From contig JASKMD010000008.1 of the NCBI GenBank assembly GCA_030144725.1, forward strand, positions 20,895,593 to 20,959,592: DNA of 64,000 bases, given 5' to 3'. The stretch comes from Haematococcus lacustris (Eukaryota; Chlorophyta; Chlorophyceae; Chlamydomonadales; Haematococcaceae). A program made the position numbers and the translations under genes. The notes under the pieces were generated by a model. That model was not told the DNA's origin and searched no databases. It saw nothing but the letters and a program-made list of their open reading frames with translations. Positions 1-64,000 of this stretch are shown here, piece after piece. The number at the start of each line of letters is the position of its first letter. The first letter of the stretch is position 1.

Positions 1-1
1 G

Positions 2-265
2 ACACTGGCAAGTGACAAGAAGGAAGATGCTGAGTGCTTGAGGCTTCTGCATGCACGGGCACCACACATTGCCAGCGCCCACATGACCTTGAATGTGCAT
101 CTGTTGAAGGAGTATGCACGGGAGTGCTTGGGCTGGAAGGGCAAGAGGTTGACGCAGAAGAAGCCATTGCTTAGGGCTGACATCCTAGAACATCTGAGGT
201 GGGAGCAAGAGATGGAGGAGGATCAGTTGGCTGAAGTGGGGGTTGACGAGGCAGATGAAATGTAA
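2..265 (+). CDS. 3' end of an unidentified protein-coding gene (partial)
   Basis: An open frame enters from the left edge of the window and ends at a TGA at 263-265. The visible ~87 residues are charged and probably helical, with a basic middle (WKGKRLTQKK) and an acidic tail (EQEMEEDQLAEVGVDEADEM) that is typical of a natural C-terminus. No start codon is needed because the frame is open at position 2. I do not recognise the family. It could be the end of a host gene or of a transposon gene; the acidic tail is compatible with either. It lies about 2.2 kb upstream of the RNA polymerase I gene and on the same strand. Function not assigned. Confidence 0.4.
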   Translation, partial: TLASDKKEDAECLRLLHARAPHIASAHMTLNVHLLKEYARECLGWKGKRLTQKKPLLRADILEHLRWEQEMEEDQLAEVGVDEADEM

Positions 266-2444
266 GGCCAAGCACTTTCGATTGAACCCAGCAGCACCAA
301 ATGAGCCAGAATAGCACGAACTGAGCCGATAAAGCCGATTGAGTCAATAGCAAAAAAATTAACAGTGCCATGCACCCAACTTGCACAACTTCAGCTAAGC
401 GTGGCGTGACTCAGTCTCGTGGTGTAATGACATGGCTCGGTAGCATGGCGCACTGCGATGGCCTACTCCGCAGTACTGCGAGGCTGCCTCCATGGTGCGA
501 ACTTTGCTACGGACGCCACGGAGCGCCTCGCCACCCTGCTCTTGTAGGTGGGTCGCTGCTTGTTTGCGCTATCTCAAGTTTCGACCTGGTGGCGGGCGGT
601 GTACTGGGACAAGGCTTCAGTCCAAAACGCGAGTTTTAGCGCGCGTGACTTACCGCGATAGCCTTCGCTACCCTTCACTAGCGCGTGGTGCGAGCGTCGC
701 GCCTGTCACGGATTGGCATGGCCAATGGCCGGGGTGACCTAAACCGATGTAACGACGCCCCTCCACCCATGCTCGGAAGTATACAAGGCTGCTGCATTGC
801 TTGACCGCTTCGTCAGTAGTTCCTACTTCCTGGCCACTCTGTAAGGCCATGCAAGGTGTACGCCATTGCTACGTTACCTTGCTCGACATGTTGGGTCCGA
901 TCCCTCCCGCCCGCCCTCCGCTTGCGTGTTGAGCTTGTGTCCAGCTCCGCCCTGACCCCTTGCTGCTCAGCAGGAGGGGTGGGCATCCCAGGGGCGGCAC
1001 CAGCGCCAGCTGCCAGCTGCTGCCAGGGGGGGGCAGCAGGAGGGGTGGGCATCCCAGGGGCGGCACCAGCGCCAGCTGCCAGCTGCTGCCAGGGGGGGGC
1101 AGCAGGAGGGGTGGGCTGGGAGGGGTGGGCTGGGAGGGGGTGGGCTGGGAGGGGGAGGGGGTGGGAGGGGGTGGGAGGGGGGGGCAGCAGGAGGGGTGGG
1201 CTGGGAGGGGGTGAGAGGGGTGGGGCTGGGGGTGGGAGGGGCTGTGAGGGCGGGACTGGGGCTGGGAGGGGGTGGGAGGGGCTGGGAGGGGGTGGGAGGG
1301 GTGGGGCTAGGGGTGGGAGGGGGTGGGAGGGCGGGGCTGGGGCTGGGAGGGGGTGGGAGGGGCTGGGAGGGGGTGGGGCGGGCTGCAAGGGTTCCGGGTG
1401 GGCTAGTCAGCACTGCAAGGCAAAGTTAGGTCACGCCAACTTATGTTTCCACATGCCTGGTTGATGGAATGCTTTGCTTTCTTCTCCAACAGCTGCTTCA
1501 TTGGGTTAGGAACAAAGTTGACACGGCAAATTCTGGAAAGTCACAGTGGTCGGTTCACAATACGCCGGTTTGTGCAAGGGGGTCCCTTTTTCTGTATAGC
1601 CGGCTAGAGAGAAACGAACATTCACGCACCTCGCTGCAATGTCGCGTGTCAACTTGCCCAACGACGGTCCTCCGACAACGCCTGCACCAATGAAAGGTTC
1701 GCGGAGTGAGCCTGGCGGGCTAAACATTGATTGTACTTCCTGCTCGATAGCAGGCGCAGTTCTACCACTGATGCCGCTACATACCACTAATGCAATTGAT
1801 GGTGAGCAGCTGAGGTGTGTCCGCGATCGCTTGCGCCGGCATGGCCTCACTTGCAAGAGCTAACGCGCCGCTTGCCAGTAGACGCGTAGTAATTCGCCGG
1901 TGCCGATGTGACAAACGCTATCGAAAACGGTGCAGTATAAAGTGAGTATTTGCATGAAGATTACCAACCCCATGTTGGGGGCGCCTGAGGCACATAGACA
2001 GCCCGAAGGCTTTCAGCAGATGGCACATGGCAATTGGGTTTTCATGATTACCATGGTCCTGTGCTGCTTTGAAGACAAGGCATCTACATAGTTGTAACGG
2101 TCTTACATATTGCGAGACGCATCACTTTGCCAATGAAGGCTTGGGACACTTTTATACAAAGGTAGCAAAGAATGGTGCTTGCACACGTACATATCTAACA
2201 ACTGGGCTACACCAGGCTCCTTAGAAATACAGGGCGACACTCACAGCGGCAACCGAGCGAGCCCACAAAGCAGCCTCTCATCTTTATCAGGATGACATAT
2301 GTTTCATGTCGGCTCACAAGCCGGCACGGCTTTGCTGCAGCTAAACATTGATGGCTGACAATGTAAAGCCGGCGAGTCGCCGGTGTCGGCGCGCCTGCCC
2401 ATCGATGTACTGAGAGCTGACGGGACTCTGATTAATTGGCGAGA
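266..2444. other. Intergenic region upstream of RPA2, no gene seen
   Basis: I see no convincing coding sequence. Short open frames here are unsupported by codon use or motifs. The stretch holds a G-rich minisatellite (about 968-1385, listed separately). The sequence before 2445 presumably includes the RPA2 promoter, but I recognise no TATA box or initiator. Confidence 0.5.
968..1385 (+). repeat. G-rich minisatellite with quadruplex-forming potential
   Basis: Two and a fraction copies of a ~66-bp unit (starting CAGCAGGAGGGGTGGGCATC) begin at 968, 1034 and 1100. The third copy runs into ~270 bp of GGGAGGGGGTGGGA-type repeats. Runs of three to eight G separated by one to three bases are continuous on the + strand, so G-quadruplex formation is plausible. 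Open frames through it on both strands are composition artefacts. Confidence 0.8.
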
Positions 2445-5400
2445 ATGGAGCGTGGACTCGTGCACGATGTCAACGTGCCAGTCGAGTATGAGGAGTTGGT
2501 TGAACCGCACGTGGAATCCATGAACTACTTCTTAACAGATGGCATGGAGGCTGTTGTAAAGGACATGAAGCCGGTGGAGGTGCGCAGTGCATCTAGGACG
2601 TACAATGCAGAAAGGCAGACACATTAGGAAGGTGCGTACACTGTGCTGCTTGCAGATTCAGCACCCCATCACCAAGCAGGTCTTCATCTTCTGGTTTGCA
2701 AGCCCCACTGTGACCAGACCCATGAAAGAGGACGGACCCAGTGTTGGTGACAGCAGCCTGTTCCCCTGGGAGTGCAGGGAGGCGGTGAGGGGCGCACACA
2801 CCAGCTCTTTATTGCACCCAGCTCCAGCTCCAGCTCCAGCTCCAGCTCCAACTCCAGCTCTAGCTCCAGCTCCAGCTCCAGCTCCAGCTCCAGCTACAAC
2901 TCCAACTCCAGCTCCAGCTAAAACTCCAGCTCAAGCTCCAGATCCAGTCCCAGTCCCAGCACTAGCACTGGCACCAACAACTTCAAGTGTCCATGACTTG
3001 GGCGCCAGCATGCCATTTCCTCCAGCTATGATTGTGGCAAGCAGCGTTGTTGTTGTTGTGGCAAGCCGCCCATGATGTCAAGGATGTATTTCTCATGTCA
3101 GGGAAAGCAGACAATTCGACCAGGAACCAAGTGAAGTATATGGCAGCAGCATGGAGTGCCACTGAAGAGCGCTCCCTGTAAGGGAGTTGCTTACACCGTC
3201 CGCTTCCCTCCCTTGCACGGCCAGGAGCCATGCACCCTGCGCCCTGCTGCTCCGCTGTCAAACAGCGCATTGCTATGTGCTTTGCCACCTAGCAGCATGA
3301 ACTCATGCTCTTTAGAGGGCTAGGGTTGCACAGCTCCCCACTCCCGTGCCTAGCCTGCTGCTGCCAGCCTCCCAGACCTGCGTGTGCCCGACCCTCGGTC
3401 TTGAACCCCTCGCTGCCTGCAGGGCACCACCTACAAAGCTCCATTCTCAGTCGCCTTCCATTGGAGCAGCGATGGGGGCGCCACATATGGCAACTTCACA
3501 AAGCGGTGTGACCACCTCTCACAGTGATTGCTTCCTCCTACCACATGCTGCTTGCTAGCACCTAACACTTTGCAGCCTCTGCACAACTGTTGTGATGTTG
3601 ACACCATGCCTAGCTTGGCAGCGAACACCACTCCTGTTCTTGTGTGCAGCCAGAGTACTGTAGTGTAGCACATGGTGCATGACCGCGACCTCTATCGTAA
3701 CTGTTGCCACCAATACAGCCGCCAGGTCGTGCACACTTGTACTGCGCAGACTGGGTGCGCTGCCGGTGATGACCCGGTCGCGTGTATGCCACCTTGCGGG
3801 CAAGACTCGGCAGCAGCTGGTGGCGCTGAAGGAGGAAGCGAATGAGATGGGCGGCTACTTCATATGCAACGGCATCGAGCGAATCATCCGCTGCCTCATA
3901 GCGCAGCGCCGGCACTACATCATGGCGTTGAAGCGTGGTGCGTACCGCAAGCGCGGCGCTAACTACACGGACTACGCCACGCTCATCAGGTTTGCCCGCC
4001 CGCCGGGACGCAACACGAGCTGCACGCAAAGCACTTGACACGCAGCATCAGCTGAGAGCAGTTTTGCTCAGAGGATGAGGATGCATGATTGACGATAAGG
4101 GACTGTGGCTGGCACAGCTGTGTGGAGCACACAGTACGAGGTTCAGCGCACACAGGTCACAAGCTTGCAAGGATCGGCCCTGGCAACCTTGCCTGCCTAG
4201 CCATGGAACCTCCTCCGGCAAACTAAGGCTGCTGCACAGCTTGAGATTCATGCCCGCACACATTATGGCCAGTTATGGCAAACACAGCTTGTGATCTAGC
4301 ATTAGCACATGGGTGGGTGGCTGCTGGGTGGGGCCATGCCATTGTTGATCACGGTAGGGCCATGCTTGACCTCCAATGTGGCTCACTGCAGACAAAGTCT
4401 GTGCCAGCGCCAGGTGCGCCTCAATTTGACAGGCTGTCATGCCAACGTGTGACCAAGCTGCATCACACCCTCCCTCCCGCCCCACTGGATCTGTGTAGGT
4501 GTGTGCGCCCGGACCAGTCGTCCGCCACTGTAAGGTGCCACTACTTGACCGATGGCACTGTGAACTTTGCGTTTACCCTGCGGCGAGCAGAGTTCTTCAT
4601 ACCTGCTGGTGTGCTCCTCAAATGCTTCATGGAGGCAAGTCTGGGTCTGATGGCTGCAGCAGGGTTGGGGGCAGGGGCAGGGTGGCAGGGTGACGACCTT
4701 GCAGCCTGCCTTTGAGTGTCATGACGAGCTAAGGCTGCGCTGCTGCCAGCCTGCAGCCAGTCACCTACCAGTTGCCCACCAGCCTGCAGTGGGTTTCCCT
4801 GTGGCGCCCAGGTCTCAGACTGGGAGCTGTACGCCAAGATCATGGCCGGTGCGGCTGAGGGCTCAGGCCACGCCTCCTTCGTGGCTGAGCGTGCGGAGCT
4901 GCTGCTGAGCCAGGCTGCCAAGATGGGCCTACGCACACGGTGCGCCACCCCTCCCTTGACCCAGCCATGCACTTGGCCCCTTGCCTATCTTATGTACTTT
5001 CTGATCGATCTCCACAGTATGCACTCACCTCATCATGCCCTCCCCTTCCCTGCGTTCTCCCCTTCACCTCCTGGTCAACACCCACTTTGACCCGCCCAAC
5101 CCACACCGCCCCTCACAAGCCCTGGCTGGCCCCTGCACCAGCCCCTGCCAGGCCCTCCCCTCCCTTCTCCCCTCTTACAAACTGGCCCACTGCTCCCACC
5201 TGACTCTCAGGTCACAGTGCCTCACGTACTTGGGCTCTCACTTCGGGGTGGTGCTGGGGCTGCCTCGCACCACCCCTCCCCTGGCAGTTGCCCAGCAGCT
5301 GCTGGCCGACTACGTGTTCATACATCTGGACCAGCGGCGGCCCGCAGACAAGCTGGCTTTGCTGCTGGCCATGCTGCACAAGCTGTACGCCCTGGCAAAC

Positions 5401-5823
5401 GGGGCCTGCTGTGATGACAACGCGGACGCGCTGACCCACCACGAGCTGCTGCTGCCCGGGCACCTCCTCTGCAAGTTCCTCAAGGAAAAGCTGGAGGACT
5501 GCATGGATGTGTTCAAGACCATGGTGCACAAGGACTTGGGCCTGGACGCCACAGGGGCGCCTGAAGGTGGTGGTGGGCCTGACCAGGGTTACATCAGCCG
5601 GGTTGGGTGAGGAGGTGATGTGGGCCTGGCCTGGCGTGACTCTCGCCGTGACCCTGGGAAGAGGCCGGGCAGTGTGGAGCAGGTGCCATGGTGTAAAAGG
5701 CCTAGCTCTATGAAAAGCGAGCAGGGTCACGAGGGTCAGCAGCCAAAGTCCCAGTATGGTTGCAAGGGGCACCATGGCAGCAGTCTGGGTCACCCATGTG
5801 GCCCGCCCCGCTGCCTTACCCCG

Positions 5824-5871
<48 letters not shown>

Positions 5872-8800
5872 AGTGCCTGGGCCCAACACGCCAGGTCCCA
5901 GCCGGGCGCCAGAGACTGTTAACCTTGGCGACGCCACTTACTTGAAAAAGGTGCAAGGGCGGGCGGCAGGGCAGCAGGGCAGCAGGGCTAAGGGACCCTG
6001 ACAACATGGAAGCAAGTCCAACGCCTTGGGTCGCTGTGGCAGCATCTGGCTGACCCTGGTTCATGCGCTGGGCTGCTGCCTGTGCCTGACACTCAGGATG
6101 AGGCCTGCCTGCCTGCCAGCCTGCCCACCTGCCTGCCCACCTGCCTGCTCGTCTGCCTCACCCCTTCGCCTGCCTTGCCACACGTGCTTGCCTGGCTCCA
6201 GACTTGCCTGCTTGCCTGTTTTTGGCAGGTGTGTGACAAGATGCCTGATGTGGGCAAGAAGATGGAGTACCTCCTGAACACCGGCAACCTTGTCAGCAAG
6301 AGCGGGCTGGACCTCAGCCAGACCAGTGGCTTCACGGTGAGGGCCAGTCACTCAGGCAGGAAGCCTGCTATCACGTCATGAAACCACCAGCCTGGTATGC
6401 CTGCTTGGCCTTGTACAGGCCAACCAGGCAGGGGCTAGGTTTGCAGAGACGGGGCAGTGGGCAGCACCACACTCCAAAAGGGTGAGCTGAACTCCTCACT
6501 TTAAAGGAGTGAGCTGAGCTGTTTGCCCTGTACTCCTGGCACTCCCAAGAGGGCCGCTGCCAAGGCTGGGCCTTCGTGCTGCCAGAGAAAAGGTGTGGAG
6601 TACTCAGTGCAAAGGGAATCCACGAGGAGGAGTGGGAGAGGGAAGAACCTTAATGAGCCAGGTTGTGAAAGGAACAGCTTAGCCGAGAGCAAGGGTCACA
6701 CATTTTGTACTGGGCCCAGCGTGTGTCTTGTGCGGAGGTTGTATGGGGAGAGTGAAGTGTCACCAGGATTAATGTATACTTGGTTGGAGGGCGAGTGCGA
6801 AGGAGTAAGCGTTGGTGGGAGTTGCTTGGGGACGGGCAGACACCATAGTGATCCCCGCCAGCCCCTAGTCCTGGCACCTTTGACGCACATCACATGAAGC
6901 GCTGCGTCGGAGGTGCAGGTGGTCGCGGAGAAACTCAACTGGTTCCGCTACCTGTCGCACTTCCGCTCCGTGCACCGCGGCGCGTACTTTGCGGAGATCC
7001 GCACCACCACGGTGCGCAAGCTGCTGCCAGAGTCCTGGGGCTTCATGTGCCCGGTGCACACGCCGGACGGGTCGCCCTGCGGCCTGCTCAACCACTTCAC
7101 CGCGCCATGCAAAGTCGTCCACCAGCAGGTCGCGCAGCCCCCGGCCCAGGAGTTCGCGCTGATCCAGGTGTGAGAGTGTGTGGGCGTGAGCATGTACTGC
7201 ATTGTGTTAGGCAAAAGCAAGGGGTGGCGCAAGGAGCTGCATGTGCTGGGGTAGAAAGTGGCATGATGGGCTGTGAGGTGAACGGTAAAACACATATGGT
7301 GCTGTTTGTTTGGAATGCGCAACCACAGCATCACAGCCGGTCCCCCAAGTGCAGACCACCCACCTCATGGCAGACATGGTCGCCTCCCTTATCCCAACAG
7401 CTGTGCATCCATCCTGTGACCCTGCTGCCACCACCACCTCAACCCTTACTCTGGTCTGGCCCTGCAGGTGCTGGCAGGTCAGGGTATGGTGCCCTCTGCC
7501 CCGGCTATCACGCCGCCGCCTACTCCAGGCCACTTGCAGGTGCGGGTGCTACCTCTACAGCACCTCTGCTGCTCTGCGCCATTTCTTAAGTCAGGCAAGG
7601 CAGAGGGAGGACTGCACATGGGCAGCCGGGGTGTATGCATGTTCACTTCGCTCATTGAGTGTGGGGTAGCTGGCTGCCAGTGATCCAGCTGCAAGTATGC
7701 AGCTCTTGATGTGCATGCTGCCATGGAGTGCATCCCCGGTTTCCACACCTAAGTTGCTAATGGGAAAGACCAAGCAGCCATACCGGGCTGGCAGTTATAA
7801 TGGTGTAAACCCACCATCACCTACATCGTGTGTGAAGGACACCGCAGTGCAGGGTGGAAGGCCGCCCTCAAGTGCAGGCCTGTGGATGCAGCAGGCCATG
7901 GGAGTGCTGGAGGGACGCCCACAGACCCTGTGACCCCTTGTCCTGCCGCTGCTGCTGCCGCTTCTATCTCCTGCTGCTGCTGCCGCTCCTGCCACTGCTG
8001 CTGCCCTCCTTGTCCTGCTGCTGCTGATAATCCTGCTCCTGGTACGGGGCTGCAGGTCATGCTTGACGGCAAGGTAATAGGCAGCGTGGCCAGCAGCCGT
8101 GTGCCTCGCTTGGTGGCACGTCTGAGGGCTGTGAAGGCTGCTCTGCTGGAGGCTGAGCACCAGGGGGGCCTGGGCGCAGTGCAGTGGGAGGGGGAGGAGG
8201 GGGAGCAGCAGCCGCTGCTGCTGGACGACAATGAGATGGCTCTGCCTTACCACTTGGAGGTGAGGGCGGGGCGGGGCGGGGCGGGGCGGGGCGGGGCGGG
8301 GCGGGGCGGGGCGGGGCGGGGCGGGGCGGGGCGGGGCGGGGCGGGGCGGGGCGGGGCGGGGCGGGGCGGGGCGGGGCGGGGCGGGGCGGGGCGGGGCGGG
8401 GCGGGGCGGGGCGGGGCGGGGCGGGGCGGGGCGGGGCGGGGCGGGGCGGGGCGGGGCGGGGCGGGGCGGGGCGGGGCCACATTTGCCAATCTAGTAATGT
8501 GAGGACGAGCCGGTCTCTGTCCTGCCATACTTTACTGCAGGTGGTGCACATTCCATATCTCCATGGTGGCGTGTACCCAGGCGTGTTCTTGTTCAGCCAG
8601 ACAGCACGTATGATGCGGCCAGTAAGGCAATGTGGCAGCGGGCGAGTGGAGATGATTGGCACGCTGGAGCAGAGCTGCCTGGCCATTCGGTAAGGGGTTT
8701 GGAGGGCAGGTGTGGAAGGGGTGATCAATAAGGTGTGACAAAGTATAGGACTAGAGTAAGGGTGAGAGTGAGTGAGTGAGTGAGGGCAGAGGGAGGGTGA

Positions 8801-9266
8801 TTGTGGCAAATTGTGAAATGAATAAGGCTGGAGGCGGGAGTTGGGAGGGGTGTTTGAGGGGTAGGTGGTCATCTCAAGGCGCTAGGTTCCTGGCACTGCC
8901 ACAGCAAGCCACCCACCAGTACAGTGTATGCCATACTGAGCCATCAGCCTCTTGCACACAATGAAGACTGCTCAGCCCGCTGCTTGCCAGTCTTGTGTGC
9001 TCTCCAGGCACTCCACTCTACTCCAGGCCACCCCACCTAGCAGTGCATGCCTTGACTGTCTGCTTGTTGGCCAGGTGCCCTGACGGCGGCATAGGCGGCA
9101 GCCCCAGCCTGGCCTTCAGCCACCAAGAGCTGGGCGCCCTGAGCCTGCTCAGTGTGGTGGCCTCCATGACGCCGTTCTCTGACTACAACCAGTCGCCGCG
9201 CAACATGTACCAATGCCAGATGGGCAAGCAGACTATGGGCACACCGGCGCAGGCCATGCAGCACAG
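2445..9266 (+). CDS. RPA2: RNA polymerase I second-largest subunit (RPA2/RPA135 type), N-terminal two thirds, 13 exons
   Basis: Catalytic beta-like subunit of nuclear RNA polymerase I, which transcribes rRNA. Exons read with continuous phase: 2445-2579, 2656-2784, 3423-3505, 3750-3989, 4499-4634 (GC donor), 4812-4939, 5211-5601, 6229-6336, 6919-7167, 7468-7539, 8056-8259, 8541-8689 and 9075-9266, about 738 residues. Diagnostic segments in family order are [12 protein letters not shown] near the N-terminus, [100 protein letters not shown] and [20 protein letters not shown]. The [15 protein letters not shown] context and the [12 protein letters not shown] box fit Pol I better than Pol II or III. 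The start is the ATG at 2445. The family is usually ~1,130-1,200 aa, so the last third (hybrid-binding and clamp regions) is missing: exon 13 ends in phase 2 and no continuation is seen before or after the gap at 12056. Several introns are filled by microsatellites. Confidence 0.93.
2815..2945 (+). repeat. (CCAGCT)n hexanucleotide repeat in RPA2 intron 2
   Basis: About twenty imperfect CCAGCT units lie between exons 2 and 3 of RPA2. Interruptions such as CCAACT and CTAGCT indicate an older, decaying array. Confidence 0.85.
5824..5870 (+). repeat. (CCTG)n tetranucleotide repeat in RPA2 intron 7
   Basis: An uninterrupted run of about twelve CCTG units. A degenerate related CCTGCCTGCCAGCC tract follows at about 6103-6160 in the same intron. 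Confidence 0.9.
8264..8476 (+). repeat. (GGGGC)n pentanucleotide microsatellite in RPA2 intron 11
   Basis: About 42 perfect copies of the pentamer GGGGC begin within a few bases of the exon 11 donor. All copies appear identical. The reading frames through it are artefacts. Such an array close to a splice donor could form quadruplex or other structure in the pre-mRNA; that is inference. Confidence 0.95.
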
Positions 9267-9495
9267 GTGGAGCGGGGAAGGGGGAGGATGAGGGTAAGGC
9301 GAAGGTAGGTTGGCAAGGGGCAAAGCTAGGGCAAGGGCAAGGGCAAGGGCAAGGGGGAGCGATGAACTGTGGTGGGTATAGTGGGTGGATGAGCTGAATG
9401 ATGTGTGAATGAAGAAGAGTGGAGAACCCAGCCTAGTACTCAGCCAATGTCGCACTGTAACACTTGCCCTGCCCGTCCCTGCCGCTGCTTCCTCC

Positions 9496-12055
9496 CTACT
9501 GCTTCCATGCTGTGCCGCTACTCCCTACTGCTTCCTCCCTACTGCTTCCTTGCTGTGCCCCTACTCCCTACTGCTTCCTCCCTACTGCCTCCTTGCTGTG
9601 CCGCTACTCCCTACTGCTTCCTCCCTACTGCCTCCTTGCTGTGCCGCTACTCCCTACTGCTTCCTCCCTACTGCTTCCTTGCTGTGCCCCTACTCCCTAC
9701 TGCTTCCTCCCTACTGCCTCCTTGCTGTGCCCCTACTCCCTACTGCTTCCTCCCTACTGCCTCCTTGCTGTGCCGCTACTCCCTACTGCTTCCTCCCTAC
9801 TGCTTCCTTGCTGTGCCGCTACTCCCTACTGCTTCCTCCCTACTGCTTCCTTGCTGTGCCCCTACTCCCTACTGCTTCCTCCCTACTGCTTCCTTGCTGT
9901 GCCCCTACTCCCTACTGCTTCCTCCCTACTGCCTCCTTGCTGTGCCGCTACTCCCTACTGCTTCCTCCCTACTGCTTCCTTGCTGTGCCCCTACTCCCTA
10001 CTGCTTCCTCCCTACTGCCTCCTTGCTGTGCCGCTACTCCCTACTGCTTCCTCCCTACTGCTTCCTTGCTGTGCCGCTACTCCCTACTGCTTCCTCCCTA
10101 CTGCTTCCTTGCTGTGCCCCTACTCCCTACTGCTTCCTCCCTACTGCCTCCTTGCTGTGCCGCTACTCCCTACTGCTTCCTCCCTACTGCTTCCTTGCTG
10201 TGCCGCTACTCCCTACTGCTTCCTCCCTACTGCTTCCTTGCTGTGCCCCTACTCCCTACTGCTTCCTCCCTACTGCCTCCTTGCTGTGCCGCTACTCCCT
10301 ACTGCTTCCTCCCTACTGCTTCCTTGCTGTGCCGCTACTCCCTACTGCTTCCTCCCTACTGCCTCCTTGCTGTGCCGCTACTCCCTACTGCTTCCTCCCT
10401 ACTGCTTCCTTGCTGTGCCGCTACTCCCTACTGCTTCCTCCCTACTGCTTCCTTGCTGTGCCCCTACTCCCTACTGCTTCCTCCCTACTGCCTCCTTGCT
10501 GTGCCGCTACTCCCTACTGCTTCCTCCCTACTGCTTCCTTGCTGTGCCGCTACTCCCTACTGCTTCCTCCCTACTGCCTCCTTGCTGTGCCGCTACTCCC
10601 TACTGCTTCCTCCCTACTGCTTCCTTGCTGTGCCGCTACTCCCTACTGCTTCCTCCCTACTGCTTCCTTGCTGTGCCGCTACTCCCTACTGCTTCCTCCC
10701 TACTGCTTCCTTGCTGTGCCCCTACTCCCTACTGCTTCCTCCCTACTGCCTCCTTGCTGTGCCGCTACTCCCTACTGCTTCCTCCCTACTGCTTCCTTGC
10801 TGTGCCGCTACTCCCTACTGCTTCCTCCCTACTGCTTCCTTGCTGTGCCGCTACTCCCTACTGCTTCCTCCCTACTGCTTCCTTGCTGTGCCGCTACTCC
10901 CTACTGCTTCCTCCCTACTGCTTCCTTGCTGTGCCCCTACTCCCTACTGCTTCCTCCCTACTGCTTCCTTGCTGTGCCCCTACTCCCTACTGCTTCCTCC
11001 CTACTGCCTCCTTGCTGTGCCGCTACTCCCTACTGCTTCCTCCCTACTGCTTCCTTGCTGTGCCCCTACTCCCTACTGCTTCCTCCCTACTGCTTCCTTG
11101 CTGTGCCGCTACTCCCTACTGCTTCCTCCCTACTGCTTCCTTGCTGTGCCGCTACTCCCTACTGCTTCCTCCCTACTGCTTCCTTGCTGTGCCCCTACTC
11201 CCTACTGCTTCCTCCCTACTGCCTCCTTGCTGTGCCGCTACTCCCTACTGCTTCCTCCCTACTGCTTCCTTGCTGTGCCGCTACTCCCTACTGCTTCCTC
11301 CCTACTGCTTCCTTGCTGTGCCGCTACTCCCTACTGCTTCCTCCCTACTGCTTCCTTGCTGTGCCGCTACTCCCTACTGCTTCCTCCCTACTGCTTCCTT
11401 ACTGTGCCCCTACTCCCTACTGCTTCCTCCCTACTGCTTCCTTGCTGTGCCCCTACTCCCTACTGCTTCCTCCCTACTGCCTCCTTGCTGTGCCGCTACT
11501 CCCTACTGCTTCCTCCCTACTGCTTCCTTGCTGTGCCGCTACTCCCTACTGCTTCCTCCCTACTGCTTCCTTGCTGTGCCCCTACTCCCTACTGCTTCCT
11601 CCCTACTGCCTCCTTGCTGTGCCGCTACTCCCTACTGCTTCCTCCCCACTGCTTCCTTGCTGTGCCGCTACTCCCTACTGCTTCCTCCCTACTGCTTCCT
11701 TGCTGTGCCCCTACTCCCTACTGCTTCCTCCCTACTGCCTCCTTGCTGTGCCGCTACTCCCTACTGCTTCCTCCCTACTGCTTCCTTGCTGTGCCGCTAC
11801 TCCCTACTGCTTCCTCCCTACTGCCTCCTTGCTGTGCCGCTACTCCCTACTGCTTCCTCCCTACTGCTTCCTTGCTGTGCCGCTACTCCCTACTGCTTCC
11901 TCCCTACTGCTTCCTTGCTGTGCCCCTACTCCCTACTGCTTCCTCCCTACTGCCTCCTTGCTGTGCCGCTACTCCCTACTGCTTCCTCCCTACTGCTTCC
12001 TTGCTGTGCCCCTACTCCCTACTGCTTCCTCCCTACTGCCTCCTTGCTGTGCCGC
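9496..12055 (+). repeat. 43-bp minisatellite array (about 60 copies) in RPA2 intron 13
   Basis: Tandem units built from CTACTCCCTACTGCTTCCTC and CCTACTGCTTCCTTGCTGTG, with a few recurrent variants (GCCGC/GCCCC, GCTTCC/GCCTCC). The 43-bp period is not a multiple of three and no unit contains a stop in any forward frame. As a result all three + frames stay open for over 2.5 kb and give the same circularly permuted 43-residue peptide. That is a geometric artefact rather than a protein. The array runs directly into the assembly gap, so its true length is unknown. Confidence 0.95.
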
Positions 12056-12555
12056 NNNNNNNNNNNNNNNNNNNNNNNNNNNNNNNNNNNNNNNNNNNNN
12101 NNNNNNNNNNNNNNNNNNNNNNNNNNNNNNNNNNNNNNNNNNNNNNNNNNNNNNNNNNNNNNNNNNNNNNNNNNNNNNNNNNNNNNNNNNNNNNNNNNNN
12201 NNNNNNNNNNNNNNNNNNNNNNNNNNNNNNNNNNNNNNNNNNNNNNNNNNNNNNNNNNNNNNNNNNNNNNNNNNNNNNNNNNNNNNNNNNNNNNNNNNNN
12301 NNNNNNNNNNNNNNNNNNNNNNNNNNNNNNNNNNNNNNNNNNNNNNNNNNNNNNNNNNNNNNNNNNNNNNNNNNNNNNNNNNNNNNNNNNNNNNNNNNNN
12401 NNNNNNNNNNNNNNNNNNNNNNNNNNNNNNNNNNNNNNNNNNNNNNNNNNNNNNNNNNNNNNNNNNNNNNNNNNNNNNNNNNNNNNNNNNNNNNNNNNNN
12501 NNNNNNNNNNNNNNNNNNNNNNNNNNNNNNNNNNNNNNNNNNNNNNNNNNNNNNN
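12056..12555. other. Assembly gap (500 N)
   Basis: Exactly 500 N, the conventional length for a gap of unknown size. It begins inside the 43-bp minisatellite, and the sequence on the far side does not resume that repeat. Confidence 1.
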
Positions 12556-13855
12556 GAAGCAAGACTCTTCCAACATAACACGGTATGCCCTAAGGTTACA
12601 AGAAAACCAGGCTGCATGGAGGCCTGCATGAAGGTACCGCGAAGGAAGCAAAGGAATCACGCAAGAATCCAGACTGCCCCGCTCAGCTGGCATTAGCAGG
12701 CAGGAGCGGCCAGGAGCAGCCAACAAAACCGTCGCCAAAAGGCTAGCTATGAGCCGACCAGCCGCATAGCATTGGCGACCAGCCATAAAAAGATGCCATC
12801 AGGTTAAGCGATAGGATCAAGAGATAGCGACAGAAAACGGAAGGAGGTGCAGCGATGCAGCGACACAGCGATGCAGCGATGCGGCATAAGAAATGCATGA
12901 GGTGCAACTAGGACACGTAGCCCGAAGTATATGAGACGGAGCGGAAGAGGAGTGGAGTAGCCCGGAGAGGCGGTCAGGAGCCATGCAAGAGACGAAGCTG
13001 AGTGCACTTGAAACAAAGTTGGGTGCACCCACACAAACCCAATCCTAGCAAATGGTGAGTATTTTATCTTGCAGTCATGTGGCTCCAAGTACCTTGCCTG
13101 ATGATTTGCCAACCACTGAATTGCTGCAGGTTCAATGGTCCCTACACCCAGCCCAACCCAGCCCAACCCAGCCCAACCCAGCCCAGCCCAGCCCAGCCCA
13201 GCCCAGCCCAACCCAGCCCAGCCCAGCCCAGCCCAGCCCAGCCCAGCCCAGCCCAGCCCAGCCCAGCCCAGCCCAGCCCAGCCCAGCCCAGCCCAGCCCA
13301 GCCCAGCCCAGCCCAGCCCAGCCCAGCCCAGCCCAGCCCAGCCCAGCCCAGCCCAGCCCAGCCCAGCCCAGCCCAGCCCAGCCCAGCCCAGCCCAGCCCA
13401 GCCCAGCCCAGCCCAGCCCAGCCCAGCCCAGCCCAGCCCAGCCCAGCCCAGCCCAGCCCAGCCCAGCCCAGCCCAGCCCAACCCAGCCCAGCCCAGCCCA
13501 GCCCAGCCCAGCCCAGCCCAGCCCAGCCCAGCCCAGCCCTCCCTCCCCCACCACCACCTCCTTCATCACCCTACCACAAGAAGCAGGTGCATGGAGCGCA
13601 AGAGCAGCCAGGAGCTGCAGCCATGGAGGCGCTGCCAGGTAGGTATAGAAGTGGCGCTAGCAAAGAGTGAGTGGCCAGCCCTTGCACATGAGTGGTCCGA
13701 TGCCCAGCCTAACCGCAAAGATGCCCATTGTTTACTGCAGGTCCCACGGTCAGCCCTCCCCTCTTCCCCCCTTCATCCTTCCCCCTTCCCCTCCCATACC
13801 CTGTCCCACCACCTCCAAGCCTGCCACCCCACCTACCTCCCGCCTATCCCACCCC
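12556..13855. other. Region between gap and LTR element, no gene seen
   Basis: No coding segment is supported and RPA2 does not resume here. The stretch contains short GCAGCGATGCAGCGA-type repeats near 12850-12880, the (CCCAG)n array at 13145-13538, and C/T-rich sequence up to 13855. Splice-like signals (GGTGAGTATT near 13053, CTGCAG near 13130) suggest intronic sequence of some gene, but none can be named. Confidence 0.5.
13145..13538 (+). repeat. (CCCAG)n pentanucleotide microsatellite
   Basis: Nearly 80 units of CCCAG, with CCCAA variants confined to the first few copies and one late copy. An array of the same pentamer in the same orientation occurs at 50098-50463. Apparent Pro-Ala-Gln open frames across it are artefacts. 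Confidence 0.95.
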
Positions 13856-13860
13856 CTGCC

Positions 13861-14060
13861 TGTTACGTAGCTGGTGTATGGAGGTAGTGCCAACTCAGCG
13901 GACAAGGGCGATGTCAGTGCCTTCACAAGGCTGTCCGCCTGGGAGTCGAACCCAGCATTTGACACCGGTCATTGGCATTACACTCCGTCACCACTATTAC
14001 GCAATCGCGTCATCACTTTTCCGAGACGCTTCGCTAGCACTTCGACCGGCGTTCGTAACA
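13861..14060 (-). repeat. 3' LTR of the gypsy element
   Basis: A 200-bp LTR with 7-bp terminal inverted repeats (TGTTACG/CGTAACA), identical by eye to the interrupted 5' copy. On the minus strand it contains a perfect T-arm-like hairpin at 13939-13955 (CTGGG stem, TTCGACT loop), which carries a canonical Pol III B box GGTTCGACTCC. Confidence 0.95.
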
Positions 14061-14072
14061 TTCTCCCCCGCC
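14061..14072 (-). other. Polypurine tract of the gypsy element
   Basis: Directly upstream of the 3' LTR on the minus strand the sequence reads GGCGGGGGAGAA, a purine-rich run in the expected position for plus-strand priming. Confidence 0.7.
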
Positions 14073-14204
14073 TGGCCGAAGGCCCCAGCTGTCCTCAGCT
14101 GCCATCATTGACCTGCCCCGCTCGGGTACTGCATCGTACCGTCGCTAACGCCTTTACGTCGGCGCTTGGTGTCAAACGTCCACAAACACTTTTTATTGTC
14201 TTTT

Positions 14205-15626
14205 TCATTTTGGAATGTGTAGGTTCTTGGCAGCAGCATACTCCCTCACCAGGTCCATGCTACCTTGCAGATTGTCTAGGGGTTCCCATGTGTTGCCCTC
14301 AGAGGGGTATCCAACCCACTTCACCAGAAACTCTAGTTGTGGTCGATAGCCGGACGTGAGACGGTGGTCAACCAGCTTCTCCACCTCGTACACGGGCTGG
14401 CCGTCTTCCCAACGGTCAGGCGGTGGCGCTACCAGGTTTGGGACCGCATCGCCCACGTATGGCTTCACCAGGGACACATGGAACACATTGTGTACACGCC
14501 ATTGATGGGGTAGCTGGATCTTGACTGCTGCATCTCCCACCATGTGGAGCACTCGAAAAGGTCCAACGTATCTTGGTTTCAACTTCCGCACTCCCACATC
14601 ATCAACTTTCTTCCTCATGTTCTCAGTCGATAGCATGATAAGTTGCTCAGGGTTGTAAGTCACATGCCTTCTCCTGCCATCCTCTCGGGCCTTCATCTTC
14701 TGCTGAGCTTCAGCCCAACACTGCTTGGCCTTCTTGATTGCTTGTAAGATGCCTTGCACAAAGGAATGAGCCTTGGGCCCCGACCGGGGTAGCCCCTCAG
14801 AAGCTGGCGTCAACGGGTGCTCTCCATAGTTCAAGAAGAAGGGAGTATTCTGCACCGATTCATGCCATGAGTTGTTGATTGCGAATTCCACCATGTCCAA
14901 ATGCTCAGACCAGTCAGACTGGGCAGGGCTGATGTAGGCCCTCAACATCTCTTCCACCACCCTGTTCACTCTCTCGGTTTGCCCATCGGACTCAGGGTGG
15001 TAAGCCGTGCTCATGGCTATCCGCATGCCCAACAACCGGCAGATCTCTCGCCAGTTCTCACTGTTAAAGATGGCTCCTCTGTCACTCAACACCGTTGACG
15101 GCTTCCCATGCAAACGTATGACATTTTTCTTAAACAGTCTTGCAAACTTTGCGTTGTCGATTGACTCATGTGTGGGCACTAAGTGCACCATCTTGCTTAG
15201 GCGATCTACAAACACCAGGATGGAGTCATACCTCTCTTCACCACTTGTTGGGAGCTTGACAATCATGTCCATGCTCACATGTTCCCATCTTTTGCCAGGG
15301 ATGGACAGGGGTTGCAGTTTGCCGGCTTTAAGGAGGCAGCTTGGTTTGTTCCTCTGGCAGGCATCACAATGCCGCACATAGTCCTCCACGTCTTTGTCCC
15401 AGCCCGGCCAGTAGAAGTGTCGGGATACCAGCTTCTTGGTCTTTGTGATACCCACATGGCCAGCAAAAGCATCATCATGGCACTTCTCTAGCACCGCTTG
15501 CTTAACCAGTGGACTGCGTGGCACCCACACTCTGTCCCTTAGCAACCACAGTCCTCGCTCGCTGCGGCTCAGACCTCTTTTGTGCCTTTCCTGATTGAAA
15601 CAAGGGGTCATGGCTGTAGCCTTCAA
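14205..15626 (-). CDS. Integrase with C-terminal chromodomain (pol 3' part, +1 frame)
   Basis: Integrates the retrotransposon cDNA. Residue numbers count from 15626. The N-terminal zinc motif spans about 57-90 (HVGIT, SRHFYWPGW, HCDACQRNK). The catalytic triad is visible as D120 (SMDMI), D182 (LSDRGAIF) and E218 (DGQTERVNR), a D-35-E spacing. A chromodomain near 412-462 (YEVEKLVDHR, FLVKWVGYPSEGNTWEPL) is expected to bind histone tails and direct insertion, as in chromoviruses. No ATG is needed: the frame lies +1 relative to the upstream RT ORF and overlaps it over 15502-15626, where the frames switch around GGCTACAGCCATGACCCC. It is therefore either a frameshift-translated part of Pol or separated by a one-base indel. 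Most chromoviruses have a single pol frame, so an indel is the simpler reading. Confidence 0.93.
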   Translation of the reverse strand: MKATAMTPCFNQERHKRGLSRSERGLWLLRDRVWVPRSPLVKQAVLEKCHDDAFAGHVGITKTKKLVSRHFYWPGWDKDVEDYVRHCDACQRNKPSCLLKAGKLQPLSIPGKRWEHVSMDMIVKLPTSGEERYDSILVFVDRLSKMVHLVPTHESIDNAKFARLFKKNVIRLHGKPSTVLSDRGAIFNSENWREICRLLGMRIAMSTAYHPESDGQTERVNRVVEEMLRAYISPAQSDWSEHLDMVEFAINNSWHESVQNTPFFLNYGEHPLTPASEGLPRSGPKAHSFVQGILQAIKKAKQCWAEAQQKMKAREDGRRRHVTYNPEQLIMLSTENMRKKVDDVGVRKLKPRYVGPFRVLHMVGDAAVKIQLPHQWRVHNVFHVSLVKPYVGDAVPNLVAPPPDRWEDGQPVYEVEKLVDHRLTSGYRPQLEFLVKWVGYPSEGNTWEPLDNLQGSMDLVREYAAAKNLHIPK

Positions 15627-18192
15627 TTATGAAATCATGCAGCGAGCCACCTGGTGCCCGTGCGAGTTCCACTTCTCTCACCCGCTCCGCATCCTCTCTT
15701 TCCGCGGGTGTCGCACATGGGCTTCGCCGAGGGAGTGGGACTTCCCCCCCACCAGGCCGCACCGCTCCTGCGGTACGCTCAACAGCCGGCTGGCCCTCGG
15801 CCTGCTGGGCGGAGTCTTGCTCGCGTGTCACTGGTGGCGCATGGGCGATGGACGGCTGGGTCTGCCGGGCCTGTCTCCTTGTCATGACCAGCACTTGGCC
15901 CTCTCCACGCAGCACCACAGCACCTACAGCTTCCTCCTCATCATCGTCCTTGTTACTTCCCTGCTGCATTTGTTGGACACTGCGGCTGATGGGGTCAGCA
16001 ATGTTCACAGCCCCAGGCTTGTGTTTGATCTCATACTTGAACCGGGACATCAACTCAACCCACCGCGCCACGCGCCTGGATAGGTTAGTCTGAGATGCCA
16101 GGTACACAAGAGGGTTGTGATCAGTCACAATGGTCACACCCACAGCCCCATCTAGATAGCAGCGCCATTCTTGCAGGGCCCTCACAATGGCCAGGAGCTC
16201 CTGCTCGCCTGTTGTGTACCGTGTTTGAGCCGGTGTGAACTTCTTGCTCGTGTACGCCACCACACGGCCCTCTTGCATGAGCACACCACCAGTGCCTTGG
16301 AGGGAGGCGTCAGTCCACACTAAGTACGGCTTGGAGAAGTCAGGCAGAGCTAGGACAGGGGCTGAGCACAGGGCTGCTTTCAGAGCCTGGAAGGCACCCT
16401 TGACTTGAGGGTCCTTAGCAAAGGCTGCCTGCACTCTTGCATCATGTTGTGCCCCCGTAGGTGCAGCTTGCTTGTCTTGCCTTGTCAGGTCGGTGAGGGG
16501 AGCAGCCACAGAGCTGTAGCCACGGATGAAGCGGCGGAAGAAGTTACACAGACCTAGGAAGGCTTGCAATTCCTTCAGCCCTCGGGGCTGAGGCCACTCA
16601 GCCACCACCTTTACTTTAGCAGGGTCCACTGCCACACCGTTCCTGCCCACTATGTGGCCCAGGAAAGCCAGCTCAGGTCTGTTGAACTCACACTTGCTCA
16701 GCTTTGCAAACAGCTTGTGGGCTCTCATCAACTCCAGGACCTGCCTCAAATGCTGCACATGCTCCTCAGGGGTATTGCTCATCACCAAAATGTCATCTAG
16801 GTAGACAAGGACGGAACCAGCCTTGATCATGGGCTCAAAGATCCTGTTCATGGTTTTCTGAAACGTTGCAGGGGCATTGCACAGCCCAAAGCACAGGACC
16901 TTATATTGAAACTGGCCCATGGGCGTGAGGAAAGCTGTCTTTGGGACGTCTTCGGGGGTGATCCTGATCTGGTGATATCCAGATTGCAGGTCAAGAGAAC
17001 TGAACACCTTCTTCCCCCGGACTTGGTCAAGCAAATCATCAATACGAGGCAGTGGGTATCGGTCGCGCACCGTGCGCTTGTTTAACGCCCTGTAGTCAAT
17101 GCACATCCTCAGGGACCCATCCTTCTTCTGCACAAAGAGCACTGGGGCCCCCCAGGGCGAAGCGCTTGGCTCTATCCAGCCCTTCTCCAGCAGCGCCGAT
17201 ACCTGCTTTTTCATTTCCTCAATCTCACGTTGACTTAAACGGTACATGCGTGCCCATTGTGGCAGCGTACCCGCTTCCAGTGGAATGGTGTGCCCTACAC
17301 CTCGTTCAGGCGGTAGACCAGCGGGGATATCAGCAAAGACGTCGTTGTAAGTTTTGACCATTTCTGCCACCGTGTTCTCGGGCACCAGCCCCGTTGATGC
17401 TAGGCTCAGCTTTATGTGTTGTTCACTACCGGTTACGCACGATGTATGTGGCGACACCGACCCTTCCTCTCTTTGCACCATCAGCAGCCAACTAGGGCAA
17501 CCATGCCGCACAGCTCGCGCTGCCTGAGGGGCGCTCATCAGCTCCGGTGCCATGCGCAGCTCTGTTAGCTGTGCAAGCATCTTGCCATTTGCATGTCTCG
17601 GCCGCTTGGCATACAGGGTGTGTGCCTTGCCATCAGGCGTAGTAACATGGCAGCTTTGCTCCCGTACCAGCAGCTTGGCATCATACATCGTTTGCCATGG
17701 CTTGCCTAGCACGACGTCAATCTGCCCCAGCATACCAGGCACAACCTTAAGCACGGCCGTCGTCTTGACTCCTTGCATGCACAATTCTCCTCTTGCTTCT
17801 TCGGCCATGCGTATCACCTTGCCATCAATGCTCTCAGCCACTGTTGGTTGCGCCGTGGCAATGGACACCTTGATTGAACCTACGGGTTGTCCATTCCGGT
17901 TCACTTTCCTTACATTGGTTAGCCACTTCTCAGAGATTAGGTCAAAGGATGACCCCGTGTCCATCATGACTTTGCATGGCTTGCCTCCTAGGCTGGCTTC
18001 ATATACAAACGAGAGATCCACACCATGGGCGCTTGCAATAGCACCGGAAGGTTGTGCACTGGACAAAGCAGGAATCTTACACATACCATGCAGTGGCCCA
18101 ACAGACAACTTTGGCCTCTTCAACGCACATGGCACGTGTTCGTGCTTGTCATCACCCTGGCTAGCGTGCACAGCAGAGTCCAGGGCAACTCC
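15502..18192 (-). CDS. Pol: aspartic protease, reverse transcriptase, RNase H
   Basis: Polyprotein segment of the gypsy element. The protease active site MMDTGSSFDLIS lies about 70-80 residues in. The RT follows with KKDGSLRMCIDYRALNK, LDLQSGYHQIRI and the catalytic YLDDILVMS. RNase H follows with VWTDASLQGTGG. The frame is the same as that of Gag and is separated from it only by a TAG codon at 18193-18195; no ATG occurs between that stop and the protease-proximal region. Expression by readthrough of the stop is therefore the natural model, with mutation of a sense codon as the alternative. The ORF ends after DPLFQ, where integrase continues in the +1 frame. The TAG context is TAG-GGA. Confidence 0.94.
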   Translation of the reverse strand, partial: GVALDSAVHASQGDDKHEHVPCALKRPKLSVGPLHGMCKIPALSSAQPSGAIASAHGVDLSFVYEASLGGKPCKVMMDTGSSFDLISEKWLTNVRKVNRNGQPVGSIKVSIATAQPTVAESIDGKVIRMAEEARGELCMQGVKTTAVLKVVPGMLGQIDVVLGKPWQTMYDAKLLVREQSCHVTTPDGKAHTLYAKRPRHANGKMLAQLTELRMAPELMSAPQAARAVRHGCPSWLLMVQREEGSVSPHTSCVTGSEQHIKLSLASTGLVPENTVAEMVKTYNDVFADIPAGLPPERGVGHTIPLEAGTLPQWARMYRLSQREIEEMKKQVSALLEKGWIEPSASPWGAPVLFVQKKDGSLRMCIDYRALNKRTVRDRYPLPRIDDLLDQVRGKKVFSSLDLQSGYHQIRITPEDVPKTAFLTPMGQFQYKVLCFGLCNAPATFQKTMNRIFEPMIKAGSVLVYLDDILVMSNTPEEHVQHLRQVLELMRAHKLFAKLSKCEFNRPELAFLGHIVGRNGVAVDPAKVKVVAEWPQPRGLKELQAFLGLCNFFRRFIRGYSSVAAPLTDLTRQDKQAAPTGAQHDARVQAAFAKDPQVKGAFQALKAALCSAPVLALPDFSKPYLVWTDASLQGTGGVLMQEGRVVAYTSKKFTPAQTRYTTGEQELLAIVRALQEWRCYLDGAVGVTIVTDHNPLVYLASQTNLSRRVARWVELMSRFKYEIKHKPGAVNIADPISRSVQQMQQGSNKDDDEEEAVGAVVLRGEGQVLVMTRRQARQTQPSIAHAPPVTREQDSAQQAEGQPAVERTAGAVRPGGGEVPLPRRSPCATPAEREDAERVREVELARAPGGSLHDFIIEGYSHDPLFQSGKAQKRSEPQRARTVVAKGQSVGATQSTG

Positions 18193-19788
18193 CTAGGCAG
18201 CACCCTGACCACGAGGCGACGCACAGTCACGTGCCAGGTGGCCTGTGCCGCCACAGTTGTAGCATGTCAGCGGCCGCTTGCCATTCGCGTTCAACTCTGA
18301 TGTGCGGCACGCTGCGCCACCACCACGCCCAGCTGTGCCGCCACGGCCAGAGCCACGGCCACCTCCGCGGCCACCACCACGGCCTCCGCCACGAGATGGG
18401 CCAGCCCCACGGCCCCCACGGTGCGCCTCGAGGAACCGGTCCAGTTCGGTCTCCTCATGTCGCCGGTGTGGAGGAAGCCACCGCTTCAGAACGGCGTTTC
18501 CCGCCTGCATCTGCACACCACGGGCACGTACACGCCCGCCACGGGGCCGATCAGGCCTGCCACTGCTTGCACCTCTTGCCACAGCTACCATGCCTTGAGC
18601 CTTGCTCACGCCTGCCTGCATGGAGACCTGTCTGCCCAACGCATACATCATCACATCATTCAGGTTGCTCCATGGCAAGCCATTCGGCATGACTGCACAC
18701 TCACGGCGTAGGTCGGCCTGTAGGCCTTGCACATACATCTCACACAGAGCACTTGCAGGGAAAGCTTGCACTTGCTGTGCTAGCAGCCTGAACGCCACGT
18801 TGTACTGGGCAACACTCTGGTCTCCCTGAACACACTCTCTATTGATCAGCCTCTTCATGGCAGTGTGTTGCACCTGGATGGTATCCGCACCCACCAGGTC
18901 TAAGAACATTCTCTCCATGTCTTCCTCTGTCATGAGCCGGCGCTCAGCCTTAGCCTGCTCGGCAATGGCAAACAAAGCTTCTTTGAGAGGGTCAGCCACA
19001 TGTAGTTGCAGCGCGTCAATCATGGGCACACGTGCAACAGCTGCCCATCGTGTCACCTCACGCAAGAACATCTTCACATTTCTGCCCTTCTCTACATCAT
19101 CCATACGCCACATATTAGGGTTGGGCATAACTGCTCTGAAACCACTCACTTGGTTCTCACCGGGCTGACCGGCGCTCGGCCCCAGGCCACCTGCCCCGGC
19201 TGCCGCCGCCGCCGCTGCCTGGCCCTCACCAGCCTGGCTGCCGCCACCTGAGCTGCCAGGACCACTGCCACCCGTGGCCCCAGGCCCACCGGGTGCAGGG
19301 TGGTTCGCCGTGCCCCCTGGGCCACTACGCGCAACCTGGCCACTACCGGGGGTAAGCACCCCACCGGTAGTGCCACCTGGAGCTGTAGGCTGGCCGACAC
19401 CACCACTACCACCAGCAACACCGCCGCCACCAACAGCACCGTTGCCACCAGCAATGCCACTGCCTCCAGCGGCTACCTCTGCATGCTGGCCGGGCTGCTC
19501 ATGGCGAGCACGCCTCCTACGCAACTCTTGCTCGAGTTCCTCCAAACTGAGCTCGCCTACATTGCGAGTTGGCGGACCCACAGGTTCTGGCCCTTGGCGG
19601 ACATCTGCATGACGAACACGTTCAACATCAGCGGTCGAGTGGGTCAAAGCATGCGTGTGTTGCATTTCACGCGCTACCTCCTGGGCAGCCACCGGCTGCG
19701 AGCTCGACCCCGGCCTTTCCACCCGCTGATGCTGACCCAAAGCTTCACTGCGCTTCCTAAGACGCTTCTCCGCTGTAACTGGTAGCAT
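18193..19788 (-). CDS. Gag polyprotein with CCHC zinc knuckle
   Basis: Capsid/nucleocapsid protein of the gypsy element. The first ATG in frame is at 19788-19786. The N-terminal third is Gly/Ala/Pro-rich. A capsid-like region follows (MFLREVTRWAAVARVP, MYVQGLQADLRRECAVMP), with a basic RGG-rich stretch (GRGGGRGGGRGSGRGG) and then one zinc knuckle CYNCGGTGHLARDC near the C-terminus for RNA packaging. The ORF ends at TAG 18193-18195 and the pol frame continues uninterrupted behind it. About 530 residues, a normal size for chromovirus Gag. Confidence 0.92.
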   Translation of the reverse strand: MLPVTAEKRLRKRSEALGQHQRVERPGSSSQPVAAQEVAREMQHTHALTHSTADVERVRHADVRQGPEPVGPPTRNVGELSLEELEQELRRRRARHEQPGQHAEVAAGGSGIAGGNGAVGGGGVAGGSGGVGQPTAPGGTTGGVLTPGSGQVARSGPGGTANHPAPGGPGATGGSGPGSSGGGSQAGEGQAAAAAAAGAGGLGPSAGQPGENQVSGFRAVMPNPNMWRMDDVEKGRNVKMFLREVTRWAAVARVPMIDALQLHVADPLKEALFAIAEQAKAERRLMTEEDMERMFLDLVGADTIQVQHTAMKRLINRECVQGDQSVAQYNVAFRLLAQQVQAFPASALCEMYVQGLQADLRRECAVMPNGLPWSNLNDVMMYALGRQVSMQAGVSKAQGMVAVARGASSGRPDRPRGGRVRARGVQMQAGNAVLKRWLPPHRRHEETELDRFLEAHRGGRGAGPSRGGGRGGGRGGGRGSGRGGTAGRGGGAACRTSELNANGKRPLTCYNCGGTGHLARDCASPRGQGAA

Positions 19789-19965
19789 TACTAAACGCGA
19801 ACTTTGCAAAACGCGACAAGAGGGACTAGAGGGACCTAATGGTACATACCCTCAGTATCCATCGCGTTCAGCTCCAGCTCCGCGTCGTCAAACACGTCAT
19901 AGTCCGCCATCAGGTTCGGGCACGTTGTTGCTATATCGATGTCTGGCCAGAAATCTCTCAACGTC

Positions 19966-19978
19966 GGTCTGGAAGCCA
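19966..19978 (-). other. Putative primer-binding site of the gypsy element
   Basis: On the minus strand, three bases after the 5' LTR, the sequence TGGCTTCCAGACC begins with TGG, as expected for pairing with a tRNA 3' CCA end. I cannot name the priming tRNA. Confidence 0.5.
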
Positions 19979-19981
19979 GAT

Positions 19982-20003
19982 TGTTACGTAGCTGGTGTAT
20001 GGA
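19982..20003 (-). repeat. 5' LTR, first fragment (22 bp) left of the nested insertion
   Basis: TGTTACGTAGCTGGTGTATG plus GA matches the first 22 bp of the 3' LTR. The remaining 178 bp are at 23602-23779. Confidence 0.95.
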
Positions 20004-20156
20004 CACTCCTACAAATTAGTCCCTGCGTTTTTCCCTGCGCTTTTGTCAACCTTGTCCAAATGGACTGAAACTTAGCTAGTTGGTAGCTTGTGATGTAAGG
20101 ATTCCATCCCAAAAGAAATCAGGTCAAAAAAATCAAAGGCTAAGGCTCGGCGGCCC

Positions 20157-21060
20157 GTGGCGTTCACGCAGGGACGGATGCAGGGATTGAGGGGGGGGCG
20201 CAGGGACAAACGCAGGGATGGAAGGGGGGGTGCAGGGACGAACGCAGGGATGAGCGCAGGGATGAGCGCAGGGATTATGGGCGCAGGGATGAGCGCAGGG
20301 ATTAACGCAGGGACGAGCGCAGGGATTTTGGGCGCAGGGATGAGCGCAGGGATAAACGCAGGGACGAGCGCAGGGATGAACGCAGGGACGAGCGCAGGGA
20401 TTATGGGCGCAGGGACGAGCGCAGGGATTAACGCAGGGACGAGCGCAGGGATTATCGCAGGGATTAACGCAGGGATTAACGCAGGGATTATCGCAGGGAT
20501 TAACGCAGGGATTATCGCAGGGATTAACGCAGGGATTATCGCAGGGATTAACGCAGGGATTAACGCAGGGATTATCGCAGGGATTAACGCAGGGATTATC
20601 GCAGGGATTAACGCAGGGATTAACGCAGGGATTATCGCAGGGATCAACGCAGGGATTATCGCAGGGATTAACGCAGGGATTAACGCAGGGATTAACGCAG
20701 GGATTAACGCAGGGATTAACGCAGGGATTAACGCAGGGATTATCGCAGGGATTAACGCAGGGATTATCGCAGGGATCAACGCAGGGATTATCGCAGGGAT
20801 TAACGCAGGGATTAACGCAGGGATTAACGCAGGGATTATCGCAGGGATTAACGCAGGGATTAACGCAGGGATTAACGCAGGGATTAACGCAGGGATTAAC
20901 GCAGGGATTAACGCAGGGATTATCGCAGGGATTAACGCAGGGATTAACGCAGGGATTAACGCAGGGATTAACGCAGGGATTAACGCAGGGATTAACGCAG
21001 GGCTCGAGTGCAGGGACGGACGCAGGGCTCGAGTGCAGGGACGGACGCAGGGACGGATGC
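20157..21060 (+). repeat. 12-bp satellite (GCAGGGATTAAC units) in the left arm of the foldback element
   Basis: Units such as GCAGGGATTAAC and GCAGGGATTATC alternate irregularly, flanked by more diverged GCAGGGACGAGC units. Because the period is a multiple of three, long Ala-Gly-Ile-Asn frames appear on both strands; they have no start context or domain and are not annotated as genes. Confidence 0.9.
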
Positions 21061-22609
21061 AGGGGCAGACGCAGGGATTGTAGGAACGTGCATGATGCTT
21101 ACAGCAGTGTCTAACACAAGCACAAATTACCTTCTCCGTGTTTGCTACATCCAACTACATACATCACATCCATCTACTGCGATCATTTAGGCTGGAGTCT
21201 GGCTGCTGCATGTCAGTTGGCTCCTGCCTGTAAGCTGGCTGCCACCAAGCTGCTACGGCCTCTTGGCTGCTGATCCTGGCTTGCACCACTGCTCCATGGC
21301 CACACCACTGCCAAGAGGCTCCTGCACCCCTGCACAACAACAACATGCACACAAGGGGACATGTGCACAAGAGCTGTCACCTTACTGATGAAGGACGCAC
21401 CCACGACGTTCATCTGCAATCAGGCAGGCAACACAGATGTGGTGGAACGTGACGCTATATAGATGAAGCGCGACTGGTGCTGCGTGACTGCTACCACGAA
21501 AACGGCGGCTGCACCGCACTGCGACATCGCACCTGGCATAGTGTACGAGTGCAAGCCGGATCCTGCAAGCCTGCGAGCGTGCAAGCCGGCAAACCTGCAA
21601 GCCACGAGGCGGCAAGACACATCGCACATCGCTCAATTGCCAGCCGAAGGCACCTACCACCACTAGCGTGCAACAAGCCCTCCTCTGTGGCAGCCACCAG
21701 CCAGGCCTTGCCAGTTTCTCGTCGCCTGATCCCGCTTGGGGAAGCAATATGTGTGCTGCCTTGTATCCTAAGGGATGAACGATGCCGCCGTTAGAACTGC
21801 TCTACAACACGCAAACTTCGTCACTCGCAAGCTTCGCGATTCACTAACTTTGAAAGTTCACTAACCAAGATAGCGCTTATCCAGACTGTGCTAGGCCTTG
21901 TCGGGAACGTACTGCGATGTATTGTCAAAGGCTTGCGTCAAGATTGGCCTTAGTAGGAGGAATGAAGGTGCACCGACAAGGCCTGGCTGGTGGCTGCCAC
22001 AGAGGAGGGCTTGTTGCACGCTAGTGGTGGTAGGTGCCTTCGGCTGGCAATTGAGCGATGTGCGATGTGTCTTGCCGCCTCGTGGCTTGCAGGTTTGCCG
22101 GCTTGCACGCTCGCAGGCTTGCAGGATCCGGCTTGCACTCGTACACTATGCCAGGTGCGATGTCGCAGTGCGGTGCAGCCGCCGTTTTCGTGGTAGCAGT
22201 CACGCAGCACCAGTCGCGCTTCATCTATATAGCGTCACGTTCCACCACATCTGTGTTGCCTGCCTGATTGCAGATGAACGTCGTGGGTGCGTCCTTCATC
22301 AGTAAGGTGACAGCTCTTGTGCACATGTCCCCTTGTGTGCATGTTGTTGTTGTGCAGGGGTGCAGGAGCCTCTTGGCAGTGGTGTGGCCATGGAGCAGTG
22401 GTGCAAGCCAGGATCAGCAGCCAAGAGGCCGTAGCAGCTTGGTGGCAGCCAGCTTACAGGCAGGAGCCAACTGACATGCAGCAGCCAGACTCCAGCCTAA
22501 ATGATCGCAGTAGATGGATGTGATGTATGTAGTTGGATGTAGCAAACACGGAGAAGGTAATTTGTGCTTGTGTTAGACACTGCTGTAAGCATCATGCACG
22601 TTCCTACAA

Positions 22610-23435
22610 TCCCTGCGTCTGCCCCTGCATCCGTCCCTGCGTCCGTCCCTGCACTCGAGCCCTGCGTCCGTCCCTGCACTCGAGCCCTGCGTTAATCCCT
22701 GCGTTAATCCCTGCGTTAATCCCTGCGTTAATCCCTGCGTTAATCCCTGCGTTAATCCCTGCGATAATCCCTGCGTTAATCCCTGCGTTAATCCCTGCGT
22801 TAATCCCTGCGTTAATCCCTGCGTTAATCCCTGCGTTAATCCCTGCGATAATCCCTGCGTTAATCCCTGCGATAATCCCTGCGTTAATCCCTGCGTTAAT
22901 CCCTGCGTTAATCCCTGCGTTAATCCCTGCGTTAATCCCTGCGATAATCCCTGCGTTGATCCCTGCGATAATCCCTGCGTTAATCCCTGCGTTAATCCCT
23001 GCGATAATCCCTGCGTTAATCCCTGCGATAATCCCTGCGTTAATCCCTGCGTTAATCCCTGCGATAATCCCTGCGATAATCCCTGCGATAATCCCTGCGT
23101 TAATCCCTGCGATAATCCCTGCGTTAATCCCTGCGTTAATCCCTGCGATAATCCCTGCGCTCGTCCCTGCGTTAATCCCTGCGCTCGTCCCTGCGCCCAT
23201 AATCCCTGCGCTCGTCCCTGCGTTCATCCCTGCGCTCGTCCCTGCGTTTATCCCTGCGCTCATCCCTGCGCCCAAAATCCCTGCGCTCGTCCCTGCGTTA
23301 ATCCCTGCGCTCATCCCTGCGCCCATAATCCCTGCGCTCATCCCTGCGCTCATCCCTGCGTTCGTCCCTGCACCCCCCCTTCCATCCCTGCGTTTGTCCC
23401 TGCGCCCCCCCCTCAATCCCTGCATCCGTCCCTGC
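22610..23435 (-). repeat. Mirror copy of the 12-bp satellite in the right arm
   Basis: Reverse complement of the satellite at 20157-21060, about seven units shorter. The unit order is largely conserved between the arms. Confidence 0.9.
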
Positions 23436-23601
23436 GTGAACGCCACGGGCCGCCGAGCCTTAGCCTTTGATTTTTTTGACCTGATTTCTTTTGGGATGGA
23501 ATCCTTACATCACAAGCTACCAACTGGCTAAGTTTCAGTCCATTTGGACAAGGTTGACAAAAGCGCAGGGAAAAACGCAGGGACTAATTTGTAGGAGTGG
23601 A

Positions 23602-23779
23602 GGTAGTGCCAACTCAGCGGACAAGGGCGATGTCAGTGCCTTCACAAGGCTGTCCGCCTGGGAGTCGAACCCAGCATTTGACACCGGTCATTGGCATTAC
23701 ACTCCGTCACCACTATTACGCAATCGCGTCATCACTTTTCCGAGACGCTTCGCTAGCACTTCGACCGGCGTTCGTAACA
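23602..23779 (-). repeat. 5' LTR, second fragment (178 bp)
   Basis: Completes the 5' LTR of the gypsy element and is followed by the right CTGCC target duplication. It carries the same B-box hairpin at 23658-23674 as the 3' LTR. Confidence 0.95.
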
Positions 23780-23799
23780 CTGCCCCACAACACACGCTG

Positions 23800-23985
23800 C
23801 AGCCCTCTCCCTACCCTACCCTTGGCGTAGCAGCCCTCTCCCTACCCTACCCTTGGCGTAGCAGCCCTCTCCCTACCCTGCCCTTGGCGTAGCAGCCCTC
23901 TCCCTACCCTACCCTTGGCGTAGCAGCCCTCTCCCTACCCTACCCTTGGCGTAGCAGCCCTCTCCCTACCCTACCCTTGGCGTAG
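23800..23985 (+). repeat. 31-bp tandem repeat, six copies
   Basis: Units of CAGCCCTCTCCCTACCCTAC plus CCTTGGCGTAG are nearly identical to each other. They lie directly beyond the gypsy target site. Confidence 0.9.
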
Positions 23986-24192
23986 CAACCTGGAGCGGGC
24001 AACCTGGAGCGGGCAGCTTGGAGTAGCAGCCCACCCAGCCCACCCTGGCCATGCCAAGGCCACACACCACAATGACCCTACCCATCCCTCTCAAAAGGGA
24101 TAGCTGAGCGCTTGGGTGGTTGTCAGCCCGTGCTTGTTGTCCTCGTCATCTTGCCGCCTTGCTGCGATGTTGTTGTGTTGTCACCTTGTTGG

Positions 24193-24708
24193 GGTGTGGT
24201 GTGGTGTGGTGTGGTGTGGTGTGGTGTGGTGTGGTGTGGTGTGGTGTGGTGTGGTGTGGTGTGGTGTGGTGTGGTGTGGTGTGGTGTGGTGTGGTGTGGT
24301 GTGGTGTGGTGTGGTGTGGTGTGGTGTGGTGTGGTGTGGTGTGGTGTGGTGTGGTGTGGTGTGGTGTGGTGTGGTGTGGTGTGGTGTGGTGTGGTGTGGT
24401 GTGGATGATGGTGATGATGATGGTGATGGTGATGGTGATGGTGATGGTGATGGTGATGGTGATGGTGATGGTGATGGTGATGGTGATGGTGATGGTGATG
24501 GTGATGGTGATGGTGATGGTGATGGTGATGGTGATGGTGATGGTGATGGTGATGGTGATGGTGATGGTGATGGTGATGGTGATGGTGATGGTGATGGTGA
24601 TGGTGATGGTGATGGTGATGGTGATGGTGATGGTGATGGTGATGGTGATGATGATGGTGATGGTGATGATGATGGTGATGGTGATGGTGATGGTGATGGT
24701 GATGGTGG
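24193..24708 (+). repeat. Compound microsatellite: (GTGGT)n then (GATGGT)n
   Basis: About 42 copies of GTGGT (24193-24403) switch abruptly to about 50 copies of GATGGT (24404-24708) with a few GATGAT variants. Cys-Gly-Val and Asp-Gly or Met-Val reading frames through it are artefacts. Both motifs share TGGTG, so one may have arisen by mutation at the end of the other. Confidence 0.95.
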
Positions 24709-25019
24709 TGTGTGGTGTCACCTTGTTGTTGTGTTGTGTCGTTGCTACCTTGTCACATCGTAGGGGGGTGTTGCGGTCATTGGGTGCATCAATGCATGTG
24801 CTTAGCATTTCCATATTGAGGTGTTGTGGAGTGATGGTGCAACGAGACATGTGCTTGCAAGTCCCGTAGCGAGGTGTTGCGGGATGTTTGGGTGTCAATG
24901 CATGTGTTTTGCGGGGATGTTGCGGGGTGTTTGGTCGTCAATACATGTGTTTTGCGGGGGTGTAGCAAGGTGTTGCGGGGTGTTAGGTGGTCAACATGTG
25001 TTTTGCGGATGTAAGAGTC
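24709..25019. other. Degenerate repeats, no gene
   Basis: Three or four diverged copies of a ~55-60 bp unit containing CATGTGTTTTGCGGGG and GTTGCGGGGTGTTTGG lie at about 24868-25010. No coding evidence. Confidence 0.5.
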
Positions 25020-25105
25020 GATGAAATAGTCGACATCTGTGCAGATGAAGCCACGACATCTGCACAGCCAAGCCGCGAATGTAATAGTCGACATCTGTGC
25101 AGATG
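25020..25105. repeat. Left remnant of a GACATCTGTGCAGATGTC palindromic array
   Basis: Copies of CGACATCTGTGCAGATG and its complement CATCTGCACAG stand directly left of an inverted-repeat element. The same array continues on the other side at 28344-28650, so it was one array split by that insertion. Confidence 0.8.
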
Positions 25106-25618
25106 GTCACCCCCGCCATTGGCGGCACCCCCATGGCTCAAGAGATAACTTCCAACTCATTTCTGCACGGATGAAGCCGCCGATTAGTGCGATGAGCTGC
25201 TGATGGCGTGGCGAGTGTGCAGCCAGCCTAAACGGTTTGCCGGGTGGCTGGCCCCCAACCTGCGACGTCTTCTTGAGCCTCGCAGACACTCTTAGGGACT
25301 CCTAAAGGCAGCCAGAACCCAGCACGACGTGAATTTCGCATCCTCACTGGACATTGCAAGTTTTCAGGCCAGCACGCAACAGTGCTGTCGCGTCCCAGCA
25401 CGCATCGAGACCCATCCCAATGCTGGGTTCGTGACGGCTACGGCGGATTGCTGCTGAACCTGCTGCCTGGTACAAGTTGCGGAATTGCAGTCTCGCACAA
25501 GATGCTCAGGGCATTGAGGCCTGTGGCTCCCGAGCAATCACGAGCAGCAAAACTAAGCAAAAGATATGCAGAGACTGAGTTGTGATGGTGTTTGCCGCTG
25601 TGCAGGCCAGTGAAAGCC

Positions 25619-26410
25619 ATGGTTGGCAAGAGCAGGGGAGTGAAGGCTAATCGTGTCAGTCTGCAGAAAGCAAGGGAGGTTGTGGCACAGCTCAGGGCTG
25701 CAAAGGCCGAGGCCAATGCCCAGGCTGTCGCCACTGTGACTGAGGCTGAGGGCCAGGCTGATGCTGGTGCTGGTGAGGCGGTTGAGGTTGAGGTTGAGGT
25801 TGAGGTTGAGGTCCAGGCAGGTCTACAGCACAGGGAGCAGCAGCTTGCTGAAAACCTGCGCTTGCATGCTTTACAACAACAACTGCATGACCTTATGCGG
25901 GGTGAGCTTCAACGCAAGGAGCAGCAGTTGGCAGACTCTCATGCCCAGCAGCATGCAGCTCTGCTACGGTGGGAGCAACAGTTAAACGAGCAACAGCAAC
26001 AGCTTCAGCAGCAGGTGACAGAGCAACAGCAGCAGCTGCAGCAACAGCAGGCGGACCTCAGCAGGAGGGAGCAGGATCTGACTGAGGGGCAGCAGCAGTT
26101 GCAGCAGCAGCATGCAGACCTCAGCAGGAGGGAGCAGGATCTGACTGAGCGGCAGCAGCAGTTGCAGCAGCAGCATGCAGATTTGCACTCCAAGGAGCAA
26201 CAGCTAATTGAGCAGTGCCAGCTGACTGAGCAGCAAGCTCGCATCCAGACGTTGCAACAGCAGCTTCACAGGCTGCAACGACAGGAGGAAGCCCGCAGGG
26301 GGGCTGAAGTGCAACGCGAGGTGCCGCAGTTAGCACCTGTCAGCACCAACCACCCCCTCCCAGACCCTCCTTCATGCTGTCGGGCAAGATGGGCTAGCCC
26401 ACTTCAAGGG
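25619..26410 (+). CDS. Glutamine-rich coiled-coil protein (first visible exon of an element gene)
   Basis: The frame starts at ATG 25619 (MVGKSRGVKANRVSLQKAR, a basic start). An Ala-rich helix and a Glu-Val repeat (VEVEVEVEVEV) follow, and then ~150 residues of heptad-like coiled coil dominated by Gln, including tandem ~22-residue units (QQQLQQQHADLSRREQDLTE). It probably oligomerises. A plausible donor lies near 26410. A short exon at about 26505-26570 (FKRPRQDTPLTPMPSPL, NLS-like) may link it to the Gag-like exon downstream. Coiled coils in front of a capsid-like domain are seen in some retrotransposon Gags. Exact exon joins are uncertain. Confidence 0.6.
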
Positions 26411-26694
26411 TTAGTTGTGTGGCTGCACACTGCAGATGGATGCACACGCAATGCACATGCACGGTGACTGCACTGCGGCCCACCCTTTAACTATCATCCC
26501 GCAGGTCAGCCCTCTTCAAGCGACCACGCCAGGACACCCCACTGACGCCCATGCCTTCTCCGCTAGCAGGGTACGCAGTTCCCATGCATGCTCACCCAAG
26601 CACCCACCACCACACCCACTGAAACCATTGTGGGATGCATGTGTGCATGTGCAGACATCATATTGTGGCCTCTGCATTGCGCATTCCTGGGCTG

Positions 26695-27774
26695 CCCTAC
26701 TCAGCTGTGGTGGGGGCCCACCAACGCCTGCTGCTGGCAACCCCACCCCCACCCCCTCCCCCTCAGCCCAGGCCAGCGCAGCAAGCTCAGTCCAACCTAA
26801 CCCAGCCAGCGCCAACTAGCCCTTCCTGCCTGCCACCTCCACCTCTCTATGGGGGCACAGCCACTGGCTTGGTCGTGAGGGCATGGGGGGAATCACTAGC
26901 GGAGTACTTTAGCGCATGCCGCATGCCTCTGCCTCAATGGGTCCCCTACGCAGCTGGTCGCCTCAGGGGAGGGGCAGAGGTGTGGTGGAGCCACCAGGTG
27001 TTCAACAACACCCCCGCTGCCACCTGCTGGATGGCCTTTCTGGGAGAATTGTGTGAGCATTACACCCCCGCTAAAGAGCGCGCATTGCAGCCAGCCGCGC
27101 AGACTTCACCCACACGCATTGCAGCTCAGCGGATGCACAGTGCAGCCCCCACTGTGTTGCTGTCGACAAGCAACAGATTTGCCACGTTGCCAGTGGCGGA
27201 TGACAAGGAGCAGCAACTGCCATGCCATGCACAAGACACTAGTGCCAGCCACAGGCAACGTGGCCACATCATGTTTCGGCGCTATCTTGTGCTGGACGAC
27301 GCTAGGCAAGCAACAGTATGCAGTATGCCAGAGGCTGATGTGGAGCGCATGCATAAAGATGTGAAGGGGTGCAGGGCGATGCACCGCATGGTGTTTACAC
27401 CTGACGGGGACCAGCCTCAATGGACCATGGCTGCTTGTGCATGCAGCACGTACATGAGTGTGCCATGCCTGCCGTGCATGAAGCCTGACACCACTACCCC
27501 ACTTGAGCCCATGCCCATGTTTCAAGACACTGTGAAGGAGGTGAGGGAAGACGAAGAGTGTTATGCATTGTTGATGTTGTATCATTCCGATTTGCTGCAT
27601 GATGAGGTGTGTTTTGGCAAACTGACCAACAAACACTGTGAACGATATCGCATGCACATGGGGTGGGAGAGGCAAGATAAACGTAGGGAATTGCGTCGTT
27701 TGGTGCGCAGAGAGCTACTAAGTGAGCAGCTGGAGGCTGAATATGAGGCGGACAATTGTTGTAACTGGGTGTAA
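26695..27774 (+). CDS. Gag-like (capsid) protein segment inside the inverted-repeat element
   Basis: Open to a TAA at 27772-27774. After a Pro/Gln-rich linker comes a segment typical of retrotransposon Gag: WGESLAEYFSACRMPLPQW, YAAGRLRGGAEVWWSH, then WMAFLGELCEHYTPAKE. The pattern of aromatic residue, 'AA.RLRG.A..WW' and 'F...L...F.P' matches the retrotransposon_gag family. No zinc knuckle, protease or RT follows. The remaining ~200 residues contain a Cys-rich piece (ACACSTYMSVPCLPCMKP) and a charged C-terminus (RQDKRRELRRLVRRELLSEQ) that I do not recognise. It is probably the second half of the gene that starts at 25619. It could be a captured or domesticated Gag. Functional state unknown. 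Confidence 0.6.
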   Translation, partial: PYSAVVGAHQRLLLATPPPPPPPQPRPAQQAQSNLTQPAPTSPSCLPPPPLYGGTATGLVVRAWGESLAEYFSACRMPLPQWVPYAAGRLRGGAEVWWSHQVFNNTPAATCWMAFLGELCEHYTPAKERALQPAAQTSPTRIAAQRMHSAAPTVLLSTSNRFATLPVADDKEQQLPCHAQDTSASHRQRGHIMFRRYLVLDDARQATVCSMPEADVERMHKDVKGCRAMHRMVFTPDGDQPQWTMAACACSTYMSVPCLPCMKPDTTTPLEPMPMFQDTVKEVREDEECYALLMLYHSDLLHDEVCFGKLTNKHCERYRMHMGWERQDKRRELRRLVRRELLSEQLEAEYEADNCCNWV

Positions 27775-28343
27775 GGTTCACGGGGATGTAAGCAGATAAA
27801 GCAAAATCGGCCCACACTAATCGGCAGCGAACTAGCGGCCAAAACTGTGACAAGGTGCAAGGTGCATGATAGTCAACTTTACAGTAGCATAGACCACCCA
27901 CAATGGAGAGCATCGAGTTTCTAAACAGGGGACATGGTGGGAAAACAGTATCATTATACAATCTACGTTGGAAGTCCGTTATCTGACGTCCAGGTGACAG
28001 TTGATGGGACGTCAAAAAGTCCCATGTTTAGGGAAATTTGGCATGGGGTGACGTATCACGAGTTGCACCCAGTTCTTGTGCAGGGACAGGCCACAAGCAC
28101 GATCCGCACTCCCAAACATGTCATCAGCACACTAGATCACATGTCAGGGGGGGTCCAGCGCCCGAACAAAAAATACAACGAATTCAGCTCGTCCATGCCG
28201 ATGAGCCCGGCACAGGCGCACACCAGCCCGAGTAGCCCGCTAGCCTCGCGCTGGTGAGCTGCACCGCCCTGCGCAAGAGTCGTGGTAAAACTCTTAAAGA
28301 CCGGTAAGATGTTATCAGGGGTGCCGCCAATGGCGGGGGTGAC

Positions 28344-28650
28344 CAGATGCTATAGACAACATCTGCACAGCCAAGGCTCGAATGTAATAGTCGACATCTG
28401 TGCAGATGTCGTTGTCATCAGCTGCACAGATGTCGGTCTAGACATCTGCACAGCCAAGCATTGAATGTAAAAGTCGACATCTGTGCAGATGTCGTCGTCA
28501 GCAGCTGCACAGATGTTGGTCGCGGTATACGACATCTGTGCAGATGTCGACTTCACGCAGCTGCACAGATGTCGGTGACGCTTGCATCTGTGCAGATGTC
28601 AACTTACTGCAGCTGTGCAGATTAAAGACAACCGACATCTGCACAGATAT
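28344..28650. repeat. Palindromic array GACATCTGTGCAGATGTC, right part
   Basis: At least eight copies of CGACATCTGTGCAGATGTCG or its complement alternate with CAGCTGCACAGATGTCGG, spaced about 40 bp. The core is palindromic apart from the central TG/CA pair. This is the continuation of 25020-25105. Confidence 0.85.
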
Positions 28651-28795
28651 CGGATTCTGGAAAATCGCGGCCCATTTGCGTCGCAACGGATGCACGGATT
28701 AGCATAAGACTTGTACCGTTCGAACGGCCTTCTACTCCTCTTTCCAATGAGCTATGGTCGATCCAATCGCGACCGGTCCTTGTTTATCGTGAGTG

Positions 28796-28993
28796 TGGTT
28801 TGGTGTGAACCAGTACTGTTTTGGTGTGAACCAGTACTGGTTGGGGTGTGAACCAGTACTGGTTTGGTGTGAACCAGTACTGGTTTGGTGTGAACCAGTA
28901 CTGGTTTTGGGTAAACCAGTACTGGTTGGAGGTGGACCAGTATTGGTGGGGGGGCGGCCAGTACTGGTTGGGGGTGGACCAGTACTGGTTTTC
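28796..28993 (+). repeat. ~21-bp tandem repeat containing the palindrome AACCAGTACTGGTT
   Basis: About nine copies of GGTGTGAACCAGTACTGGTT, degenerating to GGAGGTGGACCAGTACTGGTT at the right. The core AACCAGTACTGGTT is a perfect 14-bp palindrome. Confidence 0.85.
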
Positions 28994-29287
28994 TCGTATC
29001 TCCTCAGCCCGATTTTTCCTCGATTTTAGGTTTAAACCCCCATTCTTAGAACCGCTAAAAAGGACATTCCATCAAGCCACTTTGGCAAAATTTTCAACTT
29101 TTCTCATGAACTTTTCTGCGAGTGTATGGTCTTCCACTCGCGCCGATTAAGGCCGGAAGTCGCCTACGTCATTTCTTCCCGGGAGGCGTACTGCAGATAG
29201 CCCCAGGAAAGGACGTCTCATCGCCGTTGTAATCATCGAAAAACTCAAAGTTGCTGCGATGTTATAACTATTTGAAAAATCGCCCGA
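28994..29287. other. No gene seen
   Basis: AT-richer sequence than its surroundings with no supported ORF or repeat, lying just left of the large Tnp2 transposon. Confidence 0.5.
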
Positions 29288-30208
29288 ACCTGTACAGGGT
29301 CCTACCGACCCTGTACAGGGTCCTGGGCCACAGGGTTCTGCCGCACGCCTACAGGGTCCTATGACTAACGTCTACAGGGTCCTGCCGCACGGCTACAGGG
29401 TCCTGCGACTCAGGTCTACAGGGTCCTGCCGCACGCCTACAGGGTCCTGCGACACTTGTCTACAGGGTTCTGCCGCACGCCTACAGGGTCCTACGACATT
29501 TGTCTACAGGGTTCTGCCGCACGCCTACAGGGTCCTGCGACATTTGGCTACAGGGTTCTGCCGCACGCCTACAGGGTCCTACGACGTTTGGCTACAGGGT
29601 TCTGCCGCACGCCTACAGGGTCCTGCGACACACGTCTACAGGGTTCTGCCGCACGCCTACAGGGTCCTGCGACACACGTCTACAGGGTTCTGCCGCACGC
29701 CTACAGGGTCCTGCGACGTTTGGCTACAGGGTTCTGCCGCACGCCTACAGGGTCCTGCGACACACGGCTACAGGGTTCTGCCGCACGCCTACAGGGTTTT
29801 GCGACGTTTGGCTACAGGGTTCTGCCGCACGGCTACAGGGTCCTAGGACGTTTGGCTACAGGGTTCTGCCGCACGCCTACAGGGTCCTGCGACGTTTGTT
29901 TACAGGGTTCTGCCGCACGCCTACAGGGTCCTGCGACGTTTGTTTACAGGGTTCTGCCGCACGCTTACAGGGTCCTGCGACACTTGTCTACAGGGTTCTG
30001 CCGCACGCCTACAGGGTCCTGCGACGTTTGGCTACAGGGTTCTGCCGCACGCCTACAGGGTCCTGCGACGTTTGGCTACAGGGTTCTGCCGCACGCCTAC
30101 AGGGTCCTGCGACACACGGCTACAGGGTTCTGCCGCACGCCTACAGGGTCCTGCGACACACGTCTACAGGGTCTTGCCGCACGCCTACAGGGTCCTGCAG
30201 GTCATACC
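29288..30208 (+). repeat. Left subterminal repeat array of the Tnp2 transposon
   Basis: About 40 half-units of ~22 bp alternate between TACAGGGTTCTGCCGCACGCC and TACAGGGTCCTGCGACGTTTG, giving a 44-bp higher-order period. Two CCTGTACAGGGTCCT copies mark the outer edge (29289-29323). The array is the reverse complement of the right-hand array. Tyr-Arg-Val-Leu reading frames through it are artefacts. Confidence 0.9.
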
Positions 30209-30374
30209 GCTAGGTAGCTAAGGCATTCTATCACTAAATGCTGATGGTGTGACAGTTGCAGCAGCAGCAACATGACAGTGACGCAGCCCCAACAACCATA
30301 AAACAGGAACAGCATTACAAGCATCTATTCTGACATCCGTTCTTACTGGGTGCAGCACCGTGATTGATGAATGA

Positions 30375-33300
30375 CTAGCTGCGGCTTAGGCTGTGCGCTG
30401 GCACAAAGAACATACGGCCGTAGCCCTCCCCATCCTCAAAGCTGGTCACAAAGACTGTGAAGATCTTGGTGGCATCAAACATATACCAATGCTGATCTCC
30501 ATAGCCCTGGTGCATGCTGCCCATGGCTGATTGCTGCGGGCGCTCCTCAACTGGTGGAAGGGGGTCAGCCTGACGCTGTGATGCACCGGCTGCAAGCCTC
30601 TGGGACTTCCTGGTGCCACCTGTGCTGGCTGCCTCCGCTGCTGCCTGATCCACACCACGCTTTGCTGACCTGTGCTGCTGTGGTCCACCTATACCGCTGG
30701 GCCCAGCAGCCCCTTCTGCATTCCCGTCTCCTGGTGGCTCTCCCCCCCCCTGACCTCCTGCGTTAGCCGCTGCTCCAGCTCCTGCTGCCTGCTGTGGCCT
30801 GGGAATAGCCTGACCAGTTGCTGCCAAACATGAGGGGTGGGATGTAGGGCGGGTCAAGTAGATGCGGCTGACTGCTAGACGTAGGAACACCCCAGGCAGT
30901 TTGGGGTGCTCCAGACGAACCCAGAACTGCACATGGCCAGCCCAAATGGCCCACTTGTCGTCATCGAGCTCGAACGGGATGCTGACCCAGGTGTTGTTGC
31001 GGGTTATGGGGCGTTTGTACACACTGCTGAAAACAATGGTGCCATTGCAGTCTGCCCGCTGGTAGTACCGCACTGGATACGGGGATGCAGGGTCAGCGAC
31101 CCGTTGATCCTCCTTGGCCTCCTCCACTGCCTCCCTTGCGGTTAGGGCCTCACCGAACACCTGCTTGACGTGCCATGGGCGCCATGGGGTGGCCTCGTCG
31201 CTTTTCTGCAGATCCTGGACTGCCTTCATGCAGCCCCTCATCATGGCACCCGGGCTGTTCTGTAGTGGGCACTCTGCACTGCCCGCTCCCAGCAGCAGGG
31301 CCTGCTGCCCGTCCTGTGTCAGCTCGTCCTTCAGGCGGGCCTTGTAGTCCTGCTGTGCCTGTGGCTCAGCCCGGTCAAGCAGCCTCTTGCTGGCGTTATG
31401 CCCGGCCACCCGCATGGCAATGTGGGCATCCAGCTGTGCTCCAGGAATGCCGCTGGTGGTGATGGACTTCAAGTCATGCAGGTCACGCTCGATCCAGAGC
31501 TCGCCAAACAGGCATGTCCTGCCCACATTGCTCTCTTGCATGAACAGCCTGTGCACACCACAGCCATGATATCATGTTGATGCATGGTCTGCCTGCAGCA
31601 TGCATGCATTGTTGATGGGTAAGGTTGGCCTGCATGCTACTGTACTACTAAAACTCTCACCTGCAGGCCGTTGTGTGGAGGTTGGGGCAGACTTGGTCAG
31701 TAGGCACTGACAGCTTGCCCTCGTTGTCGCCATGCGCAGCTGGAAGCAGAGGATCACGGCGGCAGCGCTCCAACCTGGCTGCATAGGTCTTCAGATGTGC
31801 ATAGCCTGCCTCCATCCCCGCAGGTGTGGCGCTGTTCTCCGAGCCTGAATTGGGCAGACAAATCCTCATTGTTAGGTATATGTTAGTCATCATGCACCGG
31901 GGGATTGTTAGGTATATGTTAGTCATCATGGGACCGTGCCTATAGATGCTTGTTTGTAATTTACCTGGTGTCAAGTAGTGCAGCATAGCGCCCTCCAAGG
32001 CTGTCCACAACCCACGGTAGGGCTCTGGCAAAAGGTTGCCCCGCAACACGATGGGTGAGAAGTGCACATACCAGTGCTTGTAGTCCTCCATGCGCCATCC
32101 ACTGCATGATGACATGAGCATTGCAGCACCAGTGCAACCATAAGCGTGTCATGACATGCACCTTGTATTGTCAGCATCCTTGCCTGTCAGTTGTGACATG
32201 ATTATGATATACTGCACAATATGATTATGGCTTACGTGCGGTTGGCAAGGTCTCCCAGGTCCCGTCCCAAGTCAGATGGGGATTGAATGGCTGCTCCACG
32301 CTTGATTATCTCACGCCTCACATCAATGTGAAGGCCATCTGCACTCATGAACCACTCCAGCTGGTGCTTGAGCAAACCATACATGAAGCTGTGGTACACA
32401 GGCACCGGGTGGGCCAACCGGGCGTCCAGGTGTTTGAGCAGCAGGGGCAGGAGGGGCTGGGCGTGGCAGCCCACCACCCTAGGTTCGCCTTGTGACCACC
32501 CATGGATGAAGGGGGCACCTCGGTCCATGATCTGCTCGTGGGTGAACTTCATGCGCACGTCATAGATGAGCACATACTCCTGCAGTCCGCCACCGCAAGC
32601 AAGGATGGTGTGTGCCAAGGGATCCTTGTGTCTGATTTCAATAGCACATGCTGATGTGTGCGTCAAGTGTTCCATACCTCCCGGTTGGAGCCTGGTAGGG
32701 TCTGCAGCGTTGGCGAGTCGTAGCCAAGGGGCGCCTTCTCTGTAGGGGGGTTTGGGGGCTTGCTGATGTTGCAGTTGTAGCACATCTTCAGGGCGCTGTG
32801 GCCCATGGCCCTGGTCAAAGTGGCTCTACATGCACACAATCACGCAATTCATTCCTCAATGGTTGTAATATGTTTGTGGGTGGTACATGGCAGGGTACAA
32901 GTTGTATAGGGATAGACTGGACTGGGAGGTGGTGGAATCATTTGTAGGTGCAAGCTGTTGGCCACCCAGGTCACCCGGGCCCTCGATGTGCTTGCTGACT
33001 TCCTGGCAGATGGCTTTCATGTAGCCTGTCAGGTGAGACTGGTGCTTTCCTCCGTTGATGACGGCCAGCACTGAGCTGCACGCCCGCTTGCCGCACACCT
33101 CAGCCGGCACATCCAGCAGCCGCAACAGAATCACACCCACTGACCAGGTGCCGTTCTTGCCCAGGGTCATCCAGTCAACCCCAATCATGAAGTGGGCTGT
33201 GTTGGGGGAGGTGGCCACAACCTCATGTAGCTTGGGCTGCATCTCTCGCCATGCAGGGCCTGCCAAACAACAACATCATGGTAAGGTGCATGTCACTGTA

Positions 33301-35019
33301 CTAATCACCTTTCTAAGCCGTCAATTCTATGCCAAGGTCAGCCCATGACCACTCACTTGCTCGAAATGAGCCAGGAGGTGGGTCCACGCCCCGAGCTCGC
33401 CTGAACCAGGTCATCACGTCCTTGCGCTCCATGATGTTCCGCACCACTGTGTCCCAGCCGAACAGGGACATGCTCCACCGAGGCTTTAAGGTGAACTCCT
33501 GTGGGCTCCCTGTAACCAAGCAAGGGGCAGCATACAACCCATGTATACCTGTACAAGTGTCAATAGAGCTTCACCATGCCCATGTTTATTGGTTTCACCT
33601 TTTTTGTCGTTCACATGGAAGCGAGGCGTCTCACAGTAGTCGCACTTGTCATCCTGGTGGGCGAGCCACTCAGACCTATGCATGCATGCACATGAAGGCA
33701 ACCTTGACCCCAACAAACACCATGTGTAATGCGCCATGCATGCATAGCCTAATCCACACCCTTTCCCCTGATCTCACCGTCGTATCTTCGGGTAGGCGAA
33801 GCCTGGGCAGTACTTGTTGTTGGCCTTGTTGTCCTTGCCCGCGTTGCACACATGCACCTCGTACTCATTTGCGTGCTGGACGCCCTGCAAACTCATCAGC
33901 TGGTAGAAGCTGGTGATGAGGTTGAGATCAGGCTGGTTTGCAAGTAGCCTACGGATCAGCTTCAACACCCCCTTCATCTGCTCCTTGGTCAGCCTCATGT
34001 CCAACAGCCTGCTCAGCTCGTCCATCATGTCCTTGCCTGTCAAGGGGCAGTTCCTGTAATGGCATGCACAATGACAAGCAACTACTATATTGAACAACTC
34101 ACAGCTTGTGATACTAATATCTGTTATTTCTAAGTACCTGAACACGGGTTGGTGAAGGTTGGCATCAAGCTTGAACACCTTGCTTCGACGTGCCCTGGCG
34201 CCATCCCCCCCTCCTTCATCCCCCTTTGGACCCCCCGGAGCTCCTGGACCTCCTGGACCTCCTGGACCTGCTGGACCTCCTGGACCCCCGGGACCTCCTG
34301 GATACCCTTCCCCTTCCTCATCACTGTCTTCACTCCCACTGTCATCACTACCACCTCCGTCCCCTCCTCCGTGGACTCCTCCCCTTCCTCCTACACCCCC
34401 CTCTTCTCTGTCTCCGCGCTGTCCCCCCCTGTTGTCCTCCTCTCCCCTCCCACGCTGTTCGTCCCCTCCTCCCTGTCCCCTCCATGCACCCTCTGGAATC
34501 CTGCCACCCTCTTGTCCCGCTGGGGCTGCCTGATCCCTGCCTCCTTGCCCGTCCTCAGCCACCCCTCCTCCATGTCCTTGCCCGTCCTCATCCACCCCTC
34601 CTCCATCTCCACAGCTCCCCTGCACACATGTCGTCACAACATGCGGACAACATGTGGCCTGCGGCGCAAATTGTCCGCGATGAGGTGCACGCATTAGCTG
34701 CCTCATGCGCGCATGTACGTCAGCGCGTACTAACTAAATGTAAGCGACATCTTACTGCCGACTCTTGCGATGTGTGTTGCTGAGCGTTTGGGGACTGGTC
34801 TTTCGCCTTAGCCTGCCTCTCCGCCCAAGCCTTCGCGCCTTCAGCCCCCACGAACTGGTGATGGCTCTTGGAACAGTGCGTGCGCATTCCTTTTATGCCG
34901 CCTGATACTCCGCACACTAGGCATTGATAGGCAGTCTTCACCATGACTGCCTGTGTCTTGGGAAGCCTGGAGAGTAAATGGTCCCATTGTGTCCGGCCAT
35001 CGCGGCCCGCGTTGGCCAT
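30375..35019 (-). CDS. Tnp2-like transposase (EnSpm/CACTA type), 11 exons, ~1,176 aa
   Basis: Exons on the minus strand, all phase-consistent: 35019-34756, 34619-34138, 34053-33778, 33675-33599, 33509-33357, 33259-32966 (end approximate), 32823-32678, 32579-32236, 32101-31965, 31844-31661, 31548-30375. An N-terminal C2H2 finger (CLVCGVSGGIKGMRTHCSKSH) is followed by an acidic region and a collagen-like Gly-Pro tract. The Tnp2/Transposase_21 core follows: KCDYCETPRF, FTLKPRWSMSLFGW, MIGVDWMTLGKNGTWSVGVI, LTGYMKAICQEVSKH, ALKMCYNCNISK, IYDVRMKFTHEQI, WRMEDYKHWYVHFSPIVLRG, VCPNLHTTACRLFMQESNVG and LWIERDLHDLK. The C-terminal third is less conserved. The expected role is binding the subterminal repeats and cutting the ends. 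A KDZ-type transposase was considered, but the Cys pair plus 'WSVGVILL' block fit Tnp2 better. Chosen start: the ATG at 35019. Confidence 0.85.
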
Positions 35020-35165
35020 CGCGGCCCGCTCTCTGTGTACCCACCCGGCGTCGCTTGCTGGCCGACAAAGTGACTTTTGGTTCACTGAGGACGATAATTT
35101 TGTGAGTAAGCACCGCTACATCGTGTTGGCGCCGTCTTTCTAAACCGCAACAACAATCCTTTGAA
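35020..35165. promoter_or_regulatory. Shared divergent promoter region of the Tnp2 transposon
   Basis: Only ~146 bp separate the leftward transposase ATG (35019) from the rightward ATG (35166). Both genes must be driven from this stretch or from sequence overlapping their 5' ends. No TATA box is obvious. Coordinated expression of the genes is inferred from this layout. Confidence 0.5.
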
Positions 35166-38100
35166 ATGTACCGCAACACGGTCGCCAAGAAGATGCCAGG
35201 CACTAAGCCCACCGACAAGAAGGTATAGTAATTCCCGTACCAATACCGCCTGTCTGCCGCGATGCCTTACCGTGCCAGGCACCTTCATGCTTTCATTCCC
35301 TCCATGAACTATCGTTGCTGCAGATTAAGGCTGCTGCCCCTCGCACAGCTGACTCTGGGCACGAGTCCGACGAATTGCCTTTGGCCCAGCGACCAAGGGG
35401 GCAGCCCCTTGAGCCTTTTGCCTCTTCTGATGATGAAGGGGAGAGGGTGGGAGAGGAGGAGGAGCTGGAGGATGAGGGGGAGGGGGAGGAGGGTGAGGAT
35501 GAGGGGGGTGAGGATGAGGGGGAGGAGGATGAGGGGGAGGAGGGTGAGGGGGCGGATGAGGAGGAGATGGAGGGGGAGGAGGAGGAGGAGGAGGAAGAGA
35601 AGCAGAAGCAGAGGCCAGCCAAGAAACGGGCGCGCAAAGGAGGGAAGCAGGTCCCCGATGAGTTCAGTAAGATCATCCTGGCGCAGGTGAGCATTGTGTT
35701 GCGTGTCTATGCTGCCTGATTTGCTGTGGTCACGTTGCATGTGCCTCAATGTCCTTTGATAACAATGACCCATCGTTCCCGTGTGATTTCAGTACAAACA
35801 TCATGCACCTAACGCCGACAAGCCCTTCAGTGTGTTGGGCAAATATGAGGTTAGTGTAGTGCTCACGCATCAATTGACCATAGCCACAATTCATTACTGC
35901 CCATGTCACCTTGGTTATCTATACCCAATGCATCCTTGCAGCAAGATGCCGTCAAGCTCTGGGGCAAGTTCGCCCCCGAATACATCCGGATGTGGTGCCC
36001 GCGTTCTGTGGGCCAGGTGATTGTGCAATGAATGGAGTAGCCATGTAACCAACCTAATTTCCTCTCTGATGTGCATGTTAGTGAAACAGTCTTGGTGTGT
36101 GTTGTGCAGTACACCATCCCCGGCTGTGTACCAGGGGAATACCCCAAACTGGGCAGCAACTCTGTGGAGGCCAGGTGGAATGTCCCCATGCGGGCAATCA
36201 TCGGCCTCGTATGGAAGGAATTCACCAAGGCCAACCCAGCCTACCTGGCTTTGCTGAGCTACTGGATGTTGCTGGCGGCATTCAAAAAGTGGGTTGCATG
36301 CATCCAACCATCATGCACCCATAGCATGCAACCCATAGCATGCATCCAACCATCATGCACCCATAGCATGCAACCCACTGCGTCATTAGTACAGGTCCTC
36401 ATCATCGGACTGGTACCCTTGAACGTGTAGGTCATACGATTGGGTCAGACGTCCGACCACACCTAAGCAGCTGGCCCGTGTGCCGAGGACAGCTCGTAAG
36501 ACAGCAGAGATCCAGAAGGCAGATGGGGGGTGGGAGTCGAAGTTTGGCTGCCGGTTGTTGGAAGCCAAGGCAGCAGCGGTGGCTGCAGGCACCCCGTACA
36601 GCAATGACGATGTTGTGCCCACTGACATGGAGCCATTCCTGCCCTTAGCTGCTCAGCTGAAAGCAGCCTCAGGTGAGTGGAGCCAGAAAAATGTGGTGAG
36701 GTGCCAGGACCCTGTGGTGAGGTGCCAGAACCCTGTAGGCCAGAACCCTGTGGTGAAGTGCCATAACCCTGTAGGTGTGCAGCTGGACCCTGTGGTGAGG
36801 TGCCAGGACCCTGTAGGCCAGAACCCTGTGGTGAAGTGCCAGAACCCTGTGGGTGTGCAGCAGAACCCTGTGGCGTGGTGCCAGGACCCTGTAGGTGTGC
36901 AACAGGACCCTGTGGTGAGGGGCCAGAACCCTGTGGGGCTAACCCATGACATTGCGTGCACCCCTGATCGCAGAGAACTGGAAGAAACCAGACAAGACGC
37001 CAGAAGGCAAGCACCCTGAAGCTGCCAAGGCCTGGAAAGCAATGTCCCAGACATTCTATGACCAGTTTGACGAGGTGGCCCGTGGCCTAGCAAGGTCTAT
37101 CCCCGCCGGCAGCAATGCAGACCCGGTGAGTATCTCATTGCAATGCTGGTTGAGGTATGCAATTTTACATGTTGGCCGAGTATGTGTGCTTTGCTTGATG
37201 CTGTGCAGGTGGCGACGGAGGCGAAGGCCAAGACGCTGCTGTTGGAGGCATGCACCCAGGACCAATCCTGGTGGAAGGCAAGTAGCTAATATGTAACGTG
37301 ATTACCCTACCATTCCCTACCATACCATATCCCATGCCATACCTTCCAAGCTTCATATTGCCACCTTGTTGTGTGCAGTTGACGACCAAGACCCGGCTTG
37401 TGGAGCACAAGGCGAAGCTGTTGCTGGAGCTGCAGGATGCCAGCAGTGCAGGGCAGCAGGCAGGCCCAGCTTCACCCCCTAGCCGAGGGGGCAAGGCAGC
37501 TGCCAAGGCAGCTCTCACCACACCAGCTGCAGCCAAGCGTAAGGCTCTGGGAGGCGGGGGTGCCAAGAAGAGGCCTGCAGGCCGAGAAGCAGGGGCAGAG
37601 GTAGAGGAGCTCGCCGCTGCGCTAATGACAGGCTTGGCAGCAGGGGCTGCAGAGGCGGCAGAGGCAGCAGCAGGGGCAGCAGTGGCGGCAGAGGCAGCAG
37701 CAGGAGCAGCAGGGGCGGCAGGGGCAGCAGCAGGGGCAGCAGGGGCGGAAGGCTTGGCAGCAGGGGCAGCAGTGGCGGCAGAGGCAGCAGCAGGAGCAGC
37801 AAGGGCGGCAGGGGCAACAGCAGGGGCAGGGGCAGGGGCAGGGGCAGGGGTAGGAGCAGGGGCAGGGGCAGGGGCAAAGGCAGGGGCAAAGGCAGGGGCA
37901 AAGGCAGGGGCAAAGGCAGGGGCAAAGGCCGGGGCAAAGGCAAAGGGTAGACGCCGTGGTGGCGCAGTGGTGGCAGCAGGGGCAGTGGGGGCAGCAGCAG
38001 TAGGAGCAGGGGCAGCAGGGGCAGCAGGGGCTGTGGCAGGGGCAGCAGGGGCTGTGGCACCCGCCACAGCAGGGGCAGAGGCAGGGGCAGGGCCAGTGGC

Positions 38101-38227
38101 CCCCGGCACAGCAAGGGCAGAGGCAGAGGCAGAGGCAGGGGCAGTAGCAGAGGCAGTGGCAGCAGCAGCAGCAGGGGTAGATGCAGCAGTGGCAGCAGCA
38201 GCAGCACGCAGTGACTTGTTTGATTAA
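35166..38227 (+). CDS. Transposon-encoded acidic and Ala/Lys-rich protein, 9 exons, ~668 aa
   Basis: Exons: 35166-35222, 35324-35686, 35793-35849, 35942-36016, 36110-~36291, 36471-36672, 36974-37125, 37209-37277 (GC donor) and 37379-38227. A basic N-terminus (MYRNTVAKKMPG) leads into a ~60-residue Glu/Asp/Gly tract and a basic NLS-like piece (RPAKKRARKGGKQ). A ~250-residue region with conserved-looking aromatics follows (GKYEQDAVKLWGKFAPEYI, ARWNVPMRAIIGLVWKEF, SYWMLLAAF). The final ~230 residues are almost only Ala, Gly and Lys/Glu, including AKAGAKAGAKAGAKAGAKAK, like a histone H1 tail. I recognise no catalytic domain. By position it could be the TnpA-like DNA-binding accessory protein of EnSpm elements; that is inference. 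Intron 6 (36673-36973) contains the transposon's own subterminal repeat motif. Confidence 0.75.
36690..36950 (+). repeat. Internal copy of the transposon's repeat array, within an intron
   Basis: Around twelve units of CCAGGACCCTGTGGTGAGGTG or CAGAACCCTGTAGGTGTGCAG, the same sequence family and orientation as the right array at 41878-43420. Confidence 0.9.
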
Positions 38228-38541
38228 TGAGATGCTAGAAGTTCATGACATGCTACAGGTTCATGGACTAGTTGATCCAAACCTTGCAGTGTGTGTTGTG
38301 GACCTAGTGCAGCGTTTCGCTGACTGTGTGCAGGGTTCCAGTGACCCAGTGTAAACTGCACTAGAACGTGTTCACAAATACCTGAACGAGGCATAACACG
38401 CGACAATACTGAACACTGGGATAAGGCAAGCAGTGCATATCACCATGCCCGTGGTTTGCAGTATTGTTGATCCCATGCCATTTGCCATTTGACATTCGAA
38501 AGTCCATTGCGGCCACGCGCACACTATCAAGGCTACGCACA

Positions 38542-41500
38542 ATGGCAGCAGCAGCAGCAGGCAATAATGCACTGGAAGAAGTCGCCGTTGACATGATGAC
38601 CTTTCTGGCGCGATGCGGCCCCCGCACTCAGGTAGACGCATAATCAAGCCTAACACAGTCCATCGGTAGCACTGCACTCATCAACGGTGACTACTTGCAT
38701 GTAGGCTGCGACCGGGCTGGCCAGCATGAATGACCCCTGGCGTGATGTGTGCTGTGGTTTCTGCGTGGCCAAAACTGTTGTGCCCTGTGATATGGAGACG
38801 CAGAGTAACACAGAGGCGATTGTGGACAGGTGAGAGCCCATGCACCCCAATGCTCATGAGGACGTGCCCAAGTGTGTGACTTGTTTGCAATACAGGTCCT
38901 GGAAATACGTTGCAGAGAATTACCCCCAACCCTCTTCCACAAGGCGCCTCAAGTGGGACACGTACTTCGCCTTCTTCAACAACCATTTCATGGGCATACA
39001 TGAAGCCAGTCCCCCTGAGGGGTTAAAGCCGTTCGCTAGCTTGTGGGGCGTATACAAGCGAGGTGATGAGTTAGTTGGTTGACTAGTTGCCAGTAGGACG
39101 TCAAGGTATCCATGCATTCATGTCTATGTTAACTATCATGTGCAGATGCGGAGATGAAGAGTCAGGGTGACACAGATTATGTGTACCTATGTGAAGTGCA
39201 GGGCAGAAAGGATTGTGCTACTTTGGCACAGTTTGTGTTGAGCACTGAGCCCCCTACCCTTCCCTCTCCAGCCCCCTCCCCTGCCCCCCAGCCATCCCCA
39301 GCAGCAGGAGTGCAGCAGCCCCCTGCCCCCTCCCCTGCCCCCCAGCCATCCCCAGCAGCAGGAGTTCAGCAGCCCCCTGCCCCCTCCCCTGCCCCCCAGC
39401 CATCCCCAGCAGCAGGAGTTCAGCAGCCCCCTGCCCCCTCCCCTGCCCCCCAGCCGTCCCCAGCAGCAGGAGTGCAGCAGCCCCCTGCCCCCTCCCCTGC
39501 CCCCCAGCCATCCCCAGCAGCAGGTGTGCAGCAGCACCCAGCCCCAACCACTGTCCAACAGCCAGCCTCAGCAGGGGTTGTGCGACAGCCCCCCGCCACA
39601 CCAACAGCGGGTGTACCTGGGTTGAAGGCCCCCACCACAGGCCTAGGAACTGCCCTGCCTGCAGGTGTGCAGCGGAGCCCTGCCCCCTCACCTGTCCAGC
39701 GGCATGCACCAGCAGCACGTGTGCAACTCAGCCTTGCCCCCTCCATTCCCCTGTTGCCTACACCAGCAGCAGGAGGGCAGCATCAGCACCTTCCGTCAGT
39801 GCAGCCCCGCCGCCAGACACGCAGAGGACAGTGGCCACAGGTGGGCACCAACACCTGGGCGACGGGATCAGCAGCGGGTGGGCAGCAGCACCAGCATCAG
39901 CAGCAGGACCTGCGACAGGTGACTGAAGAGGAGCAGCAGCAACCTGTAGGGGAGGGTGCTGGTCCCTCATCATCCAAGAGGCCGAGGACTGCCGAGGATC
40001 AGGTAGGATCACAACATTACAGCACATATGAGCAAGACAGCATCATAAAGCAGTGTGACAGTGGCTCAGATTCCCATTGCTTCATTTGCCATTGCAGGCC
40101 CTCATACAGTGCCTGATTCAGAAGGTGGACACCGTGCAGGACACAGTCAACAGATTGGAGGTGAGACCCAAGCTGCCAAAGAGGCATAACAGCATTTCCA
40201 ACTTGTAAACGACCCACTGAATGTAGGATGAGCTGGTGGGCAGAAGGAGGCTCCAAGTGTTAGCAAACACAGCCCTGACTGGAAGTGGCCAGTCAGGAGA
40301 TCAGGTGAGCAGCTATTAATAGCCTACAACAGGTTTAAACAGTGTGCACTGTTACGCTGACCTAGCACAGGGTTTCAATAACCTAGTAGAGGGCTTCACT
40401 AACCTAGTGCATGGTTTCACTGACTCCAGCTGTGGCTCAGGAGGATATGTGTGGATTGTGTTTGCAGTCAAGCACCGGAGGCACCCTGCTGCATGGAGGA
40501 GCAGTGCGGTTTCCCAAGAATACACAGGTACGAGAGGCATAACTAGCTGATATGAATTGATATTGACTGATACTTGTGAGCATGTCGTGCATTGCTACCT
40601 TGCACGCAGGGAATGGTGTATCAGCTGCCCACCTTGCTGCCATACACAGGGGATGTCTACCAGCCTCATGAGCTAGAGCAGTGTCGCCGAGCAGCTGTAG
40701 CTCATGGCCTGACCATCTTCCAGCTGCCCCAGCTAGCCATAGATATGGCAGCGGTGGTTGCGGCCAGCATCTTGATCACCAGGGTCTATAACCACATGGT
40801 GTTCAGCTCAGTCAATGCCAACAGCAAGACACAGTATGGCACTGGCCAGAGGGTGCAGGTGGTATTGGCCAAGTCGGACAAGAACAGCAGTGGCGACCTA
40901 GACACCACCCTAACGCTGTTGACAGACAAGTACAACGAGGCTGTGTACAGCGCGCTGACAGAAGAGAAGAAGAAGGAGGTAAGATACAGATAGATTAAGG
41001 TGTGCAGCAGATGACACAAGCCACAACAGTAGTACATAGCCATTGCTGCAGAAGCATTTCCTAACTCACCAAGAGTCAATGCTGCATGAAGCACAATAGA
41101 CAGCACTTTGGGTGTGTTTGCAGGTGGATGAGGCCAAGAAGGTGTTGACGCGGTACCTCACTCTCCTGCAGCCGGTGCTGAGGCAGCTGCTGGGCCGCCC
41201 CCTGAACGCCCTAGCTTCCATCATCACTGACCCAACCTGGCAGCGTCGCCTGACCAGGACGGGGAAGATGGTGACTACACTGGCCGAGCAGCTGGCTCAG
41301 GCCCAGGCTCCCCACACCGACTTCCTCCCTGTTGGCCCAGGGATGGATGACGGCCTGGTGTTCCTGCTGGCTCTCCAGGACTTCCCCCTGGTTGCCTACA
41401 TGGGCAGCCACAAACTGTCCCGGTTGGCTGCAGCCCATTGCCGGCGGACGGCTGATGGTCAGAAGCAAGTGGTGGAAGTGGAGGACATGGATGCCCTGGC

Positions 41501-41822
41501 CCTGACCTTGCCACATCAACTGGGCACAGAGGTCCTGGTGAAGGCTGGGCAGCTGGTGTTGTTCCGAGGCAACACAGTGCATGCTGGCAACGTGGGGGTG
41601 GCTGGCTCGTGCTGCGCCAGGCTGTATGGCTTTGGCCGGCCTAACACAGTGGCTGACAACACCACCATGAACACCTCTGAGCTGGGGGACTTGTACCATG
41701 GGTTGTTTCAGCCCATCCAGGATGAGGGCATTGGGCCCAAGATGGCAGACTGGAACAGGCGCGGCATGGCAGGCCAGTGGGTCAGAATCTCAGAGCCATA
41801 CAGGCCTGATCAGCGTATTTGA
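38542..41822 (+). CDS. Transposon-encoded protein with C-terminal 2OG-Fe(II) dioxygenase-like domain, 9 exons, 835 aa
   Basis: Exons, all phase-consistent: 38542-38631, 38705-38829, 38896-39062, 39146-40002, 40098-40160, 40227-40304, 40468-40527, 40610-40978 and 41124-41822. The N-terminus has a Cys-containing segment (DVCCGFCVAKTVVPC) and an aromatic-rich block (KWDTYFAFFNNHFMGIHEA). A Pro-rich part follows with five 18-residue repeats (PSPAAGVQQPPAPSPAPQ), then a basic KRPRTAEDQ. The last 170 residues look like a double-stranded beta-helix oxygenase: HxD metal ligands H667/D669 (APHTDFLPVGPG), VFLLALQDFPLVAYMGSHK, a distal His756 (GQLVLFRGNTVHAGN) and Arg769 (CARLYGFGRP) thirteen residues later for 2-oxoglutarate. 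Substrate unknown. TET/JBP-type DNA-base oxygenases are known to accompany transposons, so oxidation of a modified base is a hypothesis; prolyl-hydroxylase- or phytanoyl-type oxygenases are alternatives. Confidence 0.75.
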
Positions 41823-41877
41823 ACGATTGACAATGCATGGACAGCAAGCTGGGGTTGAGCTACAGCAGAGGGTCTGG

Positions 41878-43629
41878 TGTGGTGCCAGGACCCTGTGGAC
41901 AAAGACTCTGCGGTGTGGAGCCAGGACCCTGTAGGTGTGCAACAAGACCCTGTGGTACCAGGACCCTGTGGTGAGGGACCAGGACCCTGTGGTGCCAGGA
42001 CCCTGTGGTGAGAGGCCAGAACCCTGTAGATGTGCAGCAGGACCCTGTGGTGAGGAGCCAGGACCCTGTGGTGCCAGGACCCTGTGGTGTGGTGCCTGAA
42101 CCCTGTGGGCCAGGACCCTGTAGCCGTGCGGCAAGACCCTGTAAGCAAGTGTCGCAGGACCCTGTAAGCGTGCGGCAGAACACTGCAGAAGTGTGTCATA
42201 GGACCCTGTAAGCGTGCGGCAGAACCCTGTAGACGTGTGTCACAGGACCCTGTAGCTGTGCGGCAGAACCCTGTAGACGTGTGTCGCAGGACCCTGTAGC
42301 CGTGCGGCAGGACCCTGTAGTCAATTGTCGCAGGACCCTGTAGGCGTGCGGCAGAACCCTGTAGACGTGTGTCGCAGGACCCTGTAGGCGTGCGGCAGGA
42401 CCCTGTAGACCTGAGTCGCAGGACCCTGTAGGCGTGCGGCAGGACCCTGTAGACGTGGGTCGTAGGACCCTGTAGACGTGCGGCAGGACCCTGTAGACGT
42501 GTGTCGTAGGACCCTGTAGGCGTGCGGCAGAACCCTGTAGACGTGTGTCGCAGGACCCTGTAGGCGTGCGGCAGAACCCTGTAGACGTGGGTCGCTGGAC
42601 CCTGTAGGCGTGCGGCAGAACCCTGTAGACGTGGGTCGCAGGACCCTGTTAGCGTGCGGCAGAACCCTGTAGACGAGGGTCGCAGAACCCTGTAGCTGTG
42701 CGGCAGGACCCTGTATACGTGTGTCGTAGGACCCTGTAGACGTGCGACAGGACCCTGGGAAATCTGTCTTAGGACCCTGTAGCCGTGCGACAGAACCCTG
42801 TGACATATGACTTTGTGGTGTGGTGCCAGGACCCTGTGATGAGGTGCCAGGACCCTGTGGTATCAGGACCCTGTGGTGTAGTACCAGGACCCTGTGGGCC
42901 AGGACCCTGTGGTGAATGCCAGGACCCTGTGGTGAGGAGCCAGATCCCTGTGGTGCCAGGACCCTGTGGTGTGGTGCCAGGACCCTGTGTGCCAGGACCC
43001 TGTGGTGAGGGACCAGGACCCTGTGGTATCAGAACCCTGTGGTGTGGTACCAGGACCCTGTTGGCCAGGACCCTGTGGTGTGGTGCCAGGACCCTGTGGT
43101 GAGGTGCCAGGACCCTGTGGTTCCAGGACCCTGTGGTAAGGTGCCAGGACCCTGTGGGCCAGGACCCCTGTAGGTGTGCAGCAGGACCCTGTGGTGAGGT
43201 GCCAGGACCCTGTGGTGCCAGAACCCTGTGGTGGGGTGCCAGGACCCTGTGGTGCCAGAACCCTGTGGTGTGGAGCCAGGACCCTGTAGGTGTTCAGCAG
43301 GACCCTGTGGTGAGGTACCAGGACCCTGTGGTGCCAGGACCCTGTGGTGAGGTGCCAGGACCCTGTGAGCCAGAACCCTGTGGTGTGTTGCCAGGACCCT
43401 GTGGAGAAAGACACACATCGTAGGACCCTGTACAGGGTCCTAGCACACATGGTCAAAAGCATCCAAACGGGGTCCACATGACCAACCACCGGCTATGTAG
43501 GAATCCTAACTAGGTTCTTTCACATAGGGATGCAAAGAATGATTATAATATCAACACTCATAGGGTACACAGAACCCTGTACAGGGTCCTACGACCATGA
43601 TGTCGCTAGGACCCTGTACAGGGTCCTAG
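41878..43629 (-). repeat. Right subterminal repeat array of the Tnp2 transposon
   Basis: It starts 56 bp after the stop of the oxygenase-like gene. Three blocks: GGTGCCAGGACCCTGTGGTG-type units (41878-42120), GCAGGACCCTGTAGGCGTGC alternating with GCAGAACCCTGTAGACGTGT (42120-42790), and again the first type (42800-43420). Perfect palindromes of 22 bp (43421-43442) and 24 bp (43606-43629), both containing AGGACCCTGTACAGGGTCCT, mark the outer edge. Opposite in orientation to the left array. Confidence 0.9.
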
Positions 43630-43926
43630 GACACGGGCCATAGCTCATCACTGGCTGCGACTTTTTGCATGCCACCTACTGAGTTGGGCAGTTGTAATCA
43701 CCCTTTACAACCTCTCATACTCACATTTCATGAAAAGTCACTTTGGTCACACGGTGCCAACTCCCTTAGCCAAAATCAGGGTCACAGCCCCACACCTGGC
43801 CCAGCAACTCGACACCGAGTAAGAATTACACTTTGGCCCAAGAGAGTCTTGTCATCCCCTAGGTCACAGCAGCCTACATACCAAGTATCAAACCTCAACT
43901 CTCAGGTTTTTCAAGCCAGCCAGGCC

Positions 43927-45729
43927 TTAATTTGCACGAGTGTCCTTGCGTATGGTCTCGGCTAAGTGGGTGTGTTGAGTGAGTGCCTTGTTTAATTGGT
44001 CCGTCCACCGTGAGTCCGAGCAGTATTTGATTTCTATAATACAGACCCGCTTGGTGTCTTTGCCGCCCTTGCTTGCCTTCTTATGAGGGGTCACCATGAG
44101 GATATCCGGCCTGGTGGTGTGTTTAGTATCTTCTGGTTTCAGTCCGAGTGTCTGGAGTGTTGTGTGTAGCGTGTCGCTGGGGAGGTCCAGGCTTTCCTTT
44201 GCGCCCTTCTCCCAGCTGCCGGTGTCCGCAAAGCTGATGTACCCGCCTAGGGTTCCCTTGCTGATAGCTTTAGTGATGAGGCGGCCCGCCCCGTTGTGCC
44301 TTTCTTGCACCATCGGTAGAGTCTCGCTGCAGCCCGAGAGGAGGTGAGTGGCACTATCCGCATTCCCGCAGAGCGGGCATCGGTCATCCGTCGCCCGTTT
44401 CCAGCGCATAGCTAGTTTCTGGTTGTATAGCCCTCCGGTACGGTAGAGTAGGGCAGTGCGTTGCGCGTGGGTGGAGATGTTCGCGTCGATCATCACTCTT
44501 TCGCCTGCTCCTTTCGCCGCGGCTTTGGTGATCTCCTGAGTCATCTGGTAGTAGATACTGTCCTGATTGGCAAGGCCCAACTTGTGTTTGCGGTGCATGT
44601 GTGCCCGCACGCTGTGGCGGCAGTCCGGCAATGGGGCGGGGAATTCGCCGTCGGCTGCGTTGCTGAGCCAGTTCTTCGTCTCATTCCGTGTGGTCGGGCT
44701 GTAGGCCGGGGTGTTGGCGAGCTCTGGGTGTAGCGCCGCATACTTGGCGAGGGCATCGGCGCCTTCGTTGCCGATGATGCCCGAGTGGGCCCTGACTTTG
44801 TAGAAGTGGATCGTGGCGGGGCTGTCGATGATGAGGGTGGCGATACCGGTCAGGATGTCGTTGTGTCTGTGGGTGATGAGCGACATCGGGTTAGCGAGGG
44901 CTCTGCGGATCTGGTAGAGGGAGCAAAGGCTATCGGTGGCGATACGTTTGGCCCCCGCTTTGAGTGCCGCGTGTATCGCCGTGAGTTCCGCCCTGTTAAT
45001 GGTTTTGCTTTCTGGGTCGTTCAGGGCGGCTGTGATGAGGACGTTGTTCTCCGGGATATAGACCCCCGCCCCGACGCTCTCCGGAGCTGCCCCCGAGGTC
45101 TTAATGCAGCTGCCGTCCGTGTACGCGATCGTGGCCCATTCGGTGATGGCCATCCGTGGCTGCGTCGTGGAATGGTGCGTGAGTTGTTGGTGGCCGCGCT
45201 GGTGCCCCGAGGTGGGGAGGTCCTTGTCCCGCGGCAGGCGCATGTGTTGTTTGTGGCCGCTGGGGGGTGTGGCTGGCTGGCTTTGATTCGTTGGTCTGTT
45301 GCGGACTGGGTGTGTGTCTCGTTGGGGGTGGAGGGCAGTGGCGGTGCTAGCCAGCCATCCTTGGGGGTTGCCTTTGGTGACGAGTTGTTGTCCTGCTGCA
45401 TTCCAAATGACGTAGATGTGGAGGTTGGCGTGCTTGCCTGACTTGGAGCTTTTGGTCTTGGTGGGGGGTATGTTAGCCAGGTGCTGGCAGTACTCAGGGT
45501 AGCGCCGCAGGGTGTCAATGTGTTTAGGGTAGGAGATGCCCTTTTTCCCCGGGATCAGCATGATGGTTGCCATGGCCTCCTCCTGTGTAGCTGAGTGTAT
45601 AGCATGGTTGACGCATTTCAGTGCCACTGCATCGTCTGCCGGTACATTCCATGTGGATAAGCCAGTGTGGCGTACCAGTAGGCAGTTGTGGTGTGCCCCA
45701 AATGCCGTGTCGTTGGTGTCAGGGCTCCA
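43927..45729 (-). CDS. LINE polyprotein, RNase H and C-terminal zinc-motif part
   Basis: It continues in the same frame as the two upstream segments after the TAG at 45732-45730. RNase H residues, numbered from the first internal codon at 45627, are visible as D171 (AYTDGSCI), E214 (NRAELTAIHAAL), D232 (IATDSLCSLYQIR) and the later HSGIIGNEGADALAKYA. Near the C-terminus CPLCGNADSATHLLSGC is a CCHC-type motif common at the ends of LINE polyproteins. The RNase H removes the RNA template during reverse transcription. There is no independent start; it would be expressed only as part of the larger protein. Because of the upstream stops this copy is probably inactive unless readthrough occurs. Confidence 0.85.
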   Translation of the reverse strand, partial: WSPDTNDTAFGAHHNCLLVRHTGLSTWNVPADDAVALKCVNHAIHSATQEEAMATIMLIPGKKGISYPKHIDTLRRYPEYCQHLANIPPTKTKSSKSGKHANLHIYVIWNAAGQQLVTKGNPQGWLASTATALHPQRDTHPVRNRPTNQSQPATPPSGHKQHMRLPRDKDLPTSGHQRGHQQLTHHSTTQPRMAITEWATIAYTDGSCIKTSGAAPESVGAGVYIPENNVLITAALNDPESKTINRAELTAIHAALKAGAKRIATDSLCSLYQIRRALANPMSLITHRHNDILTGIATLIIDSPATIHFYKVRAHSGIIGNEGADALAKYAALHPELANTPAYSPTTRNETKNWLSNAADGEFPAPLPDCRHSVRAHMHRKHKLGLANQDSIYYQMTQEITKAAAKGAGERVMIDANISTHAQRTALLYRTGGLYNQKLAMRWKRATDDRCPLCGNADSATHLLSGCSETLPMVQERHNGAGRLITKAISKGTLGGYISFADTGSWEKGAKESLDLPSDTLHTTLQTLGLKPEDTKHTTRPDILMVTPHKKASKGGKDTKRVCIIEIKYCSDSRWTDQLNKALTQHTHLAETIRKDTRAN

Positions 45730-45732
45730 CTA

Positions 45733-46830
45733 GGTGGTGGTTTCTGGTCTAACTGTGAGTGGATCAGCCCATCTTTGGACGGTACTTGGAAAGCTTCGTG
45801 TGGCGTGTAGGGTGTTCAGGGCTTTGTCTTGTGCCCCTCTCATGGGGTGGTGGCTGCTCTGTGCGTCCTGTCTCCTTAGGAGGGCCACTACCTCTGTGGC
45901 CAGGTTGCGTGTGTGGGGTGTGTGTTGTAACCAAGCGTGTAGATGTTGGTGTTGGTCTTTTGTCAGGAGGCCAACTGTGCGACCCGACTCGTCGTGGACC
46001 GTTACGTGTTGCACTAAGTCGTGCCGTGGCATAATGGGCTCCCCCGTGCTGAGGCTCATCGCGGGGGCGGTCATGTGGGGGTGAAGTTGGAGGAAGGTTT
46101 CGCATTTGCCCGTGCCGACGATGTCCGTCTGCGGGTTGATGGGGTAGGTGTGAAAGGTGGCCTTCGAGTGCAGGTTGGTGCACCGGGGTAGCCAGGTGTG
46201 CGGGTCCGGTAGTCCCTGTCGGGTGTGGGCCGGCAGGTGCGTGTCGGGCCTCGCATGTCTGGCCTCTTGTATCTGCCTATTTTCCTCGTCGTAGTCGTTG
46301 CGCTTTGCTATGTAGTCCAGGTGTGCCGTGATGAGCGGCGCCGGTTCGAGAGTGGGGTGCCAGTGTACTCGTATGAGGTCCGAGTGTGGTGACTGACGCA
46401 TGGTAGTCTTGAAGTCATTGCTGCCAAACTTGCATATAGGGCACAGCCAGTATCCTGGTTCCTTGTGTCCTGACAGGTGGGCTTCCTCAAGGCAGGCTGG
46501 GTGGTAGGCCCTCTTGCAGTTGTGGCACATTGGGCTGTCTCCTTTTGGTAGCCAGCATAACTCACAGGTGCACACGTCCTTAGCCTCTTCCCTGCTGATG
46601 GTCTCTATGTGTGTGGGTGTATAGCCTTCTTCTGCACATAGTGGTAAAGCCCATCTGTCTATGACTGTGGGCTTCCAATGTACCTTGTAGTAGTTTTCCT
46701 TGTTGATGCCGTCCCATTGCCAGCCATCTATGCTGGTAATGACCTCTTGGTGGCCGTACATGGCCCCTAGTATGCAGCCTAGCTTCTTGGGTTTACAACG
46801 GCAGGCTTTATCCACCTTCCAGCTGGAGAG
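45733..46830 (-). CDS. LINE polyprotein, PHD-finger part
   Basis: Between the RT stop (TGA 46833-46831) and the TAG at 45732-45730, in the same frame as both neighbours. It contains a C4HC3 PHD finger: CTCELC, MCHNCKRAYHPACLEE and GYWLCPICKFG. PHD fingers usually read histone H3 tails, so this domain could guide the element to particular chromatin; that role is inference. Upstream lies a segment that resembles a bromo-adjacent or chromatin-reader linker only by composition (VHWKPTVIDRWALPLC); I do not recognise it. A similar phrase VHWHPTLEPAPL follows the finger. Confidence 0.8.
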
Positions 46831-49338
46831 TCATGGGAGGTCAAGGCCTACTATGCGCACTATATCCTGCGGGATAGTTTGTGTCTGTCTGCCCTCATTG
46901 TTCCGTTTCGTGCCCGCCTTGGGTGGAGTGGGCTTCGTTGGGGCCGATTGTGTTGCTCGTCGTTCTCGTTTCAGCAGACGTGAGCTCGTCCTAATGGCCT
47001 CGTGGGCTGCGGGTGCCGCTGCGGTCCGGTCCGCCGTTGCCGGTTGAGTTGCGTGCTTGACCGCATACGCTTTCATATCCATATAGCGAGTTCTGGTGTC
47101 TGGCACTGCGGGTGTGGGCGCAAGTTCCGTGAGGCCCGCGGCCCATGTTGTGATTTTGCGCTGGTCGGGCGGGAGGTCGAGTGATGTGTTGCGGCTGTCT
47201 CGGATGGCACGCGTTGCGGTCGCGTCTGGGCATGAGGGTTGGGCCGCCATGGCCGCTAGTTTGTTGAGAGCGATGATGTGCTTCTGCTTGACCTTTTTCC
47301 CGTACTTTGATGTGAGCATGCTACCGGTGATGATGTGTGTGTTGCCCTTGCAGCTGAGTTCAGAAGCGTGCGTGATGCCTAGGCTTTTGAGGCAGGTGAT
47401 GCTGGCGCTGACGACATCGTGTGCTTGAGAGCTGCTGGCCTGTGTGATGAGGCGGCCGAGTGTTTGGCACTCTTCATGGTAGAGAGGTAGCCCCTCTTCC
47501 GTGGCCGACAGTCCGGATATAGAGGCATAGACTAGCTGCCGTGCCCTAAGGGTGTGATGAAGGAGGGTGAGCATGCGGTGTCCTTGTGTGCTAGCCTGGG
47601 TACTGAGCCATGTGATTTGTTTGTGCAGCATGCTCCTCGATATGTGGGCGTGTGCCACATCTGTGGACTGGAGACTGTGTATGAGGGCTGTCGTGTTGCG
47701 AGCGTGGTATTCCTGGGCTGTGGAGCTGATGCCCATGCCTAGCTTCTCGGCGTCTTCTCTGATGATGGCATTGGGCGTTCCAAGGGGGAGTCTGAGTTTA
47801 AGCTTCACGCATTGATTGATGGACCTGTCGTACAGCTCAAGGTCCCCTGGGGTGCAGGGCACGGCACAGAAGCTGTAGGCTAGGCTGGGTATGATGGCCG
47901 TGCGGATGATGTGTATGGCCTGTCTAGCGCTAGCAAAGGAGCGTCTGAGTCTCTCAAGTTTTTGGCGGAGCTGGGTAATCATAGCTGTGTGTTGTGGTTT
48001 CCAGTCCAGCGTCATGGTGATGAGCACCCCCAGGTAGGTGAAGGGTGAGGTCGGGCGGTGGTAGGTGACGGGTTTCCCTTGTAGGCTGACGGTTTGGAGT
48101 TGTTGGCGGGCCCGCTTGTCCGCTTCGGCCGCGTTGCTGCACATGCCGGTTTCGACCGAGTGATGGAGCGCCGCTGTTGCGAGGGTTTTACTGTGTGAGA
48201 TGATGAGGTGACCCCAGTCCGAGAAGGCCGAGAGTTTGTCCGCTTGGCATCGGAGGTTGCGAAGGGTGTTGCAGAGTATAGCTATGTCGTCCGCATAGTC
48301 GATGCTGCTGACGGTGGCGCGTTCCCCGCTGTCGGCAGTAGCTGATTTGAATTTATAGCCCCTCGCGCCGACTTGCAGCCACCGCAGGAGGGGTTCGATG
48401 TAAATGAGAAATAGGAAGGGCGAGAGAGAATCGCCGTGTATGGTGCCCCGGTTGACGGATACCGGGTCAGTGTGGCCGTAGGGTGTTTTAAAGCGCGTTG
48501 TAGCGCCCGTGTATAGGTCCTTAACTGCGTCGGTCGCGTCCGTGGGGAAGCCTAGGTCATGCATGATCCAGAGTAGTTTGTCTTGGCAGGTGGTGTTGAA
48601 CGCGCTGGTGAAGTCGACCAGGAGCGCGTAGATATCCGCCTTGGCCAGCTTGGCATCCTCAAGGGCCATGACAAGCATCTGTAGCTGTTGTGTGGTGTTC
48701 CTGTGGGAGCGGAACCCAGCCTGGTTCTTGCTGAGCATCCCATTAGCTTCAGCATACTCAGACAGTGTCTTGGTAATGAGGCTGGTCCACAGCTTATAAA
48801 CGGTGTTGGCTAGTCCCACTGGCCTGTAGGAGTTGAGGTCCGTTTCTTGCCCCTTGTCCTTGTAGAGCAGGCACGTGTCACTGGTCTTCCACGTGGTGGG
48901 TGTGCAGCCTGTTGCCCACATGATGATGAAGAGCTGGTGGATGGTTTCCCGCATCTCCCATGGCAGCATCTTGATGATTTCATTTTCCACGCCGTCTGGT
49001 CCCGGGGCTTTGCCTCCTGCCAGCCTGCTGATGCATTCCTGGAAGCCTGCCTTGTCCATGATGGCTGTGTGCAGCCAGTGTATGTTTTGGCATGCGTGCA
49101 TAGAGAAGGCGTCGTCTGCTTTTGCGCGAGCCCACGGGTAGTTTCGTGTCTGTGTGTTAGTGTAGTGGCCAGTCTTGGGGGTCGGGGCCGACAGCTTCTG
49201 CCCGTATGCGGTGGTGATGATCCGGTTTAGGTCGGCGGGGGCTGTGCATATGGTTTTGGTGTCAGGATCAGCTAGCGCCTGCAGGCCTTTGTGGTCGGTG
49301 CGGGACGGGCGTAGGATACGTTTGTTAGCCTTCTTGGG
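46831..49338 (-). CDS. LINE reverse transcriptase
   Basis: Open from after the TGA at 49341-49339 to the TGA at 46833-46831. Counting from 49101, the RT motifs appear in canonical order: AGGKAPGPDGVENEI (28-42), SYRPVGLANTVYKLW (91-105), KNQAGFRSHRNT (125-136), LLVDFTSAFNT (160-170, catalytic D163), GTIHGDSLSPFLFLIYIEPL (219-238), and IDYADDIAIL (267-276) with the catalytic DD pair. The thumb includes FTYLGVLIT. It copies the element RNA at a nicked target. No endonuclease domain precedes it, so this copy is truncated. Clade not fixed; RNase H plus an APE-type RT layout suggests an I/L1-like lineage. Confidence 0.92.
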   Translation of the reverse strand, partial: PKKANKRILRPSRTDHKGLQALADPDTKTICTAPADLNRIITTAYGQKLSAPTPKTGHYTNTQTRNYPWARAKADDAFSMHACQNIHWLHTAIMDKAGFQECISRLAGGKAPGPDGVENEIIKMLPWEMRETIHQLFIIMWATGCTPTTWKTSDTCLLYKDKGQETDLNSYRPVGLANTVYKLWTSLITKTLSEYAEANGMLSKNQAGFRSHRNTTQQLQMLVMALEDAKLAKADIYALLVDFTSAFNTTCQDKLLWIMHDLGFPTDATDAVKDLYTGATTRFKTPYGHTDPVSVNRGTIHGDSLSPFLFLIYIEPLLRWLQVGARGYKFKSATADSGERATVSSIDYADDIAILCNTLRNLRCQADKLSAFSDWGHLIISHSKTLATAALHHSVETGMCSNAAEADKRARQQLQTVSLQGKPVTYHRPTSPFTYLGVLITMTLDWKPQHTAMITQLRQKLERLRRSFASARQAIHIIRTAIIPSLAYSFCAVPCTPGDLELYDRSINQCVKLKLRLPLGTPNAIIREDAEKLGMGISSTAQEYHARNTTALIHSLQSTDVAHAHISRSMLHKQITWLSTQASTQGHRMLTLLHHTLRARQLVYASISGLSATEEGLPLYHEECQTLGRLITQASSSQAHDVVSASITCLKSLGITHASELSCKGNTHIITGSMLTSKYGKKVKQKHIIALNKLAAMAAQPSCPDATATRAIRDSRNTSLDLPPDQRKITTWAAGLTELAPTPAVPDTRTRYMDMKAYAVKHATQPATADRTAAAPAAHEAIRTSSRLLKRERRATQSAPTKPTPPKAGTKRNNEGRQTQTIPQDIVRIVGLDLP

Positions 49339-49341
49339 TCA

Positions 49342-50097
49342 GACCCTCCCAACTTTGATAAAACCTTTTACACGGGAAGTGTGCGATTGGCGTAGCACCG
49401 TGCGGCATGCGATGACCGCATAGTCAGCTATACGCCCGTAATGCCAGGAACCCCGTAAACGAAAAAAGTGCGCCCACCAATCAGCCGGTCGCTCTCACCA
49501 CATCGCGCAGCGCAAGTCAGCTATGGAAGTGCTTCGCAATACCATGGTTGCCTCTTAACGCTTCAAAGGCAAGTACATCCGGCGCTTGTGATTCCTACCG
49601 GCTCAATCAACCCGACATTGTTTCCTGAATGTAGGCGCGCACATGGTCCGTTTTCTAGGGGGGTGTTGAGCCCAGACTGTTTTAAAGCTCAAATATACCT
49701 TTCTACTTGAAGTAAGGACTGACATGTCAAGTCTGTGCAGCCTACACGAAGCTTGTTCTTGTTATTGTGCTCCTTACGTTAGATGAAGCAGAGTTACCCA
49801 CGCTTGGTGCAGCTGTCAATGCAGGAAAAGCATATGTTATCAGAAAGTTATGCACATCGTGCATAGCTCCCCCCCAACACCATGCTTGGCGACTGTTGCA
49901 GGAGCCGGCTTGCCCAATCTCAGCCGCCACTACCACCAACACCACCAACACCACCTCCTCACCCCACCTCACCCCACCCTACTACCCACCTACTTCTCCC
50001 ATTCCCTTCACCTTCCCCCTGACATTGTAGCTCTCTCCCAACCCTGTCCAGCAGCCAAGAGCAAGCCCCATCACCCTTCACCAACCTGCCGGTAAGT
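49342..50097. other. No gene seen upstream of the (CCCAG)n array
   Basis: Mixed sequence without supported coding exons. A frame at 49767-49900 (ELPTLGAAVNAGKAYVIRKL) looks protein-like and could be an upstream exon of the hAT-like gene that follows, but no splice chain could be proven. CAACAC and CACCTC repeats occur at about 49930-50000. Confidence 0.4.
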
Positions 50098-50463
50098 AGC
50101 CCAGCCCAGCCCAGCCCAGCCCAGCCCAGCCCAGCCCAGCCCAGCCCAGCCCAGCCCAGCCCAGCCCAGCCCAGCCCAGCCCAGCCCAGCCCAGCCCAGC
50201 CCAGCCCAGCCCAGCCCAGCCCAGCCCAGCCCAGCCCAGCCCAGCCCAGCCCAGCCCAGCCCAGCCCAGCCCAGCCCAGCCCAGCCCAGCCCAGCCCAGC
50301 CCAGCCCAGCCCAGCCCAGCCCAGCCCAGCCCAGCCCAGCCCAGCCCAGCCCAGCCCAGCCCAGCCCAGCCCAGCCCAGCCCAGCCCAGCCCAGCCCAGC
50401 CCAGCCCAGCCCAGCCCAGCCCAGCCCAGCCCAGCCCTGCCCTGCCCTGCCCTGCCCTGCCCA
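50098..50463 (+). repeat. (CCCAG)n microsatellite, second locus
   Basis: About 67 uninterrupted CCCAG units followed by six CCCTG units. Same pentamer and orientation as 13145-13538. Confidence 0.95.
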
Positions 50464-50658
50464 GCCCAGTTGTGTTGCTTGTTATGGTGCTTGTAATGTT
50501 ACTTATGATGACCGTGTTGTGTGTATAGCATGCATAGCTGAATGCCCCGCACTTGCTACCGCTGCAGGACTTCCCACCGCTGCAGGACCACCACCACCAC
50601 CACCCCCACCACCACCTCCTAGCCTAACGCCTCCCCTAATCTGATCCAACCTCACCTT

Positions 50659-52087
50659 ATGGGTGGTATCAGCAAACGCACCAAGGCCATCAGGGCCAAT
50701 GGTGCTCAGGGACGTGCTTGTGCAGCAGTCACTCGTCAACAACAGATCCTCATGTCAACGGCGGCTGCCACAGAGGCAGCACTTGATGCGGCCAGATCCC
50801 AGCTTTGCTCCAGCCAGACTGACTATATGCGCACCGCCACAGAGCTGCAAGTGTGCCAAGAGCAATTGCACCAGTCCCAGCAAGCGCTGCAGCAGTCTGA
50901 GAACGAGGTGTTTGCTTTGCAAGCGTCTTTGCATCGCTGCCAAGCAGAGCTTGCAACTACAAAACAAGAGCTGACAGCATGCCAAAGTAAGGTCAGAAGC
51001 ATGGGAACCCAGCTGGCAGCCATGCGGGCACAGCTAGCAACAGCGAAGAGGGCCATGCCCAAGGACGTGCAAGACAAAATGTCTTGGCTGCAACGCAATG
51101 AGGTGTCACTCTACACCTTGAAGCGCTGGCATGCCATGTGGGGTGCACCGCCATGCACACAAGCAGCCAGCCCAGCAACAGCCTTGAAGGTCCCCCCCCC
51201 CCCTTGCCACAAGGAGCGTGCTACTGTGACGGGAGCCTTCACTGCAGCCTATGCATGCAGCAATGCGGCGCTGTTGACTTTGCCCAACGTGTCATGCCAG
51301 CAGCTTGGCCCCCTGCGCACAGCTGTGGCGGCTGCAGAGTTCCCTGATGCCCCACCTCAACCTCAAGCTGGGCCTTCCACAGTACGTCGCCACCAGCTGA
51401 TGCTCACTTGCGACATCCAACGCACATTCGAGGGTGAGTACCATGGGATGTTGCCATGTGGTGTTACCATGTTCCATAGTGTAACCTTGTTGTTGTTCGA
51501 TGTTGTTCATATCATACTCCTTTCATGGTGTTCCATCATGTTAAATTTGAGGTGGAGTTGAGCTGAAATGTGTGTGTGTGTGTGTATGTGTGTGCGCATG
51601 CGCAGGCTTATTGAGACAAGCGCCAGCAATCCATATCCAGATGGATGGTTGCACCATCACCAGTGGCAAAGTGGTGTTGTATTGTGCAAGTGCAGCCATC
51701 CCTGCTACTGGCCCCCGCCTGCCCACCTTGGCTGCTGACCCCCCTACGCCCGCCCAGATCCTAGCACATGGCCAAGAGCCGAACAGGATCTTGTGTCGAG
51801 TGCTTGCTATCCGCAAGTGCCTCGATAGCACCGCTGCAGCACAAGCCCAAGACTTGGAGCAGCTACTCACAGAGGCCAACCTGTGGGGGTTGCTTGCCAG
51901 TGTCACAGTGGACAGTGCCGCAAGCAATGTCGGGAGGACGGGTGGGATTGTCGCCCTCATCAACGTTTCTCGCAGACGTCAGGGTTTGGCCCCCATCATG
52001 TTCTGGCCTTGCCTCAGCCATCTCTACCACAATGTTTTGCACCAGGGCCTGACAGCATGGGGCAAGGCAGAGGACCGTGGTGAATGA
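50659..52087 (+). CDS. hAT-like transposase remnant with N-terminal coiled coil (partial)
   Basis: Exon 50659-51433 begins MGGISKRTKAIRANGAQ and continues with a ~130-residue Gln/Ala coiled coil (SQQALQQSENEVFALQASLH). A good GTGAGT donor joins it in phase to an exon from 51606. That exon resembles the RNase H-like core of hAT-type transposases: IHIQMDGCTITSGKVVLY (first acidic position), SVTVDSAASNVGRTGG (second) and FWPCLSHLYHNVLHQG (C..H..HN motif). The frame stops at 52085-52087, before the expected helical insertion, final catalytic Glu and dimerisation region. It is therefore truncated or continues through an intron I cannot see. A similar core is found on the minus strand at 59107-59400. 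Probably non-functional. Confidence 0.55.
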
Positions 52088-53100
52088 GAGGGCAAGGGCA
52101 GTGGCACCTAGGCCATGGCATCTCGGTAGAGGCAGCGCATGCAACTGGTCAATGTGGATGTGAATAGTGGTGTTGCTTGAGTGCTTTGCTATGAAGTGTA
52201 GAGGCCTTGCCTTGCCTAGGGGTGCGAGTCGGGCCAGGTGGGAGTGGGAATGCATTTGAGGTGTTAGCACCGTGGACCGAACCGGTGGTGATGTCCGAAA
52301 CCGCTTTAGCGACTGAACGAAGACTGCGCATCTGCACACATGCTCTGGCTACAACGAATACGGGGCGTAGACAGCGAAACGAGCAGAAAAGGCTTGAGTA
52401 TGAAGAGTCCCGCGGTCAATTTGACTATCAGACCACATAGTCTACTGTAGTCAAATGTGAAGGGTGCACATAGTGCCTTGTTGAACCGCTAGAGCATACA
52501 ACTACTCCGTCTTGCGCGTGACAGCGCGAGCGACACAAATGACGAGTGAAAGCTAATTGATGCTAAGAAGTATGCAGCTGTCCTAATCGCAGCATTAGCA
52601 GTGGTGTGGGTGCGTTAAAGAAGCATTTCAGCTTCTTAGGTTTCAAACTCGCGTTTCCGGCCATCGCAACACAAAGCGCGGTTGCACACATACTTGCGAA
52701 TGCGTCATCACGGCATCATTAGGAAGGTCGAGGGTGAAGGAGGCGTGCATGGTGATATCTGCCCACAAAATGTATGCCAGGTTTACGCCCAGGTAGTACA
52801 TCATGTACACATTCAATAGAGCTGAGGACAGGCATTCCGTGTAGCCAAGCGAGTCCTCTACACACTGGTGTGTTTCGATGCTCAATCGGCATCCTGAGCG
52901 AGAAATAAACCTCGTGTAAAGGACACACCCTCTTTTCAAGAGAGTTGGGAGGCTCTGATCTTGGGCTGGGTGCTGATCAGTTGTTGCATTCTGACACGAG
53001 CTTGTGCGATGGCAAGTGCGGAATCCTCATCGTCTAGTTGGTGGATTTGGTCGCGGTACGTATTGGCCAGTTGGGCTAACGCGGCCTGCACGTGATTTTC
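52088..53100. other. No gene seen between the hAT-like remnant and the telomeric repeat
   Basis: Short open frames only. Nothing in 52088-53100 matches a family I know. The GT-rich tract at 51567-51605 belongs to the preceding intron. Confidence 0.45.
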
Positions 53101-53235
53101 GGTTAGGGTTAGGGTTAGTTTAGGCTTAGGGTTTAGGGTTAGGGTTAGTTTAGGGTTAGGGTTAGGGTTAGGGTTAGGGTTAGTTTTAGGGTTAGGGTTA
53201 GGGTTAGGGTTAGGGTTAGGGTTAGGGTTAGTTTT
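53101..53235 (+). repeat. Interstitial telomere-like array (TTAGGG)n ending in T14
   Basis: About 20 repeats, mostly TTAGGG with interspersed TTTAGGG, TTTTAGGG and TTAGTTTAGG variants, end abruptly in a run of 14 T followed by CGGTTGCCCGCAGCC. It directly precedes the LINE-type ORF. The G-rich strand reads rightward. Variants and position inside the contig argue for an interstitial rather than a terminal telomere. Confidence 0.95.
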
Positions 53236-53345
53236 TTTTTTTTTTCGGTTGCCCGCAGCCGAGGAAGTTTTCGTGCCCATACTGCCCGCTCCCAGCGCTA
53301 AGCACCCTAGAACCATAACCAGCAGAACAAGACCAACACAACGAG

Positions 53346-56300
53346 ATGAATATCGACCGACGTTCACCGGAGACAGCTGGAATGCTGGGCTTCTTAAGCC
53401 ACCACATCAGCAAGCTACAAGGTATGCGCACGGCCGTCCTATTCATCTTGATAACTCTTGCCTGCACGTCGGCGGTTACTAATCTCCGCAGACTCACAAC
53501 TAGGGCACCCGCTCACAACGCTGCCTATAGCGAAGCGGTCGGCGCAGTAGTTAAGACGGGACACGGTGGTTTGAGCTACATAGGGCAGACAGGGCCACAC
53601 TGGGTTCTCCCTTGCAGAACAGACACCCAGGACCTGTGGCGATGGGACATACCCACGCCGCAGGAGGTTTGGGATAGACCCTTACGACATTGGGATAGAC
53701 CCTCACGGCGGCTGTGCTGGGATATACCCGCACGGTTCGCAACGCCACACAGAACTGTATGCCTTGGGGACAGACCCCGTTACAACATAACCAAACACTG
53801 TGCTGCCACGTCGACCGCAGGCGGACAGAGTCCTGTCAACGTGGTGGTGGGACACAACAACGTCTACAAGGGCACAGCCGTGGGCAGGGCCATCCGGCAC
53901 CTGCCCTTCAGGGGCGTCACCTCCACGGCGCCTGCCTTCAGCAAGCGTCGCGTGGACCCAAGCCTACAAGCAGTACCGCTGCAGGCAGTCACTGGCCTAC
54001 ATGGCCAAACCTCTATCAAGACGACCTTGCAGGGACATATCGCTCGCACAAGCGGAAAGGGGCAGCCAACATTGGAGCACACCTCAGATGACCCCCAGTT
54101 GACAGCGGATGAGGTGTCCGCTTGGCTGCACCAGTGCCATGCACCAGCCCTTGACGGGGTGCAGTATGAGTGGACTAAGCAGTATGCGCATAGGGGCTAT
54201 CAATGCCTGCCAGTCACCTACACCTTCTCAGTGCCAACCAGCCAGGTCACAGCCATGCTGTCCGCCCATGAGCAAACCCCCTACATCACAGATGTCGCCA
54301 CCCACACCGCAGTCACTAGCGGCAGGCTGAGGTGCAGCCTGGAGGAGGCAGGCCTTAACACCTACCCCCATAGCACCACCGCTATCATCCAACTCGCCTC
54401 CTCGCAAGTGGGGGAGGAACTAGGCCTCTCGCTGCGCAACCTCAACAACGCAGCAGCCATCCTACCGACCATGCGCCATGCAATGCACCTGGCAGTGGAT
54501 GTTGTGGTGCATGCAGTGGCAGGCCCGCCACCAACGGAACCTGCAGAGGTGCCCAGCTACGCTGCGACGATCACTGCCTCTCCACTCTGGAGAATCATGA
54601 AGGCCCTGGATGCCGGCGCCATCACCATGGACCCGCAACACAGGCAAAACTGCTATGTGGTGCACAGTGAGACTGACCACCTGCAGCAGCTGCTGGACCG
54701 TTACCACCGCATCAGCATTAGCCTGGGTAACACCTTTGTGCTGACCCTCACTTCCACCAACCCCCCCCAGCCACCCCCCTACTGCATCGCTATCAGCAGC
54801 CCCAGCAGCATCTCAGCAGCAGAGGAGCGCCCGGGGGACAAGTATGAGGACCTGCTAAACATCCTGGTGCAACTTCAGGTCAGTCACATACCCATACACC
54901 CACACCGCCATGCACAAGATTGCAATGTGCAAATGTTGGATAACACACTGCGGAATGTCAATGCCAACGCCGCCACACTTGCTATGATATGCCACAGCCT
55001 CACACGCTACGACACAGATACTAGCTCACCACCACCTACCCAACGTTGTGCAAGCATCATCCCCCTATACTCAAACCCCCGTGCACGGTACATCACCAAC
55101 AGTAAGCCCACCAACCCGGACCAACCAATGATGTACTATATCCACATGATGCCGCAGGCAGAGCACAACGACCCAAGGCCCATCCTTGAACTTCTGGCAG
55201 GCGTCACACCGGAACATGAACAATGGAGGAGCCGCATTAGCACCGAGCCGACGCGACCGCTGACCTTCACCAACCTGCAGGGTGACCTGCTCACCCTGGA
55301 GGTGGTGGGCAGCACCTTGACCGCCCTCGTGGTCACCAGGAGAAACCCGCTTACCCAGCAGGTGACCAGAGACAGACTCGAAGCAGACGCGATGCAGTGC
55401 GCTGCCATGGCCTTCTGTGCAGCAGATGGCACCCCCCTCTACTCTTGCAGCAAGGGGCAGGTCAGCAAGGAGATGCTGATCCAAGTGGGCAGCAACTCGG
55501 ATCTAGTGAACCTCTTGGCGGCAGCGCATGGGCTGGGGGATGACCTCAAAGTACGGGGGGAAGTGATCAGGGTGGGTCTACCCCGCCGCTATCTGACCAG
55601 GACACCAGCACCAGGACAGGGGACCCAGGCGGGGACTCAGGTGGTCTGGGTCAACCAGCTCGCCAACAAGGGGCTGGACAGCCAGTCAGGAAGGGAGGTC
55701 AGCAGCGAAGAGGCAGCGGTGGCTAATGCCAGCAGGACTAGCCTGGGCAGCATCACCAGCCAGGACGGCTTTGTCTTCAGAGCCATGGCCTCCATTGCTG
55801 CCGGCTGCACCATGGCTGAGGTACTAGGCGCTAACGCTACCCGTACCATGCAGGGCAAGGCCACCACGGCAATGGCCTCAGCCAGGGTGGATCCAGTTGG
55901 ACCTAGCAGCTACGCACCACAGATTAGGCGCGCCAACACGCATCTCGGTCCTACACCTACCCAGGCCGTGGCAGCCCCTCGCAGAGGCTGGGCCACACAC
56001 TCGCAGCAGGATGCGACAAGGACCAGCCTCCTTCCCCCACGGGCAGAGGGTGCCCGACCTACACCTCATGACCCCCCTCCCCCTGGACGACCGACCACCG
56101 GGCCACAGGCCCCCCCAATGGGCCGCCCCCTGCCGCACAGGCAACCTGCTAGCAGGGGTCCATCCCCCTCGGGAGGCAGGCACAGCCGCAACCCCTCGAG
56201 CAGGGGCAGCAGTGGCAGCAGCGTAGGAGCCTTCGACGACCTTGCCATTGAGGCCGGGTACCTGAACATGAACCGGGTGAGTGCTGGCTGGGGGAACCAA

Positions 56301-58606
56301 GGGCCCAACTCCACCCACACCCCTCTAGGCAAGGACAGTGCTAGGGGCTGCCCTCTTACATGGAACGTTATGATTGTTACGGTCGGCTGCTGGCACACTA
56401 ATATCTCCATCCACCCCAGCCTAGCCATTGAATGTAATACCAGGCGTACAGCCACGCCCTACGTATCATCACCGGCCAACCAATCACAAGCACAAAACCA
56501 TCATGCCCTCACTACACCTACAAGTCAACATCAGGCATGCACCATTGCCATGACCCACGGCACTATGCCATGCAGGCCCCGTCGGACGCTGCTGTGGACG
56601 CGTCAGCCCCAGCAGCCCCGGGGGGCGGAGCACCCGCAGCAGCCAGCGAGGAGGCAGCAGCAGCAGCGACGGCTGCAGTGGTGCATGGAGCGGACATGGC
56701 AGGTGAAACAATGTACCACACACTGCTGGACACAACAAGCCACAGCCACAACACAGTTCACCCACACTATGACCTGTTCCCACACTGTACACGTAGGTGA
56801 AGCTGTAACCCTGAACCCCAGGGACGGCCATGGCACAGCCCTGGAGCGTACGGCCAGCGGAAGGTCCCAGGTGTGCAATGCCATACGCTCAATACACAAT
56901 GGAAACTTTATCAACATCCGGCCCACTCACAGTGCCCTCGCACATGGTCGTAGGGACACTCCCCTGTACTCACACCCGGAACAGAGAGGAGGACCCGCCG
57001 CCAACGCCGCAGCGGTGGAGGACTCAACCTGTCATTCCGTCTCAACAATGAGGCGTACGAGGAGCAGCCACAAGGTGGGCAACCTACACAACACACCTAC
57101 AGCCATGCACCACACCTCCTTATGCACCACTAACCTCGTAATCGTGTCAACCCCACCCTGCCCCTGCACAGAGGAGACCACCATGGAGGAAGAGCATACG
57201 GAGCTGCCCCAAGACAGGGACATGGAGGTACGCACCCCCCCCCTTCTAACATATCTGCAGTCACACACACTCAACAGGCAACTGACAACCCAAGGTACCC
57301 AAGCAGTACGCCCACAGGCCACCCACACACACCACAACAAGCATAACAAGGTTAATACTCATATGACCGCAGGAGCCAGAGAGCGCTCAACCAAGCGCCT
57401 AGACGGGGAGCTCAGAGGAGGTATTCCCACGACAAGCCACCAGCCACAGCCGATGGGAACAGCCGGTATAGGAAGGTACCCACAGCACCCCCGGGGGGTC
57501 CCCATGCTGTGCAGTCCATGTGGCACACAGATCGCGAGAGGTCATGCTACCAGCACACAACAGCCTATGCACATGGAACATGCCATGCGCCTGAGTTACC
57601 CTGGCCACACTAGCGTTCCAAGATGCAGTGCACACTTCGCACACATAGACAGTAGGGGAGCACAAGCACAACAAAACATGTATGCCGGAGCACAAGCACC
57701 AGGACTTGGTAGCACACACACGTTTGCTGGTACACAAGAACAGATGCATGTAAAAGGGTGGATGCCACCTACCCATCACTCATCCCTCATACTCCATACC
57801 CATCACTCCATCACTCATACACAACACAGCTACACGCTGCCACACGCCACCCTCACACCACACACCACGAAACCTGAGGCAACCCTCCAGCTACATATGG
57901 ACATGATAACAATAATCCTAATAACTGGTAGCTGCATGATCTCACACTCATACCGTACCCAAGGTGCACCAATTAGCGCCAAGTCCTCACGCCGCTGCCT
58001 AAAAAGGCACATGAAGATACTAACCCGCCTTAGGGCCGTTATCTCAACAACTGCCTACACCCCACTGCGAGACCTAACCGGCACGTTCGCTAATACCCAG
58101 GCGCTATGTAAGCTAGCCAACAGGTATCACATGTTAGCACAGGGGACCAACAACAACCGCCCCCACACGGTTAGCCACTTTAATACCACCCTGCAAGCCT
58201 ATTGTACATACCAAACCAAGTGGAAGTGGACCCACAAAGCCGATGCTCCCCCATGGGCCGCTGCATTCACCGTCAGCGCCCACATCGCCTGGCTCCTACT
58301 TGCAGCGGGGGACGTCGAAGCCAATCCAGGCCCCTCTCCCTGGGAGACACAACGACCTCAGGGCAACCCCACCTCACCTCACCATGAAGAGCGACATCCC
58401 AACCCTAACCCCCTGTTCTTTGAAACACAAGTACACCGGAACTGCCAGTCCCACTCCCTAAACAATGCAGCTGGCACACAATGGGTGAAACCAGAGGACT
58501 TGCATCAATTTTGGACAACCTGGCAGGATGGACTACAAGATGAAGGCGATAAAAAGGCGTGGATACTTGCACGCGGAAATGGGGGCGCTCTTAGCGATGA
58601 AGTCAT
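53346..58606 (+). CDS. LINE-type ORF with an in-frame 2A ribosome-skipping motif (3' end lost in gap)
   Basis: Stop-free for 1,753 codons from ATG 53346 to the gap. Near the start is a signal-like hydrophobic segment (MRTAVLFILITLACTSA). Residues ~240-980 are protein-like with no family I recognise; a Pro/Ser/Arg-rich linker follows. Then comes a His/Thr/Gln-rich stretch (~56277-57890) whose composition resembles spliced-out sequence. The region before codon 1656 is again well-formed (AHIAWLLLAAGDVEANPGP), ending in the 2A consensus D-V-E-x-N-P-G-P at 58311-58334. 2A motifs make the ribosome skip a peptide bond and are known in non-LTR retrotransposons of sea urchins and trypanosomes, usually beside the ORF that carries endonuclease/RT. 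The A/C-rich coding strand matches the LINE at 43927-49338. What follows the 2A site is cut by the gap. A multi-exon host gene is the main alternative. Confidence 0.6.
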
Positions 58607-59106
58607 NNNNNNNNNNNNNNNNNNNNNNNNNNNNNNNNNNNNNNNNNNNNNNNNNNNNNNNNNNNNNNNNNNNNNNNNNNNNNNNNNNNNNNNNNNNNNN
58701 NNNNNNNNNNNNNNNNNNNNNNNNNNNNNNNNNNNNNNNNNNNNNNNNNNNNNNNNNNNNNNNNNNNNNNNNNNNNNNNNNNNNNNNNNNNNNNNNNNNN
58801 NNNNNNNNNNNNNNNNNNNNNNNNNNNNNNNNNNNNNNNNNNNNNNNNNNNNNNNNNNNNNNNNNNNNNNNNNNNNNNNNNNNNNNNNNNNNNNNNNNNN
58901 NNNNNNNNNNNNNNNNNNNNNNNNNNNNNNNNNNNNNNNNNNNNNNNNNNNNNNNNNNNNNNNNNNNNNNNNNNNNNNNNNNNNNNNNNNNNNNNNNNNN
59001 NNNNNNNNNNNNNNNNNNNNNNNNNNNNNNNNNNNNNNNNNNNNNNNNNNNNNNNNNNNNNNNNNNNNNNNNNNNNNNNNNNNNNNNNNNNNNNNNNNNN
59101 NNNNNN
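58607..59106. other. Assembly gap (500 N)
   Basis: Exactly 500 N, a placeholder length. It truncates the 2A-containing ORF on the left and the hAT-like fragment on the right. Confidence 1.
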
Positions 59107-59400
59107 GCTAGCCCAGTCAGCAGTGTGTTGTGTATGCCGTGGCTATAGCAGGGATGCGCCCGAATGCAGCCAGCCAGCCCCTTGCTCTGCAGGAGCTCAC
59201 TCACGCGGGCGACAACACCACTATATTCACCCATGTTCACAGCTGCACTGTCTGCTGTGATGCTGGCGATGCAGGCACTGTCGAGGCCGTGGAGGAGCAG
59301 CTCCTCCATCATGACTTGGACATGAGCTTCTGCCGTGCCAATAGGCAATGGGATGATAGCCAACACAACGGTGAATTTAGCGGTGAGTCGGCCTGCCCCA
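59107..59400 (-). pseudogene. hAT-like transposase fragment
   Basis: A minus-strand frame runs into the gap. It reads LTAKFTVVLAIIPLPIGT, then VMMEELLLHGLD, then SITADSAAVNMGEYSGVVAR and HPCYSHGIHNTLLTGL. The 'T.DSAAVN.G..SGV' block followed by 'C.SH..HN.L' is the second-Asp and C..H region of hAT-type transposases, and it parallels the remnant at 51606-52087 on the other strand. Too little is visible to judge whether it is intact. Confidence 0.5.
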
Positions 59401-59700
59401 GCCCCAGCCCCAGCCTCAGCCCCAGCCCCTGCCTCACCACCGGGCCTCTGCTCCCAGCCTTCTGGCAGGTGTGGGTGAAGGAGAGGTAGGGGGGAGTGGG
59501 TAGGGGAGGTAGGGGATGAGGCTGAGGTAGGGGAGGCTGAGGTAGGGGAGGCTAAGGTAGGGGAGGTAGGGGGGGAGTGGGTAATGGGGGGGGAGTGGCT
59601 GAGCGGGGCTACGGGTGAAGGAGAGGTAGGGGGGAGATGGGTGAAGGAGTGGTAGGGGAGAGGTAGGAGGCGAGGAGAAGGAGAGGTAGGGGGGAGGAGG
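59398..59700 (+). repeat. (CAGCCC)-type run and degenerate GGTAGGGGAG minisatellite
   Basis: A short (AGCCCC)n run at 59398-59432 is followed by irregular GAGGTAGGGGAGG(CT) repeats from about 59478 to 59700, G-rich on the + strand. No coding evidence. Confidence 0.75.
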
Positions 59701-61689
59701 CTGATGGCAGACTGGGCTGCTGGGAGGATGGGCTACTAGGAGCTGGGCGGGGCAGACGAGGTTGGGAGATGGTGGGTTAAGTTGTGTTGGTGGGGGCGAC
59801 GTGGTGGAGTGGTAAGCCAAGCTCAGTCGGCTCCTCGTGCACCTGTAGCCATCAGCATGTGTACCTTGTAAGCGGTCCATCTTTTCACATACAAACCCAA
59901 TGATTGAGTTGCATAGTGCCACGGACGCGTTAATGAGTATGCTACAAAAGATACGCTTGTCAGGCTGTTGTTCAATAGTGAACATAAAGCGGATTATAGT
60001 TGTAGGGGGTGACTAGTCCCTACTGTGCCGCCCACAATTACAGCGAAGTAATGCAGGCTTCCCGCAAGGTAGGGAGGATGGAGAAGAGGTGGAGCCCCGC
60101 CTCGAATCTGAGTCACTTTGAAGGCAGTGGGATCTCGAACCTGACCCGCGCCCTAGAGATAGGCATCCGGGCAGACAGGTTGGGCTTTGAAGGGTAGATT
60201 TGTGATTGAAGCGCTCGTAGTTTAGGTGCCCAATAACCAAGACAAGTAAACAATCGAATAGGTAGCTTGATACACTGCGCGAAAGCACAATGAGGCTAGC
60301 ATTAACGAAGGAAACCTGCATATGCATCTTGCCTATGCAAGCCACACACCACTTGCTGATCACACCTGCCTATCCTAATGCTCCAAGACTGTCAAGAATA
60401 TACATGCAAGAAAGCACAGGCCACAGCGCATGGTCAACTGTAGGTATCTAACCCTAGCTTTGACCCTAGCTCGGTACATCCTATCCAGACCTCCCCATGG
60501 CTAGCTGCATGAGCTGCTGTTTCCACCATACTTCATCTGTGGGTCTAGGCTAGCTGGGTCCAAGCCCTGCTCACATGGCTTTAAGCCATGCACATTGGAG
60601 ATCACGCATGTGTGCGCCAATACAATACACGTGCTTTCACCAATGCCCGTGGTAAGTTGGGGTGGCTGTGGGTGACCCCTATGGGCAGTCAGTCACGCAA
60701 CAGCCAGCGGCTTATTAGGTCCACAACACCTTGAGGTCCATCCATCAGCAGAACTTGCTCGCTCCACACACTCTGCCCTCACTGGTGCATGTGGAGCACC
60801 AGGTCCAGACATTGGACCAGATTCCTGCCTGGCGTTGGTGCCCACGGCTTGGCGGGTGGATGTGGGGCTTGAGCAGCATTGTCAAACTGGCCAGCCTTGC
60901 CAGTTTGACAGAGCATGGTGGATTTGTACAGGCACAAGGGAGGGTTGGGAGGTGGGAGAGCAGCCTCACCATCACCTCTGACCATGACAGATGATGGGAG
61001 ATGCATGCAGGCGACCCGCTTGGGCGTCATGCCCATGGCTCAAGACTGCGCACAGCAAACAGCATAGGACCTCGCTTGCTTGCTCCATCTGTGCCGGCAG
61101 AAGCGGCATCCCGGCAGAGCACCGGCACGCCAGCTGATCTCAGACACACCTAGGCTCTCCACCACTGGCTACGACAACCCCAGGCAGTAAAGCTGATTCT
61201 GCAGAGGCAGGGTCACGGATGTGTATGTGCGCCCTACTACGCTTCAGCCACTGCCCCCATGATCCAGGCTGGAGCTCAGACTTGAACCAGTTGCTCTGCT
61301 GAGAACTTGGTGATGTTCCAATGCAAGCTGCTCGGCATAGGCTTGGCCCCTGTGACAGGCACATAGCAGAGGGAGGCAGGGGTTGCACTCCAGCAGGAAG
61401 GCAAACAATATGGACAGACTGCCAGCACCCAGGCCTGCTTACATGGACACCAGCTCTTGAGCCACCCCAAAGTCAGTGGGGCGCATGCGCCTGAACAGGT
61501 GCAGCTCCTGCAGGCAGCAGCAGACCAGCTGGCAGGCCATCACCAGGGGGCCCTGCCCAGAGCGTCAGGCTCTCCCTGCCTGGCAGGGCTTGGCAGGGCT
61601 GGTGAGGCATGCAAGTCAGAAGGCCGACAACCGCTGGCGCAAGTCAGCGCCTTGCCTTGACAATGTGCTGGTCGTGAGAGGGGGAGATC
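59701..61689. other. No confident gene; may hold 3' exons of the patatin-like gene
   Basis: Nothing is supported between 59701 and 60740. From 60740 to 61689 the minus strand has several short frames that could be downstream patatin exons (for example around 61460-61560, LQELHLFRRMRPTDFGVAQE), but no splice chain could be established. A strong hairpin at 60880-60910 is listed separately. Confidence 0.4.
60880..60910. other. Perfect 12-bp inverted repeat (hairpin)
   Basis: TGTCAAACTGGC, a 7-nt spacer CAGCCTT, then GCCAGTTTGACA. It could form a stable stem-loop in RNA or be a binding site; no associated gene is evident. Confidence 0.7.
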
Positions 61690-62977
61690 AGTAGAGTCTG
61701 CTCAGCATGGGCAGGCCGGTACTCGCGAGATGAGCGCTGCAGCAGCCACCACAGCCCACCGTCCACCACAGGGCGCCAGCGGCAGGACACAAACATGCGC
61801 CAGTCCACAACGACGGGTATGTGAGAGCTGCAGCAGGCAGAGTCACAGCAGCGGTGGGGGGAGGTGAGGAGCGGGAGCAGCAGGTCTGGTGAGTGATGAC
61901 AGGCAGAATGGGCGGCGATGACATCAGGACATAGCATAGCCCGGCTGAGCTGACTGTCCAGGCTGCAACTATTAGTGCTGCAGTTACCGTGAAAGGAGGT
62001 GTGAATGCAGAAACATACCCTGGCAGTGCAGCCTGGCCTGTCTAGAGCTCTTTCATGACCCACTCAGCCCCCATAACCCATACTTGTTGACCCACCCAGC
62101 CAATGTTCCCTGCACCCCAATACCTTGCCATGACCACCTCCATCAGGTCATCACGACAATGGAAGTCAGTGATGTGGCGGGTGCGCAACAGCGGCAGTGT
62201 GGTAACCAGGAGGGTCGCGCCACCGCCACTGCAGCGTTCAGCTGCACGCCACACAGCAGCTGTGGTGGAGCCAGTGGCGCAGGAAGCACACACAGGAGGA
62301 TAGCATGTGGCCCACATGGTATTGCCAGCAATGCGGAGGAGACAAATGCTTGGTATGATTGCAAGGACAACTTGAACCAACGCCATTGACACGATGCCAC
62401 AGGGGTGCATGTGCTGGTGAGGTGCAGCAGAGTAGGCAAGGCATTAGGTCACCGCACCTGCCCTGTCCGGCAGCACGTCTTCCAACCACTGCCTTGTAAG
62501 GCGCCCCAGGATGCCTAGCAACCCAAAGGGTCTGCACACCAAGTCATTGCCGGGGCATTGCAGGTACTGGTTGTGTCCTGTGGTCCAGGGGGTATGTGCC
62601 ATTGGAGTGGGTGCTGGTGGGGCGAGGCTGGCCCATCAAGTCGGTCAGCTGGAGACTCACACAAGCACGCCGACTGCATCACCACAAGGGCAATTAAGGA
62701 CTGACAGCACCGGAGCCTTGTGCAACGGCAGCTGTACAAAAGGGTTTGGTCGAGCAGCACTGAGTGTGCCTGTTGTGTGCCTCACCGAGACGTAACATCA
62801 AACTCCTTGAGAAGCTGAATGCCTCTGTGGGCTGCAGCATCCATGCACGCCCCTCCCTTTGCCAGCGCTGTGACCAGAGCGCCGCTGCTGCTGCCTAGCA
62901 TGGGCAGCCGGCTCAGGTCATACCGTGCTGCCAGACCCTGCACAGCATGCACCATGGCGGCCCCAAGGTCGGCCATA
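61690..62977 (-). CDS. Patatin-like phospholipase domain protein (partial gene model)
   Basis: A lipid acyl hydrolase of the patatin family, using a Ser-Asp dyad. Phase-consistent minus-strand exons: 62977-62786, 62531-62458, 62241-62124 and 61827 to about 61690. Visible motifs: LAARYDLSRLPMLGSSSGAL holds the nucleophile elbow G-S-S-S-G; FGLLGILGRLTRQWLEDVLP; LLVTTLPLLRTRHITDF; RDDLMEVVMASSHIPVVVDW across a splice junction; and the catalytic Asp in RPVVDGGLW. The order and spacing fit plant and algal patatin-like proteins, which are usually 300-450 aa. The N-terminal GGG oxyanion segment and the C-terminal exons were not located, so both ends are open. Possible role: remodelling of membrane or storage lipid. 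Substrate unknown. Confidence 0.8.
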
Positions 62978-63688
62978 CTGCCACGCCCACAATGGCGCAC
63001 CACATACAAAACCACACTACCGCAGCCGCATTCCAAAAGCTGTTGAGCTGTATGGCCAATGCTTGCTTCATGTGCATGCCTCCAAGCCCTCTAAGCCGTG
63101 CCTGAACCCAGCTAGCCCAGGCCTGCAGCTTCGGTGCCCCTACAAGAAGGGTCAACCAATGGAGCCTAAAGCCAGCCTAGAGCCAGCGGCATGGCAAGAC
63201 AGTGAGGAGTCTGGTAGCATGCCAAGTATGCCCCATGCAGCTCAGCCAATCAGGCAGCCCAGCATGGACCCTCATATCACCACCCAAGCGGACCCCACTG
63301 GCTAGCACTCACCTGGCAAGCACCTCTGCCCAACCTGCTGCGCTAGGGAAGGGCCATGGCAAGATTGCTGTAGCTGCCCTACCACCATCCCAGTAGGCCA
63401 AGTGGGTGGACCATGGCCATGCTTGCTGGTTAGGTGGCCCGCTAGGAGAAAGATGTCTCTACAAAGCCGGCATTGAATCTCCTGAAGCTTCTAGACCCGC
63501 AGTTGACCATGTACAAAGGCATGCAGTTTCCTCCGCGCCATTCTTAGCAAGCTTGCCAAACTGCAACATGTGAGTAATATGAGCTCCTTACCATACTATT
63601 GACATCATCATCCTGGCTCTACTTTATTGCTGCTTGATTGCTTGAACCAATGACGTCAGCACAGTTGTTCCCCTACTATTACTACTAA
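62978..63688. other. Upstream region of the patatin-like gene, nothing firm
   Basis: The missing first exon(s) of the minus-strand patatin gene should lie here, but I could not identify the GGG-containing oxyanion motif. Open frames on the plus strand have no support. Confidence 0.4.
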
Positions 63689-63828
63689 GGAGCGGTTTTT
63701 CTCATGAGATCTCATTAGTTTCTCATGAGATCTCATTAGTTTCCGCGTCTCATTAGGTCGTCTCATTAGGTTGGGCGGGCCTAACCTAATGAGATTAGGT
63801 ATCTCATTAGTCGAGCGGCGACCGCTCC
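63689..63828. mobile_element. MITE-like 140-bp element with CTAA duplication
   Basis: 8-bp terminal inverted repeats GGAGCGGT (63689-63696) and ACCGCTCC (63821-63828) are flanked on both sides by CTAA (63685-63688 and 63829-63832). The interior consists of ATCTCATTAG or CTAATGAGAT repeats in both orientations, including TTCTCATGAGATCTCATTAG twice. Palindromic TGACGTCA motifs occur about 35-50 bp outside each end. Family not assigned. Confidence 0.65.
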
Positions 63829-64000
63829 CTAATTACTACAAGGCAGGGGCTGTGTTATCTGTAATCCGGTTGACCAATGACGTCAGCAGCCTTGTTACAT
63901 TACTGGCACATAGCTCATCTTACCTTCATAACACCTATTTGCCAAAACACCAGTAATCCTGCTCCAGGCCAGCTCAGAAGTAGTGGTACCTGCTTAGGTG

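Follow-up and report, generated by a model that had tools for sequence, protein, structure and literature searches.

A CACTA-like element with three genes

The window analysed here, a 64,000-nt stretch of the Haematococcus lacustris genome, holds a complete CACTA-like element of 14,808 bp (29135..43942), which is flanked by a 2-bp duplication, TC, and at whose borders homology to other copies ends (limits of about 29135 and 43942 in a comparison with ten other copies). The ends form an imperfect 20-bp inverted repeat, CACTCG...CGAGTG, whose two arms in the window agree at 17 of 20 positions: the left repeat, CACTCGCGCCGATTAAGGCC, occupies 29135..29154 on the + strand and the right repeat 43923..43942 on the − strand, reading GGCCTTAATTTGCACGAGTG on the + strand. 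From left to right, the element comprises a subterminal array made mainly of 44-bp units with ACAGGGTYCTG motifs (29284..30198), a transposase gene (− strand), a middle gene (+ strand), an oxygenase gene (+ strand) and a second subterminal array, of CAGGACCCTGT units (41904..43404). Eleven elements were compared at their ends, in five of which an end did not turn up in the sequence examined; all six with both ends in hand carry a 2-bp target-site duplication (TSD; window TC, C49 AT, C136 CA, C143 GT, C40m TA and C83 AT). With inverted ends and target duplications found, the carrier is a real transposon, as the initial annotation had supposed.

The transposase gene (30375..35019, − strand) has 11 exons and encodes about 1173–1176 aa. 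Motifs in DDE-type order can be read by eye (GVD, GDL, CYNC (C-x2-C) and GELWIE); GDL, CxxC and GELW(I/V)E recur, again by eye, in all four other transposase copies, and the first D is kept in three of these (C83, C40m and C74) and is H in the fourth (C166). A C2H2-like zinc finger at the N-terminus is weak, scoring below the Pfam cut-off. The Pfam Tnp2 profile matched neither the window transposase nor two relatives, so that the earlier 'Tnp2-like' label finds no profile support and draws on the motif order by eye and the element ends.

With CA(C)...(G)TG inverted ends and a short TSD, the element resembles the EnSpm/CACTA (CMCT) group, whose TSDs are 2–5 bp; its ends, TSD and motif order suit that group as characterized in PMC12730594, and the label is one of likeness because Pfam Tnp2 is not matched. 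The likeness to EnSpm/CACTA extends to the CAC...GTG ends, the arrays near both ends and the transposase motif order (by eye), whereas the TSD is 2 bp instead of the 3 bp usual for EnSpm and the transposase falls below Pfam Tnp2 detection.

At 32963..32964, the window copy lacks 127 bp that are present in all eight class A copies compared, two more distant elements not being comparable there, and in four copies that were translated the reading continues through GDLGV(I/L)V here. The window transposase therefore lacks the final part of exon 6 together with its donor, for which nearby GT sites could substitute; the window copy may thus be non-autonomous, though its oxygenase frame is intact. The middle gene (about 35166..38227, + strand; exon chain read by hand) is predicted to encode a protein of about 680 aa, first acidic and then Ala/Gly/Lys-rich, with no Pfam match above cut-off. 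Its presence corrects the initial description, in which the oxygenase gene lay between the transposase and the right array: this third gene separates the transposase gene from the oxygenase gene.

The oxygenase gene encodes a PhyH-type enzyme

The PhyH-type Fe(II)/2OG oxygenase gene (38542..41822, + strand) consists of nine exons (38542–38631, 38705–38829, 38896–39062, 39146–40002, 40098–40160, 40227–40304, 40468–40527, 40610–40978 and 41124–41822) encoding 835 aa. A scripted splice chain is open in frame throughout; the all-GT/AG version gives the 835-aa protein, which was the input for the Pfam scan, and longer variants with one or two GC donors give 838–841 aa. The junctions of exons 1–3 and 5–9 are matched by P0005, from another H. 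lacustris gene set (84% and 92% identity), which differs at the exon 3/4 and 4/5 joins. The scripted chain and the P0005 junctions together bear out the uninterrupted nine-exon gene first described, and H667, D669, H756 and R769 fall exactly at the positions claimed for them, within a predicted double-stranded beta-helix domain (about residues 480–822) encoded by exons 8–9 (40610..41822, + strand). The N-terminal region matches no Pfam family above cut-off; a long Pro-rich region and, next to the domain, a long helix are modelled there with low confidence.

The 835-aa protein scores 26.0 bits with PhyH (Pfam PF05721), whose cut-off is 22, a match far above chance; exon 9 alone reaches 26.7 bits, and PhyH is the sole family at E ≤ 1 in a scan of the whole of Pfam. 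Among six type II/III relatives (types defined below), five score 13.1–20.2 bits, below the cut-off, and the sixth is unlisted, a shortfall that counts against our best explanation. The predicted fold is a PhyH-type double-stranded beta-helix; structure prediction, proposed at the outset as a check, thus returned a model with the helix rather than one lacking it. Among the best 50 rows of each structure comparison, the top matches of this model are OkaE, AsqJ, FtmOx1, KanJ and SnoN, which we take to be PhyH superfamily members and secondary-metabolite enzymes, and the rows, as far as we recognise them, are presumably all PhyH-type small-molecule oxygenases. These five share with the window protein the HxD...H...R order and the double-stranded beta-helix (predicted here) and differ from it in being small-molecule enzymes, with 10–18% sequence identity in the rows listed; to our knowledge, none is transposon-borne. 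Direct sequence matches to solved structures are weak (best oxygenase E value 0.27, over the distal-His stretch only), which is why the family assignment relies on Pfam and the fold. The profile match, the residues and the predicted fold support the earlier claim of a 2OG-Fe(II) oxygenase with its catalytic residues in order, and we infer an active enzyme that binds both iron and 2OG.

A tie to TET/JBP enzymes, also suggested initially, is not supported, given that PhyH is the only Pfam family matched at E ≤ 1 and the recognised structures among the best 50 rows of each comparison are PhyH-type. The whole-Pfam scan at E ≤ 1, in which HMMER filters can hide weak matches, contained no match to TET/JBP, of which Pfam presumably includes a model, and none of the best 50 rows of each structure comparison was recognised as TET/JBP. 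The HxD-to-H distance is 89 residues, as opposed to 52 in CMD1 of Chlamydomonas; the arginine lies 13 residues past the distal histidine, the same as Arg410 past His397 in CMD1. Both the spacing of 89 and the GSH motif of the window enzyme fit PhyH.

The gene recurs with transposases across the genome

The 307.9-Mb, 597-contig H. lacustris assembly that holds the window contains at least 150 matches to the last exon of the oxygenase gene (150 of 424 candidates scored) and at least 143 to that of the transposase gene (143 of 489 candidates scored); 8 of the 150 and 6 of the 143, all partial, were left out of pairing. The 142 typed oxygenase matches, which include fragments, fall into 96 of type I (82–100% identical), 32 of type II (50–59%) and 14 of type III (28–31%). 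Full-length last exons make up 79 of the 96 type I matches, and 75 of these 79 have no stop.

Pairs were called by the geometry of the window, that is, on opposite strands with 5′ ends facing and within 30 kb, for which a uniform-placement estimate gives chance pairing of about 0.6% per locus. A transposase is paired with 56 of the 96 type I genes, with 25 of the 32 of type II and with none of the 14 of type III, and the 56 type I pairs have a median gap of 9.55 kb, with 20 at 9.0–10.2 kb. The gene is thus present beside the transposase in many other copies of the transposon, the outcome looked for when the element was first described. Conversely, of the 128 type I/II matches 81 are beside a transposase and 47 have none in place, and of the 107 class A transposases 75 have the oxygenase gene in place and 32 lack it; the 47 and the 32 both weigh against our best explanation. 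The oxygenase gene lies beside 4 of 7 class B, 6 of 8 class C and 0 of 15 class D (34–36% identical) transposases. Type III genes have no window-type transposase within 30 kb (14 matches) or in one 15-kb locus, where the type III gene is flanked by arrays of palindromic repeats.

The same oxygenase type occurs with different transposases: type I genes have a class A partner in 50 cases and a class C partner (57–59% identical) in 6, and type II genes have a class A partner in 21 cases and a class B partner in 4. Two elements, C83 and C40m, were examined in full for exchange. C83 is delimited by ends of its own, next to which AT is duplicated; its stretch matching 38315–41872, which holds the oxygenase gene, is 89–95% identical to the window, whereas the alignable transposase pieces are 71–78% identical. 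C40m has a transposase body and right end 92–95% identical to the window, a first-exon region at 78% and one middle-gene stretch at 70%, and an oxygenase gene with no nucleotide match to the window and 54% protein identity. At least one exchange of the oxygenase gene between element lineages is needed to account for these sequences, and a single one suffices for the class pairings.

Selection and methylation signals

Pooled pairwise dN/dS for exon 9 is 0.27 (bootstrap 0.165–0.415; 29 copies, none with a stop). For exon 8 it is 0.56 (0.30–1.00; 28 copies, one with a stop), which counts against our best explanation. The sample is not random: it leans to close relatives because 20 of the 29 copies (L021–L040) came from the top of the match list, as the closest matches to the window among those remaining. 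While 34 of 232 residues vary among the 29 DNA copies, H667, D669, S698, H699, H756 and R769 are invariant in all of them. Of 92 database proteins, 83 aligned; apart from proteins whose sequence leaves the site uncovered, departures at the H/D/H/R positions consist of a single lysine in place of R and a single gap across HxD. HxD, H and R are retained in alignments of types I–III and I–IV, and subfamilies only about 54% alike are still complete. Judged from sequence, the gene seems to have been kept working by selection.

The element has an observed/expected CpG ratio of 0.43, with values of 0.31 for its oxygenase gene and 0.82 for its left array; the ratio for the flanks is 0.53, and TpG+CpA stands at 1.46–1.54 in element and flanks. 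Such CpG depletion with TpG+CpA excess fits past cytosine methylation; the sign is not clean because variation at CpG sites goes up about threefold for transversions as well as for transitions. Nearly equal depletion in the flanks and weak depletion in the left array also speak against our best explanation.

Relation to known systems

Fungal DNA transposons that encode TET/JBP enzymes include Kyakuja, Dileera, Zisupton, EnSpm, Plavaka, Helitron and others, according to Kojima 2025 (PMC12730594), where the oxygenase function is described as not experimentally validated. With EnSpm and Plavaka among them, a CACTA-type carrier is not the oddity that the initial annotation had expected. Like the Haematococcus element, those transposons place an Fe(II)/2OG oxygenase beside a transposase, have mostly undisrupted coding regions and have passed oxygenase genes between transposon lineages (PMC12730594); the Haematococcus element differs in its PhyH-class enzyme, chlorophyte host, third gene, CACTCG...CGAGTG ends and 2-bp TSD. 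CMD1, a TET homologue making 5-glyceryl-methylcytosine, shares with the window enzyme a green-alga origin, a 2OG-type fold and an HxD...H metal site, and differs in family and spacing; the string 'transpos' is absent from the main text of the paper, to which this statement is confined (PMC7854593). VANC of Arabidopsis VANDAL transposons is likewise a transposon-encoded accessory protein countering silencing, but in the accessible text VANC proteins are described as sequence-specific anti-silencing proteins with no oxygenase mentioned (PMC10398659, PMC5735166). The chromosome-level genome paper for Haematococcus reports 50.8% transposable elements, with CACTA and EnSpm absent from its main text (PMC10400597).

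In the open-licence literature searched, we found neither a transposon-borne PhyH gene nor any transposon-borne oxygenase class other than TET/JBP. The element would join the known 2OG-oxygenase-carrying transposons, with a different oxygenase class (PhyH) and a green-alga host. Protein searches (8,000 candidates scored each), whose protein sets may lack algal transposon genes, found no relatives beyond H. lacustris proteins and P0061, and a scan of viral contigs gave 40 pattern matches with no relative. P0061, a fourth oxygenase subfamily, comes from a contig of 1,220 bp that is recorded under a Bosea MAG and is probably algal DNA binned with bacteria.

Proposed role and alternatives

Most of about eighty full-length copies keep the gene in frame, and it has moved between lineages; the simplest explanation is that it serves the element. 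Our leading interpretation, to which we assign a probability of roughly 0.4, is that an integral gene of this multi-copy CACTA-like family encodes a PhyH-class oxygenase acting, most likely, on the element's chromatin. The enzyme would be expressed from the element and would oxidise a methyl or other group on element chromatin, be it on a methylated DNA base, RNA or a histone, with recruitment perhaps through its N-terminal region or through the middle gene product bound to the subterminal repeats. As a result, the transposase would stay expressed or the element ends accessible, relieving silencing, and the system would be, by analogy, the PhyH equivalent of the TET/JBP-carrying elements of fungi. 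The substrate is uncertain because the oxygenase is of the PhyH class; the matched PhyH-type structures act on small molecules, not nucleic acids, which argues against a chromatin target. We put forward only tentatively the further proposal that a PhyH-class oxygenase was recruited, independently of TET/JBP, as a nucleic-acid- or chromatin-directed anti-silencing enzyme and diversified into subfamilies I–IV, of which two or more ride on several element lineages within a single algal genome. If true, a family known for small molecules would gain its first member acting on nucleic acid or chromatin; if what it acts on is a silencing mark, the enzyme would demodify in a new way. PhyH carriers in a green alga and TET/JBP carriers in fungi point to a shared problem solved more than once. 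Haematococcus can be grown in culture.

The enzyme might instead tune transposition by hydroxylating a protein, for example the transposase, the product of the middle gene or a chromatin or silencing factor of the host, while removing no DNA mark. 2OG oxygenases often act on proteins, the gene adjoins those for the transposase and middle protein, and the Pro-rich region and the long helix next to the domain, both modelled at low confidence, would suit such a role. We nonetheless find it somewhat unlikely: the closest folds are small-molecule PhyH enzymes, prolyl hydroxylases and JmjC proteins were not recognised among the best 50 rows of each structure comparison, and the additional pairing of the type I gene with transposases 57–59% identical argues against tight co-evolution with one transposase. 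The secondary-metabolite enzymes heading the structural matches would favour a small-molecule oxygenase of benefit to the host cell, riding on the transposon as metabolic cargo. Such a gene needs few copies, however, and at least 128 type I/II matches are present, 81 of them beside a transposase, on an element whose other genes are a transposase and one gene without a Pfam match; this alternative is unlikely.

Passive copying of a captured host gene, functionless in the element, would accord with the gene pieces that plant CACTA elements capture and with the 47 of 128 matches lacking a transposase, but the exon 9 dN/dS, the catalytic residues invariant in the copies read and the completeness of divergent subfamilies make it highly improbable. 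We give equally little credence to a TET/JBP-family 5-methylcytosine oxygenase, despite the HxD...H...R order, the CMD1-like position of the arginine and the transposon-borne TET/JBP genes described in PMC12730594; against it stand the single Pfam family, the HxD-to-H spacing, the PhyH-type structures among the best 50 rows of each comparison and the fit of spacing and GSH motif to PhyH.

Neighbouring repeats

Adjoining the right end of the CACTA-like element is a LINE-like element (43927–46830), represented by an open reading frame on the − strand with an RNase H domain (Pfam E value 1.8e-16), preceded by a PHD-finger-like stretch noted by eye. Just beyond the left end, at 28359–28622, are palindromic CATCTGCACAGATG repeats, which resemble ATCTGTACAGAT palindromes in the first 650 bases of L041, beside a type III oxygenase gene. 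A 12-bp unit, GCAGGGATTAAC, forms arrays at 20232–21076 and 22610–23371, in inverted orientation about 1.5 kb apart, and related sequence occurs beside a type III gene in L041 (772–1506). Upstream of a type III gene in L044 (256–3777) are more than 100 copies of a TCAGCACTGA / TCAGTACTGA palindrome. Elsewhere in the window, at 9485–12055, a strongly C/T-rich stretch holds about 60 copies, 97% alike, of a 43-bp unit.
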